Program-made: the position numbers and the translations under genes
In this document: positions 1 to 64,000 of the stretch, in pieces
How the letters are laid out: every line of letters starts with the position of its first letter
Position numbering within the stretch: position 1 is the first letter of the stretch
Notes under the pieces: model-generated
Told to the model about the DNA's origin: nothing
The model's input: only the letters and a program-made list of their open reading frames with translations
Databases searched by the model: none
Origin: Pseudomonas mendocina
Lineage (GTDB): Bacteria > Pseudomonadota > Gammaproteobacteria > Pseudomonadales > Pseudomonadaceae
Assembly: GCA_037482215.1 (NCBI GenBank)
Contig: CP148074.1
Coordinates: 2,914,001 to 2,978,000 of the forward strand
Length of the DNA: 64,000 nt
Direction of reading: 5' to 3'

Positions 1-643
1 TCATTTGCCCAAGGCGGCCAAGGTTGGCGCTCAGGCTGGGCTGATCATGGAATACGCTGGCCTGATCCAAGCGATTCAGCAGATCCAAGCCCGCGCCCAT
101 GTTCTGCTCAGACGTGCCCGATAACGTATGAGCCAGCTCATTAAGCAGCTTTTGTACCGGCATCATCTGAGTAGCCCCCGGATGGCACATGTAGTGCAGA
201 TAGAACAAACCTCTAGGCTTCAGGCTACGCTTTACCACTTTTAACAATTGCTGTTGCGTAACCTGTGGTATCCACGACCAGACACCGTGGCAGACCATAA
301 AGTCAAAGAACAACGCATTGCTCTGGGCGAACTCAGCAAAGTCAGCCTCAATAAAGCGCAGGTTTTTAAGGCCTAGTAGCTCTGCGGACTGACGGGCGAA
401 GGCGATGTGCTGCGGATTAAAATCCACACCAACGAAATCGCCCTGCGGGTTACAAGCAGCGGCCAGCAACAGATTGACGCCCAGCCCACAGCCGATCTCG
501 CAATAGGAATAGCCCTGGGTGATGTCTGGCACCTGCAAGCCTTTTAAGGTCGCTAAGGTTACCAGCCAGACCGGCTGAATCTCCTTGTGGAAATGCGCAG
601 GATAGCTGACGTCCGTTACATAACCGCTTTGTTTAGTGCTCAC
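1..643 (-). CDS. Class I SAM-dependent methyltransferase (3' end cut by window edge)
   Basis: The frame is open from a GTG at 643 (GTG AGC ACT AAA CAA) to the left edge, so about 214 residues of the N-terminal part are seen. It reads as a Rossmann-type methyltransferase: YxYCEIGCGLGVN is the SAM-binding glycine loop (motif I), followed by GDFVGVDFNPQHIAFAR, with the acidic residue expected to bind the ribose. An ADF segment and a VCHGVWSWI strand follow. This resembles the family with a C-terminal methyltransferase-regulatory domain, which would lie outside the window. The methyl acceptor cannot be told from sequence. It sits upstream of the pirA terminator in the same direction, with no sign of co-transcription. 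Confidence 0.75.
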   Translation of the reverse strand, partial: MSTKQSGYVTDVSYPAHFHKEIQPVWLVTLATLKGLQVPDITQGYSYCEIGCGLGVNLLLAAACNPQGDFVGVDFNPQHIAFARQSAELLGLKNLRFIEADFAEFAQSNALFFDFMVCHGVWSWIPQVTQQQLLKVVKRSLKPRGLFYLHYMCHPGATQMMPVQKLLNELAHTLSGTSEQNMGAGLDLLNRLDQASVFHDQPSLSANLGRLGQM

Positions 644-688
644 GCAGACCTCTTAGCGCAGCAGGATCAATACCCTGCGAATACGAAA

Positions 689-715
689 ATTCCCCGACAG
701 AAACTGCCGGGGAAT
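689..715 (-). terminator. Rho-independent terminator of pirA
   Basis: ATTCCCCG and CGGGGAAT arms, extended by CAG/CTG with one mismatch around an AAA loop, lie 20 bases past the pirA stop. On the minus strand the stem is followed by a short TTTT run. Confidence 0.7.
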
Positions 716-735
716 CAGTGACTCAGTGCGATCGC

Positions 736-2814
736 TTAGAAGGCTTGAGTCAGCGAGAAGATATAGCGACGACCATCCAGGTTGTAGTTGAAGCCGTCGT
801 CGGTGTTCACCTTCTCATTGCCCAGGTTGTAAATACCGGCCTTGAGTGTCAGGTCTTTAGTGGCCTTGTAGCCCAGTCCCACATCAAAGAATCGGTACGC
901 CGGATAGGTCACACCATTAGTGGACGAACCACTCGTACCCGTCTGCCAACGACCGGAGGTTGAGCCACGGTAGTTAAATTGCGTCCAGGCATTCAGGCGC
1001 TCAGTTACGTCCCAGTCCAGCGACGCATTGAAACTGTGCTTAGCCATATCGTTGAGCGCCTCGCCCTTATAGACGCCAGACTTCTGCTCTGTGTCTGTAA
1101 AGGTGTAGCTATGACGGTAAGTCAGGTTATCTAGGATTTTGTAATCCAGAGTCCATTCAATACCACGCAGCTCAGCCTCATCCACGTTCTCGTTGGCGGT
1201 ATAGCCACGATCTTCGTACGGGTAGATGGTGCCATTCCACTCACACACCTTATTAACGGTGTCACAGATGTTGCCAGTGCGGTTTACCTTGTCCTTGTAG
1301 TCGGTGACATACACGGTCACAGTTGTTTCCAGCCCCCAGTCGAAGTTCTCGTACGCCAAGCCGATTTCTTTGTTCAGGCTCTTTTCAGGCTTGAGATCCG
1401 GGTTGCCAATCACAGTCCCGCCCATGGAGGAGAGGCCGTAGTCGCTGGCGGCGTTACGCAGGTCAGGCGCTTTAAAGCCTGAAGTCACCCCCCCTTTGAG
1501 GGTGAAGTTTTCATTGATGTGATAGACACCATAGACCTTCGGACTGAAGTGATCACCAAACGCTTGGTTATCGTCATAACGACCGCTCAGTGTCAGGGTG
1601 AAGTCATCAGTCATCGCCCAGCTGTCCTCCACAAAGAAGGAGTTCTGGTAGCGATTCATTTCCACAACGGCGTTCGGATCCTCAACAATCGGCCGTTTCA
1701 AACCATTGGATGATCCGTCTTTCAGGTCTTCATACTTGTGGGTCAGGCCAGCCGTTACCGTATGGCGATCAAAGAAGTAAGTACCCTGCGTATTTACCGT
1801 CAACACGTCATAGGTGATGCCTTTCCCTGTAGTGGTGTTCAGGGAGGACTTATTGTCGGACTTATCGTAGTTAATGTACGAGTTGGTTTGCAGGCTGCCG
1901 TAAGAACCCTCATGGGCCAGGAAGTAGTTTTCCTTCACCGACTCGCGATAGCTCTTGGTGCCATCTTCAGCGATGCTCTTACCCGGATTGGAAGTACGCT
2001 CCTGCTTGGAGTAGGTGTGCCCCAATGTCAGTAGATTGTCGTCGTTGATGTTCCAGGACAGTTTGCCGCCGATGTTCTCTTTCTCGTAATCCGGGTCGCT
2101 CGCCGAGCTGTCACTACCGCCTACAAAATGGCTTTCCTGCTGGTCATGAATAGCACCATTGAGCTGGAGGGAAAGCACATCCGGGATCAGTGGCAAATCA
2201 ACATAGGCACTGCTCTGGAAGGCATTTTCATTCACCTTGTTTTTGCTGTCTGCAACGGTGTATTCGCTAGTAATACTGCCGCGAATTTCATTGCCAACCT
2301 TTTTGGTGATGATGTTGACCACGCCACCCATGGCGTCTGAACCATAAAGTGCTGAAGCTGGGCCACGAATGACCTCGATACGCTCAATGGCTTCAATAGG
2401 AGGCAGGAAATTGATCGGCGTGCCCGCCTGAGCACCGCGGATTCCGAATGCGTCGTTGCCCTGCACTGGACGACCGTCGATCAAGAACAGTGTGTAGCTT
2501 GCAGTCATCCCGCGGATGGAGATCGACTGCTCAACGCCACCACCGATGACTTGAACACCTGCCACGTTTTTCAGTGCATCGGTCACGTCCGTATAAGAAC
2601 GCTTTTTCAGCTCCTCTGCGCTGATCACCGAGATAGAGGCCGGCGCATCCTTAACACTCTGTTCAAATCCGGAGGCTGTCACAACGACAGTATCCAGCTG
2701 CATCTGATCATCGGCGTATACGGAACACGCCATGGAAGCAACGGTTGCAGCAAGCAGCGTTTTGCTGAAGCTGGGCTGCAACGTGGATACGAACGGTTGT
2801 GCTGTGCGTGACAT
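736..2814 (-). CDS. pirA: TonB-dependent ferric-siderophore receptor PirA
   Basis: Outer-membrane, TonB-gated importer of ferric catecholate-type siderophores, 692 residues. A signal peptide (residues about 1-34, ending SVYADD) precedes the TonB-box-like stretch MQLDTVVVTASG. A plug domain follows (DAPASISVISAEEL, VEVIRGPASALYGSDAMGGVVNI) and then a 22-strand barrel ending in a terminal aromatic (SLTQAF). It lies directly downstream of a response regulator/sensor kinase pair and next to gacS. As I recall, this is the arrangement of pirR-pirS-pirA beside gacS in P. aeruginosa, which supports PirA over other FepA/CirA-type receptors. A Fur-box-like sequence lies 150 bp upstream. The exact ligand cannot be read from sequence. 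Confidence 0.85.
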   Translation of the reverse strand: MSRTAQPFVSTLQPSFSKTLLAATVASMACSVYADDQMQLDTVVVTASGFEQSVKDAPASISVISAEELKKRSYTDVTDALKNVAGVQVIGGGVEQSISIRGMTASYTLFLIDGRPVQGNDAFGIRGAQAGTPINFLPPIEAIERIEVIRGPASALYGSDAMGGVVNIITKKVGNEIRGSITSEYTVADSKNKVNENAFQSSAYVDLPLIPDVLSLQLNGAIHDQQESHFVGGSDSSASDPDYEKENIGGKLSWNINDDNLLTLGHTYSKQERTSNPGKSIAEDGTKSYRESVKENYFLAHEGSYGSLQTNSYINYDKSDNKSSLNTTTGKGITYDVLTVNTQGTYFFDRHTVTAGLTHKYEDLKDGSSNGLKRPIVEDPNAVVEMNRYQNSFFVEDSWAMTDDFTLTLSGRYDDNQAFGDHFSPKVYGVYHINENFTLKGGVTSGFKAPDLRNAASDYGLSSMGGTVIGNPDLKPEKSLNKEIGLAYENFDWGLETTVTVYVTDYKDKVNRTGNICDTVNKVCEWNGTIYPYEDRGYTANENVDEAELRGIEWTLDYKILDNLTYRHSYTFTDTEQKSGVYKGEALNDMAKHSFNASLDWDVTERLNAWTQFNYRGSTSGRWQTGTSGSSTNGVTYPAYRFFDVGLGYKATKDLTLKAGIYNLGNEKVNTDDGFNYNLDGRRYIFSLTQAF

Positions 2815-2961
2815 CTATGTCTCCCCGGGATACCTGAAAAAGTAAGAAGGCCTACGCAAAGCTGCGCCCTCTTATCCGCTGAACTTCAGCGACTTGTTCG
2901 GTGCCTGAGGTGAGTCACAGATGCACCGAACCTGTTGTCGGCGCAGATGATATACATCAAC

Positions 2962-2982
2962 AAATGAGAGTAAATCGCATTT
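2962..2982 (-). promoter_or_regulatory. Candidate Fur box upstream of pirA
   Basis: Near-palindrome with arms AAATGAGA and TCGCATTT around GTAAA, close to the usual Pseudomonas Fur-box form AATGAGAATNATTCNCATT. It overlaps the last two bases of the pirS stop codon and precedes the iron-receptor gene by about 150 bp. This suggests a pirA-specific, iron-repressed promoter in addition to read-through from pirRS. Confidence 0.6.
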
Positions 2983-4324
2983 ACAAATAATACACTTTCA
3001 GCTTGAACCGCAGACGTAAGCCACTGTCTGCGTTTTCCGCCCAAAGGGCTCCACCCTGGCGTTCTATCATGCGCCTTGCGATGGATAACCCCAGGCCAAA
3101 ACCATCTCCCCCAGGCCGAGCTGCGCTGAGGCGAATGAATGGCTGAAATATTTGCTCCAGGTTTTCAGGTGGGACGCCTGGTCCCTGATCCTCAATGGTT
3201 AACAACCAATAATCACCTTCGCGCTGACCACTCAAACGCACCACTGCGCCTTCAGGTGAATAGCGGATGGCATTGCGCAAAATATTCTCGAGCGCTTGAG
3301 CTAAACCATTGAGATAACCCAGTACCTGACAGTCGGCCGGTAAATCACAAGGCATCCGATCCGGCGACCAGCCTGTCTCAAAGCTGGCGTTTTCACGCAC
3401 CACATCCCATAGACGGCTGACGTTAACTGGTTCCAATGGCAACTTGAGGTGCTCATCCCCCATCCAGACAAATTCGAGCGTATCGGCTACAAGCTTTTCC
3501 ATGCCTTCCACTTCCTGCTCCATCCGTCGGCGCAAAGCGTCGATGTTTTGCTCTCCCTCCGCTGCCACTCGCAGACGACTTAGTGGTGTGCGTAGCTCGT
3601 GAGAAAGGTCATGGAGCAACTGACGTTGGAACTTCACAGTGCTTTCCAAGCGCCCGGCCATGTGGTCAAACGCACGCCCTAGATCTCCCAGTTCATCCCG
3701 GCGCGCCGTCACAAGGCTGCCGGCCCGTGCAGAGAGGTTACCTGAGCTCAGCGTATTAGCCTGACGCTGGAGAATTTGCAGCGGGCCAATCAGAACCCGG
3801 TAAATGACAAGCCCAAGTAAAATTGCCAGCACTCCCGGGAGCAATCGATGAAATATCAACTCCCACACAGGCATATGGCGTCGGGGATCCAAACGTTTGG
3901 GAAGCTCGATCACCAACCGTGCATTGCCACTGGCAAAAGGCACACTGAACACGGGCTCACTGCCAGGTCGCCCGACAGTGCCATCTAGCTCTCGAACAAA
4001 ATTCAATCGTCTTCGCTCTGCTTTCGTCAGAGCAGTTGAGGATAGGGATCTCAGTGACTCATCCACCACTACAGCCCAGATGTGCTCCGTGGCTTTGAGC
4101 TGCTCCAGAAAGGCATGCACCCCCTTCTGCCCACCCTGACGCCAAGCAGCATTGGCTTGACTGCCGTACTTGAGGAGGACCTCGCGCGCCTCATCATCCA
4201 GACGCGCGTTGGCCTGATTGAGCCTGGAAATCAGGTCTACGTTGAGGCTGATCAACAACAGGCAGAACAACCCCAGCACACCGACCAGCTTCCAGAACAG
4301 GGAGTGCCGATCGGGCAGGTTCAT
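2981..4324 (-). CDS. pirS: Sensor histidine kinase PirS
   Basis: Inner-membrane kinase, 447 residues from the ATG at 4324, which overlaps the pirR stop as ATGA. A longer frame upstream lies wholly inside pirR and is not used. The order is an N-terminal membrane segment (WKLVGVLGLFCLLLISL), a periplasmic domain, a second membrane segment (LPGVLAILLGLVIYRVLI), HAMP, then HisKA with phospho-acceptor His at about 242 (HDLSHELRTPLSRL). The HATPase domain has an N box (ENILRNAIRYS), G1 (EDQGPGVPP) and G2 (GFGLGLSIARRM). It is expected to sense the siderophore signal and phosphorylate PirR. Confidence 0.85.
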   Translation of the reverse strand: MNLPDRHSLFWKLVGVLGLFCLLLISLNVDLISRLNQANARLDDEAREVLLKYGSQANAAWRQGGQKGVHAFLEQLKATEHIWAVVVDESLRSLSSTALTKAERRRLNFVRELDGTVGRPGSEPVFSVPFASGNARLVIELPKRLDPRRHMPVWELIFHRLLPGVLAILLGLVIYRVLIGPLQILQRQANTLSSGNLSARAGSLVTARRDELGDLGRAFDHMAGRLESTVKFQRQLLHDLSHELRTPLSRLRVAAEGEQNIDALRRRMEQEVEGMEKLVADTLEFVWMGDEHLKLPLEPVNVSRLWDVVRENASFETGWSPDRMPCDLPADCQVLGYLNGLAQALENILRNAIRYSPEGAVVRLSGQREGDYWLLTIEDQGPGVPPENLEQIFQPFIRLSAARPGGDGFGLGLSIARRMIERQGGALWAENADSGLRLRFKLKVYYL

Positions 4325-5031
4325 GTTTCCAACCGGGTCAGCACATAGCCTTTGCCCCACACGGTATCAATACGTCCGGCCGTGTAGCCGATCAGTTGCA
4401 ATTTACGGCGTATATGGCTGATGTGCATATCCAGACTGCGGTCATGACGCGAGTAAGCCCGATGCAACACCTGCTGATACAAGAAGGCTTTTGTCAGCAC
4501 CTCTCCTTCATCACGCATCAATGCCTCTAGAACCCGGTACTCCGTCGAGGTCAAATCAGCCCAAGCACCATTCATGCAGACGTCTGTGCGGCGCTCTTCA
4601 AAAATCAGCTGTGGATCGGGATTCAAGTTAGCAGGCTCTGCACGCTCATAGGCCACTCGGCGTAAGACGGCCTCCACCCTGACCTGCAACTCAGCCATGC
4701 TAAAGGGCTTGGGCAAGTAGTCATCAGCACCTTGGCTGAAACCGGCGATGCGGTCCTGCTCTTCGCCCAGCGCAGACATCAGGATCACGGGTACCACATC
4801 GTCTTTACGCAGCGTCTGCAAGGCGTCCAGCCCTGACACACCGGGGAGCAGGATGTCCTGCAAAATAAGGTCAAAGTCGCCGCTGCGAGCCAGCTCAAGG
4901 CCTTCGCGTCCATCATTACTCAAAGTCACTTGGTAGCCATGATCCATAAGGCTTTTGTGCAAGTGTGCTGCAAGCAGAGGGTCATCCTCGACAACCAGTA
5001 TCCGTGCAGCGGGAACATTACTAGCTAACAC
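4321..5031 (-). CDS. pirR: OmpR-family response regulator PirR
   Basis: 236 residues with a GTG start at 5031 and a GGGGG Shine-Dalgarno five bases upstream. The receiver domain has the acidic pair ED at 15-16, phospho-acceptor Asp59 (LQDILLPG) and Lys109-like KPF. The C-terminal winged helix matches the OmpR/PhoB type (LTSTEYRVLEALM, HISHIRRKL, VWGKGYVL). It is transcribed first in pirR-pirS-pirA and divergently from gacS. A Fur-box-like sequence lies 22 bp upstream of the start, so the regulator itself may be iron-repressed. Confidence 0.87.
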   Translation of the reverse strand: MLASNVPAARILVVEDDPLLAAHLHKSLMDHGYQVTLSNDGREGLELARSGDFDLILQDILLPGVSGLDALQTLRKDDVVPVILMSALGEEQDRIAGFSQGADDYLPKPFSMAELQVRVEAVLRRVAYERAEPANLNPDPQLIFEERRTDVCMNGAWADLTSTEYRVLEALMRDEGEVLTKAFLYQQVLHRAYSRHDRSLDMHISHIRRKLQLIGYTAGRIDTVWGKGYVLTRLET

Positions 5032-5052
5032 CGTGACCCCCGAACTAATCTA

Positions 5053-5071
5053 AATACGAATTATTCTACCT
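5053..5071 (-). promoter_or_regulatory. Candidate Fur box upstream of pirR
   Basis: On the minus strand the core AGAATAATTCGTATTT is close to the Pseudomonas Fur-box form GAGAATAATTCGCATTT. An additional AAATGATA lies just upstream. It is in the pirR-gacS intergenic region, near the pirR start. The right arm is degenerate, so this is weaker than the pirA site. Confidence 0.45.
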
Positions 5072-5152
5072 ATCATTTTGTACTAACTCATCTAAAGATT
5101 CTCGCGCTGTGAATCGCTACACTGGGGACTCAATCTCCGGGAGGACCAAGCG

Positions 5153-7900
5153 TTGAAGGATTTAGGCATCAAAAGCCGTGTACTCATGCTGACACTGCTG
5201 CCCGCTACGATTCTAACGTTGGTACTGGGCGGCTACTTCACGTGGATTCAATGGAGCGGACTCCACGACCAGCTGCTGCAACGGGGACAACTGATTACTC
5301 AACAGTTAGCCCCACTTAGCGCACAGGCTCTAAACACCAACAATAGCCAAGTGCTGCAACGCATCGCTAATCAAGCCCTTGAGCAGCCTGATGTCCGTTC
5401 GGTCAGCTTCTTCAACGCCAGCCGCAACCTGTTAGCCCACTCAGGGCCGCGCATGCTCAGCCCTCTTCCAGCCCAGAGCTCGATATTGGCTCAAAGCTCA
5501 GGGCAGGAGTCGTCACGTTTTCTAATGCCGGTCTACCAGCACCATCTGAATCTGACCAGCGAAATACCAGAGGCTCCCAATAATCCTCCACTTGGCTGGG
5601 TCGAGCTGGAGTTATCCCACACTAATACTTTGGTCAGCGGCTACCGCAGCCTGCTCACCAGCATGCTGCTTATCAGTATGGGTTTGATCATTACCGGCCT
5701 GCTGGCAGTACGCATGAGCCGCTCGATCAGCTACCCACTGCGGCAGATCCAGCGCAGCGTGGCCCAATTAAAAGAAGGCAACCTTAAAACCCGGCTACCA
5801 CCACTGGGCAGCCAAGAGCTTGATGAACTGGCCGCAGGCATCAACCTGATGGCTGAATCCCTGCAAAACGCCCAGGAAGAGCTTCAGCACAGCATTGACC
5901 AAGCCACAGAAGATGTCCGGCAGAATCTGGAGACCATCGAAATCCAGAACATTGAGCTCGACTTAGCCCGCAAAGAAGCCCTTGAAGCCAGCCGCATTAA
6001 ATCTGAGTTTCTGGCCAACATGAGCCATGAAATCCGTACTCCGCTCAATGGCATCCTGGGCTTTACCAATCTGTTGCAGAAAAGTGAGCTGAGCCCTCGA
6101 CAGCTGGACTACCTTAAAACTATCGAGAAATCTGCTGACAGCCTGCTCGGCATCATCAATGAAATCCTCGACTTCTCAAAAATCGAGGCAGGCAAGCTGG
6201 TACTTGAGAATGTGCAGTTCAACCTGCGCGATCTGCTGCAGGACGCACTGACCATTCTGGCCCCAGCAGCCCATGCCAAAGAGCTTGAATTACTCAGCTT
6301 GGTCTACCGTGACACGCCACTTTCAATGATCGGTGATCCGCAGCGGATCAAGCAGATTCTGACCAACCTAGTCAGCAATGCCATCAAGTTCACACAGACC
6401 GGCACCATTGTTGTTCGTGCCATGATTGAGGACGAAAGCGTCGACCGCGTCCAACTGCGCATCAGCGTTCAGGACACCGGCATCGGCCTCAGTGACAAAG
6501 ACCTTCGCGAGCTGTTCCAGGCCTTTACCCAGGCGGATAACTCCCTGAGCCGGCAAGCTGGCGGCACTGGTCTTGGGCTGGTCATTTCCAAACGTCTGGT
6601 TGAACAGATGGGAGGGGAAATCGGCGCAGAAAGCACACCGAATGAAGGTTCAGAGTTCTGGATCAGCCTTAATCTGCCCAAAGGCCGAAACGATGAAGAT
6701 GACTTGCCACAACCGCCCCTGGTCGGCCGCCGCATAGCCATCCTTGAAAAGCATGAGTTGGCCCGTCAGTCCTTACAGCATCAACTGGAGGATTGCGGCA
6801 TGCAGGTCAACAGCTTTGCCCAACTGCCTGCATTGATCGATACCGTTAAGGAATCGCTGCTCAGCTCGGAGCCCATCGAATTTGCCCTTCTAGGCGTCAG
6901 CACCCAGACCATCCTGCCGGAACAACTTGAGCAGCCAATTCGTGAACTCAAGCAGTTGTCCTGCAAAGCCTTACTGCTATGCCCAACCACTGAACAAGCG
7001 TTTTACCAGAGCCTGCTGGACGATCCGCATCAGCAGCTGCATGTAAAACCGGCCTGCACCCGCACACTTCAGCGTGCCCTGGTTGGCCTGCTCAACCCTT
7101 CACAACAGCAGCTTGCCGAACCCAGAAAATACACTGGCCGCAGCCCTCAGATTCTCTGCGTAGATGACAACCCCGCTAACCTTCTGCTGGTTCAAACCCT
7201 GCTCGACGACTTGGGTGCCAAGGTGCACACCGCCGACAATGGCTACGATGCCGTGGAAATGGCAGGCCAACAGCATTTTGATCTGATTTTTATGGACGTG
7301 CAGATGCCAGGCATGGACGGCCGCCAAGCCACTGAAGAAATTCGTCTACAAGAAGGCCGCGGAAACAGCCCACACGTCCCCATCATTGCCCTGACCGCCC
7401 ACGCTTTGGCCAATGAAAAACGTAACCTGCTGCAAAGCGGAATGGACGATTACTTAACCAAGCCCATTAACGAACGGCAGTTGTCTCAGGTCATCCTCAA
7501 GTGGACCGGTATCGCCCTGCGCCATGGCGAAGAACAGGCCCCTACAGCCCCACCGAGCGGTGTTCTTAAAGTAGTGGACCCGGAGGAAGGCCTTCGCCTG
7601 GCTGCAGGCAAAGCTGATTTGGCCGAAGAAATGATGGGCATGCTGTTGTCCGGCCTTGAAAACGACCGACAGGCAATCCGCCAGGCCCATGAGAGTAACG
7701 ATCGCAACGCCCTGATCGAGCGGGTTCACCGCCTTCACGGCGCCACTCGCTATTGCGGAGTTCCACAACTACGGGCCGCTTGCCAGCGTAGCGAAACACT
7801 GCTCAAGCAGAATGACCCTGCAGCAAAACAAGCCTTAGAAGACCTAGACGACGCCATACTCAACCTAGCGCGCACCGCAAATGCCGCAGAGAACCCGTAA
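5153..7900 (+). CDS. gacS: Hybrid sensor kinase GacS
   Basis: Global regulator kinase of the Gac/Rsm cascade, 915 residues with a TTG start behind GGGAGGACC, the unusual start known for gacS. Domains in order: membrane segment (about 10-30), periplasmic region, second membrane segment (about 165-185), HAMP, and HisKA with His292 (NMSHEIRTPLNG). Then follow HATPase (NLVSNAIKFT, DTGIGLS, GTGLGLVISKRL), a degenerate receiver-like linker, a receiver with Asp715 (FMDVQMPGMDG) and a C-terminal HPt with His862 (HRLHGATRYCG). All phosphorelay residues are present, so it looks functional. It would phosphorylate GacA, encoded elsewhere, to drive RsmY/Z transcription. It is divergent from pirR. Confidence 0.95.
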   Translation: MKDLGIKSRVLMLTLLPATILTLVLGGYFTWIQWSGLHDQLLQRGQLITQQLAPLSAQALNTNNSQVLQRIANQALEQPDVRSVSFFNASRNLLAHSGPRMLSPLPAQSSILAQSSGQESSRFLMPVYQHHLNLTSEIPEAPNNPPLGWVELELSHTNTLVSGYRSLLTSMLLISMGLIITGLLAVRMSRSISYPLRQIQRSVAQLKEGNLKTRLPPLGSQELDELAAGINLMAESLQNAQEELQHSIDQATEDVRQNLETIEIQNIELDLARKEALEASRIKSEFLANMSHEIRTPLNGILGFTNLLQKSELSPRQLDYLKTIEKSADSLLGIINEILDFSKIEAGKLVLENVQFNLRDLLQDALTILAPAAHAKELELLSLVYRDTPLSMIGDPQRIKQILTNLVSNAIKFTQTGTIVVRAMIEDESVDRVQLRISVQDTGIGLSDKDLRELFQAFTQADNSLSRQAGGTGLGLVISKRLVEQMGGEIGAESTPNEGSEFWISLNLPKGRNDEDDLPQPPLVGRRIAILEKHELARQSLQHQLEDCGMQVNSFAQLPALIDTVKESLLSSEPIEFALLGVSTQTILPEQLEQPIRELKQLSCKALLLCPTTEQAFYQSLLDDPHQQLHVKPACTRTLQRALVGLLNPSQQQLAEPRKYTGRSPQILCVDDNPANLLLVQTLLDDLGAKVHTADNGYDAVEMAGQQHFDLIFMDVQMPGMDGRQATEEIRLQEGRGNSPHVPIIALTAHALANEKRNLLQSGMDDYLTKPINERQLSQVILKWTGIALRHGEEQAPTAPPSGVLKVVDPEEGLRLAAGKADLAEEMMGMLLSGLENDRQAIRQAHESNDRNALIERVHRLHGATRYCGVPQLRAACQRSETLLKQNDPAAKQALEDLDDAILNLARTANAAENP

Positions 7901-7971
7901 GGTCTGAAACAGCCGGGGGCCGCCGCATAACAAGCGCTGCGTGGTAGCATTCGCGCAAATTTGGAGGACCC

Positions 7972-8412
7972 ATGGCTGAACACGACTTTCGCTACAACCT
8001 GCTAAACCCTGAACACACCCTGATCGAATGCCGCGCACTGGCTCCAGGCCGCTACCAAGTCACAGGTAATGGCGGCTCTATTCAAAATGGCGACACCCTG
8101 CTGGTGAGCCTCAAGGGCAGCCGCGACCTGTCGATGCGCCTGCACACCGACAAAGTTCGCCACCTGATCAACCCACGCGGACAGTGGGTTGCCGTAGCCA
8201 CCGGCCCGGTGTTCAAGGAGCTGTCGATCCTTAACTGGAAAGTAAACTGCGACAGTTGTGCCAAGCAGCTAGACTTTGAATTTGCCGTCGATGCCACTTT
8301 GGGTAAAAAAGCTCATGCCCCGGCTGCTGAAGCTCGCGTACAGGAGCTAGGCTGGAAAAGCGTTAACGGCCAGCATCTGTGCCCCGTTTGTATTGCTAAG
8401 GAAACTGCATGA
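7972..8412 (+). CDS. Conserved protein of unknown function with two CxxC pairs
   Basis: 146 residues starting at ATG 7972 behind GGAGGACCC. No family function is recognised. The N-terminal two thirds looks like a compact beta-rich domain. The C-terminal part has NCDSCAKQ (Cys-x2-Cys near 88) and LCPVCIAKE (Cys-x2-Cys near 138), a spacing that would suit a zinc-ribbon. There is no signal peptide or membrane segment. The stop overlaps the start of the next gene (ATGA), so the two are co-translated. It is probably a Pseudomonas-restricted protein. Confidence 0.8.
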   Translation: MAEHDFRYNLLNPEHTLIECRALAPGRYQVTGNGGSIQNGDTLLVSLKGSRDLSMRLHTDKVRHLINPRGQWVAVATGPVFKELSILNWKVNCDSCAKQLDFEFAVDATLGKKAHAPAAEARVQELGWKSVNGQHLCPVCIAKETA

Positions 8413-8813
8413 AACCAGTACTCGCAGCCTGCCTGCTACCCGCCGCTCTGGCCGGGTGTGCAAGTTCTGCCCCTCAACTGCAAACCGAACTGACTTATCA
8501 AGTGGAGTGGATTGGTGAGCGTCCGTTGATTGACCGCAGCCACCTCACCATCACCCTAGGTGATGATGGCCGGGCTTACGGCAATGCAGGCTGCAACCAC
8601 TGGTTCGCCAGCTACACCCTAGAAGGCAACTCGATCCGCTTTGAAGCGCCAGGCAGCACCCGAAAAATGTGCTCACCGGCTCTCATGGAGCAGGAGACAC
8701 GCTTTCTCGAGAGCTTGACCCAAGTCGAACGCTGGGACTTTTCCGCTCTGGACCAGCTACGACTCTGGCCCGCCAACGGCAAGCCACTGCGCCTGTGGCC
8801 TGAAACTCGCTGA
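8409..8813 (+). CDS. META-domain lipoprotein (HslJ-like)
   Basis: 134 residues, ATGA overlap with the upstream gene. The signal peptide ends in a lipobox (LAGC, Cys17), so an outer-membrane or periplasmic lipoprotein is expected. The mature part carries the META-domain hallmarks: a strand-rich start (YQVEWIGERPLID), the GRAYGNAGCNHWFASYTL core, and RKMCSPALMEQETRFLESL. HslJ-type proteins are linked to heat-shock or novobiocin tolerance, but no biochemical role is established. The downstream hairpin at 8828-8858 ends the transcript. Confidence 0.85.
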   Translation: MKPVLAACLLPAALAGCASSAPQLQTELTYQVEWIGERPLIDRSHLTITLGDDGRAYGNAGCNHWFASYTLEGNSIRFEAPGSTRKMCSPALMEQETRFLESLTQVERWDFSALDQLRLWPANGKPLRLWPETR

Positions 8814-8827
8814 AGCAGATGTAAGAA

Positions 8828-8858
8828 GCCCCTCAGCCTGGAGATCAGGCTGAGGGGC
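8828..8858. terminator. Bidirectional terminator between META lipoprotein and porin gene
   Basis: Perfect 13-bp inverted repeat GCCCCTCAGCCTG / CAGGCTGAGGGGC with a 5-base loop. It sits between convergent genes, 15 bp past one stop and 9 bp past the other. Confidence 0.85.
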
Positions 8859-8866
8859 AAACAGGC

Positions 8867-10162
8867 TTAGAACACGTTGATTGGGTAATCCACAAACACC
8901 CGTACTTCATTGCCGTCGGCGTTGTAGTTGCTGGCGTTGTTGGAGACACGCAGGATCGAACTGCGTACACGCACATTCAGGTCCTTGGCAGGGCCGCTCT
9001 GCACGACGTATTTCACCTGGTTGAAGATTTCGCGCTCGGTACCCTCACCACGACCGGAACGGTCGTTGATGTTGTCACCACGCACGTAAGCGGTGCGCCA
9101 GCTCAGGCCCGGTACGCCAAAAGCGGCGAAGTCCAGATCGTATGCCAGCTGCCAGGAGCGTTCGTCTTCGGCGTTAAAGTCAGACCAGTAGGAGTTGGAC
9201 AGGAAGATACTGGTGCCACCATCGCCAACCCAGCCATTGCTGCGATAGCCACCGTAGTTGTAACCGCTATCCCCTGTACTGCGCTGATGGGCCAGGGTAA
9301 GAGCGTGGGGGCCAAAGGCGTAGGTCGCCGCCAGGCTCCAGATGTTGTTCTTGCTGCTCTGACTGCCATCGGTGCCGGCGTTCAGCTGAGTGCCGAAATC
9401 ACGGTCGAAGCTGGTGTAGTAGTCATTAAAGTCCAGCGTCAGCGAGCGCTCTTCGCTCAGCGGAATCACATAGTTCATGTTGACGTAGTGGCGATCGAGC
9501 ACGTCTTTGATGTTGGTGCCGTAGTAAGACGCCTTGAAGTTATCAGTGAACTGATAGGCGATGCCCCACACGTCCAGTCGATCCAACTCACCGCTGTCAC
9601 GAGAGCTAGTGCTCTTGCGGGTTTCCTGAGTAAAGCGACCGACGTTGATTTCCAGACCTTCGATTTCTTTCGAAGTCAGCAACGTACCGGTAAAGCTTTC
9701 AGGCAACAGGCGCGAGTTGTCGTAATTCAACACAGGAAACTGCGGCATCTGGTCGCCGTACTTCAATACGGTATTGGATACACGGAACTTAACCGCACCA
9801 CCGAGACGGGACAATTGGTCAGCCGCTTCGCCGCTGTCACCCACTTTGAAGAAGTCGATACCACCTGCACCAGCTCGGCCCTTGCCACCATCCAGGCGTA
9901 GCGCATACAGCGCAAACGCGTCGACCCCTACCCCAACAGTGCCTTGAGTAAAGCCGGACTTGAAGTAAGCCTCAGCCGTCTGCCCCCACTCGGCCTTGTC
10001 ATCACTGCCATTTTTGTAATCGCGATTGATGTAAGCATTGCGAAAGAACAAATCCAGATGACTGTCCTCAACAAATCCCTGAGAGTCGGCTTGCCCCTCA
10101 GCCATTGCCTGCGTAGCGGCCAGAATCCCCAGCGCGAGTACGCCCGTCCTTGCTCCTAACAT
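8867..10162 (-). CDS. OprD-family outer-membrane porin
   Basis: 431 residues: signal peptide to about residue 21 (AATQAMAEG), then an 18-strand barrel in the OprD style. Diagnostic segments are GFVEDSHLDLFFRNAYINRDYK, FTQGTVGVGVDAFALYALRLDGG, LLPESFTGTLLTSKEIEGL and the aromatic C-terminus PINVF. OprD-type channels take up amino acids, peptides or small organic acids. Lying just downstream of, and in the same direction as, aapJQMP fits a supply of amino acids to that transporter, although a terminator separates them. The paralogue (OprD, OprE, OprQ, Opd series) cannot be fixed by eye. Confidence 0.9.
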   Translation of the reverse strand: MLGARTGVLALGILAATQAMAEGQADSQGFVEDSHLDLFFRNAYINRDYKNGSDDKAEWGQTAEAYFKSGFTQGTVGVGVDAFALYALRLDGGKGRAGAGGIDFFKVGDSGEAADQLSRLGGAVKFRVSNTVLKYGDQMPQFPVLNYDNSRLLPESFTGTLLTSKEIEGLEINVGRFTQETRKSTSSRDSGELDRLDVWGIAYQFTDNFKASYYGTNIKDVLDRHYVNMNYVIPLSEERSLTLDFNDYYTSFDRDFGTQLNAGTDGSQSSKNNIWSLAATYAFGPHALTLAHQRSTGDSGYNYGGYRSNGWVGDGGTSIFLSNSYWSDFNAEDERSWQLAYDLDFAAFGVPGLSWRTAYVRGDNINDRSGRGEGTEREIFNQVKYVVQSGPAKDLNVRVRSSILRVSNNASNYNADGNEVRVFVDYPINVF

Positions 10163-10221
10163 TTCTAAATCCTCATCTTTCTTGTAACCAGCGAACTGGT
10201 ATTAGTGCGTAAATCAAATGC

Positions 10222-10241
10222 AAAAGGAGCCTATGGCTCCT
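10222..10241 (-). terminator. Terminator of the aap operon
   Basis: AGGAGCC-TAT-GGCTCCT hairpin followed on the minus strand by TTTT, about 50 bp past the aapP stop and upstream of the porin start. Confidence 0.7.
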
Positions 10242-10288
10242 CCTGCTAACACTAGCAAGTGAACCGCGATACGTATAGAAACACTTTT

Positions 10289-11050
10289 TCAATGAATAAT
10301 CTGGCTGAGGAATAAGCGGGTACGTTCGTTATGCGGATTTGTAAAAAAAGCATCCGGCTCGTTCTGTTCAACAATTTCCCCGCGATCCATAAATATCACC
10401 CGATTAGCCACGGTACGGGCGAAGCCCATTTCGTGGGTCACGCACAGCATGGTCATGCCGTCTTGCGCTAACCCGATCATGGTATCCAGCACTTCCTTGA
10501 CCATTTCAGGATCAAGGGCTGATGTTGGCTCATCAAACAGCATGATTTTCGGGCGCATGCACAACGCCCTGGCAATCGCTACCCGTTGCTGCTGCCCACC
10601 CGATAACTGCCCCGGAAACTTATGCGCTTGCTCAGGGATTCGCACCCGCTCCAAATAATGCATGGCAATCTCTTCAGCCTTGCGCTTGGGCATCTTGCGT
10701 ACCCACATCGGGGCTAGGGTACAGTTCTGCAATACGCTCAGATGAGGGAACAGATTGAAATGCTGAAAGACCATACCGACTTCACTGCGTATGGTTTCAA
10801 TGTCTTTGAGATCACAGCTCAGCTCGGTGCCATCCACCACAATCCGCCCCTGCTGATGTTCCTCCAGCCGGTTGATGCAACGAATGGTTGTGGACTTACC
10901 GGAGCCGGAAGGCCCACATATGACAATACGCTCCCCCGGCTGGACATCCAGACTGATGTCCTTAAGCACGTGAAACTGCCCATACCACTTGTTGACGCCC
11001 TGTAACTGAATGATCGGCCCTGCGTTTACCTGTTTGTTGGCTTCACTCAT
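10289..11050 (-). CDS. aapP: Amino-acid ABC transporter ATP-binding protein AapP
   Basis: 253 residues. Walker A GPSGSGKST (about 46-54), Q-loop, signature LSGGQQQ (about 147), Walker B IMLFDEPTSALDPE and the H-loop CVTHEMGFA are all intact. The sequence is of the GlnQ/AapP polar amino-acid class. It is the last gene of aapJQMP, 11 bp after aapM. It powers import through the AapQ-AapM pore. Confidence 0.93.
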   Translation of the reverse strand: MSEANKQVNAGPIIQLQGVNKWYGQFHVLKDISLDVQPGERIVICGPSGSGKSTTIRCINRLEEHQQGRIVVDGTELSCDLKDIETIRSEVGMVFQHFNLFPHLSVLQNCTLAPMWVRKMPKRKAEEIAMHYLERVRIPEQAHKFPGQLSGGQQQRVAIARALCMRPKIMLFDEPTSALDPEMVKEVLDTMIGLAQDGMTMLCVTHEMGFARTVANRVIFMDRGEIVEQNEPDAFFTNPHNERTRLFLSQIIH

Positions 11051-11061
11051 TGACCTGACTC

Positions 11062-12159
11062 CTAACGTTTGTGGCCGGTATCCAGCTTGCGCTCCAAGTG
11101 CAGGGAGTAGCGGGACATGCCGAAGCAGAAAATCCAGAAAATCAGCGCAGCAAACACATAGCCCTCAGTGGCCATGCCCAACCAGGCAGGATCAGTGGTG
11201 GCTTGCTTAATGCTGTTAAGCAGGTCGAACAGACCGATGATGATCACCAAACTGGTGTCTTTGAACAGCGCAATAAAGGTGTTAACGATGCCCGGAATGA
11301 CCAGTTTCAGAGCCTGCGGCAAAATCACCAACACCATCATCCGCCAGTAGCCCAAGCCCATCGCCGCAGCCGCCTCGTACTGGCCTTTGGGGATTGCTTG
11401 CAGGCCACCACGCACCACCTCGGCGATGTAGGCCGACTGGAACATGATCACCCCAATCAGCGCCCGCACCAGTTTGTCGAAGCTCATCCCCTCGGGCAGA
11501 AACAGCGGCAGCATCACCGACGACATAAACAACACGGTTATCAGGGGCACACCACGCCAGAACTCGATAAACGTCACGCAAATAACCCGGATCGCTGGCA
11601 TGTCCGAGCGCCTTCCCAGCGCCAGCAGGATCCCCAGAGGTAGAGCCCCAGCGATGCCCACAGCGGCGATCACCAACGTCAGCATCAAGCCGCCCCACTG
11701 GCTGGTTGGCACCACCGAAAGACCAGCAAAACCGCCATGCAGCAGCCAGTAAGCCAGCAGCGGATATACCAGTAAAAAGCCGATGGCATATTTAAGCCGC
11801 TGCGGCATCGCAGGGATAAATAAAGGCGCAGCCCCGATAATCGCCAGCCACAGCGTCAGATCGACCCGCCAGCGTAGCTCTTGCGGGTAAAAGCCATACA
11901 TGAACTGGCCAAAGCGCTGCTGCACAAAGACCCAGCAAGCCCCACCGCTGGTGCAGTCGGCTTTACTGGTGCCATGCCAGTCAGCATCAATAAAGGCCCA
12001 CTGAATCAATGGCGGAATCAACAGCCACAGCAGATACACAGCAAACAGGGTTAGCAACGTGTTGAACCAGCCTGAAAACAGATTCCCGCGTAGCCAAGCC
12101 AGTACACCGACACTCATGGCAGGTGGCGGCAGATCCGGTTTGAATTGATGAGTCTGCAT
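11062..12159 (-). CDS. aapM: Amino-acid ABC transporter permease AapM
   Basis: 365 residues, polar amino-acid permease (HisMQ type). About eight membrane segments are visible. An extended N-terminal half (LLTLFAVYLLWLLIPPLIQW) is typical of AapM and longer than HisM. The EAA loop is present (GQYEAAAAMGLGYWRMMVLVILPQAL). It lies 8 bp after aapQ and 11 bp before aapP. With AapQ it forms the broad-specificity L-amino-acid channel in the inner membrane. Confidence 0.92.
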   Translation of the reverse strand: MQTHQFKPDLPPPAMSVGVLAWLRGNLFSGWFNTLLTLFAVYLLWLLIPPLIQWAFIDADWHGTSKADCTSGGACWVFVQQRFGQFMYGFYPQELRWRVDLTLWLAIIGAAPLFIPAMPQRLKYAIGFLLVYPLLAYWLLHGGFAGLSVVPTSQWGGLMLTLVIAAVGIAGALPLGILLALGRRSDMPAIRVICVTFIEFWRGVPLITVLFMSSVMLPLFLPEGMSFDKLVRALIGVIMFQSAYIAEVVRGGLQAIPKGQYEAAAAMGLGYWRMMVLVILPQALKLVIPGIVNTFIALFKDTSLVIIIGLFDLLNSIKQATTDPAWLGMATEGYVFAALIFWIFCFGMSRYSLHLERKLDTGHKR

Positions 12160-12167
12160 ACCACCCC

Positions 12168-13352
12168 CTATCGCTCAATCAGCGCCATGCGCCGGTTGTA
12201 CCCATTCATCAACAGGGAAATGCTGATGCTGATAGCCAGGTACACGCTCATGGTGATGGCAATGACCTCAATTGCCTGTCCGGTCTGGTTCAGCACCGTA
12301 CCGGCAAACAGCGAGACCATGTCTGGATAGCCGATACCGGCTGCCAACGAGGAGTTTTTCACCAGATTGAGGTACTGGCTGGTCAGTGGCGGAATAATCA
12401 CCCGCATGGCTTGGGGAATAATCACCAGCCGCAGGGTTTTCGCTGGCGGCAAGCCCAAAGAAAGAGCCGCCTCGGTCTGGCCCTGGCTAACGGCTTTGAT
12501 ACCCGAGCGCACGTTCTCCGCAATAAAAGCGGCGGTATACACCGTTAGCGCCAAGGTCAGCGCCAATAGCTCTGGGATAAACACCCAACCGCCGCGAAAG
12601 TTAAAACCAGCCAGCTCCGGCACACTCCAGCTAACCGGGCTACCTGTCAGCAGAACAGTCAGCCCTGGCAAGCCCACCAGCAACACCAGCCATCCCAGCG
12701 CTACCGGGAACGTCTGGCCGGTTTGCTCAAAATGCTTGCGACTCCAACGCAGCAGCCACAGCCCCCCGACAACCGCCAGAATCAACGCGACGAAAAATAC
12801 TGAGCCCCCCTGCGCGACAATCGGAGCAGGCAGATACAGGCCACGACTATTAAGAAAGAAGCTGTCAGCCACATTCAAACTCTGGCGCGGCCCAGGCAAC
12901 GCCAGCATTACCGCGAAGTACCAGAAGAATATCTGCAGCAGCGGCGGGATATTGCGGAAAATTTCTATATAGACAGCGGCCAGCCTGCTCACCAGCCAAT
13001 TAGGCGAAAGCCGGGCCACGCCAATAACAAAGCCCAACAGCGTTGCCAGTACGATACCGATTACCGACACCAGCAACGTATTGAGCAGACCGACCCAAAA
13101 CACACGGCCGTAGGTATTGCTTTCCTGATACGGGATCAGGTGCTGGGCAATACCAAACCCCGCGCTGTTATCCAGGAAAGCAAATCCCGACGTGATTCCA
13201 CGCTTGGCCAAATTCGCCTGCGTGTTCTCAAACAAAAACCAACCCAGCGCAACAACCGCCACCACCGCAATAATCTGAAATGCCCAGGCCCGCAGCACTG
13301 GATCAGTCCAGAAAGAACCTCGTGGACGCGGGACCTCTGCTCGTATATGCAT
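12168..13352 (-). CDS. aapQ: Amino-acid ABC transporter permease AapQ
   Basis: 394 residues from the ATG at 13352, which has GAGG upstream (MHIRAEVPRPRG). The open frame continues 50 codons further upstream with Cys-rich, non-homologous sequence across the aapJ-aapQ gap, so the earlier GTG is rejected. Many membrane segments and the EAA loop (GQTEAALSLGLPPAKTLRLVIIPQAM) identify a HisMQ-type permease with the long N-terminal extension of the Aap subfamily. Confidence 0.9.
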   Translation of the reverse strand: MHIRAEVPRPRGSFWTDPVLRAWAFQIIAVVAVVALGWFLFENTQANLAKRGITSGFAFLDNSAGFGIAQHLIPYQESNTYGRVFWVGLLNTLLVSVIGIVLATLLGFVIGVARLSPNWLVSRLAAVYIEIFRNIPPLLQIFFWYFAVMLALPGPRQSLNVADSFFLNSRGLYLPAPIVAQGGSVFFVALILAVVGGLWLLRWSRKHFEQTGQTFPVALGWLVLLVGLPGLTVLLTGSPVSWSVPELAGFNFRGGWVFIPELLALTLALTVYTAAFIAENVRSGIKAVSQGQTEAALSLGLPPAKTLRLVIIPQAMRVIIPPLTSQYLNLVKNSSLAAGIGYPDMVSLFAGTVLNQTGQAIEVIAITMSVYLAISISISLLMNGYNRRMALIER

Positions 13353-13452
13353 AAAAGGCCTCACAGAGTAGCGGCAACGCCAGATAACTCCGGCATTGCA
13401 CACGTACAGTGGATCAATGCCGGCAGTCCCTATAGCTACCGGCACCCAAGGG

Positions 13453-14481
13453 TCAGCGCACGGGTGGTGCGTATTGCAGACCGCCCTTGTTCCACAGCGC
13501 ATTGAGGCCGCGCTCGATCTTCAGCTCACTCCCCGCACCGACGTTGCGCTCAAACACTTCACCGTAATTACCCACCTGCTTGACGATCTGCACCGCCCAG
13601 TCTTTAGGCAACTTGAGATCCTTGCCAAACTCTCCTTCAGCCCCCAGCAAACGCGCGATATCCGGGTTCTTGGTGGTTTTAGCCAACTCCTCGACATTGG
13701 CTGATGTCACTCCCAGTTCCTCAGCATTGAGCAAAGCAAACAACGACCAGCGCACAATATCGAACCACTCCTCATCCCCCTGACGCACGACTGGCCCCAG
13801 CGGCTCTTTAGAGATCACCTCAGGCAACACCACATAAGAATCAGGATCAGCCAACTTAATACGCTGCGCGTAAAGCTGTGACTGATCGGAAGTCAGCACG
13901 TCACAACGCCCGGCCTCTACTGATTTGGCGCTTTCATCGGAAGTGTCATAGGTGATAGGCGTGTATTTGAGGCCGTTAGCGCGGAAATAATCGGACAAAT
14001 TCAGCTCAGTCGTTGTACCGGCTTGAATACATACTGTGGCGCCATCAAGTTCTTTTGCGCTGGCTACCCCCAACTTTTTGTTAACCAGAAAACCCTGGCC
14101 GTCGTAGTAGGTCACACCGGCGAAGTTCAGGCCCAATCCTGCATCGCGGGAGCTGGTCCAGGTGGTGTTACGTGACAGAACATCCACCTCACCCGATTGC
14201 AGCGCCGTAAACCGCTCTTTGGCCGTCAGCGGGCTGTACTTAACCTTTTTTGCATCACCGAATACGGCTGCCGCAACAGCGCGGCACACATCAACATCAA
14301 TCCCCACATAGTTGCCCTTGCCATCTGCATATGAGAATCCCGGAAGACCGTCACTGATACCGCATTGAACGAATCCTTTCTTCTGAATAGCGTCCAGCGT
14401 TGCGCCTGCATGAACAAACGAGCTCGCGCCTAGAACAGCTGCGGCGCACAGTACGGCTAATGTTGATTTCACCCGCTTCAT
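13453..14481 (-). CDS. aapJ: Periplasmic L-amino-acid-binding protein AapJ
   Basis: 342 residues with a cleavable signal peptide (about 1-25, SSFVHAG) and the solute-binding family 3 fold (IQKKGFVQCGISDGLPGFSYAD, VGIDVDVCRAVAAAVF, SGEVDVLSRNTTWTSSRD). The first gene of aapJQMP, it delivers polar and branched amino acids to AapQM. A clear GGAG precedes the ATG. The 100-bp gap to aapQ holds a small hairpin that may stabilise the abundant aapJ message. Confidence 0.93.
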   Translation of the reverse strand: MKRVKSTLAVLCAAAVLGASSFVHAGATLDAIQKKGFVQCGISDGLPGFSYADGKGNYVGIDVDVCRAVAAAVFGDAKKVKYSPLTAKERFTALQSGEVDVLSRNTTWTSSRDAGLGLNFAGVTYYDGQGFLVNKKLGVASAKELDGATVCIQAGTTTELNLSDYFRANGLKYTPITYDTSDESAKSVEAGRCDVLTSDQSQLYAQRIKLADPDSYVVLPEVISKEPLGPVVRQGDEEWFDIVRWSLFALLNAEELGVTSANVEELAKTTKNPDIARLLGAEGEFGKDLKLPKDWAVQIVKQVGNYGEVFERNVGAGSELKIERGLNALWNKGGLQYAPPVR

Positions 14482-15580
<1,099 letters not shown>

Positions 15581-15594
15581 ATCACCTAGCGTCA

Positions 15595-15640
15595 GCAGCC
15601 AAGAAAGTTCCCATATACACCCTGGGGATTTCTTGGCTGC
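15595..15640 (+). terminator. Large hairpin after the esterase gene
   Basis: Perfect 12-bp inverted repeat GCAGCCAAGAAA / TTTCTTGGCTGC around a 22-base loop that can pair further (CCC/GGG). It starts 14 bp after the esterase stop. No U-tract follows, so it is either a weak terminator or an RNA-stabilising structure. Confidence 0.5.
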
Positions 15641-15806
15641 CCAGTCAAATACTGTGAGCAATTCAACAAACCTGAGACTCAAATGACCACAAAGCGCATG
15701 GGTCATTGTCACCACCAGCCCACAGGACTATGGTCTAAAACTCCTGAAACCCACGGAATTCGCCCTACCCGCAATTCAGACGGGCTCCGAGCAGACGACC
15801 TTAGAC

Positions 15807-16742
15807 ATGAAACGCGCCACGTGGCCGGTGAATCTGCGACAACTGCGGCAGCTGCCTTTGTTTCATAACCTACCGATTCGCAGCCTCCGCCCTTCGCTTA
15901 AGCCCTTCAGTCCTTACAACCTGGAGCCCGGCGAAATACTCCTGTCTCCGCTCCAGCGCAACCAGTACCTCTACCTGTTAATCAAAGGACAGTTAGATAT
16001 CTACTTGGAGTCCCCAGATAGCCCTTGCGTCGACAGTCTGCACTCAGGCGATTGCACCGGTGAGCTGAGTTTTATCGACTGCCAGCCCCCTACCGCCTAT
16101 GTTGTAGCAAGCAAGCCCTGCCAGGTCTTGCGCCTGCATCGCAACTCGCTCCTCGACCTCAGCCAGCACTCACCCGAGCTTTTGTGCAACCTGCTGTCAC
16201 TACTGTGCAACCGCACCCGGCAAGTCAACCGCATGTTCCGCGACAGTGAACAAAGCGCCAATATCGATGCACTGACCGGCATTTATAACCGTCGCTGGCT
16301 GGAACACATCTTTCAACGCGAAAGCACCCGCAGCGCCTTTGATCAAAGCCCCTTATGCCTGCTCATGCTTGATGTTGACCACTTCAAAAGCTACAACGAC
16401 CAGCACGGCCACCTCGCTGGCGACTATGCCCTTTCGCTGGTCGCCGAGACTCTGGCAAATCAGCTGAGACCTGGCGATACGCTTGTTCGATACGGCGGTG
16501 AAGAGTTTGTCATCCTCATGCCTGCTTCTCTTAACGAGGCCCGCCATATTGGCGAACGTATGCGCATTGCCATTGAGCAAATCGAGCAGTTCCACTCACC
16601 TGTCGGCGCACTCCCAGGAGTGACCATCTCAATCGGTATCGCTCAAATGCAATACCGCGACACCTTGCTTACCCTTATCGCCCGAGCCGATAAAGCGCTA
16701 TATAAAGCCAAGCAATTCGGTCGCAACTGCCTATTTTGCTGA
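15807..16742 (+). CDS. Cyclic-nucleotide-binding-fold GGDEF protein (diguanylate cyclase)
   Basis: 311 residues, cytoplasmic. Residues about 15-135 form a cNMP-binding beta barrel (FSPYNLEPGEILLSPLQRNQYLYLLIKGQLDIYL, then SGDCTGELSFID). The phosphate-binding cassette is not canonical, so the ligand may not be cAMP. Residues about 150-311 are a GGDEF domain (DALTGIYNRRWLE, MLDVDHFKSYNDQHGHLAGD, active site RYGGEEFVIL). The intact signature predicts c-di-GMP synthesis gated by the sensor barrel. No RxxD inhibitory site is seen right before the GGEEF. It stands alone between the esterase and rhlB. Confidence 0.88.
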   Translation: MKRATWPVNLRQLRQLPLFHNLPIRSLRPSLKPFSPYNLEPGEILLSPLQRNQYLYLLIKGQLDIYLESPDSPCVDSLHSGDCTGELSFIDCQPPTAYVVASKPCQVLRLHRNSLLDLSQHSPELLCNLLSLLCNRTRQVNRMFRDSEQSANIDALTGIYNRRWLEHIFQRESTRSAFDQSPLCLLMLDVDHFKSYNDQHGHLAGDYALSLVAETLANQLRPGDTLVRYGGEEFVILMPASLNEARHIGERMRIAIEQIEQFHSPVGALPGVTISIGIAQMQYRDTLLTLIARADKALYKAKQFGRNCLFC

Positions 16743-16897
16743 TCGCATCCAACAATAAAGGCATTGCGCCACCACCTTAAACATCAGCATAAATCTCCAT
16801 TTAACTGCGCAAATATTTCAAGAACCGGCACAATGCTTCGCCATGGCCGCTTCATGCTTTACACTGTGGCCCGTACATTCCTTAACCAATTGACGAG

Positions 16898-18343
16898 ATG
16901 GCCGTGCTCAAAGCACTTAAAAAGATTTTCGGCAAGACCGAAAACCAAACGCCCAACCCTGCTGGTCAACCTGTAGCGCCCAGCGCCAAACACGTCAAAG
17001 AAGAGCCTAAAGCGGAAAAATCCAGCCGCTCCGCCAAACCTCGTGGCCAAGCAGCCACTGGCAAAGCTACGCCGAACAAAGGCAAACAGGAGCGCCCCCA
17101 ACGCGAACGTCCTGCCAAACCAGTCGACACCTGGAAGCTGGAAGACTTCGCCGTAGAGCCTGCTGAAGGCAAAACCCGCTTCCACGACTTCAAGCTCTCC
17201 CCTGAGTTGATGCATGCGATCCACGACCTGGGCTTCCCATACTGCACGCCGATTCAGGCACAAGTACTGGGCTTTACCCTGAGTGGTCGCGATGCAATTG
17301 GCCGCGCGCAAACCGGCACCGGCAAAACCGCTGCTTTCCTGATTTCCACTATCACCCAGCTGCTGCAAACGCCGCCGCCAAAAGAGCGCTACATGGGCGA
17401 GCCCCGTGCGCTGATCATCGCGCCGACCCGCGAGCTAGTAGTACAAATCGCCAAAGACGCCCAAGCCCTGACTAAATACTGTGGTCTGAACGTCATGAGC
17501 TTTGTCGGTGGCATGGACTTCGACAAGCAGCTCAAACAGCTGGAGTCACGCTACTGCGACATTCTCGTGGCCACCCCAGGCCGCCTGCTGGACTTTAACC
17601 AGCGTGGTGAAGTGCACCTGGACATGGTCGAAGTGATGGTGCTGGACGAAGCCGACCGCATGCTCGACATGGGCTTTATCCCGCAAGTGCGCCAGATCAT
17701 CCGCCAAACGCCGATGAAGGGTGAGCGCCAGACGCTGCTGTTCTCCGCCACCTTCACTGAAGACGTGATGAACCTGGCCAAGCAGTGGACGACCAACCCG
17801 GCCATTGTTGAGATCGAACCGGAAAACGTCGCCAGCGACACCGTTGAACAACACGTCTACGCGGTCGCCGGTAGCGACAAGTACAAGCTGCTGTACAACC
17901 TGATCACCCAGAATGACTGGAGTCGGGTGATGGTCTTTGCCAACCGCAAGGACGAAGTACGCCGCATTGAGGAGCGCCTGACCCGTGATGGCGTCAGCGC
18001 TGCACAAATGTCCGGCGACGTGCCGCAGCACAAGCGGATCAAGGTGCTGGAAGGCTTCCGTGAAGGCAAAATCCGCGTGTTGGTAGCCACCGATGTTGCC
18101 GGTCGTGGCATTCATATCGACGGCATCAGCCACGTGATCAACTTCACCCTGCCGGAAACCCCGGACGACTACGTGCACCGTATCGGCCGTACCGGCCGTG
18201 CCGGTACCAGCGGCACGTCGATCAGCTTCGCCGGTGAAGACGACGCCTACGCCCTGCCAGCCATTGAAGAGCTGTTGGGTCGCAAGATCGCCTGCGAAAT
18301 GCCGCCAGACGAACTGCTCAAAGCGGTCCCCCGCAAGCACTGA
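16898..18343 (+). CDS. rhlB: DEAD-box ATP-dependent RNA helicase RhlB
   Basis: 481 residues. A Lys/Pro/Ala-rich, basic N-terminal extension (about 1-75) precedes the helicase core with Q motif, Walker [25 protein letters not shown] (VLDEADRML), SAT, and C-terminal motifs ARGxH and [10 protein letters not shown]. It has a short C-terminal tail. It unwinds RNA in the degradosome context; the basic extension is typical of Pseudomonas RhlB. Its neighbour, the esterase, matches my memory of the P. aeruginosa locus. Confidence 0.9.
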
Positions 18344-18353
18344 TCGGTGGAAT

Positions 18354-18385
18354 AAAAAAGGCGAAGCTCATGCTTCGCCTTTTTT
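18354..18385. terminator. Bidirectional terminator after rhlB
   Basis: GGCGAAGC / GCTTCGCC stem with a 4-base loop flanked by A6 and T6. It separates the convergent rhlB and YdcF-like genes. Confidence 0.92.
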
Positions 18386-18404
18386 GTGCCTGCTGCAAAT
18401 ACAC

Positions 18405-19046
18405 CTAATCCCGCTGGGTCCGAATTTTGTGATGATCGAAGCCCTGCTCCACCAGAAACTGCCAGGCCTGCTCGACCGCCTCCGGCAGCTCCTGAGCCAC
18501 CTGAAAGCCAGCCTGCGGATACAGCTTGATGCGCTGTACATCGCCAACCATCTCCGCAATCAGCCCAAACAAGCCGACCACATTGGCAACGCCATCGGGA
18601 AAGCGATACCCCGGTGCATCCACCCATGCAGTCAATTCCGGCCAACGGATTGGCAGCGTCAGTTTCACCCGGCGGATCGAATTTGGCTTGGTCAGAAAGG
18701 TGGCGCGGCGAACGTGCGGAAACAGCTCGCGGGTAAAGGCAATATTTTCTGCAAAATTGGTCGAGCGGGCTTCCAGACTGAATTGCTCTGGCCTAACGCC
18801 AAGCGCCATAGCGCGCTCAGCGAAAATCTCAGCTTCGGGGCGTTCCCACAAATGCCGCGTCCAGTTGCCGGTATTACCTGAAAACACGATGTGCTCGGCC
18901 ACGCCCTGGTCCAGCAACTCACAGGCATAGTCGCAAACCCGCAAGTCATAACTGCCACAAACAATCAGAAGCTCACACTCAGCATGACCACGCCCTGCCG
19001 ATAAAAAGTCCCATAGCACCTGAGCGTGTCGCAATGTCGGGGTCAT
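18405..19046 (-). CDS. YdcF family (DUF218) protein
   Basis: 213 residues with a strong GGAGGAG Shine-Dalgarno before ATG 19046. DUF218 hallmarks: LLIVCGSYDLRVCDYACELL, IVFSGNTGNW, EAEIFAERAMALGV, SLEARSTNFAENIAFTRELF. No membrane anchor is present, unlike SanA/ElyC, so this resembles cytoplasmic YdcF, a Rossmann-like protein reported to bind SAM. The reaction is unknown. It is transcribed in the direction of dinB and may share its message. Confidence 0.85.
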   Translation of the reverse strand: MTPTLRHAQVLWDFLSAGRGHAECELLIVCGSYDLRVCDYACELLDQGVAEHIVFSGNTGNWTRHLWERPEAEIFAERAMALGVRPEQFSLEARSTNFAENIAFTRELFPHVRRATFLTKPNSIRRVKLTLPIRWPELTAWVDAPGYRFPDGVANVVGLFGLIAEMVGDVQRIKLYPQAGFQVAQELPEAVEQAWQFLVEQGFDHHKIRTQRD

Positions 19047-19072
19047 AACCGCTCTCCTCCCTGAGATGCCGG

Positions 19073-20134
19073 TCAGCCTTCAAATAACTCCAGCTGCACC
19101 AGCTTGCCGCGTAAGTCATGCAAGCGTACGCCCACTCCCAGCAAGCGCACAGGCTTATTACCCCGGGCAAAGGCGCTGGCCAGCAAACGCCGGTAGCTCT
19201 CCAAGTCCCGCCCGGCGCCGCTTTGCTCCAGCGTGGTCTGGGTAAAATCGTGAAACTTCACTTTGACGAACGGTTTATCCGGCCGGTAGCTGGCGTCCAG
19301 TCGGTCCAGACGTGTCTTGAGTTGCTCAAGCAAATCGGGCAACTCATTCAGACAAGCCTCTAGGTCCGGCAAGTCAGCGTCAAAGGTGTTTTCCACGCTG
19401 ACGGACTGGCGGCGGCTATCATTCTCCACTGGGCGGTTATCAATGCCCCGCGCCAGCGCCCACAGGCGCTCACCAAAGCTGCCGAACTCTTTGACCAACG
19501 CCAGCTTGTTCCACTCACGCAAATCGCTGCATGTACGGATACCCAGGCGCCCGAGCTTGTCTGCCGTAACCTTGCCAACGCCATGCAACTTGTTGACCGG
19601 TAACGCCGCGACAAAATCTTCCACCTGATCCGGCGTAACCACAAACAAGCCGTTGGGCTTGCGCCAGTCACTGGCGATTTTGGCAATAAACTTGTTCGGC
19701 GCTACGCCAGCAGACACCGTGATGTTTAGCGTCTGCCAGACCTTGCGACGAATTTCTTGGGCAATACGCGTGGCGCTGCCTGAGAACTGCGGACAATCGC
19801 TGACATCCAAATAGGCCTCATCCAACGACAGCGGTTCGATTTGATCGGTGAACTCGCGAAAAATGGCATGAATCTCCCGCGATACAGCGCGATACACCTC
19901 CATTCTCGGCTTCACGATCAGCAAATCAGGACACAACTTCAACGCCTGCGCCGAAGCCATTGCCGAACGCACACCATACGCCCGCGCCTCATAGTTACAG
20001 GTCGCAATCACCCCCCGCCGATCCGCCGAACCGCCCACCGCAATCGGCTTATTGGCCAGATTCGGGTCGTCACGCATCTCGATCGCTGCGTAAAAGCAAT
20101 CACAGTCAACGTGGATGATCTTGCGTTGGCTCAT
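19073..20134 (-). CDS. dinB: DNA polymerase IV
   Basis: 353 residues, Y-family translesion polymerase. Metal-binding carboxylates are in IIHVDCDCFYAAIEM (Asp8) and PLSLDEAYLDVSD (Asp-Glu near 103). Steric-gate Phe/Tyr, the thumb helix-hairpin-helix (LPVNKLHGVGKVTADKLGRLGI) and the little-finger domain are all present. The C-terminal QLELFEG fits a beta-clamp-binding peptide. It is error-prone bypass polymerase, commonly SOS-induced in Pseudomonas, but no clean LexA box is visible upstream here. Confidence 0.95.
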   Translation of the reverse strand: MSQRKIIHVDCDCFYAAIEMRDDPNLANKPIAVGGSADRRGVIATCNYEARAYGVRSAMASAQALKLCPDLLIVKPRMEVYRAVSREIHAIFREFTDQIEPLSLDEAYLDVSDCPQFSGSATRIAQEIRRKVWQTLNITVSAGVAPNKFIAKIASDWRKPNGLFVVTPDQVEDFVAALPVNKLHGVGKVTADKLGRLGIRTCSDLREWNKLALVKEFGSFGERLWALARGIDNRPVENDSRRQSVSVENTFDADLPDLEACLNELPDLLEQLKTRLDRLDASYRPDKPFVKVKFHDFTQTTLEQSGAGRDLESYRRLLASAFARGNKPVRLLGVGVRLHDLRGKLVQLELFEG

Positions 20135-20240
20135 ACGGGATGAAGTCAGTCAGCCGGGTGGTCGTGGCAGGTAATCCGGACACAGACTTTACCAGCATCC
20201 TCTACAGACCTGAGCAAAACGCCCACCGCAGCACGAGACT

Positions 20241-21515
20241 TTACGCGCCCACTCGCCATATCTGCTCCAGTTTCGTGGTGTAGCTCTGGCTCATCATCTC
20301 CCGACGCATTCCCCAGCGCGGCTGGGCTGGTACCGCAGCCGGTCGTAGTGTCCCCCGTCCCCAGCGACCGTTGATGGAGTCCAGCACAGCCATCACCCGT
20401 TCTGAGCTGGCAGGCTGGGTAGCCGCGAACAGATCATCGGTGTATTCGCCCCGTTGGCAAATATCCATTAGCAGTACCATCGCTTTGGAATAGGCATAGC
20501 CGGGGCGATAAATGGCCTCCAGCCCGCGCAACGCCGCTGCGCTAATCAGTCGGGTATCGTTGGTAGGATATGGCAGTTCACACAGCATTCCCTGAGCCAA
20601 TTTGGCTTCATCAGGATTGTGCATACCCGTGCGTATACTCACCCTCACCTTTTTACACAAGGAGTTCTGAGCGCGCAGTTTTTCACTGGCACGCTCTGCA
20701 TAACTGGCGACAGCCTCACGGATAGGCGCCAGTTCGTACTGGCGCTGGCCAAACATGCGGCTGCAACAGATTTCCTGTTTGGCCGGTGGCGCGCCATCCA
20801 ATTCCAGACAAGACGTGCCACGCAGCTCCCGCGCCGTCTTTTCCAATACTACAGAGAACTGTTTACGCAGCGTGCGGGCATCTGCCGCTGCCAAATCAGC
20901 TGCCGTAGATATACCCATTGCCTGCAGTCGCTGGCTTAACCGCCGACCAACGCCCCACACCTCGCCGACCGGCGTCGCCGCCAAAAGTTTGCTGCAGCGC
21001 AACGGATCACGAATATCGACAACACCTCCCGTCTGGCGCTGCCAGCGCTTAGCGGCGTAGTTGGCCAATTTGGCCAAGGTTTTCGTGCTGGCGATACCCA
21101 CCCCTGTAGGCAGCCCGGTACAACTCAAAATCTGCGCCCGAATGTCACGGCCAAGCGCCTCAAGATCGCCCCCAACACCGGTCAGATCAGCAAAGGCCTC
21201 ATCAATGCTGTACACCTCGAGGTGCGGCACCAGCCCCTCTAAAAGGGTCATCACACGCTCGCTCATATCGCCATAAAGGGCATAGTTGGAGCTGAATGCC
21301 ACACCTCCGGCCGCCTCATAGGCTTTACGTATCTGAAACCACGGTGCCCCCATAGGGATACCCAGCGCTTTGGCTTCTGCCGTACGACTCACCACACAGC
21401 CGTCGTTATTGGAGAGCACCACCACAGGTTTACGCATGAGTTCTGGCCGGAATAAACGTTCGCAACTGCAATAAAACGAATTGCAGTCGATCAGGGCAAA
21501 AACACGCTCAGACAC
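20241..21515 (-). CDS. umuC: DNA polymerase V catalytic subunit UmuC
   Basis: 424 residues from the GTG at 21515, which follows AGGGG by 8 bases and overlaps the umuD stop by 8 bases. The longer frame upstream runs through umuD and is rejected. Catalytic motifs are ALIDCNSFYCSCERLF and VYSIDEAFADL. A fingers/palm core and HhH (GEVWGVGRRLSQRLQAMGI) follow, with a C-terminal UmuC-specific tail (RWGRGTLRPAAVPAQPRWGMRRE). With UmuD'2 it forms Pol V for SOS mutagenesis. It shares one LexA-controlled transcript with umuD. Confidence 0.93.
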   Translation of the reverse strand: MSERVFALIDCNSFYCSCERLFRPELMRKPVVVLSNNDGCVVSRTAEAKALGIPMGAPWFQIRKAYEAAGGVAFSSNYALYGDMSERVMTLLEGLVPHLEVYSIDEAFADLTGVGGDLEALGRDIRAQILSCTGLPTGVGIASTKTLAKLANYAAKRWQRQTGGVVDIRDPLRCSKLLAATPVGEVWGVGRRLSQRLQAMGISTAADLAAADARTLRKQFSVVLEKTARELRGTSCLELDGAPPAKQEICCSRMFGQRQYELAPIREAVASYAERASEKLRAQNSLCKKVRVSIRTGMHNPDEAKLAQGMLCELPYPTNDTRLISAAALRGLEAIYRPGYAYSKAMVLLMDICQRGEYTDDLFAATQPASSERVMAVLDSINGRWGRGTLRPAAVPAQPRWGMRREMMSQSYTTKLEQIWRVGA

Positions 21516-21945
21516 TGTTACGCCCCTGCCGACACAAGCCGATGTATACGCCCCAGATGGTGAAGTCCTCTGACTCCAACACATAGCGCGGCGGATACGT
21601 TGGATTGGCAGAAAGCAAAATGACCTGATGCTGGTCTCCATCCAGCATTTTCAGCATTGGCTCACCATTTACGCAGGCAATCACCACATCGCCTCGCCGG
21701 GCTTTGAGAGACTTATCGATCAACACCAAATCGCCATCGAGGATGCCCAACCCTTGTAGGCTACAACCCTCTACACGCGCCAAAAATATTTGCGGCCGGT
21801 GCAGGCCAAATACCTCATCCAGAGAAATACGCTGTTCCAAGTGATCCTGTGCCGGGCTGGGAAACCCGGCAGGAACACTGGGAAGAAAGAAGGAAAGCTC
21901 AGTGCCGCCGGACGCGACCTGACCAAGTAGCGTGATGCCAGCCAA
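21508..21945 (-). CDS. umuD: UmuD, self-cleaving SOS polymerase subunit
   Basis: 145 residues with a TTG start at 21945 (nearest ATG at 21959 is out of frame). An Ala26-Gly27 cleavage site (PSVPAGFPS) replaces the Cys-Gly of E. coli, as in many homologues. The catalytic Ser lies in RVEGCSLQGLGILDGDLVLID and the catalytic Lys in VNGEPMLKML. After RecA-stimulated cleavage it partners UmuC. The LexA box at 21969-21984 lies 24-39 bases before the start. Confidence 0.9.
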   Translation of the reverse strand: MAGITLLGQVASGGTELSFFLPSVPAGFPSPAQDHLEQRISLDEVFGLHRPQIFLARVEGCSLQGLGILDGDLVLIDKSLKARRGDVVIACVNGEPMLKMLDGDQHQVILLSANPTYPPRYVLESEDFTIWGVYIGLCRQGRNSV

Positions 21946-21968
21946 GGGATAGTGCTCATCTGGTAATA

Positions 21969-21984
21969 CTGTATATATAAACAG
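21969..21984 (-). promoter_or_regulatory. LexA (SOS) box of umuDC
   Basis: CTGTATATATAAACAG matches the CTG-N10-CAG consensus with the AT-rich TATATATA core typical of tight SOS operators. It is close enough to umuD to overlap the promoter. Confidence 0.92.
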
Positions 21985-22202
21985 TATTATTTAAATGGGA
22001 CGTTCGTCAATGTCTAGCGGTCGGCTCCCGCCTTACAGGAGCGCACAAAAGCTACCTCAGTACAGGCTCCTACAACCGGCTCAGAACAGTTTCAGCAAGG
22101 TGCATAACCACCCCATTCAACGTAAGCTGTATAGCGCCTGCCTAATGCTGTCCTGAGCCTCCTTTTCAGCGCTCAGGTGTTCTGTTTTCCGAGGACTTTG
22201 TA

Positions 22203-23030
22203 ATGAGCAACCGCCAAGCCGAAATCGCAGCCGCCCTGAATGTGGTGCCGCCTTTCGCTGATCAAGCTGCATTGATTGCACAAATCGAGCTGCGCAAAAC
22301 CTTTATCAAAAACTGCCTTAAGAACGCGGGCCTTAAGGTACTGGTACTCGGTATCAGCGGTGGCGTCGACTCTCTGACCGCCGGGCGCCTGGCACAGATC
22401 TGCGTTGAGGAACTGCGTGCCGAGACAGGCGATGACGCCTACCGTTTTATTGCCGTGCGCCTGCCCCATGGCGTCCAGCACGATGAGCACGATGCTCAAG
22501 CCTCCCTGCGCTTTATCCGCGCTGACGAAGAAAGCACCGTCAATATTGCCGACAGCGTGCTGGGTCTGGCCAAACAAGTCAGCGATCTGGACAAACTGCC
22601 CGCCGCTCGCCGTGATTTTGTCCTGGGCAACGTCAAAGCCCGTATCCGCATGGTGGCGCAGTTCACCATTGCCAATGCCAATAACGGGCTGGTAATTGGC
22701 ACCGACCACGCAGCCGAAGCCGTGATGGGCTTTTTCACAAAGTTCGGTGACGGCGCCTGCGACCTGGCCCCGCTATCCGGTCTGGTAAAAAACCAAGTCC
22801 GTGCCATTGCCAAGCATCTGGGCGCACCGGACGATCTAGTGTTCAAAGTCCCGACAGCTGATCTTGAAGAACTACGCCCCGGCAAACCAGATGAAGAATC
22901 CCATGGCGTGACCTACGAAGAAATCGACGCCTTCCTGCACGGTAAGCCGGTCAGCGATGAGGCCTACGCCATCATCGTACGCACCTATGACAACAGCCAG
23001 CACAAGCGCGTGATGCCATTTGCGCCTTAA
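22203..23030 (+). CDS. nadE: Ammonia-dependent NAD+ synthetase
   Basis: 275 residues, the size of the single-domain NH3-dependent enzyme (no glutaminase domain). The PP-loop is [13 protein letters not shown]. Further motifs are [56 protein letters not shown]. It amidates deamido-NAD in the cytoplasm, the last step of NAD synthesis. It stands alone, with GAGGA before the ATG and a terminator after. Confidence 0.95.
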
Positions 23031-23049
23031 TGGCTAAATTCGAGACAAC

Positions 23050-23077
23050 AAAAAGCCGGGTAATAACCCGGCTTTTT
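23050..23077. terminator. Bidirectional terminator between nadE and dcd
   Basis: AAAAGCCGGG / CCCGGCTTTT stem with a TAATAA-type loop and T5. It separates convergent nadE and dcd. Confidence 0.9.
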
Positions 23078-23091
23078 CGTATCAGCACTGA

Positions 23092-23658
23092 TCAGGCACG
23101 CGGAAGGGTTACACCCAGCTGGCCCTGATACTTACCACCACGGTCCTTATAGGACACTTCGCAAGCCTCATCGGATTGCAGGAACAGCATCTGCGCCACG
23201 CCCTCGTTGGCATAGATTTTCGCAGGCAGCGTGGTGGTGTTGGAGAACTCAAGCGTCACATGGCCTTCCCACTCCGGCTCAAGCGGAGTGACGTTGACGA
23301 TAATGCCGCAGCGCGCGTAGGTGCTTTTGCCCAGGCAAATCGTCAACACATCACGAGGAATGCGGAAAAACTCAACAGTACGCGCCAACGCGAAAGAGTT
23401 CGGCGGAATAATGCAGACGTCGCTTTTGACATCGACAAAACTCTTCTCGTCGAAATTCTTCGGGTCAACCGTGGCCGAGTTGATGTTGGTGAAAACTTTA
23501 AATTCATCGGCGCAACGCACATCGTAGCCGTAGCTGGAGACGCCGTAGGAGATTAGACGCTCACTCCCCTCGGTACGCACCTGGCGCTCTACAAAGGGCT
23601 CGATCATGCCGTGCTCAAGAGCCATGCGGCGAATCCACTTATCCGATTTGATGCTCAT
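23092..23658 (-). CDS. dcd: dCTP deaminase
   Basis: 188 residues, full length. Family motifs: [86 protein letters not shown] (catalytic Glu) and [11 protein letters not shown]. It converts dCTP to dUTP, feeding dTMP synthesis. In P. aeruginosa, as I recall, it lies beside apbC-metG; here nadE convergence, a cold-shock gene and a hemerythrin gene surround it. Confidence 0.95.
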
Positions 23659-23983
23659 GGCATGTGTCCTGCTAATAAGGCAAAGGTGAAAAGTGCAGGC
23701 ATCTTACCGGGGCTGGCGACCGTGTTCAAAGGTCAGTTTCCATCGCTTTGCGTGAAATAGCCAGCAAGCTAACTATTGATAAATATCAGAAAGATGCACA
23801 GAGCATTCGCGCTTCATCATAAAAACGAGTATGGTGGACGAACTGTGCTGCATGTGTCACCACGAATCGCTGCTTGATGCCTAGATTTCGATCAAACATC
23901 GTCCGACTCCTAGTACTCGTTGCACTCAGTCCCGGCCTGGGCTTTTCCAGGGCTGTATTTACTTTTTATTAGGAGACATTCAC
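23659..23983 (+). promoter_or_regulatory. dcd-csp intergenic region with probable long cold-shock leader
   Basis: About 325 bp between divergent dcd and the cold-shock gene. The long, structured leader is usual for csp mRNAs. Two tiny frames lie in it: 23831-23884 (17 codons) and 23877-23972 (31 codons). The second begins inside the first stop region and its TAG overlaps the TAGGAG Shine-Dalgarno of csp. Neither has its own convincing ribosome site. Confidence 0.5.
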
Positions 23984-24193
23984 ATGTCCAATCGTCAAAC
24001 TGGCACCGTTAAGTGGTTCAACGATGAGAAAGGCTACGGCTTCATCACTCCGCAATCCGGTGACGACCTCTTCGTTCACTTCAAAGCTATCCAGAGCGAT
24101 GGCTTCAAGAGCCTGAAAGAAGGTCAGCAAGTTTCTTTCGTCGCTACCCGCGGCCAGAAAGGCATGCAAGCTGAAGAAGTTCAGGTTATCTAA
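23984..24193 (+). CDS. Cold-shock domain protein (CspA/CapB family)
   Basis: 69 residues, a single cold-shock domain. RNP1 is KGYGFITP and RNP2 is LFVHFKAI. The start [14 protein letters not shown] and end GPQAEEV-like [10 protein letters not shown] are canonical. It binds single-stranded RNA or DNA as an mRNA chaperone. Codons are strongly biased (many optimal C/T-ending forms), pointing to high expression. Strong GGAG at 23971 and a strong terminator at 24211 make it a monocistronic unit. Confidence 0.95.
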
Positions 24194-24210
24194 CCTGCGC
24201 TTACTCGCTT

Positions 24211-24238
24211 AAAAAAACCCGCTTCGGCGGGTTTTTTT
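24211..24238 (+). terminator. Terminator of csp
   Basis: ACCCGC-TTCG-GCGGGT tetraloop hairpin flanked by A7 and T7, 18 bp after the csp stop. Confidence 0.95.
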
Positions 24239-24263
24239 GTGTCTGAAAAACGCCCGCCGGATA

Positions 24264-24277
24264 CTGATCCAGATCAA
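24264..24277 (+). promoter_or_regulatory. ANR/FNR-type box upstream of the hemerythrin gene
   Basis: CTGATCCAGATCAA differs from the consensus TTGAT-N4-ATCAA only at the first base. Its centre lies about 100 bp before the hemerythrin start, which leaves room for a promoter with the box near -41. A low-oxygen induction of an oxygen-binding protein would make sense. Confidence 0.6.
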
Positions 24278-24372
24278 TAAATGCAGATTGTCCGACAACT
24301 ACCCTAGCCTTCGAATGGCCGCCAGTGCCATAGCTGCTCACCGTATAACCATAAAAACGCAGAGGCTAGACC

Positions 24373-24822
24373 ATGGGGATGAGTATTGTTTGGTCCGACG
24401 ATTTTGCTACCGGTATCGACATAATTGACAGCCAGCACCAGCGTCTCTTCACGTACTTTCAGGACATTGAGCAATGCATTGCAGCCGAAGATACTGCGTC
24501 GGTTGAACAGCTATGCCGTGGCTTGATTGACTACGCGGTGTCACATAACTCGTTTGAAGAGTCCTTGATGGAGCAAGCGGGTTACCCGATGCTGGAGGGG
24601 CACCATCGGGTACACGAGGCCTTCAAGCAACGCACACAGGGCTACTTGCAGCGAATCGACAGCGGCGCAGACAAACTCAAGATTGCCCGGGAAATGCGAA
24701 CCGACATCGGTCTATGGCTGATCAACCACATCAAGCACGAAGACAAACACTACTCGCCCTACGTGAGGAAGAGCCTGGATAAAGGACTCGTCTCACGCAT
24801 GCTGGGCAAGTTTTTCAAATAA
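24373..24822 (+). CDS. Bacteriohemerythrin
   Basis: 149 residues, a single hemerythrin domain. All di-iron ligands expected for the family are visible: His22 (DSQHQRLF), His58 and Glu62 (SHNSFEES), His77 and His81 (GHHRVHEAF), His119 and Asp124 (NHIKHEDKHY). It should reversibly bind O2 at a non-heme di-iron centre, as an oxygen carrier or sensor in the cytoplasm. It is monocistronic. An ANR-like box upstream suggests microaerobic control. A GTG-less ATG start follows GAGGCTAGACC. Confidence 0.93.
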   Translation: MGMSIVWSDDFATGIDIIDSQHQRLFTYFQDIEQCIAAEDTASVEQLCRGLIDYAVSHNSFEESLMEQAGYPMLEGHHRVHEAFKQRTQGYLQRIDSGADKLKIAREMRTDIGLWLINHIKHEDKHYSPYVRKSLDKGLVSRMLGKFFK

Positions 24823-24856
24823 AGCCCGACTCATAACAACCTGCCGGGCAGGATGA

Positions 24857-25945
24857 TCAGTCGTCACTGACTGAGAAGCTCGGCATACCCACCGTCCCAG
24901 CCTGAGCAATACGCGCCCCCACTGTGCGCGCTGTTTCCTGATAAATCATGGCTATCTGGCTTTCAGGATCAGCGATCGTCGTTGGCTTACCGCCATCAGA
25001 CTGCATGCGAATCGCCATAGACAGAGGCAGCGAGGCCAGTAGGTCGACACCAAACTGCGATGCCAGCTTCTGTCCGCCCCCTTCACCGAACAGGTGCTCG
25101 GCATGGCCACAATTGGAGCAGATGTGCACGGCCATGTTTTCCACCACGCCCAGCACTGGAATGTTCACCTTACGGAACATTTCCACGCCTTTCTTCGCAT
25201 CCAACAGCGCCAGATCCTGCGGGGTTGTAACAATCACCGCCCCAGCTACCGGCACCTTTTGCGCCAGAGTCAGTTGGATATCACCGGTACCCGGCGGCAT
25301 GTCCACCACCAAGTAATCCAGATTATCCCAGGCCGTCTGTGTGATCAGTTGGATCAGAGCACCAGAAACCATCGGCCCGCGCCAGACCACCGGCGTGTTG
25401 TCATCGGTCAGGAAGGCCATGGACATCACCTCAACACCATGGGCTTTGAGCGGTACAAACCACTTCTGGTCTTTGACCTGTGGTCGGGTGCCTTCCGGGA
25501 TGCCGAACATGATGCCTTGACTAGGACCATAGATATCCGCATCCAAAATACCCACCCGAGCCCCTTCACGGGCCAGTGCCAGCGCCAAATTGGCCGCTGT
25601 GGTGGACTTACCTACGCCGCCTTTGCCCGAGGCAACCGCAATCACGTTTTTCACGTTGTTCAGTGCCGGGACTTGATCCTGTGCTTTGTGCGCCTCGATT
25701 TCACACTCGATCTGCACCTCGGCACGCTCAACGCCGTCGAGGTTTTCCAGTGCCATTTGCAGCATTTGCGCCCAACCGTTTTTAAACAGACCTGCGGCAT
25801 ACCCCAAAACCAGGCGAACCTTGACCGCCCCGCCCTGAATGTCGACTTCACGCAGACAACCGGCGCTAACCGGGTCCTGATTCAAATGGGGATCGGTGTA
25901 CTGGGACAAGGCAGCTTCAATGGCAGCGCGGGTAACAACACTCAT
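24857..25945 (-). CDS. apbC: Iron-sulfur cluster carrier protein ApbC (Mrp ATPase)
   Basis: 362 residues from ATG 25945, which has GGAG seven bases upstream. The extra 37 codons upstream have no family similarity. An N-terminal DUF59/MIP18-like domain (about 1-90) precedes the P-loop NTPase with deviant Walker A GKGGVGKST, IYGPSQGIMFG, and VVDMPPGTGDIQLTL. The conserved CxxC that holds the cluster is HICSNCGHAEHLFG. It scaffolds and transfers 4Fe-4S clusters. It is divergent from metG, the arrangement common in gammaproteobacteria. Confidence 0.94.
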   Translation of the reverse strand: MSVVTRAAIEAALSQYTDPHLNQDPVSAGCLREVDIQGGAVKVRLVLGYAAGLFKNGWAQMLQMALENLDGVERAEVQIECEIEAHKAQDQVPALNNVKNVIAVASGKGGVGKSTTAANLALALAREGARVGILDADIYGPSQGIMFGIPEGTRPQVKDQKWFVPLKAHGVEVMSMAFLTDDNTPVVWRGPMVSGALIQLITQTAWDNLDYLVVDMPPGTGDIQLTLAQKVPVAGAVIVTTPQDLALLDAKKGVEMFRKVNIPVLGVVENMAVHICSNCGHAEHLFGEGGGQKLASQFGVDLLASLPLSMAIRMQSDGGKPTTIADPESQIAMIYQETARTVGARIAQAGTVGMPSFSVSDD

Positions 25946-26141
25946 GGATAACTCCGAAAGGCTGAGCAAATCAGGTGGATATAGTACCTCACCGCTAGCT
26001 AGACAGGCGTATACGGCATACGTTCGCAGATGAACAGAATTGAACCCTCGGCCCAATCGCCTTCATCTGCCCAAAGGTGAAAAAAATCCTCCGCCCCTAT
26101 ATAGTTATCGGCTTCCTGAGTTACCAGTGCAGCCGACTCCC

Positions 26142-28178
26142 ATGACTGAAGCCCGCAAAATTCTTGTTACCAGCGCCCTGCCCTATGCCAACGGTTCGAT
26201 TCACCTCGGCCATATGCTGGAGTATGTGCAAACCGATATGTGGGTGCGCTTCCAGAAGTTGCGCGGCAATACCTGCACCTATGTCTGTGCCGACGACGCC
26301 CACGGCTCCGCCATCATGCTGCGCGCCGAGAAAGAAGGCATTACCCCAGAGCAGTTGATTGCCAACGTACAGGCTGAGCACAGCGCCGACTTCGCAGACT
26401 TCCTGGTGGATTTTGACAATTTCCACTCCACCCACTGCGAAGAAAACCGCGAGCTGTCCACGGCGATCTACCTGGCCCTGCGCGACAACGGCCACATCGC
26501 CACCCGCTCCGTCACCCAGTACTTTGACCCTGAAAAGGGCATGTTCCTGGCTGACCGCTTCATCAAAGGCACTTGCCCGAAATGCGGCACTGACGATCAG
26601 TACGGCGACAACTGCGAAAAATGCGGTGCTACCTACGAACCGACCGAGCTGAAGAATCCACGCTCGGCCATTTCCGGCGCGGTACCGGAACTGCGCGACT
26701 CCAAGCACTTCTTCTTCAAGCTGCCTGACTTTGAGGCCATGCTGAAGCAATGGACCCGCAGCGGTGCTCTACAAGACGCCGTCGCCAACAAGATTGCCGA
26801 ATGGCTGGACAGCGGGCTGCAAGAGTGGGACATCTCCCGCGACGCGCCCTACTTCGGCTTCGAAATCCCGGATGAGCCGGGCAAATACTTCTACGTCTGG
26901 TTGGATGCGCCGGTTGGCTACATGGCCAGCTTCAAAAACCTGTGCGCCCGCCGCCCAGAGCTGGACTTCGACGAGTACTGGAAAAAAGACTCCAGCGCCG
27001 AGCTGTACCACTTTATCGGTAAAGACATCGTCAACTTCCACGCCCTGTTCTGGCCTGCCATGCTGGAAGGCGCAGGCTACCGCAAGCCAACTGCACTGAA
27101 CGTGCACGGTTACCTGACCGTCAACGGCCAGAAGATGTCCAAATCCCGCGGCACCTTTATCAAGGCCCGCACCTACCTGGATCATCTGAATCCGGAATAC
27201 CTGCGTTACTACTACGCCAGCAAGCTGGGCCGTGGTGTGGATGACCTGGACCTGAACCTCGAAGACTTCGTGCAGAAGGTCAACTCTGATCTGGTCGGCA
27301 AAGTCGTCAACATCGCCAGCCGCTGCGCCGGTTTCATCCATAAAGGCAATGGCGGCGTGACGGCTGCGACAGATGCAGCACCTGAGCTGAGCAAAGCCTT
27401 CAGCGATGCCGTACCAAGCATCACTGACGCCTATGAGAAGCGCGATTTCGCCCGCGCCATGCGTGAAATCATGGCCCTCGCCGACCTGGCCAACGCCTGG
27501 ATCGCTGATAAAGCCCCATGGGCGCTGAACAAGGTCGAAGGCAAACAAGCTGAAGTGCAGGAAATCTGCACCGCAGGCGTCAACCTGTTCCGCCAGTTGG
27601 TGATCATGCTCAAACCGGTCCTGCCAGTGCTGAGCAAAGCCGCCGAGGAATTCCTCAATGTGGCACCGCTGACTTGGGCAGACCTCGATAAAGGCCTGTA
27701 CAACCACCAGCTGAACGCCTTTACCCCGCTGATGACCCGTATTGAACCTGCCAAGGTAGACGCCATGGTTGAAGCCAGTAAAGAAGACCTCGCTGCAGAA
27801 GCGCCGAAGCCACAAGGCAACGGTGAGCTGGTCAAAGACCCGCTGGCAGCCGAGATCACCTTCGACGCCTTTGCAGCGGTTGATCTGCGTATCGCCCTGA
27901 TTGAGAAGTGTGAGTTCGTGGAAGGTGCAGACAAACTGCTGCGCCTGACGCTGGATATCGGCGATGAGAAGCGCAACGTGTTCAGCGGCATCAAGAGTGC
28001 CTACCCGGACCCAAGCAGGCTGGAAGGACGCCTGACCCTGTACGTCGCCAACCTGGCTGCGCGCAAGATGAAGTTCGGCGTATCCGAAGGCATGGTGCTG
28101 GCCGCAGGCCCAGGCGGCGAAGAAATCTACCTGCTGAGCCCAGACAGCGGCGCCAAACCGGGTCAGCGCGTTAAGTAA
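26142..28178 (+). CDS. metG: Methionyl-tRNA synthetase
   Basis: 678 residues from ATG 26142 ([18 protein letters not shown]). The HIGH motif is HLGH and KMSKS is KMSKSRGTF. The zinc knuckle has [18 protein letters not shown] (four Cys). A C-terminal EMAPII-like tRNA-binding domain (about 575-678, [19 protein letters not shown]) gives the dimeric long form. It charges tRNA-Met. An upstream in-frame ATG at 26040 lies in the apbC promoter region and is rejected. Confidence 0.97.
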
Positions 28179-28194
28179 TCCCGCAGGAGGCAGG

Positions 28195-28959
28195 ATGAAA
28201 CCATGGATGGTTGTAGCGCTGCTGAGCGTACTGACAGGCTGTTCCGAACAGTCAGGCACATCGCTCGGCGGCGCCCTTCAGGGTGAACGCAACCAGACCG
28301 GCAGCTACCTGGCTTATGAGCACCATGTTGGCATTGAGCTGCCCGCCGAACAGATTGCTGAACGCTTCGCGGCCACCCGCGAAGCCTGCCTGAGCACGCG
28401 CTTCGGCCGCTGCAGCCTGATCGCTGCACAGCAAAACAGCAATGGGCCTTATGGTGAGCTAACCCTGCGCATCGTGCCGGAAGGTGTCGAAGCCATTACT
28501 TCTCTGGCCAGCGAAGGTGGGAAGCTGGTCAATCGCACTACCCGTGCTGAAGATCTGGCCCAGGCCGTAGGCGACAACCGCCGCCAGCACGAGCAGTTAT
28601 TGCGCCAGCAAGAAACCCTGCAACAGTTCGAGAAACGTAACGACCTGTCCGTCTCCGACCTGCTGACTCTGGCTCGCGAGCAAGCCGCCCTAGATGTGCA
28701 GCTGCAAGCCATTGCTCAAGAGGCCGCCCAACAACAGCGGCGCTTGGACACCAACCTGCTGACCCTGAATTTCAGCAGCCCTTACGCAAGCTCACCACTT
28801 GGCCGTATCGGCGAGGCGTTCTCACGCCTGACCGATAATCTGGCCGAAGGTACCGCCAACTTAATCGAGTTTATCGGCTATAGCCTACCCTTCCTCATAG
28901 TGCTGTTCCCCCTGGCACTCGCACTGCGCAAGCTGTGGAGACACCTCAGCAACCGCTGA
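28195..28959 (+). CDS. DUF4349 lipoprotein
   Basis: 254 residues, 17 bp after metG with GGAGG. The signal peptide ends in LTGC (lipobox Cys16). A beta-rich N-terminal part ([21 protein letters not shown]) is followed by a coiled coil (about 115-185, [25 protein letters not shown], then [21 protein letters not shown]) and one membrane segment near the C-terminus ([21 protein letters not shown]). This is the DUF4349 layout. Such proteins may oligomerise in the envelope; function unknown. Confidence 0.85.
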
Positions 28960-29080
28960 CAGACAGCAGCGGTGTGAGTCCGACTTCAGGCAATTCGCCG
29001 CATCCGGCTTGTATGGTCTAGGCTGCTTCCCGATAATAGGCGCCCTTTTCCTATGGCCTTTTGCACGCTACGGCAGCCCA

Positions 29081-29665
29081 ATGACCGAACTCGCCTTAAT
29101 CATGGTCAGCGCCATCCTGGTCAACAACTTTGTGTTGGTCCAGTTCCTTGGCCTGTGCCCGTTCATGGGTGTTTCGAAGAAAATCGAAACCGCCATCGGC
29201 CTCTCTCTGGCCACCACCTTCGTCCTGACGCTGGCCGCTATGTGCAGCTATCTGGTGCAGAAGTACATTCTGCAGCCACTGGACATCGAATACCTGCGCA
29301 CCATCAGCTTTATTCTGGTGATTGCCGTGGTGGTGCAGTTCACCGAAATGGTGGTGAACAAGACCAGCCCCCTGCTCTACCGCGTGCTCGGCATCTTCCT
29401 GCCGCTGATCACCACCAACTGCATTGTGCTTGGCGTAGCCCTGCTGAACGCCAACAAGGCTGAGTTCACTTTTGTCACCGCCACTGCAAACGGCTTCGCT
29501 GCGGGCCTTGGTTTCTCGTTGGTTTTGGTGCTGTTTGCCGCCATGCGTGAGCGCATCGCCATTGCTGACGTGCCCAAACCGTTCCAAGGCGCGGCCATCG
29601 GCATGATCACCGCAGGCCTGATGTCACTGGCGTTTATGGGCTTTACCGGATTGATCAAGCTATGA
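29081..29665 (+). CDS. rnfA: Rnf electron-transport complex subunit A
   Basis: 194 residues from ATG 29081 ([34 protein letters not shown]). Six membrane segments and the conserved Cys that contribute to the membrane-embedded 2Fe-2S centre (LGLCPFMG and TTNCIVLG) are present. First gene of rnfABCDGE-nth; the stop overlaps rnfB (ATGA). The Rnf/Rsx complex couples ferredoxin and NAD redox to ion gradient and, as Rsx, keeps SoxR reduced. The 24 codons upstream (28th-century of a longer frame) lack homology. Confidence 0.95.
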
Positions 29666-30237
29666 CTGTGGTGCTGATCGCCGTTCTCGCGCTACTGGCG
29701 CTGTGCCTGGTAGCAGGCGCCATTCTAGGCTTTGCCGCCGTACGTTTCCGCGTTGAAGGCAACCCGATTGCCGAGCAGATCAACGCCCTGCTGCCACAGA
29801 CTCAGTGCGGCCAATGCGGCTACCCTGGCTGCAAGCCGTACGCCGAAGCGATTGCCGGTGGCGACAAAATCAACAAGTGCCCGCCGGGTGGCGAAGCAAC
29901 GATTCAGGCCCTGGCCGATCTGCTCGATGTAGAGCCGGAGCCGCTGGATGCCGTGGAAGGCGAAAAACCGCAAATGGTCGCCTATATCCGCGAGGCGGAA
30001 TGCATCGGCTGCACCAAATGCATTCAAGCCTGCCCGGTGGATGCCATTGTCGGCGCGGCTAAGCAGATGCATACCGTCATTGCCAGCGAATGCACTGGCT
30101 GCGACCTGTGTGTCGAGCCGTGCCCGGTGGATTGCATCGACATGCTCGAAGTGCCCTCCAGCGTTCAAAGCTGGAAATGGGATAAACCCCTGCCCGCCGG
30201 GCAACTGATCGCCAGCGACCGGGAGCAGGCAGCATGA
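29662..30237 (+). CDS. rnfB: Rnf complex subunit B, polyferredoxin
   Basis: 191 residues. N-terminal membrane anchor (about 1-28), a 4Fe-4S domain ([18 protein letters not shown], then CPPGG) and two ferredoxin clusters [16 protein letters not shown] and [16 protein letters not shown]. It takes electrons between the membrane subunits and RnfC. Overlaps rnfC by 4 bases. Confidence 0.95.
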
Positions 30238-32933
30238 CCGCCATGAGCACGCCCAACACACGAATCTGGGACATTCCCGGCGGCATTCACCCGGAAGAAC
30301 GCAAAGAGCTGTCCAACCGCATGCCGATCCAGCCTGCGCCACAGGCCAAACGCCTGACGCTGCCACTGAACCAACATATTGGCGCCCCAGCCGAGCCTGT
30401 TGTAGCAGTAGGTGAGCGCGTACTTAAAGGCCAGCAGATTGCCCGCGCCAACGGTTTTGTCAGTGCTGCGCTGCACGCACCGACTTCCGGCACCGTATCC
30501 TTTATCGGGCCGCAACCCTACCCTCACGCCTCCGGCATGCTCACCAGCGCGATTGTTATCGACGCTGACGGCCTGGATGAATGGACTGAGCTGAGTCCGT
30601 GCCCGGACTATCGCGCCCTTGAGCCTGCTGAACTGCTGGAGCGCATTCGCCAGGCTGGCATAAGTGGCATGGGCGGTGCAGGCTTCCCCACAGCGGTAAA
30701 GCTCAACGCACGGCCAACCCAAAAGATTCACACCCTGATCATCAACGGTACTGAGTGCGAACCGTACATCACCGCCGATGATGTGCTGATGCGCGAGCGC
30801 GCCGCCGAGTTGCTGTCCGGGGTCGATATCCTTGCGCATCTGATCCAGCCCGAACAGGTGCTGATCGGCATTGAGGACAACAAACCCGAAGCTATCAGCG
30901 CCATCCGTGCAGCCATGGGCGAGCGCAGCTATGCGATCAAAGTCTTCCCGACCAAATACCCGTCAGGCGGTGAGAAGCAGCTGATCCAGATCCTGACCGG
31001 TGTTGAAGTTCCATCCGGAGGCCTGCCCGCCGATATCGGCATGCTTTGTCAGAACGTCGGCACCTGTGTGGCTGTGCATGATGCCGTGATCCACGGTAAA
31101 CCGCTGATTTCACGCATCACCACCCTGACCGGCGAAGCGCTAGAGCGCCCGATGAACGTTGAGGTATTGCTGGGCACACCGGTGAGCGAACTGCTGCAAT
31201 TTGCGGGGCTGAATGAAAACAAGCTGAACCGTCTGATCATGGGCGGCCCGATGATGGGCTTTACCCTCACCGACACCCGCGTGCCGGTGATTAAGACCAC
31301 CAACTGCCTGCTAGCCAGCACCGCTGAGGAACTGCCACCACCACCTCCGGCGATGCCCTGCATCCGCTGTGGTGAATGCGCCGAAGCCTGCCCGGCCAGC
31401 CTGCTGCCGCAACAGCTGCACTTTTTCGCCATCGGCCAAGAGCACGAACAGCTTAAGGCCCACAACCTGTTCGACTGCATCGAATGTGGCGCCTGCGCCT
31501 ATGTCTGCCCGTCCAGCATCCCGCTGGTGCAGTACTACCGCGTGGCCAAGGCAGAAATCCGCGAACTGGAACAGAAACAACTCAAGGCCGAACACTCCAA
31601 ACAGCGCTTCGAGCTGCGCCAGGAGCGTCTGCGCCGCGCAGAAGAGCAGAAAGAAGCTGATCGCCAGGCCCGTGCCGCCCGCGCTGCTGCTGCCAAAGCT
31701 GCCCAAGCGCAAACCCCGGCAGCCCCTGAAGCCGCAGCCGCGCCTGCCAAACCGGGCCTGAGTGAAGAACAGAAGAAACTCAAGATCGAAGCCAGCATGG
31801 CTCAGGTCGCCCTGAAAAAGGCCGAGAAGCAATTGGCCGCCCATGACACACCAGAGTTGCAGGCTCAGGTCGAAGCCTTGCGTCAGGCCGCTGCCGCTGC
31901 GCAAAAGGCGCTGGATGCGGCAATGGCCAGCACCCCAGCAGCACCGGCTGCCGCCCCAGCAGCGGATGATGCCGACCTGAAAAAGGCCAAAATCGACGCC
32001 GCCATGCTGCGCGCCCAAGTGCGTAAGCTGGAGAAAGTCGAGGAACCAACCGCTGAACAGCAGGCCGAACTGCAACAACTGCGCAGCCAGCTGGAGGCTG
32101 CAGAAAAGCTGCTCGCCAGCCTGCAAACACAAGCGCCTGCAACGACCAAGGCCGCACCAGCTGCCGATGATGCCGAGCTGAAGAAAGCCAAGATCGACGC
32201 TGCCATGCTCAAGGCCCAACTGCGCAAGCTGGAGAAGGTCGAAGAGCCTAGCGCCGAGCAACAAGCTGAGCTGCAACAACTGCGCAGCCAGCTGGAGACT
32301 GCAGAGAAGCTGCTCGCCAGCCTACAAAAACAAGCTCCTGCAACGACCAAGGCCGCCCCGGCTGCCGATGATGCCGAGCTCAAGAAAGCCAAGATCGACG
32401 CTGCCATGCTCAAGGCCCAACTGCGCAAGCTGGAGAAAGTCGAGGAGCCAACGCCTGAGCAGCAAGCAGAACTGCAACAGCTACGCAGCCAGTTAGAGGC
32501 TGCGGAGAAACGGCTGGCCGATTTGCAAAACCAAGCCCCAGCAGCCGAGAAGCCTCAGCCCACAGAAGGCGAAAGCAATCTGAAGAAAGCTAAAGTCGAG
32601 CTGGCGATGCGCCGCGCCGAGTTGAAGAAGGCGGAAAAAGCCGGTGCCGATGAAGCCACCCTAGCACCACTACAACAGTCGCTGGCGGAGGCTGAACAAG
32701 CCCTGCACGCCGCAGAAGAGGCCTCGGGCAAACCAGCCCCCGAACTGGTGCGTACAGACAAAAAGCCGATCGACGAAACCACCCGTGCGCTAAAGACCGA
32801 AGTGGCCTTCGCCCGCGCCGACCTGCGCAAACTTGAACGCGAAGGGAGTAGCCCGGCGGATGCCCTTGAGGCGGCCCGGGCGCGTCTGAACGAAGCCGAA
32901 CGCAAACTACAGGAGCACACAGGCAGCCTTTAA
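30234..32933 (+). CDS. rnfC: Rnf complex subunit C with expanded coiled-coil repeat tail
   Basis: 899 residues, much longer than the ~440-residue core. The core has an RnfC barrel-sandwich start ([15 protein letters not shown]), the FMN/NADH-binding domain ([27 protein letters not shown]) and two 4Fe-4S motifs [20 protein letters not shown] (about 376) and [14 protein letters not shown] (about 420). After about 440 comes an Ala/Glu/Lys/Gln-rich coiled-coil tail with three near-identical 67-residue repeats (31965-32567) flanked by diverged copies. Gammaproteobacterial RnfC/RsxC often have such tails, but their number varies. It is the NADH-side peripheral subunit. Confidence 0.94.
31965..32567 (+). 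repeat. Three 201-bp tandem repeats in rnfC
   Basis: Units begin at GATGATGCC (31965, 32166, 32367) with a period of 201 bp, or 67 codons. Each encodes a [10 protein letters not shown] helix, a KLEKVEEP turn and a [13 protein letters not shown] helix ending in an Ala/Thr/Pro linker. Copies 2 and 3 are nearly identical in DNA, implying recent duplication or conversion. Flanking sequences on both sides hold older, diverged copies. Confidence 0.9.
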
Positions 32934-32961
32934 GGCGGCCTGTGTCAGAACCGGAGCATCC

Positions 32962-33993
32962 ATGGCCCTGCCCCGCATCACATCGCCCCACGCCAAGGGC
33001 AAAAACCGCACACAGCAAGTCATGCTGCAGGTGCTGCTGGCCACTGTGCCGGCAATCATCGCCCTGACCTGGCTGTTCGGCATTGGTACCCTGATCAATC
33101 TGCTGCTGGCTAGCATCTTCGCGCTGGGCTTTGAGGCAGCCATCCTGCGCCTGCGCAAACGCCCGGCGCTGTTCTTCCTCAAGGACTACAGCGTCATCGT
33201 CACCGCCGTGCTGCTGGCACTAGCACTGCCGCCCTACTCACCTTGGTGGCTGACCTTAGTCGCCACGGGCTTTGCTGTCGTTTTCGGTAAGCAGCTCTAC
33301 GGTGGCCTGGGTCAAAATCCGTTTAACCCGGCCATGCTCGGCTATGTGGTGGTGCTGATTTCCTTCCCAGTTGAAATGACCAGCTGGCCTGCTCCACACA
33401 GCGTCGGCATGTCCGAAGGCCTACAGCAGATTCTCGGCATCGCCGCCTTGCCAGATGGCTGGGCGCAGGCCACTGCACTGGATGTGCTGAAAACCAACAA
33501 GAGCCTGACCGTCGATGAGCTGTGGACACAGAACCCTGCATTCGGTCACTTCGGTGGTAACGCCGTAGAAATCGTCAACCTGGCCTTCCTACTAGGCGGC
33601 CTGTACCTGCTGCACAAGCGCCTGTTCACCTGGCACGCCCCGGTCGGCATGCTGGCGGCACTGGCCGTCATGAGCCTGCTGTTCTGGAACGGATCTGGAT
33701 CAGATTCGAACGGCTCGCCGCTGTTTCACCTGTTGACTGGCGCAACCATGCTGGGTGCGTTCTTTATCGTCACTGACCCGGTCAGTGGCGCAACCAGCAA
33801 TCTCGGCCGCCTGATCTTCGGCATCGGCGTTGGTGTGCTGGTCTATGTAATCCGTGCCTGGGGCGGCTACCCGGACGGCGTAGCGTTTGCCGTGTTGCTG
33901 ATGAACCTCTGCGCCCCCACCATCGACTACTACACCCGGCCGCGCAGTTACGGCCACAGTAAGCCGACTCGCGGCTTCAAGCTGGGGGATTAA
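32962..33993 (+). CDS. rnfD: Rnf complex subunit D
   Basis: 343 residues, polytopic membrane protein (about ten segments). Signature [36 protein letters not shown], and the covalent-flavin site [13 protein letters not shown], where the Thr of SGAT carries FMN. 28 bp after rnfC with GGAGC. It forms the membrane core with RnfA, RnfE and RnfG. Confidence 0.95.
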
Positions 33994-33995
33994 CC

Positions 33996-34637
33996 ATGGC
34001 CCTGCCTGAAATCAGCCGTTCGATGCTGAAAAACAGCCTGGTGCTCGGTGCCTTTGCCGTCCTCACGGTCGGTATCGTCGCCATCACCCAAGTCGGCACC
34101 ACCGAGCGCATTGAGACCGCTCAACGGGAGGCCAAGGTTCAAGCGCTGGCGCAAATTCTGCCTGCTGGTTCTTTCGACAATCACCTGCTCGACTCGGTGC
34201 GTGAGGTGAATGATCCGCTGTTGGGCAACAAAACAGCGACTCCGGCTTACCTCGCCACCCTCAAAGGCGAACCCGCCGCCGTCATCCTGCAAGCCAATGC
34301 GCCGGACGGCTACAGCGGCAGCATCAGCCTGCTAATCGGGATTTTTGCCGATGGTCGCTTAGCGGGCGTTCGCGTAATCAACCATAAGGAAACACCGGGC
34401 CTCGGGGACAAAATCGAACTGGCTAAAGATCAATGGATCAACAGTTTTGTCGGTAAGTCTCTGCACAACCCAGACGAAACCGGCTGGGCGGTGAAGAAAG
34501 ACGGTGGCGAATTCGACCAGTTTGCCGGGGCGACCATCACGCCTCGCGCCGTGGTCAAAGCTGTACATAAAGCCCTGCAGTACTTCGACGCTAACCGCGA
34601 AACCCTGCTCAAGCCGCTGGAGCCGAACAATGGCTAG
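33996..34637 (+). CDS. rnfG: Rnf complex subunit G, flavoprotein
   Basis: 213 residues. One N-terminal membrane helix ([19 protein letters not shown]) then a periplasmic FMN-binding domain with [12 protein letters not shown] and [16 protein letters not shown]; the Thr in GAT is the covalent FMN acceptor. Two bases after rnfD, and overlapping rnfE by 8 bases. Confidence 0.94.
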
Positions 34638-35340
34638 TTACCGCGAAATCGTCAGCAACAGCTTGTGGAAGAACAACCCAGGGCTGGTGCAACTACTCGG
34701 CCTGTGCCCGCTGCTGGGTGTCAGTAACTCAGTCGTAAACGCATTGGGCATGGGCTTGGCCACAGCACTGGTTTTAGCCTGCTCTAACGCCGCCGTCTCA
34801 CTGATCCGCAATGCGGTGACCGATGCTGTGCGCCTGCCGGCGTTTGTGATGATCATCGCCGCGTTGACCACCTGCACCGAGCTGTTGATGCAGGCTTTCA
34901 CCTACGAGCTGTACCAGATCCTGGGCATCTTTATCCCACTGATCACCACCAACTGCATCATCCTCGGTCGCGCCGAAGCCTTCGCCGCGAAAAATAAAGT
35001 CAGCCACGCAAGCTTTGACGGCCTGATGATGGGAATTGGCTTTGGGCTGGTTATGGTTGTGATCGGTGCTGTACGTGAGCTACTGGGCACCGGTGCGCTG
35101 TTTGCCAATATGCAGCTGCTGTTCGGGCCGATTGCCGCCAACTGGCAAATCACCTTTGTTGAAGACTACAAAGGCTTCCTGCTGGCGATTCTGCCGCCGG
35201 GTGCGTTTCTGGTGCTGGGCTTGCTGGTGGCTGCGAAAAACCGCATTGATGAACACCTCGAAGCCAAAGCCAAACTGGCCGCTGCCCCACAAGCACCTGC
35301 TGCCAGCCGCCGTGTACGTGTGACCGGAGTCATTGAGTGA
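34630..35340 (+). CDS. rnfE: Rnf complex subunit E
   Basis: 236 residues from ATG 34630 ([32 protein letters not shown]). The upstream in-frame ATG lies inside rnfG. Homologous to RnfA with inverted membrane topology. The Cys of LGLCPLLG and TTNCIILG help bind the central cluster. C-terminal cytosolic tail of about 25 residues is Ala/Lys-rich. The stop overlaps nth (GTGA). Confidence 0.94.
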
Positions 35341-35975
35341 ACGCCGCCAAACGCCTGGAAATCTTCCGCCGCCTGCATGCTGAAAACCCTGAGCCGAAGA
35401 CCGAGCTGGAATACAGCAATCCATTTGAGCTGCTGATTGCCGTCACCCTCTCTGCCCAGGCCACCGACGTCAGCGTCAACAAGGCCACCGCCAAACTGTT
35501 CCCGGTAGCCAACACCCCACAAGCGATTTACGACTTGGGCGTTGAAGGCCTGAGTGAATACATCAAGACCATCGGCCTGTACAACAGCAAGGCTAAGAAC
35601 GTCATCGAAACCTGCCGTCTGCTGCTGGAGCGCCACGGCGGTGAGGTCCCGCAAACACGGGAAGAGCTGGAAGCCCTGCCAGGCGTCGGCCGCAAAACCG
35701 CCAACGTGGTGCTCAACACAGCGTTCAGACAAGTGGCAATGGCGGTGGACACCCACATCTTCCGTGTCAGCAACCGCACCGGCATTGCGCCTGGCAAGAA
35801 CGTACTTGAGGTCGAAAAGAAGCTGCTGAAGTTTGTACCCAAGGAATTTCTGCTGGATTCACACCACTGGCTGATCCTGCACGGACGCTATGTATGCCAG
35901 GCACGCAAGCCCCGCTGCGGAAGTTGCATCATCGAAGATCTTTGTGAATACAAACAGAAAACATCTGACGATTGA
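35337..35975 (+). CDS. nth: Endonuclease III
   Basis: 212 residues with a GTG start overlapping the rnfE stop. DNA glycosylase/AP lyase for oxidised pyrimidines. Hh[18 protein letters not shown] carries the catalytic Lys, the catalytic Asp is in [11 protein letters not shown], and the 4Fe-4S ligands are Cys-x6-Cys-x2-Cys-x5-Cys ([17 protein letters not shown]). Last gene of rnfABCDGE-nth, as in most gammaproteobacteria. Confidence 0.96.
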
Positions 35976-36081
35976 TTAATCCGAAGATTTTTAATCGCCC
36001 TGATTGAAAAAATCTTTTTTACCCACTCATCTTTTGTCGCTATAAGGTCGGCAAATGGCCTGACAGCCTGGAGTGAGACAG

Positions 36082-36261
36082 ATGACCACGGATAAAGAAG
36101 ACCTCGAATTAGACGAAGACTTTGTTTCAGATGACGCCGATGAGGCGGATGCGCCAATTGAGGTTGCTAAAACCAACCTGACCAAACGCCGCATCATCGA
36201 CAACTTCCTTGAAGAGCGTCGCCTCAATAAACAATTAGCCGAATACGATTTCGATATCTGA
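36082..36261 (+). CDS. Small acidic PA3496-type protein
   Basis: 59 residues from ATG 36082 behind GGAG. A GTG three codons earlier would lie on the Shine-Dalgarno and is rejected. Very acidic N-terminal half (DKEDLELDEDFVSDDADEADAP), then a basic amphipathic helix (TKRRIIDNFLEERRLNKQLAEYDFDI). Homologous in look to the small Pseudomonas protein named for PA3496, called a putative envelope integrity protein; no mechanism is known to me. Sits downstream of nth with its own terminator. Confidence 0.85.
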   Translation: MTTDKEDLELDEDFVSDDADEADAPIEVAKTNLTKRRIIDNFLEERRLNKQLAEYDFDI

Positions 36262-36268
36262 TTGGCAC

Positions 36269-36295
36269 AAAGCCCCGCTTAAAAGCGGGGCTTTT
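36269..36295. terminator. Bidirectional terminator before merR-like gene
   Basis: AAAGCCCCGC / GCGGGGCTTT with a 6-base loop; convergent genes on either side. Confidence 0.9.
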
Positions 36296-36308
36296 GTTGT
36301 GTGGCGCA

Positions 36309-37268
36309 TTAGGTATCCAAACGCCCTTCTATGAGTTGTCTCAAGCGGTCACGCATAAGGCCGGTATGAGCACCCAGGTTGGCTATTGGGCTGCCTTGCA
36401 GCTGTGCCTCTGCCAATTCTGCTCCCAGCCCTGCCAAGGCCATCGGGCAGTCCACAGACAAAGCCAGTTTAAAGAGCTGACGTAACTGCACCTGTGTGGG
36501 TGGCATGGCAGCCAGTACCACCAGCGCTCGCGGCTGGATGGACTGGCAGATCACCGGCACCTCTTCCAGCGGCTGGCCCACCGGCAGAATCCTCAGGCGC
36601 GACGTGTCGCCGCTCACGAGCAAGCCACTGACCAATAATTCGAGTTCACGGTGCTGGTCGGGGATGCCAACAAACAATACGTCCCCTTGGGCATCACGCT
36701 TAAGCATCTGCATACGTTGCAACACTCTGCTGCGCAGGAATGCATCGTAGAACAGCCATTGGCTTAGCTGGCCAAAACCGGCGTCATTGATCCCCTGACG
36801 CCATACGGGAAGCAGAATCTCCTCGAAGGCCATCTGCAGCGGGAAGGTGGCAAATATCTGGCCGTACAGCTGTTCCAGGCGCTCTTCATCAAATGCTTGC
36901 AGAGCTTGGCAGATACGCGTTTGCCACTCCGCCTGCTGTGATTCTCCTGACGCTGCAGGCTCTGCTTGGGTAAACGATGCAGAGGCAGCCTCTTCTCGTC
37001 TACGGGCAAGCAGGTTACCCACCTTACTCACTGCCAGCCCACGTTCTGTCCAAGCCATGATGTCGCGAATCGTCGCGATATCTTCCAGCGTATACAGCCG
37101 GTGCCCGCCTTCAGTGCGGTACGGTCGGATCAATCCGTAACGGCGCTCCCAAGCTCGCAGCGTGACCGGGTTGACACCTGTCTGGCGTACAACCTCACGG
37201 ATGGGAAGCAGCTCGTCACTCACTGGATGCTCAGCAACGCTCACCGAAGCCTCTACTCTTTCAGTCAT
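36309..37268 (-). CDS. MerR-family regulator, LitR/CarH-like (first copy)
   Basis: 319 residues from ATG 37268; a longer frame with 25 more codons runs into the promoter region and is rejected. The N-terminal MerR winged helix is EVVRQTGVNPVTLRAWERRYGL, GGHRLYTLEDIATIRDIMAW. The C-terminal half resembles the B12-binding region of CarH/LitR in its four-helix and Rossmann-like pattern (FLRSRVLQRMQ, VLFVGIPDQHRELELLVSGLL), but the cobalamin DxHxxG signature is absent. It therefore fits the class II LitR proteins that respond to light through a LOV partner. It is divergent from the LOV gene, and TGTACA words lie between them. Confidence 0.85.
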   Translation of the reverse strand: MTERVEASVSVAEHPVSDELLPIREVVRQTGVNPVTLRAWERRYGLIRPYRTEGGHRLYTLEDIATIRDIMAWTERGLAVSKVGNLLARRREEAASASFTQAEPAASGESQQAEWQTRICQALQAFDEERLEQLYGQIFATFPLQMAFEEILLPVWRQGINDAGFGQLSQWLFYDAFLRSRVLQRMQMLKRDAQGDVLFVGIPDQHRELELLVSGLLVSGDTSRLRILPVGQPLEEVPVICQSIQPRALVVLAAMPPTQVQLRQLFKLALSVDCPMALAGLGAELAEAQLQGSPIANLGAHTGLMRDRLRQLIEGRLDT

Positions 37269-37302
37269 AGAAAAGTTAGCCGCAGCTAATAACTGCTGGC
37301 AT

Positions 37303-37378
37303 TGTACAGCGGTCAACGGCACTGGACGTTTACAAGAGTGCAATCTGTACGAAATCGCAGGATATACTCTGCGCCCTC
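37303..37378. promoter_or_regulatory. Divergent promoter region with TGTACA-type operators (merR / LOV)
   Basis: TGTACA at 37303-37308, TTTACA at 37329-37334 and TGTACG at 37346-37351. On the minus strand TTGACC (37316-37311) with a 17-base spacer that contains TGTACA leads to AGTTAT as a merR promoter. On the plus strand TATACT (37373-37378) fits a -10 for the LOV gene with TGTACG near -35. Operators inside spacers are typical for MerR-family control. Confidence 0.55.
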
Positions 37379-37453
37379 ACCGTTCATAGACGTAGCCTGG
37401 ATCGCTTCGCGCAGCCACGCTCACCCGATCACGGTTCTACGAAGGATAAAAGA

Positions 37454-37915
37454 ATGATCAACGCCAAACTGCTGCAACTGGTAGTAGAAGCCTCTAACGA
37501 TGGCATCGTAGTAGCCGAGCAAGAGGGCGACGACAACATCCTGATCTATGCCAACCCGGCGTTTCAGCGCCTGACTGGCTATAACGTTGACGACATTCTG
37601 TATCAGGACTGCCGCTTCTTGCAGGGGAGTGACCGGGACCAACAAGGCCTCAACGTCATTCGTGAAGCGGTTCGCCACAACAAGCCATGCCGGCAGATCA
37701 TTCGTAACTACCGGCAGGACGGCAGTGCCTTCTGGAATGAACTGTCCATCACTCCAGTTTTTAATGAAGCAGACCAACTGACCTACTTCATCGGCATCCA
37801 GAAAGATGTCAGCGACACCGTGCAGGCCTTAGAACGAGTGCGCGAGCTTGAGGCCGAAGTCGCTGCACTAAAGGCTCAGTTGGCAAGCGTGCAAGACAGC
37901 TCGAAAACAAACTGA
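37454..37915 (+). CDS. Short LOV-domain blue-light photoreceptor
   Basis: 153 residues. One LOV domain and a C-terminal helix that can dimerise (ALERVRELEAEVAALKAQL). Photoactive Cys53 lies in YQDCRFLQG; the usual Asn before Cys is Asp, exactly as I remember for the P. putida short LOV protein PpSB1-LOV, to which the whole sequence is very close. FMN contacts NxxxxN-like ANPAFQRLTGY and QIIRNYRQDGSAFWNELSI, FIGIQKDVS are kept. There is no effector domain, so it must signal by protein contact. The adjacent LitR-like repressors are the best candidates. Confidence 0.95.
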   Translation: MINAKLLQLVVEASNDGIVVAEQEGDDNILIYANPAFQRLTGYNVDDILYQDCRFLQGSDRDQQGLNVIREAVRHNKPCRQIIRNYRQDGSAFWNELSITPVFNEADQLTYFIGIQKDVSDTVQALERVRELEAEVAALKAQLASVQDSSKTN

Positions 37916-38170
37916 GCGTTGCCCGCCGTTAAACCTGCCCCTTATCGTCTCCCCTCCCCCCGCGCCTATGTGAAGCCCTTCAATAGGCGCCCCAAATATC
38001 ACTCAAAGCCGATCCCGTAGTGCCCTTATCAGGTATCGGCTATCGCGTGCCCGCGCCCAAAAACCTATACAAAACTAATTTTATTTGTACACATATATTG
38101 ACTTGTACAATTTATTCCTTAACCTCTTAACCTGTACAAGAAAATTTAAATGTACAAGAAAGAGGGATAC
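37916..38170 (+). promoter_or_regulatory. Light-cluster promoter region with TGTACA operators
   Basis: 255 bp, AT-rich over its last 110 bp. TGTACA occurs at 38086, 38104, 38133 and 38151, with spacings 18, 29 and 18. TATACA lies at 38066. A TTGACT -35-like element (38098-38103) directly abuts the second TGTACA. This looks like the operator/promoter of the DUF523-photolyase-lipid operon. The left part (37916-38060) shows nothing recognisable. Confidence 0.6.
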
Positions 38171-39130
38171 ATGAACGTTCTCAATGGCTCGATCAAAATT
38201 GGCATCAGTGCCTGCCTGCTAGGCCAGCCCGTGCGTTTCAATGGCGGCCACAAAGCCTCGCAGCTGTGCCAGGACGTTCTATCGCACTACTTCGATTTTG
38301 TTCCTGTTTGCCCTGAGCAAGCCATCGGCCTGACAACACCGCGTCAACCTATACGCCTGGTTAGCCACCCAGAAGGTCCGCGCGCCGTTGGAACTGTCGA
38401 CCCGAACCTGGATGTCAGTGATGCACTGACTCAAGTGGGCCAGCACGCAGCTGAAAACCTGGGAGGAATCTGCGGCTACATCTTGATGCAGAAGTCCCCG
38501 TCGTGCGGCATGGAACGGGTGAAGGTCTACCAAGACAACGGCCAACCCAGCGACTCAACAGGACGCGGGCTGTTTGCAGCGGCGCTGATGCGAGCCTGCC
38601 CGGACCTTCCCGTTGAGGAAGACGGCCGCCTGAACGACCCAGTGCTGCGAGAAAACTTCATTACCCGCGTGTTCGTTTATGCCGAATGGCAAAACCTCAT
38701 GAATCAAGGCCTGACCCGCCAAGGCCTGATCCGTTTCCATGAACGTTACAAGTACCTGCTTATGGCGACTGCCAGAAAGCAGTACAAACAACTCGGGCAA
38801 TTGGTTGCCCAATGCGGCAACACGGACCTGCACAGCTTGGCGCCCCAGTACTTCAGCCAATTGATGGCTGCCCTCAAACAGCCCGCTAACCGAGGCACCC
38901 ACACCAATGTCCTCCAGCATTTGTCGGGCTATCTGAAGCACGCCATCAGCTCCGATGACAAGCGCGAGTTGCATGAGCTGATTCTGCAATACCGCAACGG
39001 CATCGTGCCGCTGATCTCGCCTCTGACGCTGCTGCGCCATCACTTCCGCCACCACCCCGACGCTTACATTGCTCGCCAGGCATACCTGCAACCACACCCA
39101 GATGCACTGGGGCTGCGTAACGCGCTATGA
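38171..39130 (+). CDS. DUF523-DUF1722 protein (YbgA-like)
   Basis: 319 residues from ATG 38171, which has AGAGGG five bases upstream; an in-frame ATG at 38150 sits inside a TGTACA operator and lacks a ribosome site. The N-terminal DUF523 domain has GISACLLGQPVRFNGGHK and MQKSPSCGMERV (conserved Cys residues that could bind metal or a cluster). The C-terminal DUF1722 domain has RFHERYKYLLMATARKQYKQLG and HVLQHLSGY-like NVLQHLSGYLK. Proteins of this fusion are often next to photolyase genes, here two genes away. Biochemical role unknown. First gene of the light operon; overlaps the next by 4 bases. Confidence 0.88.
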   Translation: MNVLNGSIKIGISACLLGQPVRFNGGHKASQLCQDVLSHYFDFVPVCPEQAIGLTTPRQPIRLVSHPEGPRAVGTVDPNLDVSDALTQVGQHAAENLGGICGYILMQKSPSCGMERVKVYQDNGQPSDSTGRGLFAAALMRACPDLPVEEDGRLNDPVLRENFITRVFVYAEWQNLMNQGLTRQGLIRFHERYKYLLMATARKQYKQLGQLVAQCGNTDLHSLAPQYFSQLMAALKQPANRGTHTNVLQHLSGYLKHAISSDDKRELHELILQYRNGIVPLISPLTLLRHHFRHHPDAYIARQAYLQPHPDALGLRNAL

Positions 39131-40038
39131 GCACTGATGATCGTCGTGTGGATGCCGTACAAGCGGATACAGACCTTGTGCCGATCCGTGAGGTGGCTCG
39201 CTTAACCGGAGTCAACCCAGTCACGCTGCGTGCGTGGGAGCGCCGCTATGGATTGATCCGCCCACACCGGACCGGCAAAGGCCACCGCCTGTATAACCAG
39301 CACCATATTGAGCAAATCCAACAGGTACTGGCTTGGCTCGCCCGTGGTGTGGCCGTCAGCCAAGTCAGAGGCTTACTTGAACACCCACTGCCCGCGTCTG
39401 TTGCTGGCGATGCCTGGAATGAAGAAAGACGCCTTTGGCTGAATTGCATCGAGCAACTGGCTGAACGTTCTCTGGATGACAGCTTCAACCGCTCACTGGC
39501 GCTCTATCCCGCTGAAACAATGTGCCTGCACCTGTTGTTACCGCTTCTCGATGAGCTGCAACAGCGCTGGAGTTTATTAGCCAGCGAGCAGCTGGAACGC
39601 GTGTTTTTTCTCTCGTGGCTACGCAGCAAGCTCGAAACACGCATCTACCACGGCAATTGCCTGCACAGTGGCCCTCCGCTGCTGCTGTTGAGCCTGTCCA
39701 ACCAGCCAATGCAACCCACCCTGTGGCTGTGCGCCTGGCTGGCCAGCACCAGCGGAAGTCCAGTGCGTGTATTCGACCAGCCTATTTCGCCCGCCGAGAT
39801 CAGCCGCGCAATCAGCCTGATAGCACCCCGTGCGGTGCTGTTTCACAGCGACCACTGCGTGGCGCCCGCTTATTTACGCCTGGTGGCAAACACCCACGCC
39901 CACCCACAAATGCTCTGTGGAATGGCCGCAACCATCCACAACGAGGCGCTGAGCGGCTGCCCGCATCTGCACCTTGCCGAATCCCCCCTGAACGCCCTGC
40001 ACTGCCTGCAGCGCCTCGGCCTCATTACGCATTGTTAG
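39127..40038 (+). CDS. MerR-family regulator, LitR-like (second copy)
   Basis: 303 residues, ATGA overlap with the DUF523 gene. The MerR DNA-binding head (EVARLTGVNPVTLRAWERRYGLIRPHR, GHRLYNQHHIEQIQQVLAWL) is almost identical to that of the first copy, so both should bind the same TGTACA-type operators. The C-terminal half is diverged and lacks the B12-binding signature. Being inside the operon it may control gives a feedback loop. The equivalent P. putida proteins are class II LitR homologues working with a LOV protein. Confidence 0.87.
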   Translation: MSTDDRRVDAVQADTDLVPIREVARLTGVNPVTLRAWERRYGLIRPHRTGKGHRLYNQHHIEQIQQVLAWLARGVAVSQVRGLLEHPLPASVAGDAWNEERRLWLNCIEQLAERSLDDSFNRSLALYPAETMCLHLLLPLLDELQQRWSLLASEQLERVFFLSWLRSKLETRIYHGNCLHSGPPLLLLSLSNQPMQPTLWLCAWLASTSGSPVRVFDQPISPAEISRAISLIAPRAVLFHSDHCVAPAYLRLVANTHAHPQMLCGMAATIHNEALSGCPHLHLAESPLNALHCLQRLGLITHC

Positions 40039-40049
40039 GGAGACTGCCC

Positions 40050-41489
40050 ATGCGCCAACTGATGTGGTTTCGCAGCGACCTGCGTACTCAAGACAACACT
40101 GCTTTAAACGCGGCCATGCAAAACGGCCCGACCCTGGCGGTGTTTTTCATCACGCCGGGTCAATGGCTGGAACACGATGATGCACCGAGCAAAGTCGACT
40201 TCTGGTTACGTAACTTACATAGCCTGCAAGCGCAATTGAAATCACTCAACGTACCGCTGCTGATACGCCATGTAGCGTTCTGGCGTGATGTACCTGAAGA
40301 GATGGCAAAACTGTGCCAGGAGCACACCATCTGTGCCGTACACAGCAACGAAGAGTACGGTCTGAATGAAGCTCACCGGGATCAGCAGGTAGCCAATCGC
40401 CTCTCCAAGCTGGGCGTGCAATTCAACGGTTATTTGGACCAATTGCTGTTTCAACCCGGCAGTATCCTCAACCGCAGCGGCAACTATTTTCAGGTTTATA
40501 GTCAGTTCCGTAAGGTCTGCTATCAGCGACTGCACACAGCCATGCCCAGCACACACCCGCTGCCGAAAGCTCAAGCCAACCTTGGGATTGAAAGCGATAA
40601 GGTTCCAACTGAAGTTGCTGGTTTCGACAAACCCACCGACGCTCTGCAAAAGCTCTGGCCGGCTGGGGAAATCAAAGCCCATCTGCGCCTGCAGCGTTTT
40701 GCGGATGAGTACATGGAGGATTACGACCTTCAGCGCGACCTGCCCGCCATACCGGGCACCAGCCAGCTTTCGCCCTACCTGGCAGCCGGGGTGCTTTCGC
40801 CAAGGCAGTGCCTTGAAGCGGCCTTGATGAGCAACCGTGGCGAGTTTGAAAGCGGCACCCCAGGCGTTGTTACCTGGATCAACGAACTGCTCTGGCGCGA
40901 GTTCTACAAACATATTCTGGTGGGCTTTCCTCAGGTTTCGCGGCACCAGCCCTTTCGCGCGCAGACCAAAACCATCCCATGGCGGCATGCCCCCCAAGAA
41001 CTGCAAGCCTGGAAGGAAGGCCGAACAGGCTTTCCATTGGTTGATGCAGCCATACGCCAACTGCTGGCAACCGGCTGGATGCACAACCGCCTGCGGATGG
41101 TTGTGGCGATGTTTCTGAGCAAGAACCTGTTGATCGACTGGCGCGAGGGCGAGCGCTTTTTCATGGCCCACCTGATTGATGGTGACCTTGCCGCCAACAA
41201 TGGAGGATGGCAGTGGAGCGCATCTACCGGCACGGATGCCGTGCCTTGGTTCCGCCTGTTCAACCCGATCAATCAGTCACGTCGTTTCGATCCGCAGGGG
41301 CGCTTTATCCGGCATTGGCTCCCCGAGCTGGCTGATCTGGATGAAAAATTCATTCATGAGCCGTGGAAAGCAGGCAGTCTTTTTGCGCGGCCAGACTACC
41401 CACAACCCATGATTGACCTTAACCACAGCCGTGATCGGGTCTTGCACACCTTCCGCAGCCTTTCTGTGTTGGAGGGGCATGATGTCTGA
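40050..41489 (+). CDS. phrB: Deoxyribodipyrimidine photolyase
   Basis: 479 residues from ATG 40050 behind GGGAGA; a much longer upstream frame overlaps the regulator gene and is rejected. Class I CPD photolyase: antenna domain (MRQLMWFRSDLRTQDNTAL), then the FAD domain with TSQLSPYLAAGVLSPRQC, ELLWREFYKHIL, Trp triad residues, WKEGRTGFPLVDAAIRQL, TGWMHNRLRMVVAMFLSKNLLIDW and GGWQWSASTGTDA. It repairs UV cyclobutane dimers using blue light. Placement under LitR/LOV control is sensible: repair enzyme made when light is present. Confidence 0.96.
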   Translation: MRQLMWFRSDLRTQDNTALNAAMQNGPTLAVFFITPGQWLEHDDAPSKVDFWLRNLHSLQAQLKSLNVPLLIRHVAFWRDVPEEMAKLCQEHTICAVHSNEEYGLNEAHRDQQVANRLSKLGVQFNGYLDQLLFQPGSILNRSGNYFQVYSQFRKVCYQRLHTAMPSTHPLPKAQANLGIESDKVPTEVAGFDKPTDALQKLWPAGEIKAHLRLQRFADEYMEDYDLQRDLPAIPGTSQLSPYLAAGVLSPRQCLEAALMSNRGEFESGTPGVVTWINELLWREFYKHILVGFPQVSRHQPFRAQTKTIPWRHAPQELQAWKEGRTGFPLVDAAIRQLLATGWMHNRLRMVVAMFLSKNLLIDWREGERFFMAHLIDGDLAANNGGWQWSASTGTDAVPWFRLFNPINQSRRFDPQGRFIRHWLPELADLDEKFIHEPWKAGSLFARPDYPQPMIDLNHSRDRVLHTFRSLSVLEGHDV

Positions 41490-41907
41490 GTTCCTGCACC
41501 GATTCGCCCATAAGTTTGCCAGTCTCACTGCTGACAACCTTGACCATTTAGGTGAGCTGTACAGTCATGATGTGGTGTTTCAGGACCCGTTGCACACCAT
41601 CAAGGGCCTGCCAGCCGTGCAGGACTACTTTGCCAACCTGTACGCCAATGTCAGCGACCTGAAGTTTACGTTTGAGCAACTCGACACCCTTACCTCAGGC
41701 AAGTCGGGCTACCTGCGCTGGACGATGCAATTCCGTCACCCGCGCTTAAATGGCGGCAACCCAGTCATGGTTAAGGGCTGCACCTACTTACGCTGGCACG
41801 AAAAGGTCTATCTGCATCACGACTACTTCGACGCAGGTGCCATGCTTTACGAACACCTCCCTCTCGCCGGCAAGCTAATTCGCTGGCTCAAAGGGAGGCT
41901 GGCATGA
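41482..41907 (+). CDS. NTF2/SnoaL-like protein
   Basis: 141 residues. Two adjacent ATG codons overlap the phrB stop; the second (41482) is better spaced from GGAGGGG. A small cone-shaped NTF2-like fold is indicated (FASLTADNLDHLGELYSHDVVFQDPLHTIKGLPAVQDYFANLY, YLRWTMQF, HHDYFDAGAMLYEHLPLAG). Members can be enzymes or binding proteins. In this operon type it accompanies the dehydrogenase and FAD protein. Function unknown. Overlaps the next gene by 4 bases. Confidence 0.85.
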   Translation: MSEFLHRFAHKFASLTADNLDHLGELYSHDVVFQDPLHTIKGLPAVQDYFANLYANVSDLKFTFEQLDTLTSGKSGYLRWTMQFRHPRLNGGNPVMVKGCTYLRWHEKVYLHHDYFDAGAMLYEHLPLAGKLIRWLKGRLA

Positions 41908-42665
41908 AACGGATCTGGATCACCGGAGCCAGCAGCGGCATCGGCTTAGAGCTGGCACGCCTTCTACTGGAGCAAGGACACGGAGTGGCCGTCAGTGCTC
42001 GAACGGTTGAACCTCTCAACCTTCTTCAGCAGGAGTACCCCAATCAGGTTCTCATTGTTGCGGGTGATCTTGCCGAGGCTGACGAAGTTCAGCGCATGGG
42101 AGAACGCATCAGAGCACTTTGGGGACAGCTCGACCAAGTCATCCTCAACGCTGGGACGTGCGAGTACATCGACGTTAAGCAATTTGAAGCTGCCATGGTT
42201 GAGCGGGTGATGCGCGCCAATCTGCTCTCGGCCGCTCATTGCATCGAAGTCGCGCTGCCACTTTTACGCAATGCCCAGCGCGGACACATAGTCGCCATCA
42301 GCAGCTCGGTTACCTACCTGCCACTGCCCAGAGCTGGCGCCTACGGTGCTTCCAAAGCGGCCATGCGCTATTTGTTCAACTCGCTGCGCATTGATCTGGC
42401 CAGCGCGGGGATTGACGTAACGCTAGTCAGCCCTGGCTTTGTAGACACCCCGCTGACCCGCAAAAACGACTTCCCGATGCCGATGCGTTGGCCTGTAGAA
42501 AAGGCAGCCAGACACATCGTAAAGCGGCTGCCTAAACGCCCCCTGGAAATTGCCTTCCCCACTCCATTTATAGCGGCCTTGCGTCTGCTGGCTCTGCTGC
42601 CACAACGCTTGCAACTCCATCTGGGCAAACAGTTGTCCCGCCCCTCAACGGATAAACAGTCATGA
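41904..42665 (+). CDS. Short-chain dehydrogenase/reductase
   Basis: 253 residues, classical SDR. NAD(P)-binding TGASSGIGLELAR, the NAG motif (ILNAGTCEY), catalytic Ser in AISSSVTYL and the YGASKAA motif (Tyr-x3-Lys) are all present. C-terminal hydrophobic stretch (FIAALRLLALLPQRLQLHLG) may touch the membrane. Substrate not known; context suggests lipid or fatty-acyl chemistry. ATGA overlaps both sides. Confidence 0.9.
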   Translation: MKRIWITGASSGIGLELARLLLEQGHGVAVSARTVEPLNLLQQEYPNQVLIVAGDLAEADEVQRMGERIRALWGQLDQVILNAGTCEYIDVKQFEAAMVERVMRANLLSAAHCIEVALPLLRNAQRGHIVAISSSVTYLPLPRAGAYGASKAAMRYLFNSLRIDLASAGIDVTLVSPGFVDTPLTRKNDFPMPMRWPVEKAARHIVKRLPKRPLEIAFPTPFIAALRLLALLPQRLQLHLGKQLSRPSTDKQS

Positions 42666-43909
42666 AAATTGCCATCATCGGCAGCGGTATTTCTGGCCTG
42701 ACCTGCGCCTACCTGCTCAGCCGCAACCACGAAGTACACGTATTTGAAAGCAACGACTGGATTGGTGGTCACACCCATACCGTGGACGTTGAGGTTGCTG
42801 GCACCCCATATGCCATCGACACCGGCTTTATTGTTTTCAACGATTGGACCTACCCCAACTTTATCCGCTTGCTTCAGCAACTCGGTGTGGCCTCGCAGCC
42901 CACTGAAATGAGCTTTTCCGTCCATGATCCCCGAAGCGGTCTTGAGTACAACGGCAACAACCTGAACAGTTTGTTTGCTCAGCGCCGGAACCTCGTATCA
43001 CCTGGATTCTGGGGCATGCTGTGGGACATCACGCGCTTCAACCGATGCGTACTCGATGATCTGGAAAAGAATCGAATAGACGAAGCGACTACCCTAGGCC
43101 AATACCTCAAAGCCAATGGCTACGGTCAACGCTTTATCGAGCACTACATCGTGCCGATGGGTTCAGCCATATGGTCAATGTCCATGGCTGATATGCAGAA
43201 TTTCCCGCTGCAATTCTTCGTTCGGTTCTGTAAAAACCACGGCCTGTTGTCCGTCAATAACCGCCCTCAATGGCATGTTATTAGCGGCGGCTCACGCAGT
43301 TATATCCCCAAGCTATGCGCAAGCTTTGAGCAGCGCATTCGTCTCAACTGCCCGGTTCACAGCGTATCTCGCAGCGATGATCGCGTCGTGATCAGCAGTG
43401 AATGGGGCGAGGAACAGTTCGATAAAGTGGTCTTCGCCTGCCACAGCGATCAGGCCCTGAGCCTGCTACGAAAGCCCTCGCAAACGGAATGGGAAATTCT
43501 TCGGGCAATCCATTACGCGGATAACGACGTGGTGCTGCATACCGATACCCGCCTGCTCCCCGACCGCAAGTTGGCATGGGCCAGCTGGAACTACCGCCTG
43601 AGCGACTCCGACAGGGTTCCGGCCGCGGTGACCTACAACATGAACATCCTGCAAGGGCTTAAGAGCGACACCACCTTCTGCGTGAGCCTTAATCAGACTC
43701 AGGCCATCGCGCCCAATAAAATTCTTCAGCGTTTCCAGTACGCACACCCTCAATACAGCCTGACAGCGGTCGCCGCGCAGAGTCGCTGGGCTGAGTTACA
43801 AGGTCAACAAAACAGCTATTTCTGCGGTGCTTACTGGGCCAATGGCTTCCATGAAGATGGCGTGGTCAGTGCGTTGCGCGTTGCAGCGCAATTCGGAGAG
43901 CACCTGTGA
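42662..43909 (+). CDS. FAD-dependent amine-oxidase-like protein (lipid-modifying cluster)
   Basis: 415 residues. N-terminal dinucleotide fold IIGSGISGLTCAYLLSR, then FESNDWIGGHTHTVDVEV, GFIVFNDWTYPNF, PMGSAIWSMSMADM and a C-terminal FAD-contact (YFCGAYWANGFHEDGVVSALRVA). The family is linked with CFA-synthase-like and DUF1365 genes in many bacteria, and a related flavoprotein acts in furan-fatty-acid synthesis in alphaproteobacteria. Desaturation or oxidation of a phospholipid acyl chain is a reasonable guess, not shown by sequence. Confidence 0.88.
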   Translation: MKIAIIGSGISGLTCAYLLSRNHEVHVFESNDWIGGHTHTVDVEVAGTPYAIDTGFIVFNDWTYPNFIRLLQQLGVASQPTEMSFSVHDPRSGLEYNGNNLNSLFAQRRNLVSPGFWGMLWDITRFNRCVLDDLEKNRIDEATTLGQYLKANGYGQRFIEHYIVPMGSAIWSMSMADMQNFPLQFFVRFCKNHGLLSVNNRPQWHVISGGSRSYIPKLCASFEQRIRLNCPVHSVSRSDDRVVISSEWGEEQFDKVVFACHSDQALSLLRKPSQTEWEILRAIHYADNDVVLHTDTRLLPDRKLAWASWNYRLSDSDRVPAAVTYNMNILQGLKSDTTFCVSLNQTQAIAPNKILQRFQYAHPQYSLTAVAAQSRWAELQGQQNSYFCGAYWANGFHEDGVVSALRVAAQFGEHL

Positions 43910-44697
43910 ACAGCGCGCTGTATAGCGGCTGGGTAGGCCACCAGCGCCTACACCCGCGCGCCCACGGGTTCCGTTATCGAATCGGCATGCTCTACCTGGA
44001 CCTAGCCGAACAGGCTGACGTTCTAGAGCTGTCAGCACTGGCTGGCTCATCGCGCTGGGCACCCTTTTCTTTCAGAGAGACTGACTACCTGCCGCACCTG
44101 ACTGAGCTGGGTATCCCCCTCATCGAGGCCGTCCGCCAATGCCTCAGCGAAGCGTTGCCCTCGCCCCCTAATGGGCGAGTCTGCCTGCTGACTCAGCCCC
44201 GCAGCTGGGGCCTGTCATTCAATCCAGTGAGCATTTTTTACTGCTTTGATGAAGCCGGACAACTCGCCGCCATGCTCTGCGAGGTCAGCAATACACCGTG
44301 GCACGAGCGTTATCACTACGTGTTGCCTGCCCATGCCGAGGGTGAGTCACGCCACCGGGTTCAAAAGAGTTTTCACGTCTCGCCGTTTATGCCGCTGGAT
44401 CTGGAATACCGCATGCGCTTCAGCCAGCCCGATCAGCAATTGCACATCACCATGCAGGATTGGCAAGGCCCACAAAAAGTCTTTGAAGCAGGCATGAGCC
44501 TTAAGCGCACCGAGCTAAGCCGCCACAGCCTGCACCGGCATCTACTGGCCTTCCCCTGGATGACTGGCAAAACCCTTCTCGCCATTTATTGGCAAGCCTT
44601 GCGCCTGTTGCTTAAGCGCACCCCTGTTTTTAATCACCAAGCCGCCGACGGGCATTTCCGTACCGCCACTCTGGAGTCTCGCCATGAACAACCCTAG
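43906..44697 (+). CDS. DUF1365 protein
   Basis: 263 residues, GTG start overlapping the previous stop (GTGA). Typical start (LYSGWVGHQRLHPRAHGFRYRIGMLYLDL), RSWGLSFNPVSIFYCFDEAG, EVSNTPWHERYHYVLP, KSFHVSPFMPLDLEYRM. No catalytic motif known. Nearly always found between a FAD-dependent oxidoreductase and a CFA-synthase-like gene, as here, so it probably works on the same lipid. Overlaps the next gene by 14 bases. Confidence 0.88.
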   Translation: MNSALYSGWVGHQRLHPRAHGFRYRIGMLYLDLAEQADVLELSALAGSSRWAPFSFRETDYLPHLTELGIPLIEAVRQCLSEALPSPPNGRVCLLTQPRSWGLSFNPVSIFYCFDEAGQLAAMLCEVSNTPWHERYHYVLPAHAEGESRHRVQKSFHVSPFMPLDLEYRMRFSQPDQQLHITMQDWQGPQKVFEAGMSLKRTELSRHSLHRHLLAFPWMTGKTLLAIYWQALRLLLKRTPVFNHQAADGHFRTATLESRHEQP

Positions 44698-45952
44698 CTT
44701 GAACCCTGCGGCCACCAGCAGTGCCAGCTCTGCCACTTTCAGCACCCGCCTGCTGAGGCAACTTGTACTGCGCCAGCTCAGCGCACTGCGCCACGGTCAC
44801 CTGCTGATCCATTCGGAAGGCGAAACCCTGAGCTTCGGTGACAAGGCCTCTGCACTACAGGCTGAATTGAGCGTGCAGCACAGTGCGTTCTGGTCGATGG
44901 TGGCCAGTAATGGCTCCATCGGTGCAGGTGAAGCCTACGTACAGGGCTATTGGACCAGCCCTGATCTGACCATGGTCATCCGCTTGTTTGCAGCCAATCT
45001 TGATCTGTTGGATACCGTCGAAAATGGCCTAGCCCGCCTTCGGCGCCCGCTGGTCAAAGCCCTGCACTGGCTCAACCGCAACACCCGAGACGGATCACGG
45101 CGCAACATATCCGCCCATTACGACTTGGGTAATGCCCTCTTCGAGCAGTTGCTGGACCCGACCATGATGTACTCCTCTGCCATCTTCCGCAGTGAAGACG
45201 ACACGCTGGAGCAGGGGCAACTGAACAAGCTTGAGCGCATCTGCCAAAAGCTGGAGCTCAAACCCACTGACCACCTGCTGGAGATTGGCACCGGCTGGGG
45301 CAGCATGGCGCTGTATGCCGCTACGCACTATGGCTGCAAGGTGACCACAACCACCCTATCCCGTGAACAGTACGCCTACACCCAGAAGCGCATCAAGGAA
45401 CAGGGCCTGCAAGATCGCATCACCTTGTTGTTGGAGGATTACCGCGACCTTAAAGGCCAATACGACAAACTCGTCTCCATTGAAATGATTGAGGCTGTCG
45501 GCCACCGTTATCTGCCCGTGTACTTCAAGCAGTGCAGCCATTTGCTTAAAGACGGCGGCCTCATGCTGCTTCAAGCCATTACCATCCGTGATCAGCGCTA
45601 TGAGCAGGCCAAGAGCTCCGTCGACTTTATTCAACGCCATATCTTCCCCGGAGGAGCATTGCCTTCGGTAACCGCCATGCTCAACTGCATCAATACCCAG
45701 ACAGATATGAACCTGCACCACATGGAGGATTTTGGCCTGCACTACGCGCGGACCCTTCGCTTCTGGCACGAGAACCTACGCCGCAGCCGCAACACGCTAG
45801 AAGGCCTCGGCTATGACGAAACCTTCTACCGTTTGTGGGAGTTTTACTTCTGCTACTGCGAAGGCGGCTTCCTGGAGCGCAGTATTGGCACAGCCCACCT
45901 CTTATTGGCCAAACCTGAAGCGCGCCCGCAACCGTTCGGAATTAGTGCGTGA
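44684..45952 (+). CDS. Cyclopropane-fatty-acyl-phospholipid synthase-like methyltransferase
   Basis: 422 residues. N-terminal lipid-binding domain (LLRQLVLRQLSALRHGHLLIHSEGETLSFG) and the SAM domain with HYDLGNALFEQLLDPTMMYSSAIF, motif I LLEIGTGWGSMALYAA, TTTTLSREQYAYTQKRI, EDYRDLKGQYDKLVSIEMIEAVGHRYLPVYF. It methylates unsaturated acyl chains of membrane phospholipids, giving a cyclopropane or, in UfaM-type enzymes, a methylated precursor of furan fatty acids. Which product applies cannot be decided by eye. The context with photolyase and LOV points to protection against light-made oxidants. Confidence 0.9.
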   Translation: MNNPSLNPAATSSASSATFSTRLLRQLVLRQLSALRHGHLLIHSEGETLSFGDKASALQAELSVQHSAFWSMVASNGSIGAGEAYVQGYWTSPDLTMVIRLFAANLDLLDTVENGLARLRRPLVKALHWLNRNTRDGSRRNISAHYDLGNALFEQLLDPTMMYSSAIFRSEDDTLEQGQLNKLERICQKLELKPTDHLLEIGTGWGSMALYAATHYGCKVTTTTLSREQYAYTQKRIKEQGLQDRITLLLEDYRDLKGQYDKLVSIEMIEAVGHRYLPVYFKQCSHLLKDGGLMLLQAITIRDQRYEQAKSSVDFIQRHIFPGGALPSVTAMLNCINTQTDMNLHHMEDFGLHYARTLRFWHENLRRSRNTLEGLGYDETFYRLWEFYFCYCEGGFLERSIGTAHLLLAKPEARPQPFGISA

Positions 45953-46452
45953 GCCTGCGCAAACGCCTACTGCTCAATGCCGGGCTGTTCCAGCTCGGCT
46001 GGTTGGCCTGTGTATTTGGCGCCAGCAATCCTGCGTGGCTGGCGGTGGCCGCAGTGTGTCTGGGTGCTCACTTGGGATGGGTTGCCGATGACCGACGTGC
46101 AGAGTGTTTTGTGATTTTGCGCGTAGCAGCAGCCGGTTGGATTGTGGACAGCGCGCTGATGCATACAGGACTGTTCGACTTCGGCACTACGCTAATCCTG
46201 CCCGCCTGGCTGATGTTGCTCTGGCTGTTATTCGCCAGCACGCTTCGCTACAGCCTGGCTTGGTCAGCCCGGCCTATGTGGCTGAGCTGTTTACTGGGCG
46301 CCTGTTGCGGCCCATTGTCTTACTTAGCCGGGGCTCGATTGGCTGACGTTGGACTGCCCCTCGGTGAACCGCTGAGTCTGGCTCTGTTGGCGCTTATTTG
46401 GGCGGTTCTGCTGCCAGCCTTGCACAGATTGGCTGGCAGCCACCAACGCTGA
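45949..46452 (+). CDS. DUF2878 membrane protein
   Basis: 167 residues, GTG start overlapping the methyltransferase stop. Five or so membrane segments (LLLNAGLFQLGWLACVFG, LAVAAVCLGAHLGWVA, LILPAWLMLLWLLFASTL, LALLALIWAVLLPALH). DUF2878 has no known function; it is a constant partner of these light/lipid clusters in Pseudomonas. Last gene of the operon. Confidence 0.85.
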   Translation: MSLRKRLLLNAGLFQLGWLACVFGASNPAWLAVAAVCLGAHLGWVADDRRAECFVILRVAAAGWIVDSALMHTGLFDFGTTLILPAWLMLLWLLFASTLRYSLAWSARPMWLSCLLGACCGPLSYLAGARLADVGLPLGEPLSLALLALIWAVLLPALHRLAGSHQR

Positions 46453-46454
46453 TC

Positions 46455-46506
46455 TAGGTTCTGTACGAGAAGTCTCCGAGCACAGGCACTTTCCGTACAG
46501 AACCTA
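46455..46506. terminator. Perfect inverted repeat between convergent DUF2878 and DUF3833 genes
   Basis: 13-bp arms TAGGTTCTGTACG / CGTACAGAACCTA around a 26-base loop. The right arm includes the DUF3833 stop codon. No T-tract, so it acts as a structured end or an operator-like palindrome. Confidence 0.55.
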
Positions 46507-47028
46507 AGACTTCTTACGGAAAAACAAAGTGACTTGCCCCACCTCAATCCCGAACTTACTCATGAAGGAACGGTTGACCATGGTGTTTTCGTCCAGCAGG
46601 TACATCCAGTCATCCAGAAATACCTCATACACCTGATCATCCACCGGCAAACTCAGCACGTAGCGCCAACGTAGGGCATTGCCAGCAACCTCGCCCTCAG
46701 CCTCACCGACCACATCCGCAGCAGTTCCGCGCCACTCCCCGGGAGCAGTCGCTGATAAGGTCCAGACACGCTTCTGCCGGGTGCCATCACTGTAAGAGAA
46801 CGACTCGTCGAGAATCAGATCATCCCCTTGAGCGTAGCCCTTTATGTCCACATGAAAGCGTTTGACCACCTCGCCTGAACGCTTTTGGAACATCCCCCAG
46901 GCCTCCACCTCACCGGTGAAAAATGCCCGCAGATCAAGTTTCGGCTCCTCATCCTTGTAGGTGTGTACATCCACCTGCGTGCAACTGCTCAACAGCACAC
47001 ACAACGACAACATCAGGACTCTGAACAT
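46504..47028 (-). CDS. DUF3833 lipoprotein
   Basis: 174 residues from ATG 47028 (GAGGAG upstream). Signal peptide with lipobox LLSSC (Cys16). Mature part DLRAFFTGEVEAWGMFQKRSGEVVKRF, GYAQGDDLILDESFSYSDGTRQKRVW, VFLDDWMYLLDENTMVNRSFMSKFGIEVG fits DUF3833, a lipocalin-like beta-barrel guess. Second gene of the pair with the chalcone-isomerase-like gene; likely binds or handles lipids in the periplasm. Confidence 0.86.
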   Translation of the reverse strand: MFRVLMLSLCVLLSSCTQVDVHTYKDEEPKLDLRAFFTGEVEAWGMFQKRSGEVVKRFHVDIKGYAQGDDLILDESFSYSDGTRQKRVWTLSATAPGEWRGTAADVVGEAEGEVAGNALRWRYVLSLPVDDQVYEVFLDDWMYLLDENTMVNRSFMSKFGIEVGQVTLFFRKKS

Positions 47029-47043
47029 GGTTACTCCTCGCAA

Positions 47044-47598
47044 TCAGGGTTCTATAGCACCAATGAGCCGGGCCCGTAGCTCAGGTGTGCGAGTCTGCGC
47101 GTCCAGCCAAATTGAAAAGAAAGCACGGGCGAACGCTTGGTCGCTCACCCCATGCCTGAAGGCGTCACCTGCATAGAAACGCGCGCCTCTGCCGGGCAGA
47201 AAAACCCCCGTGATGCGCTCGCCCTCTGCGACATCGACAAACGCCTGCTGCATCTCAAGCGCCCAGCGGTCCAACTGCGCGGGATCGACCACAGATCCTT
47301 GAATACGGCGAATTTCCTTAATGCTGGTTGCGACCAAATCATCTGCGCTGATTGATCGGCTGTAGGTGAGTTGCAGGGCAAAAGGCTCCTGAAACGACAG
47401 CAGCGAATCAGCGCTACCAGCATCGCTCCACAGCTCCGCCTTATAGATGGAGAAGCCAAACATACGCAGCTCGCCCGAGCCAATCAGGCGCGAGTCCGGA
47501 ATGGCCTCCCGCCAGCTAGCTTGGGCCTGCGTGCAGATCAGCAGCGTGGCCAACAGCATCTGAAGTAAGCAAGAAATGCGAGGCATAGGCGTGTCCAT
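47044..47598 (-). CDS. Chalcone-isomerase-like periplasmic protein
   Basis: 184 residues from ATG 47598; an upstream GTG (47616) and an internal ATG (47586) are alternatives, and no start has a clear Shine-Dalgarno. Signal peptide (LLQMLLATLLICTQAQAS). The mature domain SGELRMFGFSIYKAELWSDAG, PFALQLTYSRSISADDLVATSIKEIRR, FLPGRGARFYAG looks like the Chalcone_3 fold, which in bacteria binds fatty acids and need not be an isomerase. It is preceded by TGTACA/TATACA operator words and begins the second light-cluster transcript. Confidence 0.83.
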   Translation of the reverse strand: MDTPMPRISCLLQMLLATLLICTQAQASWREAIPDSRLIGSGELRMFGFSIYKAELWSDAGSADSLLSFQEPFALQLTYSRSISADDLVATSIKEIRRIQGSVVDPAQLDRWALEMQQAFVDVAEGERITGVFLPGRGARFYAGDAFRHGVSDQAFARAFFSIWLDAQTRTPELRARLIGAIEP

Positions 47599-47625
47599 TG
47601 CAGATGGATGTGACACACCTAAATC

Positions 47626-47665
47626 TATACATAAATTATTATTTGTACAGATTTATGCATTTCAA
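47626..47665 (-). promoter_or_regulatory. Promoter with TGTACA/TATACA words upstream of the chalcone-isomerase-like gene
   Basis: Minus strand: TTGAAA (47665-47660), 17-base spacer, ATAATA (47642-47637). TGTACA (47644-47649) lies in the spacer and TATACA (47626-47631) just past the -10, 18 bp apart, the same spacing as in two pairs before the DUF523 gene. Confidence 0.55.
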
Positions 47666-47943
47666 TCTGTATCAGCGTGCCTGTCGCTCAGAACATTTCT
47701 TCGAAACGCTGAGTTCAATGAAAGCCCAGCAAAACCTTGCTCTCGCAGGCTGCGGGGCTGCTCACAGGCCACCAGCCTGTGCATACCAGCAGGCAATTCT
47801 TTAGTCTTTTGTGACCACAGATCCAGGGACGGGAAAGGGATCTGCAAGGTATCCCTGTATACAAGCGGATGGGCCAAGATCCTATGATAGGCGAGGTAAT
47901 CCTCGGGCTCGCTGTGACGGATTTTCACTGTGCTCATGTCCAT
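47662..47943 (-). pseudogene. Truncated GNAT acetyltransferase relic
   Basis: From ATG 47943 the frame reads MDMSTVKIRHSEPEDYLAYH, then PLVYRDTLQIPFPSLDLWSQKTKELPAGMHRLVAC, which is the N-terminal third of a GNAT acetyltransferase. After about residue 56 homology stops (EQPRSLREQGFAG...), and the acetyl-CoA motif A (R/QxxGxG/A) is missing. The stop falls in the promoter of the chalcone-isomerase-like gene. A deletion that brought that promoter next to the fragment is likely. Confidence 0.7.
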
Positions 47944-48047
47944 ACCCTTATGGACCAACGACCAACCAGCTAACGCTAACTTAACTGCTTTTGAAAAAGC
48001 GTTTTGCAGAGGCAGGTCACCAGCGGCCGGCCTCTGCACACTGCGCC

Positions 48048-48440
48048 TTAGTCTTGGCGCGAAGGCGACAGCAGCTCGATTTTGTAGCCATCCGGGTCTT
48101 CAACGAAGGCCAAAATGCTGGAGCCGTGCATCATTGGGCCCGCTTCACGGGTGATCTTGCCGCCACGGGCGCGGATGTCTTCACAGGCTTTGTAGACGTC
48201 CGGCACTTCCAGGGCGATATGGCCGTAGCCAGTGCCCAGCTCGTAGCTTTCTACGCCCCAGTTGTGGGTCAGTTCGATCACGCTGTTATGCGCCTCGTCA
48301 CCATAACCGACAAACGCCAGGGTGAATTTACCTTCTGGGTAGTCTTTGCGGCGCAGCAGGGTCATGCCCAGCACTTCGGTGTAAAACTCGATGGAGCGAT
48401 CCATATCGCCCACGCGCAGCATGGTATGCAGCAGTCTCAT
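48048..48440 (-). CDS. gloA: Lactoylglutathione lyase (glyoxalase I)
   Basis: 130 residues from the second of two ATG codons at 48440, best spaced from GAGGAG. Motifs [75 protein letters not shown] with metal ligands His5, Glu56, His74 and Glu122 in the short Ni-type form. Detoxifies methylglyoxal with glutathione. Next to argG as I recall for P. aeruginosa gloA1. Confidence 0.94.
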
Positions 48441-48514
48441 CATGTTCTCCTCAGGCGATGCGTCGATGCGCATTTTTAAAACGGCCATGTTACCAGAGCA
48501 TTTTTCGACGCAGA

Positions 48515-48543
48515 CAAAAAACGGGCCCGAAGGCCCGTTTTTA
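48515..48543 (-). terminator. Terminator of argG
   Basis: AAAAACGGGCC-CGAAG-GCCCGTTTTT type hairpin with T-rich end on the minus strand, 15 bp after the argG stop and upstream of gloA. Confidence 0.93.
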
Positions 48544-48557
48544 AAAGCGCCATTTGC

Positions 48558-49778
48558 TTAGAGCGGCGAACGGCCCTTGTTGGCAGCAATACGCAGACGC
48601 AGAGCGTTGAGCTTGATAAAGCCCGCGGCATCTTTCTGGTCGTAGGCACCGGCATCGTCTTCGAACGTCGAGATACGGGTGTCGAACAGGCTGTCATCGG
48701 ACTTACGGCCAACAACAATGACGTTACCTTTGTACAGCTTCAGGCGCACTACGCCGTTCACTGTGGCCTGGGAAGCGTCGATCATCTGTTGCAGCATCTG
48801 ACGCTCCGGGCTCCACCAGTAGCCGTTGTAGATCAGGCTGGCGTATTTAGGCATCAGCTCATCTTTCAGGTGAGCGACTTCGCGGTCCAGAGTGATGGAC
48901 TCGATGGCGCGGTGAGCGCGCAGCATGATGGTGCCGCCGGGAGTCTCGTAGCAGCCACGGGACTTCATGCCCACGTAACGGTTTTCAACGATATCCAGAC
49001 GACCGATGCCATTCTCACCACCGATGCGGTTCAGCTCGGTCAGTACGGCTGCCGGGGTCATTTCCTTGCCGTCGATGGCAACGATGTCGCCCTTACGGTA
49101 GGTCAGCTCGATGTAGGTCGGGGTGTCCGGCGCGTTTTCCGGAGACTTGGTCCAACGCCACATGTCTTCTTCGTGCTCGGTCCAGGTGTCTTCCAGCACG
49201 CCACCTTCATAGGAGATGTGCAGCAGGTTGGCGTCCATGGAGTACGGGGACTTTTTACCAGCCTTGTTGAAATCAACTGGGATGTTGGCTTTTTCAGCGT
49301 AAGCCATCAGGGTTTCGCGGGAGGTCAGGTCCCACTCACGCCACGGAGCAATAACCTGTACGCCCGGCTTCAGTGCATAGGCACCCAGCTCGAAACGAAC
49401 CTGGTCGTTACCTTTACCGGTTGCGCCGTGGGAAATGGCGTCAGCGCCAGTTTCGTTAGCGATTTCGATCAGGCGCTTGGCGATCAGCGGACGGGCAATA
49501 GACGTGCCCAGCAGGTATTCGCCTTCATAAATGGTGTTAGCGCGGAACATCGGGAAGACGAAGTCACGGACAAACTCTTCGCGCAGGTCATCGATGTAGA
49601 TTTCCTTAACGCCCATTGCTTGGGCTTTGGCGCGCGCCGGCTCTACTTCTTCACCTTGGCCAAGGTCAGCAGTGAAGGTTACGACTTCACAGTTGTAGGT
49701 ATCTTGCAGCCATTTGAGAATCACCGAAGTGTCCAGGCCACCGGAATATGCGAGGACTACCTTTTTAACGTCGGCCAT
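48558..49778 (-). CDS. argG: Argininosuccinate synthase
   Basis: 406 residues. PP-loop [16 protein letters not shown], then [32 protein letters not shown] (citrulline/aspartate binding), [23 protein letters not shown]. It makes argininosuccinate from citrulline, Asp and ATP. The promoter (49816-49844) is overlapped by a palindrome that may be an operator. Its neighbours gloA and motY match P. aeruginosa order. Confidence 0.97.
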
Positions 49779-49815
49779 GCCATCAACTCCACGGGGGTGT
49801 GCGGGAAAACCGACG

Positions 49816-49845
49816 ATTCTACTGCTGTAAACGCCTTATTTACAG
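49816..49845 (-). promoter_or_regulatory. argG promoter overlapped by a palindrome
   Basis: Minus strand: TGTAAA (49844-49839), 17-base spacer, TAGAAT (49821-49816), giving a start about 30 bp before the ATG. A perfect palindrome with arms CTGTAAA and TTTACAG, 7-base centre, covers the -35 element and the spacer (49825-49845). Confidence 0.55.
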
Positions 49846-49889
49846 TGGCGCGACAGCTTAAGACGATCAGGCGACGGATATTCCGACCA

Positions 49890-50840
49890 CTAAACCGGCT
49901 TTGCTTCAGGCGTTGCCGCAGGTGCAGCCTCTTCTACGGCGGGTGCAGCCTCAGGAGCCGCCTCGGGTTGCGGCTCTGTTTCTGCTTCGGGGACGCGATC
50001 CAGCAGCAGTGTTACCCGGCGGTTTTTGGCACGGTTAGCAGCGCTGTTGTTTGGCACCAGTGGGTAGCGCTCACCATGAAAACGCACGGTGATATGTTCC
50101 TCGGGGAAACCTCTGGATTTGAGGTATTCCATAACAGCCAATGCCCGACGACGTGACGTATCGCGATTGGACAGGCGGTTACCGCTGTTATCCGCATGCC
50201 CATCAAGCTGGATGCGATTAACACTGGGATCGGCCTTGATGTAGTCGAGGATGATATCCAGCTTCGCCATCGCCATCGGCTCCAGCTCAATGCCTCCACC
50301 GGGAAAACCGACCTGAGTGTTGCGGATTTGATCAAAATTCACAGGCAAGAGTTTGGCCGCACATTCCAGGTACTTCTGGTAGGCGTCGTTAAACTTGGTG
50401 GGCAGCAGGCGCACTTCAAGCGGGTCGCGACCTGCTGCGGTGCGATGGCGCACAACAGGGCTGCGGCCCTCCAACAACCCTGTCAGCAGCCGTGTGCCCT
50501 GCTCTTGGGAGCTGTTGAACACACCAGGCACGCCGTTGACAGTGACCGAGCCCAGATTGATATCTCCCCTGCCCGGTTGCCATGGCGCAGCCGCCGCCAG
50601 CAGTGTGGCTTGTCCTGTGCCAAGCCAACGCTCCTGAGATTTCAGGGTGAATGTGGCCTGCTCCCCAGCGCGGCGCACAAAAACGCCCGAGCCAAAATTA
50701 GCGATGGGCTGGGACAGGCGGCACTCAAATTTGTCACCTTCAACCTGCCACTCCACTTTCTCCAGACGCGTCTGGAAACTGATGGCACTGGCTGCCTGAC
50801 TGGCCAGAAGGCTAAAGATAACAAGTGGATAGACGCGCAC
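49890..50840 (-). CDS. motY: Sodium/proton-driven flagellar motor protein MotY
   Basis: 316 residues. Two GTG codons in a row; the second (50840) lies 6 bases from GGGG and is preferred. A signal peptide (SLLASQAASAISF) precedes the MotY N-terminal domain (FQTRLEKVEWQVEGDKFECRLSQPI), which forms the T ring with MotX-like protein. The OmpA-like peptidoglycan-binding domain follows (IQLDGHADNSGNRLSNRDTSRRRALAVMEYL, NRRVTLLLDR). The tail of about 35 Glu/Ala/Pro residues is low complexity. Adjacent to pyrC in the divergent direction, as in P. aeruginosa. Confidence 0.88.
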   Translation of the reverse strand: MRVYPLVIFSLLASQAASAISFQTRLEKVEWQVEGDKFECRLSQPIANFGSGVFVRRAGEQATFTLKSQERWLGTGQATLLAAAAPWQPGRGDINLGSVTVNGVPGVFNSSQEQGTRLLTGLLEGRSPVVRHRTAAGRDPLEVRLLPTKFNDAYQKYLECAAKLLPVNFDQIRNTQVGFPGGGIELEPMAMAKLDIILDYIKADPSVNRIQLDGHADNSGNRLSNRDTSRRRALAVMEYLKSRGFPEEHITVRFHGERYPLVPNNSAANRAKNRRVTLLLDRVPEAETEPQPEAAPEAAPAVEEAAPAATPEAKPV

Positions 50841-51039
50841 CACACACCCCAGGGAAAACGGCTTACCTTCTGTCTATCGGTGCCAACTGCAAAAACTTGA
50901 GCATTTTCTCAACCGCTTATACACGCCTCACACCACCATAAAACTGACACATAGCAGCGACTGAATACGCACCAAAGGTGCCGTCGCGAGCCTTTTTCCG
51001 GTAGCATTCCCGCCAAGTTTTGCCCGCCTGGAAGCTTCC

Positions 51040-52086
51040 ATGACTGACCGCCTTACTCTGCTGCGTCCTGATGACTGGCACATCCACCTGCGCGATGGTG
51101 CTGTTCTGCAACACACTGTGGCTGATGTAGCCCGCACCTTTGGCCGCGCCATTATCATGCCTAACCTGGTGCCGCCGGTTCGCAATGCCGCCGAAGCGGA
51201 CGCCTATCGCCAGCGCATTCTCAATGTACGTCCACAAGGCAGTCGCTTTGAACCGCTGATGGTGCTGTACCTCACCGACAACACCCAGCCAGACGATATC
51301 CGCAGCGCCAAGGCCAGTGGCTTTGTGCATGCCGCCAAGCTCTACCCAGCTGGCGCTACCACCAACTCGGACTCTGGCGTCACCAGCATCGACAAGATCT
51401 TCCCGGTGCTTGAGGCCATGGCTGAAGTCGGCCTGCCGCTGTTGGTACACGGTGAAGTGACCCGCAACGAAATTGACGTGTTCGACCGTGAGAAAACTTT
51501 TATCGGTGAACACCTGACCCGCGTTGTTGAGCGCTTCCCGAGCCTTAAAGTGGTGTTCGAACACATCACCACAGGCGATGCCGTGCAGTTCGTGCAGGGT
51601 GCCTCCACTAACGTGGCAGCCACCATCACGGCACACCACCTACTTTACAACCGCAACCACATGTTGGTTGGCGGCATTCGCCCGCACTTCTATTGCCTGC
51701 CGATTCTTAAGCGCAACACCCACCAGGAAGCCCTGCTGGATGCGGCTACCAGCGGCAACCCGAAATTCTTCCTCGGCACCGACTCGGCGCCCCATGCCAA
51801 GCATGCCAAGGAAGCTGCCTGCGGTTGCGCGGGCTGCTACACCGCCTATGCTGCGATTGAGTTGTACGCCGAAGCGTTCGAACAACGTAATGCCTTGGAC
51901 AAACTGGAAGCCTTCGCCAGTAAAAATGGCCCAGACTTCTACGGTCTGCCACATAACAGCGATACCATCACTCTGGTTCGTGAAGAATGGACCGCTCCAG
52001 CCAGCCTGCCGCTGGGCGATCAAACCGTAATTCCGCTGCGTGCAGGTGAAGCCCTGCGCTGGCGTCTGCTGGAGAGCAACGCGTGA
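51040..52086 (+). CDS. pyrC: Dihydroorotase
   Basis: 348 residues, class II (E. coli type) dihydroorotase. Metal ligands in [10 protein letters not shown], carboxylated Lys in [73 protein letters not shown] (catalytic Asp). It closes carbamoyl-aspartate to dihydroorotate in pyrimidine synthesis. The stop overlaps rnt. Confidence 0.97.
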
Positions 52087-52754
52087 GCGAAGACCTGTAC
52101 GACGACGAGCTGGACACCCCGCCTTCTGGCCCACGCCACCCGATGGCAGCGCGCTTTCGTGGCTACCTGCCCGTCGTAGTCGACGTGGAAACAGGCGGCT
52201 TCAACGCGGCCACAGACGCTCTGCTGGAAATTGCTGCGACCACCATCGGCATGGACGAAGACGGTTTCCTGTTCCCGGAACACACCCACTTCTTCCGGAT
52301 CGAGCCGTTCGAAGGCGCCAATATCGAGCAAGCTGCGCTGGATTTCACCGGCATTAAACTCGATCACCCGCTGCGCATGGCGGTGACCGAAGAGCATGCG
52401 CTGACCGAAATTTTTCGCGGTCTGCGCAAATCGCTGAAAGCCAACAGCTGCAAGCGAGCCATCCTGGTCGGCCATAACAGCAGCTTTGATCTGGGCTTTT
52501 TGAATGCTGCGGTTGCCCGTACTGGGATCAAGCGCAATCCATTCCACCCGTTCTCCAGCTTCGATACCGCTACCCTGGCTGGCCTTGCTTATGGGCAAAC
52601 GGTGCTGGCTAAAGCCTGTCAGGCGGCAGGGATTGAGTTCGACGGCAAAGAAGCACACTCGGCCCGTTACGACACCGAGAAGACTGCCGAGCTGTTCTGC
52701 GGCATCGTTAACCGCTGGAAGGAAATGGGCGGTTGGATGGATTTTGATGACTAA
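52083..52754 (+). CDS. rnt: Ribonuclease T
   Basis: 223 residues, GTG start overlapping the pyrC stop (GTGA). DEDDh exonuclease: [11 protein letters not shown] (Asp-Glu), [15 protein letters not shown] (Asp), and [15 protein letters not shown] (His-Asp). It trims 3' ends of tRNA and small stable RNAs. Co-translated with pyrC. Confidence 0.96.
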
Positions 52755-52781
52755 GCGTCCAGCCAGTCATTAACCTTTAAA

Positions 52782-52810
52782 ACAAAGCCCCGCACACAGC
52801 GGGGCTTTGT
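52782..52810. terminator. Terminator of pyrC-rnt
   Basis: ACAAAGCCCCGC / GCGGGGCTTTGT type 12-bp stem with a 5-base loop and following TTT; lies between convergent genes. Confidence 0.93.
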
Positions 52811-52827
52811 TTTAGCGAACAGAGCCA

Positions 52828-53298
52828 TTAAGTTGAGGGCGTTTCTTGCCACTTCATCGTTATGGCCGGCTCTCCTGTATTTTCATCAAGCCCTTCTTCA
52901 ACATCAAAAAAACCATATTTCTTATAAAAAGCTATTGCCCGTTTATTCTTACGATAAACATTCAACTGCAACTCATTGCGGCGTGACTGCGCATTAAGCA
53001 GTAAGGCTTTACCGATGCCTGCGCCTTGCCAGTCCGGCGCTACAAAAATAGAGGCCAGCGTATTACCTACGAGGCTGAAGAACCCGACAATTGCGCCCTC
53101 ACGCTTGGCGACGAAGGTTTCAGAGTTGGGGATATACAGTTTTTCCATCACTTCGCGGTTCGAGTACCAGAATCGCTCGCTGATAAAATGATGGGCTTTA
53201 ACAGACGCGTCATACCAAACATTGACGACCTGATTTATTTCATGGTCGTTCAATGTCAATTTTTCAATTTTTATAAAGCCCGCTTCTGCAAGAGACAT
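52828..53298 (-). CDS. GNAT-family N-acetyltransferase
   Basis: 156 residues from ATG 53298 (MSLAEAGFIKIEKL) behind GCAGG. A longer frame of 58 codons upstream is Cys-rich, AT-rich and has no GNAT similarity. Acetyl-CoA motif A ASIFVAPDWQGAGIGKALL, and motif B LNVYRKNKRAIAFYKKYGF are present. YjaB/YiiD-like, substrate unknown. Base composition is visibly more AT-rich than both neighbours, which suggests a recent arrival between two hairpins. Confidence 0.82.
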   Translation of the reverse strand: MSLAEAGFIKIEKLTLNDHEINQVVNVWYDASVKAHHFISERFWYSNREVMEKLYIPNSETFVAKREGAIVGFFSLVGNTLASIFVAPDWQGAGIGKALLLNAQSRRNELQLNVYRKNKRAIAFYKKYGFFDVEEGLDENTGEPAITMKWQETPST

Positions 53299-53584
53299 TT
53301 GCACATGCCTGCTTTGGCTCGAAACTCCATTAAAGCGTTCGCCCACTTTATTACTCAGCCCATATCTATACGAGAAATCGAACTGCCTTATCCCGCAAAT
53401 AGCCAGGCATCTTCCGTGGAACAAGTCGCTTAAAAAATAAAATATAGGCAGACACCGCATGAGCCATCTCAACCGTTCTTGAATCGGACGGTTGAGATGG
53501 CTTCAGCGTGCGCTTAGGTAAATCGCTCCCGGGCAGTCAACGCAGGTAAAGCAGCGAGGACCACCTAGGTTTGCAGGTGCCTCC
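53299..53584. other. AT-rich intergenic region between GNAT gene and gdhB
   Basis: About 286 bp with no gene that can be supported. It holds the GNAT promoter region (left, AT-rich) and the hairpin at 53462-53502 after gdhB. Confidence 0.55.
53462..53502 (-). terminator. Strong hairpin downstream of gdhB
   Basis: Perfect 15-bp inverted repeat AGCCATCTCAACCGT / ACGGTTGAGATGGCT with an 11-base loop, 80 bp past the gdhB stop. No T-tract on either strand. Confidence 0.6.
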
Positions 53585-56500
53585 TTAAGCGCTGCGAGCC
53601 AAGTCCATCAACTCACGGCCCGCCACTGCATACATGGCGTAGTCAGTGGTCGTGGCTGCGCGCAATTCACTCAGCATTAACTTCCAACGCCCTACCAAGT
53701 CCTGATGTTGCTCTAACCACAACGACACCCTTTGCTCGATATGTTCCGGCGCATCCGCCATTTGCAGGACCGATACAGTGATCGCCCGTTGCTGCCAGTC
53801 CAGATCATCGCGAAACGCTTCGCGAGCCAGCGCCTGCCAATTGTTTTCCACTGGCAGACTGGTGATTTGTTGCAAGTACCAAGACAACTCCAGAGCGCCA
53901 CCAATCGCGAAGTAAGCGGCCGCAACACGTGCAGGCTCCTGCCCGGTCTGGTCAGCGGCCTCAATGATCGGCAGCAAGGTGTACAAATGGCTGGTGCCTG
54001 CCACCACGCGGGCTAATTCCTCCGGGACACCGGCCTGAACAAACCCTTGGAAGCGCTCTTGCCACTGCTCACGGGCAGGCCCCTCCAACAATTCGTCCAG
54101 ATACCCAAGCAGGGTTTCGATACGTGGCGCGAAATGTGCCACATCACGCGCTGCGTCCAGCTCATGGCGGCGGCTGCGCAGGAACCATCGTGTCGCGCGC
54201 CGACCGAGGCGCTGCAGCTCATCCATCAGTTGCAGTTGCAGGTCTGCCGGGACTTTGTAATCCAGCGCCTCAATCTGCTGCCACCAATGGGGCAGCCGGA
54301 ACAAATCGCGCACAATGACATAGGCCCCGGCCGCATTGGCTGCGCTCATGCCGGTGGACTCTTTGAGCCGCTGCACAAAGGTAATGCCCATGTGGTTGAC
54401 CAGATCATTGGCAATCTGGGTGCTGACAATTTCCCGCTTGAGACGATGGCGCGCCATCGCATCGGGGAATTTTTCGGCCAGTAGCGCAGGAAACGCCGTG
54501 GTCATTTCCCGGGCCAGGTATTCATCATCCGGCACCTGAGATTTGAGCAGCGCCTCTTTCAGGTCGATCTTGCTGTAAGAGATCAGCACCGACAGTTCTG
54601 GTCGGGTCAGCCCAAGCCCTTTGGCCGCGCGTTCGTTTAGCTCATCATCAGTCGGTAAAAACTCCAGGCTGCGGTCAAGCTTGCCACTGGCTTCCAGCGC
54701 ACTCATCAAGCGTTTGTACTCCGCGACACGCTCACGGGCACGGCGCTCAGCCAACGACAACGCCTGAGTCTGTTTGTAGTTATTGCCTAACACCAAGTTG
54801 CCGACGGCCTCCGTCATTTCCACCAGCAGCTTGTTGCGCTGCTTACCCGTCATATCGCCAGCCGCGACAATCTCGCCAAGCAGAATCTTGATGTTCACCT
54901 CGTGGTCGGAACAGTCCACGCCACCGGCGTTGTCGATAAAGTCGGTGTTGCTCTTGCCGCCGTTCAGGCCATATTCGACCCGGCCCAGCTGGGTCATGCC
55001 GAGGTTACCGCCCTCACCCACGACCTTGGCACGCAGTTCACTGCCATTGACCCGTAGTTGGTCGTTGGCCTTGTCACCTACGTCAGCATGGGTTTCACGG
55101 CTGGATTTCACGTAGGTGCCAATGCCGCCGTTCCACAGCAAGTCGACCGGGGCCTTGAGCAACGCATTCAGCAGTTCGGTGGGCGCTAAGCGGTCTGCGC
55201 TGATGTCGAAACGAGCCTTCATCTGCGGGCTGATTTCGATGCTTTTAGCACTGCGCAGGAATACCCCGCCGCCCTCTGAAATCAGGGTGCTGTCGTAATC
55301 TGCCCAACTGGAGCGCGGCAATTCGAACAGGCGCTTGCGCTCGGCAAAGCTGCGGGCCGGATCCGGGTTCGGATCGATAAAAATGTGCAGATGGTTGAAA
55401 GCAGCAACCAACTGCAGCGATTCGGATTGCAACAGCCCGTTGCCGAACACGTCGCCCGCCATATCGCCAATGCCGATCACCGTGACGTTATCTTGCTGCA
55501 CATCTATCCCGCGCTCGCGGAAGTGCCGCTGCACGGAGACCCAGCCACCTTTGGCGGTAATGCCCATGCCCTTGTGGTCGTAACCGGCGGAACCGCCAGA
55601 AGCGAATGCATCGTCCAGCCAGAAACCGTAGTCACGGGCGATGCCATTGGCGATATCAGAGAATGTGGCGGTGCCTTTGTCAGCCGCCACCACCAGATAG
55701 GGGTCGTCACCGTCGTGGCGCTGCACGTTTTGCGGCGGCACCACAGCACCCTCTTTAAGGTTATCGGTGATGTCCAACAGGCCGCTGATGAAAATGCGGT
55801 AGCAGGCGATGCCTTCGGCCAGCACATCGTCCCGCGAGCCGCCTTGCGGCAATCGCCGGGGAACAAAGCCACCTTTAGCCCCCATGGGCACAATCACCGC
55901 GTTTTTAACCTGCTGAGCCTTGACCAGCCCCAGCACTTCGGTGCGGTAATCCTCCTCACGGTCGGACCAGCGCAAGCCGCCTCGGGCCACATCGCCAAAG
56001 CGCAGGTGCACACCCTCAACACGGGGCGAATAGACAAAAATCTCAAATTTGGGCGTCGGCCGTGGGATATCCGTGATGGCCCGAGGGTTGAGCTTGAAGC
56101 TGAAATACGCCTTGGGCTGGCCGTCAGCACCACTTTGATAGAAGTTGGTGCGCAGCGTGGCTTTAATCAGATCCAAGTAGCGCCGCAGGATGCGGTCTTC
56201 GTTAAGCACTGCAACAGTGTCCAGCGCTGCCAGAATCGCCTGCTCCAATTTTTGTTGCTTGTCTTCAAGGTCATCGCTGCTGAGCTTGCGCGCCAGGTAA
56301 AAGCGAATCCTGAACAGGCGCACCAGTTCTTTGGCTATCTCGGCGTGATTGATCAGGGTAGTGGCGATATAGCTGAGGTCGAAGCCCAAGCGAATTTGTT
56401 TCAGGTAGCGTGCATAAGCCCGCAGCAACGCCACATCACGCCAGGGCATGCCGGCCATCAGCACCAGCCGGTTAAAGCCATCGTTCTCTGCCACCCCACC

Positions 56501-58426
56501 AACGATTTTGACGAAGGCTTCCTGCAAGGTGTCATTGAGCTGCTGGATATCAATATCCAGGCCCTCGGCGTAGGTGAAGGCGAAATCATGAATCCAGAAT
56601 TCGCGCCCATCGGCCCGTTGCAGCTTGAACGGATACTCCCCCAACACGCGCAGACCGAGGTTTTCCAGAATCGGCAAAACATCGGAGAGTGGCAACGGTG
56701 TATCAGCGTGGTACAGCTTGCAGTGCAATGTTTGCCCGCCCTGGCTCAGCGGTTGGTAGAAGCTCATCACCAGCTGTCGCTCGCCATTGAGCGTGAGCAG
56801 ATGCTGCATGTCCACCACAGCTGAATGGGGCGCAAAACGCTCACGATAACCAGCCGGGAAACCGCCTGGATAGTCACTGAGCGCCTCTGTTCCGGCGGCC
56901 TCTCCCAGGCTTTCGACGATCAGGCTGCGGTAGTCATCCTGCCAAGAGCGGCAGGCTTGGATCACTTCCCGCTCCAGCCGTTGCGGATCAATCTGTACGC
57001 GGTTCTTCGGGTCGACCTTGAGGATAAACTGCACCCGCGCCAGTACAGACTCAGAAAAATAGGTCCAGAACTCGCAATCGCTGGCCTGCAAATGCTCCAT
57101 CAGCACCTGCTGAATACGCTGGCGGCTTTCAGTGGAGTAGACGTCCCGGGGGATGTACGCCAGGCAATAGCAAAAACGCCCGTAAGGGTCACGGCGCAGG
57201 AACACCCGCACCTTGTTGCGCTCCTGAATCTGCACAATAGCCAGCACGGTATTGAACAGCTCATCCACCGGCGTTTGGAACAGATCATCCCGTGGCAGCA
57301 CGTCCAGCACCCGCGCCAGCTCTTTACCTAAGTGGGCGCTGCTGTCGAAGCCTGAGCGCTGCCTGATCGCCGCTGCTTTGCGGCGAATAAAAGGAATGCT
57401 GCTGACACTCTCCGAATACACCGCTGAGGTGTACAGCCCCATAAAACGGAACTCGCGGACAACCCGCCCTTTGTCGTCCAGCTCGCGAATTGAGACCAAA
57501 TCGGGATACGCAGGGCGGTGTACCCGGCTGGGCATTGCTGCTTTAGCGAACGACAGCAGCTGCGGTTCACGCAAATACTCCAAGGCCTCGGCTTCCACAC
57601 CCAGATCGTCTGGCCTCAGACCGCTGCGTATCAGCTTTGACAACCCCAGCAGCGATGGCTCGTTGTACTGCACGTGGGCGCCATCCGCCCCGTCAACCAC
57701 GCTGAACTCTTCATAACCGAGGAAGGTAAAGTGGTCATCCACCAGCCACTTGAGGAATTGCTGGGCTTCTTCCAGCTCAGCGGCATCCACCTTAAATTTG
57801 CCTTTGGCCAACCAGGTCAACAACTCCTGGGCTTTGGCTTTCATCGCGGCAAAGTCAGCGACACTCAGGCGCACTTCGCCCAGTACCTCAAGCAAGGCCT
57901 TTTCCAGCTCTTTCATTTCCGCCGAACTGGCGCAGCGGTCAATCTCCAGGTACATCAGGGCTTCCTGACGGATATCTGCGCCCTGGCTGGCCTTTGGCAG
58001 AATTTCAAGCAGCTCACCGTTACTATTGCGGCGCACGCTGAACACATTGTTTTGCAATGCATGGATGCTATAACCCCGGCGGTTCAACTCCATGCGTACG
58101 GAGTCGACCAGAAACGGGATATCGCTGTGCAGCACTTCCACGGCCGTATGGGTCGACTGCCAGCCATGCTTTTCGTAATCGGGGTTGAATACGTGGACCT
58201 GAGGTTTGTCCGATTCAAATCGGGACAATAATCGCCAGGATGACAGGGTGCATCCCAGCAGGTCAGAAAGGCGGCGCTGAGTCAGTTCCTCAAGCGCGAC
58301 AATTCCAAAGAATTGCTCCGCAAACAGACTGACCTGCGCCAGCTCCTGTGCACTGACGTGCTTAGCTAATGCGGTTTGCAGGTGGTTTTGGAAATCTGCC
58401 TGTGTTGCAGCAGTAAAAAACGCCAT
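53585..58426 (-). CDS. gdhB: NAD-specific glutamate dehydrogenase (180-kDa class)
   Basis: 1613 residues, the size class of large L-GDH first described in Streptomyces and Pseudomonas. N-terminal ACT-like regulatory region (about 1-700), then the catalytic GDH domain about 720-1250 (substrate Lys region [38 protein letters not shown], NAD fold [15 protein letters not shown]), and a helical C-terminal domain. It deaminates glutamate to 2-oxoglutarate with NAD+, a catabolic role. Divergent from the moxR operon. An ATG start at 58426 follows GGGGAGCG. Confidence 0.96.
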   Translation of the reverse strand: [1613 protein letters not shown]

Positions 58427-58599
58427 GAGTTCGCTCCCCTGGCCTGTACTTCAACGACTGGATATGTCGTGACATACAACCTGTGCCACAACCCTGTGGT
58501 TCAGCATTAGTCTAGAGGGCTGCTCTTAAAGTAAAGTTGCATCCCTTAAACTCCGGTCAGATTAGACTAGCCGGTCACACTTACTGGGTGAGCTTAACC

Positions 58600-59559
58600 A
58601 TGGAACATCGGGAAGCGCTTATCGCGCTGCGACAATTTCTTTCAGCTCAGATCCTCGGGCAGGAAAAACTCATCGATCGTCTCCTGATCGCGCTACTGGC
58701 AGATGGTCATTTGCTGGTCGAAGGTGCTCCGGGGCTGGCCAAGACCAAGGCCATCAAAGACCTGGCCGAAGGTATCGAGGCGGAGTTCCATCGTATTCAG
58801 TTCACCCCAGACCTGTTGCCCGCCGACATCACCGGCACGGAAATCTACCGCCCGGAAACCGGCAGCTTCGTATTCCAGCAGGGTCCGATCTTCCACAATT
58901 TGGTACTGGCTGACGAAATCAACCGCGCCCCTGCCAAAGTGCAGTCCGCCCTGCTGGAGGCGATGGCCGAGCGTCAGGTCAGTATCGGCCGCAGCACTTA
59001 TAATCTGTCGCCGCTGTTTTTAGTGATGGCGACACAAAACCCAATTGAGCAGGAAGGCACCTATCCGCTGCCTGAGGCTCAGCTCGACCGCTTCCTCATG
59101 CACGTGAAGATTGGCTTCCCGGATGCCAGTGTAGAACGCAAGATTCTCGCTCAAGCCCGCGGTGAAGCGCTTAACGGTGAAAGCAAGCCAGAGCAGCGTT
59201 TGAGCCAGCAGGCCATTTTTGCCGCCCGCCAGGAGATCCTCGGCCTGTACATGGCGGACGCAGTGGAGGAGTACTTGGTGCAACTGGTCATGGCCTCGCG
59301 CACACCGGCCAAGTTTGATGCTGAGCTGGCCGAATGGATCGCCTACGGCGCCAGCCCACGCGGCACCATCGCTCTGGATCGCTGCGCACGGGCTCACGCC
59401 TGGCTGGCCGGACGCGACTTTGTCAGCCCGGAAGATATTCAAGCCGTGCTGTTTGATGTCCTGCGCCACCGCATCATCCTATCGTTCGAAGCAGAAGCCG
59501 CTGGCATTGATCAGGATCGCGTGATTCAGCGCATCCTCGATGTGGTTGCGGTCGCCTGA
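58600..59559 (+). CDS. MoxR-family AAA+ ATPase
   Basis: 319 residues from ATG 58600 (GGGTGAG upstream); the earlier in-frame ATG at 58537 lies in the promoter. Walker A EGAPGLAKTKAIK, Walker B LVLADEINRAPAKVQ, sensor VMATQNPIEQEGTYPLPEAQLDRF. MoxR proteins act as chaperones with VWA partner proteins for metal insertion or complex assembly. First gene of moxR-DUF58-DUF4381-VWA-VWA/TPR-batD. Confidence 0.93.
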   Translation: MEHREALIALRQFLSAQILGQEKLIDRLLIALLADGHLLVEGAPGLAKTKAIKDLAEGIEAEFHRIQFTPDLLPADITGTEIYRPETGSFVFQQGPIFHNLVLADEINRAPAKVQSALLEAMAERQVSIGRSTYNLSPLFLVMATQNPIEQEGTYPLPEAQLDRFLMHVKIGFPDASVERKILAQARGEALNGESKPEQRLSQQAIFAARQEILGLYMADAVEEYLVQLVMASRTPAKFDAELAEWIAYGASPRGTIALDRCARAHAWLAGRDFVSPEDIQAVLFDVLRHRIILSFEAEAAGIDQDRVIQRILDVVAVA

Positions 59560-59564
59560 TAACC

Positions 59565-60506
59565 ATGACGGCCGTTCCTGCACAATCCGCCATCCACGTC
59601 AGCCTCACCGAGCTGATTGAGATGCGCCATCGCGTGCGGGAAGTGCAACTGTTCTCTACTCCTGCCCGACGCAGCCCGCTGATTGGTCTGCACCATTCAA
59701 AGCTACGCGGCCGCGGGGTGGACTTCGACCAAGTGCGGGTTTACCAACCCGGAGACGACATACGGACCATCGATTGGCGTGTCACCGCACGCACACAGGA
59801 GCCGCATACCAAGCTGTTCCATGAAGAGCGTGAACGGCCGATCTACATCATGGTGGAACAAAGCAGCCGTTTATTCTTCGGCACCGGGCTGCAATTCAAA
59901 TCTGCACTCGCCGCCCACGCAGCCAGCCTTGTTGGCTGGGCGGCGCTGAGCCATAACGACCGTATTGGCGGCTTGGTGTTCGGCGATGACGAACATCACG
60001 AAGTACGCCCCCGGCGCAGCAAACAAAGCCTGCTACAACTGCTTAGCCGTCTGAGCAAAGCCAACCAAGCCCTGACCTGCGAGAAACAAAGCGAGCGCGA
60101 CAGTTTTGTCCTCGCCTTGCGCCGGGCTCGTGAAGTGCTGCGCCCCGGTAGCCTGGTGGTCGTGATCTGTGATGAGCGCACCCTGAGCAATGGCAGCGAG
60201 CAGCAGTTGCAACTACTCGCCCGCCACACAGACCTGCTCTTATTACCAATCTCCGATCCCCTTGACCACGCCCTCCCCAACGCAGGCCTGCTGCGCTTTG
60301 CCGAACAGGGTGCACAACTGGAACTGGACACCCACGACGCAGAACTGCGTCAGGCCTACCGGGACCTTGGCGTTGCCCGCCAGGCCCGCTGGCAGCGTTT
60401 GGCCGACAAGCTTCGGGTGCCGTTGATGCCACTGAGTACGCAACGGGAAATGATTGAGCAGCTACGCGAATACCTGAACGGGCAGCGCCAGAGGAAGAGC
60501 CAGTGA
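59565..60506 (+). CDS. DUF58 protein
   Basis: 313 residues, 5 bp after moxR. DUF58 core is GRGVDFDQVRVYQPGDDIRTIDWRVTARTQEPHTKLFHEERERP, with VWA-like sheet segments (LVVVICDERTL, LLLLPISDPLDHALP). Cytoplasmic. A fixed partner of MoxR; possible adaptor for the VWA proteins. Confidence 0.92.
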   Translation: MTAVPAQSAIHVSLTELIEMRHRVREVQLFSTPARRSPLIGLHHSKLRGRGVDFDQVRVYQPGDDIRTIDWRVTARTQEPHTKLFHEERERPIYIMVEQSSRLFFGTGLQFKSALAAHAASLVGWAALSHNDRIGGLVFGDDEHHEVRPRRSKQSLLQLLSRLSKANQALTCEKQSERDSFVLALRRAREVLRPGSLVVVICDERTLSNGSEQQLQLLARHTDLLLLPISDPLDHALPNAGLLRFAEQGAQLELDTHDAELRQAYRDLGVARQARWQRLADKLRVPLMPLSTQREMIEQLREYLNGQRQRKSQ

Positions 60507-60994
60507 ACCCTCTCGACCAGCTGGAACCTCTGATTGCACCTGCACCTGTCACTTGGTGGCCGCCTGCCCCGGGCTGGTGGCTGCTGGCTGTTTTGCTGCC
60601 CGTATTGATCTGGCTGGGCCTGCGCCTGTTCAAACGTCTGCGCAGCCGGGTACGGTCTGAGGCTCCCGTGGACGCCCTCGACCCACTGCGTCAGGCCGCG
60701 CTGGCAGAACTTGAGCGCCTGCCCAGACCTTACGATCAGGACGCAGGGCCCTGGCTGCAGCAGCTCAACAACATTCTCAAACGCCTGTGCCGCGAGCATT
60801 ATCCGCACAGTAACAGCCACACCCTGAGCAGCCGTGCCTGGCTGGCCTTCCTCGACACCCGCTGTCCGGCGGCCGGCCTCACCCGCTGGATGATTCTGGT
60901 GGAAGGCGCCTACAAGCCTCAGTGCAAACTGGATGACAAGGCCATCGACGGGCTGCATCAGGCTGTCTCCACCTGGATTCGCAAGCATGTTTGA
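60503..60994 (+). CDS. DUF4381 membrane protein
   Basis: 163 residues, GTG start overlapping the previous stop. One membrane segment (WWLLAVLLPVLIWLGLRLF), then a cytosolic helical domain (DALDPLRQAALAELERL, LNNILKRLCREHYPH, SSRAWLAFLDTRCP). Constant member of this operon; function unknown. Overlaps the next gene by 8 bases. Confidence 0.9.
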   Translation: MNPLDQLEPLIAPAPVTWWPPAPGWWLLAVLLPVLIWLGLRLFKRLRSRVRSEAPVDALDPLRQAALAELERLPRPYDQDAGPWLQQLNNILKRLCREHYPHSNSHTLSSRAWLAFLDTRCPAAGLTRWMILVEGAYKPQCKLDDKAIDGLHQAVSTWIRKHV

Positions 60995-62018
60995 GTTCGC
61001 CTGGCCTTGGATTTTCCTCCTCGCACCGCTGCCCTGGCTGCTGCGCCGCTATCTGCCGCCTGCCGACAGTGGCGAAGCTGCGCTTAAAGTGAGCTTCCTG
61101 GCCGACTTGGAATCCCTCAGCGGCCGCCGTGCACGCATCCGCCAACCCGCGTTGCGCCAGCAGTCCCCATACATTTTGATCTGGCTACTGTTACTGATCG
61201 CCTGTGCACGCCCGCAATGGCTAGGCGAGCCACTGCCATTACCCTCTAGCGGGCGTGACCTGCTGCTAGCGGTGGATGTTTCCGGCTCCATGGATTACCC
61301 CGACATGGTCTGGAACGGGCAGGATGTGAGTCGCTTAGTGCTGGTTAAACACCTGTTCGGTCACTTCATTGATGACCGCCAAGGCGACCGTGTCGGCCTG
61401 ATCCTCTTCGGTAACCGCGCCTACCTGCAATCCCCGCTCACCTTCGACCGGCAGACCGTACGCACCTGGCTGCATGAGGCAGAAAAGAACATCGCAGGCC
61501 CGCAGACCGCCATTGGCGACGCCATTGGTCTGGCCGTCAAACGCCTGCGCCAACGCCCGGCACAAAGCCGCGTTCTGGTGCTGATCACCGACGGCGCCAA
61601 TAATGCGGGTGAAATCGAGCCGTCTACCGCTGCGCAGCTGGCTGCCGAAGAACAGATTGTTATCTACACCATCGGCATCGGCGCAGACCCAAAACAAGGC
61701 GGCGTACTCGGCATGTTAGGCTTCAACCCAGGCATCGAGCTGGACGAAGAGAGCTTGCGCAGCATCGCTGAAACAACAGGTGGGCAGTACTTCCGCGCCC
61801 GCAACAGCGAAGAACTCAAGGCCATTGAAGAAACCCTTGATCGCTTGCAACCGGTCGCGCAGAAACCCACCCTGACACGCCCAACGCACACGCTTTACCC
61901 CTGGCCTCTGGCCTTAGCGCTATTACTGAGCATTTGGTTTGTGAGTCAGCGACTCTGGCCTGACTGGCAAATAAGCTTGATCAACCGCCTTCAGCGCAAA
62001 ACAGAGGTGCAGCCATGA
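60987..62018 (+). CDS. VWA-domain membrane protein (BatA-like)
   Basis: 343 residues from ATG 60987 (MFEFAWPWIFLLAPLPWLL), overlapping the previous stop. Two N-terminal membrane segments (about 1-20, 65-85), VWA domain with MIDAS DVSGSM, conserved Thr/Asp loops (LITDGANNAGE), and a C-terminal membrane segment (LYPWPLALALLLSIWFV). BatA-type, inner membrane with the VWA domain in the periplasm. Its MIDAS is intact, unlike that of the next gene. Confidence 0.93.
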   Translation: MFEFAWPWIFLLAPLPWLLRRYLPPADSGEAALKVSFLADLESLSGRRARIRQPALRQQSPYILIWLLLLIACARPQWLGEPLPLPSSGRDLLLAVDVSGSMDYPDMVWNGQDVSRLVLVKHLFGHFIDDRQGDRVGLILFGNRAYLQSPLTFDRQTVRTWLHEAEKNIAGPQTAIGDAIGLAVKRLRQRPAQSRVLVLITDGANNAGEIEPSTAAQLAAEEQIVIYTIGIGADPKQGGVLGMLGFNPGIELDEESLRSIAETTGGQYFRARNSEELKAIEETLDRLQPVAQKPTLTRPTHTLYPWPLALALLLSIWFVSQRLWPDWQISLINRLQRKTEVQP

Positions 62019-63763
62019 GCGCATTGCTGGACCTGTGGCCGCACTGGCAGCGCCCCTTCTGGCTGCTGTTGTTACCCCTGTTGAGTTATTTGCTGTGGCG
62101 CCTGTGGCACCTTAAAAAACGCACCGGGCGCTGGCAGGCGCTGTTACCTGCCGCCTTCCACGCTACGCTACTCAGTACCCAAACTGGCCGACAAAGTCGC
62201 CTGCCTTGGTATGCCCTGTGCCTCGCTTGGTTACTCGCCCTGCTGGCGCTGATGGGACCAAGTTGGGAGCGCATCGAGCAAAGCAGCCCCAAGCCAGCCA
62301 ACCCGCTGGTGGTTATGATCGAGATGACACCGGACATGCTCGCCAGCGATGCCTCGCCCAACCGCTTGGAGCAAGCCAAGCGCAAGCTTCTCGACTTGCT
62401 GGAGGCACGCCCGGACTCGCAAACCGCCGTCATCGTCTACGCGGGCAGTGCCCACACCGTAGTGCCGCTTTCCGACGATCTGGCCACCAGCCGCAACCTG
62501 CTGGATGCCATGACCCCCACCATCATGCCCAAGCCCGGCAAGCGTGCCGACTTAGCAGTAGCCAAAGCCCTGCAACTACTTGAGCAAGGCTCACAAGGTA
62601 ATGGTCGCCTGCTGATCATCACCAGCGCCCTGACTCAGGCCGAAGAACAAGGCATCAGCCAAGCCCTGAGCGGCAACAGCAACAGGTTGAACATCCTCGG
62701 CGTCGGCAGCCCAGAAGGCGCACCTATCCTGTTGGAAGACGGCTCGTTCATGAAAGACAGCCAGGGCGCGATCATCATGCCGCGTCTGGATAACGCCGGT
62801 CTGTCCAGCTTTGCCAGCAAAGTCGGGGCGCGCTACCAAAGGGCGACACTGGATGAAAGCGATCTGCACACATTGGGCCTGTTCGACAGCGGCCGCAGCA
62901 TCCGTGAAGACAACCAAATGGTGCGCTTAGAGGCTTGGGCCGACCACAGCCACTGGCTGCTACTTGCCCTGCTTTTGATTGCCGCCTGCGGTGCCCGACG
63001 TGGCTGGCTACTGTGCTTGCCGCTGCTGCTGTGCCTGCCACAAAATAGCTATGCCTTTAGCTTTACCGATCTTTGGCTGCGCCCCGACCAACAGGGCCAG
63101 CGCCTGCTCGAAGCACAAAAACCCAAAGAAGCCGCCGAGCGCTTCAGCGATCCGCGCTGGCAAGGCAATGCCCTGTATCAGGCTGGCGACTACGCTGCGG
63201 CCGCCGAACGCTTTGCGCATGGCGACAGCGCGGCAGATCACTACAACCGCGGCAATGCCCTGGCCCGCAGCAACGAATTGGAAGCCGCCATCGAAGCCTA
63301 CGACCAAGCACTGGAAATCCAGCCAGATTTCCCTCAGGCCAGCAAAAACAAAGCCCTGATCGAGCAGCTTATGCAGCAAAGTCAGAGCCAGTCGAACGCG
63401 TCTGAAGACCAGCAGCAAGATCAGCAAAACGAGCAGCAACAGCAGGCCAACGGCCAGTCAGACAACCAGAATCAGCAACAAAACCAACAGCCTGAGCAGC
63501 CCCAAGACGCTTCAGCTGAACCGGAACAAGCGCAACCGAAAGCCCCGCAAAACAACACATCGGATCAACAGCAATCCGCTGAGAAACAACCCGACAAGCA
63601 ACCCGACAACGCCGCACAGCAGCAAGCCAGTACCGATCCCGCTCTGGATGAAGAACGTCGGCAGTCACTGGAACAATGGCTGCGACAAATCCCCGATGAT
63701 CCGGGCGAGCTACTGCGCCGCAAATTCAGACTGGAACAACAGCGCCTGGAGCAACAGCAATGA
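62015..63763 (+). CDS. VWA/TPR fusion protein (BatB-BatC-like) with Gln-rich tail
   Basis: 582 residues, ATGA overlap. Membrane segments near 15-35 and 60-80, then a VWA domain whose MIDAS is degenerate (VVMIEMTPDML in place of DxSxS). A membrane segment (about 310-345) precedes a TPR domain (SAADHYNRGNALARSNELEAAIEAYDQALEI). From about 455 follows a 100-residue Gln/Asn/Pro-rich, low-complexity tail. It fuses what are BatB and BatC in other bacteria. Confidence 0.92.
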   Translation: MSALLDLWPHWQRPFWLLLLPLLSYLLWRLWHLKKRTGRWQALLPAAFHATLLSTQTGRQSRLPWYALCLAWLLALLALMGPSWERIEQSSPKPANPLVVMIEMTPDMLASDASPNRLEQAKRKLLDLLEARPDSQTAVIVYAGSAHTVVPLSDDLATSRNLLDAMTPTIMPKPGKRADLAVAKALQLLEQGSQGNGRLLIITSALTQAEEQGISQALSGNSNRLNILGVGSPEGAPILLEDGSFMKDSQGAIIMPRLDNAGLSSFASKVGARYQRATLDESDLHTLGLFDSGRSIREDNQMVRLEAWADHSHWLLLALLLIAACGARRGWLLCLPLLLCLPQNSYAFSFTDLWLRPDQQGQRLLEAQKPKEAAERFSDPRWQGNALYQAGDYAAAAERFAHGDSAADHYNRGNALARSNELEAAIEAYDQALEIQPDFPQASKNKALIEQLMQQSQSQSNASEDQQQDQQNEQQQQANGQSDNQNQQQNQQPEQPQDASAEPEQAQPKAPQNNTSDQQQSAEKQPDKQPDNAAQQQASTDPALDEERRQSLEQWLRQIPDDPGELLRRKFRLEQQRLEQQQ

Positions 63764-64000
63764 GCCGACTGCTCTGCACCCTTCTGCTCAGCCTCATGGC
63801 TTTCACCGCCAACGCCGCCATCTTCCATGCCAGCGTTGACCGTACCCGCATCAGCGAAGGTGAGACCATTGAGCTGACACTTGAAACCAACGATTCGACC
63901 CAATTCGGAAAGCCTGACCTGCAGCCGCTCAATGAACTGTTCGACGTACTCGGCACCCGTCAGGTCAATCGATTGAGCAGCGGCAGCAACGGAACAGAAT
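63760..64000 (+). CDS. BatD-like protein, cut by right window edge
   Basis: 80 residues seen, ATGA overlap with the previous gene. Signal peptide (LLCTLLLSLMAFTANAAIF) and the start of the BatD/oxygen-tolerance domain (ASVDRTRISEGETIELTLETND, FDVLGTRQVNRLSSGSNG). Predicted periplasmic protein anchored by a C-terminal segment beyond the window. Confidence 0.85.
   Translation, partial: MSRLLCTLLLSLMAFTANAAIFHASVDRTRISEGETIELTLETNDSTQFGKPDLQPLNELFDVLGTRQVNRLSSGSNGTE

Follow-up and report, generated by a model that had tools for sequence, protein, structure and literature searches.

In P. mendocina, the lit short LOV protein PmSB-LOV binds the LitR repressor PmlR2 and frees a nine-gene light operon, and the partner of the LOV protein is the LitR regulator encoded next to lov (PMC9758184; this and the other articles are cited here for their accessible parts). 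A gel-shift experiment gave a complex of lit LOV, LitR and DNA, which is at odds with simple release, and the authors favour their BIAcore result (PMC9758184). P. putida KT2440 encodes three PplR proteins and two LOV proteins, and its regulon likewise combines a LOV-dependent LitR with pplR1, phrB and ufaM (PMC9758184, PMC8508746, PMC11417400). The PP_0741 protein of this strain is RudS_KT, a tRNA 4-thiouridine desulfidase, and the authors who described RudS noted its light-operon context (PMC11417400). In R. sphaeroides and R. palustris, furan fatty acids are made by UfaM, UfaD and UfaO, the last being a DUF1365 protein; the R. sphaeroides pathway is under ChrR control (PMC7380195).

Organization of the cluster

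We analysed 64,000 nucleotides of a P. mendocina genome (contig CP148074.1, positions 2,914,001 to 2,978,000; hereafter, the window). In the cluster found there, the LOV-class II LitR switch of P. mendocina occurs in joined-up form. The system is largely known, and the new parts are mainly two extra gene pairs which, judging by predicted operators, seem to be controlled by this switch as well. As in strain NBRC 14162, a short LOV protein with Cys53 is encoded near a class II LitR, and pmlR1, phrB, the SDR gene, the FAD enzyme gene and ufaM of the nine-gene PME6650-PME6610 operon stand in the order seen in the window. The same tandem TGTACA-N12-TGTACA operators are present, the first over the -35 hexamer TTGACT (PMC9758184). 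In NBRC 14162, however, pmlR2-PME15565-lov and the pmlR1 operon occupy separate loci, whereas in the window they are adjacent, with litR2 and lov divergent. The chalcone-like/DUF3833 pair of the window is absent from PME6650-PME6610 as far as the operon is described in the accessible parts of that article (PMC9758184).

Table 1. Genes and candidate operators of the cluster (positions in the window)
Feature	Position	Strand	Description
litR2	36309..37268	-	Class II LitR/CarH-type MerR repressor, 319 aa from ATG 37268, divergent from lov
lov	37454..37915	+	Short LOV blue-light receptor, 153 aa, Cys53, PAS_9 match
LitR operator site 1 (candidate)	38086..38109	+	Exact TGTACA-N12-TGTACA, spans TTGACT -35-like hexamer
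LitR operator site 2 (candidate)	38133..38156	+	Exact match, just 5' of rudS ATG
rudS	38171..39130	+	TudS-DUF1722 fusion, predicted tRNA 4-thiouridine desulfidase; PF04463 and PF08349 in one frame
litR1	39127..40038	+	Another class II LitR-type regulator, encoded within the operon that it presumably represses; MerR_1
phr	40050..41489	+	Deoxyribodipyrimidine photolyase; NCBIfam NF007955 533.7 bits, cut-off 506
ntf2	41482..41907	+	NTF2/SnoaL-like protein; Pfam SnoaL_2 6.1e-14
sdr	41904..42665	+	Short-chain dehydrogenase; Pfam adh_short
ufaD-like	42662..43909	+	FAD-dependent oxidoreductase, methyl-acyl desaturase by analogy; Pfam Amino_oxidase/NAD_binding_8
ufaO-like	43906..44697	+	DUF1365 protein, furan-forming oxygenase by analogy; Pfam DUF1365 1.5e-77
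ufaM-like	44684..45952	+	SAM-dependent acyl methyltransferase, CMAS family; Pfam CMAS
DUF2878 gene	45949..46452	+	Final operon gene; Pfam DUF2878
DUF3833 gene	46504..47028	-	Predicted lipoprotein with predicted lipocalin/FABP-like beta-barrel
Chalcone-isomerase-like gene	47044..47598	-	Probably exported; Pfam Chalcone_3
LitR operator, chalcone-like/DUF3833 pair (candidate)	47626..47649	-	Exact match, covers -10 hexamer of the best promoter-like site in 36000-48000

The first-pass annotation had counted twelve genes; every gene it named is present and passes at least one Pfam family cut-off, but positions 36309..47598 hold thirteen. Next to litR2 (-) and lov (+) lie nine (+) genes, rudS-litR1-phr-ntf2-sdr-ufaD-ufaO-ufaM-DUF2878, followed by the convergent DUF3833 and chalcone-like pair (-). 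Ten genes in one direction had been described as overlapping by 4 to 14 bases. Overlaps of 4, 8, 4, 4, 4, 14 and 4 bases were indeed found, but the litR1/phr junction is an 11-base gap, and a 255-base gap separates lov from rudS, which places lov outside the overlapping run. We chose as the probably better starts ATG 37268 rather than TTG 37343 for litR2, ATG 38171 for rudS, ATG 40050 for phr, ATG 41482 or 41479 for ntf2, and ATG 47598 for the chalcone-like gene.

The cluster genes recur in the same order across many Pseudomonadaceae, so the arrangement is beyond chance. Its joined form is rare: among the 64 genomes of the genus that carry lov and litR1 on one contig, the two are adjacent only in that of the window. 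Even so, 19 of 80 named loci have rudS no more than 10 kb from lov. At loci of the P. putida group (e.g. L198-L201), lov-litR2 stands beside an ntf2-ufa operon, and rudS-litR1-phr was not found within the fetched range. In lineages where rudS-litR1-phr is located elsewhere, ntf2 heads the operon.

The LOV receptor, the LitR regulators and their operators

The best PDB match of the LOV protein is 7a6p (E 1.5e-68, residues 1-143). Its photo-adduct cysteine, Cys53, lies in the motif DCRFLQ of the LOV core, as in PmSB-LOV. PAS models alone match over the 153 aa, and an output domain is absent. Both LitR1 and LitR2 match MerR_1; they are 31% identical overall, with closely similar HTH parts. In the LitR tree, litR1 of the window falls on the 42-row LitR1 side and its LitR2 in a 22-row clade, whereas the LitR2 of P. 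mendocina FFL34 belongs to a separate 43-row clade. Thus, going by FFL34, the LitR2 of the biochemically tested P. mendocina pair is of a different clade from that of the window.

LitR2, whose alignment with CarH starts at residue 12, is predicted to retain the CarH fold in full, the Rossmann-type B12 domain with it. This might suggest that the LitR proteins sense light through adenosylcobalamin, like class I CarH/LitR, with LOV as a minor or separate input. We take Trp131, His142 and His177 of CarH to be the adenosylcobalamin contacts, His177 being the axial ligand. In an alignment of LitR2 with 39 relatives, the His142 position is Trp in all 40 sequences, 26 have Arg and 6 have His at the His177 position, and Trp131 falls in an unaligned insertion. 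His206 of LitR2, beside the His177 position, could keep an axial His through a one-residue shift, but it occurs in only 1 of the 40. With these contact residues missing, a class I (B12 photoreceptor) identity was rejected for LitR2. The P. putida homologs are B12-independent according to the accessible parts of PMC9758184, and we consider cobalamin-based sensing very improbable.

The operator bound by class II LitR proteins is T(G/A)TACA-N12-TGTA(C/T)A. The window contains three exact matches to the published consensus, and at up to two mismatches ten were found against 2.49 expected by shuffling, a number reached in 0 of 100 shuffles. The whole 4.76 Mb genome contains four exact operators, all of them predicted sites: two at the rudS operon, one at the promoter of the convergent pair, and one, at a distant locus, between genes for a PAS chemoreceptor and an EAL phosphodiesterase. 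Sites that fit the wider consensus with no more than one mismatch numbered 18, barely above the 12 of the control. Sites 1 and 2 have the layout of Site 1 and Site 2 of P6650 (PMC9758184, accessible parts). A promoter scan of positions 36000-48000 did not detect the rudS promoter; its best site was TTGAAA-16-AATAAT at 47665..47638 (10/12), although promoter-like sites are no commoner there than in shuffles. Some of the 78 strict sites are near-identical 24-mers in several genomes and resemble conserved coding sequence rather than operators.

Exact sites precede rudS in 37 of 47 loci; for 7 of the 47 rudS genes, allowing one mismatch still gives no site within 250 bp. Upstream of lov and litR2, exact sites were found in only 1 of 101 and 1 of 78 cases. 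Since litR1 lies inside the controlled operon and lov and litR2 rarely have upstream operators, litR1 looks like a feedback repressor. That lit LOV inactivates a LitR-like repressor and opens a repair and lipid operon had been proposed earlier. This has been shown biochemically for PmlR2/PmSB-LOV; for the window, it is the same operators in the promoter that point to it. The earlier proposal had LOV acting on both repressors, which goes further than the published work, where its partner is the regulator next to lov.

Operon products and the convergent pair

The DUF523-DUF1722 protein, which the first-pass annotation called uncharacterised, turned out to correspond to RudS. It has the same TudS-DUF1722 fusion and all seven residues reported for catalysis and Fe-S binding (C15, C47, E49, R58, S109, S111 and C112), which were matched by motif and not by alignment, RudS_KT being offset by two and the Cys positions being as in RudS_PU (PMC11417400, accessible parts). 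The NTF2, DUF2878, DUF3833 and chalcone-like proteins, listed as uncharacterised too, are still without proven function. On visual inspection of a 15-sequence alignment, the chalcone-like protein shows a hydrophobic leader at its N-terminus.

The FAD, DUF1365 and CMAS proteins match UfaD, UfaO and UfaM as putative counterparts by family and gene order. The families are the three known from R. sphaeroides and R. palustris, and in the window their genes are contiguous, with the methyltransferase gene beside the DUF1365 and FAD enzyme genes as in the proven set RPA2571-2569 of R. palustris (PMC7380195, accessible parts). Control is presumably by LitR/LOV in the window, in contrast to ChrR in R. 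sphaeroides. Alternatively, these genes could give cyclopropane or plain methyl-branched chains instead of furan fatty acids, as part of a general membrane stress response. The ufaM-like product is a CMAS-family methyltransferase scoring 280.2 bits on the Cfa model NF008686, and the UfaO- and UfaD-like proteins are tied to the proven enzymes by family and order only. However, this score is below the curated cut-off of 400, so that a classical Cfa identity was rejected, and the genome has another strong CMAS match at 1387566 (293.7 bits). A cyclopropane or plain methyl-branched product seems to us unlikely.

The convergent pair had been counted in the cluster, and it seems to belong there on operator evidence that the first-pass annotation did not have. 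It could also be a mere neighbour outside the light response: among mapped rudS loci, the pair is within the fetched range at the window's own alone, and for 7 of 20 chal genes the flanking 250 bp hold no site, one mismatch being allowed. One of these seven loci, L087, has a site just 5' of the matched part, and at five others (L131, L138, L151, L159 and L165) the pair is arranged differently near lov. Against such a chance association, one of only four exact operators in the genome lies on the pair's promoter, and exact sites precede chal in 13 of 20 loci, compared with about 1% of random windows. We give coincidental proximity a small chance of being correct.

A probable light-controlled photoprotection regulon

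We regard it as highly likely that the cluster is a blue-light photoprotection regulon that works through LOV and LitR as a whole. In the dark, the class II proteins LitR2, which lacks the cobalamin ligands, and LitR1, which presumably lacks them too, would occupy the tandem operators of the rudS promoter and the operator of the convergent pair. Blue light would form the Cys53-FMN adduct, and lit LOV, by analogy with the P. mendocina homologs, would bind the HTH part of LitR2 and take it off DNA. The operon would then supply photolyase, accessory proteins and RudS, which would remove the UVA-crosslinking 4-thiouridine from tRNA. The UfaM-UfaD-UfaO-like enzymes would convert phospholipid acyl chains to methylated furan forms able to quench singlet oxygen, and LitR1 from the same operon may close a negative feedback loop. 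Going by its operator, the convergent pair would be induced by the same switch, and in the envelope it may bind or move acyl chains that have been modified or oxidised.

A wider whole-cell response, including the envelope pair and the PAS chemoreceptor/EAL pair, is a tentative and rather doubtful extension. The DUF3833 lipoprotein and the exported chalcone-like protein may handle acyl chains that are oxidised or bear a furan ring, and through the chemoreceptor and the stand-alone EAL phosphodiesterase blue light may lower c-di-GMP and alter taxis. In this genome, the latter pair lies far from the cluster and carries the sole exact operator outside it. Chemoreceptor/EAL-type genes are within the cluster in Stutzerimonas and P. 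flexibilis, and one Pseudomonas strain has a same-strand run chemoreceptor-EAL-LOV. This connection with c-di-GMP and taxis, whose conservation is patchy, is our boldest reading.

In the window, the P. mendocina/P. putida light switch forms one compact unit, which makes it possible to test the system as a whole, and a single operon connects light with both tRNA de-thiolation and lipid photoprotection. Should the predicted operators prove functional, the uncharacterised DUF3833 and chalcone-isomerase-like families would acquire a role in lipid photoprotection that experiments can address, and in a non-photosynthetic bacterium a short LOV protein would be linked directly to c-di-GMP and taxis.

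Cluster content and the rudS promoter

By inspection of Pfam domains and reading frames, we found thirteen genes at 36309-47598. The first-pass annotation had counted twelve there; the gene cluster it described is real. The window covers 2914001-2978000 of a single 4.76 Mb contig, which is the whole genome and which its nearest relatives place in Pseudomonas. The thirteen-gene cluster is a known kind of system and is mostly explained already.

In the P. mendocina promoter described by Maruyama et al. (2022, PMC9758184), there are two TGTACA-N12-TGTACA sites, the first over the -35 element TTGACT and the second between the start site and the ATG. The window has the same two-operator arrangement at the rudS (predicted tRNA 4-thiouridine desulfidase) operon promoter. 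Its -10 matches weakly, and it does not appear among the sites listed by the promoter scan. Using the published consensus T(G/A)TACA-N12-TGTA(C/T)A, with the reversed pattern as a control, we found four exact matches in the entire genome, the fourth lying 1.8 Mb from the cluster. With one mismatch allowed, there were 18 matches versus 12 for the control, which is barely above it. The strict form occurred 78 times versus 3 in 36 genus genomes, and 9 versus 0 in 21 other genomes of the same order (summed over genomes); some repeated 24-mers among the strict matches resemble conserved coding sequence.

Features and their positions (window coordinates unless a fetched region, L, a genome, G, or contig G000:C1 of the window's genome is named)
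Feature	Position	Strand	Remark
stem-loop	36269-36294		nth/litR2 intergenic; 11 pairs, T-rich tail; perhaps a terminator
litR2		-	divergent from the short LOV gene
rudS, litR1, phr, NTF2-like, SDR, FAD, DUF1365, CMAS, DUF2878 genes		+	in this order after lov
operator site 1	38086-38109		TTGACT inside; exact match to published consensus
operator site 2	38133-38156		exact match to published consensus
DUF3833 and chalcone-isomerase-like genes			pair convergent to the + strand operon
operator	47626-47649		upstream of the convergent pair; exact match
chemoreceptor/operator/EAL region	L036 7719-10878 = G000:C1 about 1127700-1130900
extra LitR-like site region	L069 13839-15268
layout without rudS-litR1-phr	G025 L086, G024 L087, G152 L102, G166 L104, L181, L184, L185, L187, L196-L201
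886-898 aa protein, distant EAL match	L128, L138, L151, about 10600-13300		immediately after lov; some Stutzerimonas, P. songnenensis

Operators upstream of individual genes

Across 136 fetched regions, counting each gene sequence once, we looked for exact sites within 250 bp upstream of each gene. The operator preceded rudS in 37/47 cases, the chalcone-like gene in 13/20 and ntf2 in 12/38, these being the 12 layouts in which ntf2 opens the operon. It preceded lov in just 1/101, litR2 in just 1/78 and sdr in 1/40, and was found upstream of none of phr, ufaD, ufaO, ufaM (FAD, DUF1365 and CMAS genes) and DUF2878. Random windows from the same loci contained it in 300/27200. By these counts, the convergent pair very likely belongs to the regulon in this cluster type, and lov-litR2 mostly lie outside it. 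We predict that the pair is under light control and lipid-handling.

At seven rudS loci (L069, L070, L074, L082, L084, L109, L112), divergent FAD amine-oxidoreductase-family and DUF1731 epimerase genes (domains from L069 only) flank an extra LitR-like site, which is located 1.1-1.4 kb upstream. By eye, a gene resembling hemH comes after these genes at several of the loci.

Arrangement across genomes

Among 149 genus genomes, LOV was found in 133 (E up to 1e-40) and LitR1 in 144 (E up to 1e-55). The 130 genomes with both carried them on different contigs in 66 cases and on one contig in 64; of the latter, only the window's genome had them within 25 kb (1.7 kb). In the best 80 of at least 181 named LOV loci, counted by hand, rudS was within the fetched 10 kb in 19; these include every locus labelled Stutzerimonas (11) and the single Azotobacter locus. 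The lipid operon followed lov without rudS in 11 of the 80. Thus, the window unites what most sampled genus genomes hold separate. Pseudomonas sp. TTU2014-080ASC (L125) has the same thirteen-gene order, both operators and the pair's operator. L115 (G052) comes from a different family within the order and holds lov, DUF2878, ufaM, ufaO, ufaD, SDR, NTF2, one LitR-like gene and rudS in a single 10 kb stretch; therefore, the joined layout extends past the genus. In an alternative layout, divergent litR2/lov and operators are followed by ntf2-sdr-ufaD-ufaO-ufaM-DUF2878, without rudS-litR1-phr; the chalcone-like/DUF3833 pair either converges on this operon or lies close by, and in most cases it has an operator of its own.

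In the tree, the window LitR2 falls in a 22-row clade (96/99) together with P. putida-group loci and outside a 43-row clade (96/89) containing P. mendocina FFL34. We predict that class II LitR is the CarH fold minus its cobalamin ligands.

Chemoreceptor and EAL genes

The fourth exact operator is flanked by two genes transcribed away from each other, one for a PAS-PAS-PAS-MCP chemoreceptor and the other for a stand-alone EAL phosphodiesterase that carries an N-terminal CxxC. In Stutzerimonas L123, two such genes stand between lov and rudS: a PAS-MCP gene that has an exact site to itself, and an EAL gene that shares the rudS promoter region. L122 has this layout with a one-mismatch site and a putative PAS-MCP as its first gene, and P. 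flexibilis L127 has a PAS-MCP with an exact site plus an EAL match. As a lead, these loci suggest that the LOV-LitR switch may extend to c-di-GMP and taxis in some lineages. Against this counts the presence of the exact site in just 2 of the best 30 EAL loci, one being the window's own genome. PAS-MCP, EAL and LOV also follow in order on a single strand in L132, and similarly, with other frames in between, in L097; neither run has an exact operator.

The worth of the window cluster lies in a full-length, compact example, in gene names put right and in three predictions.
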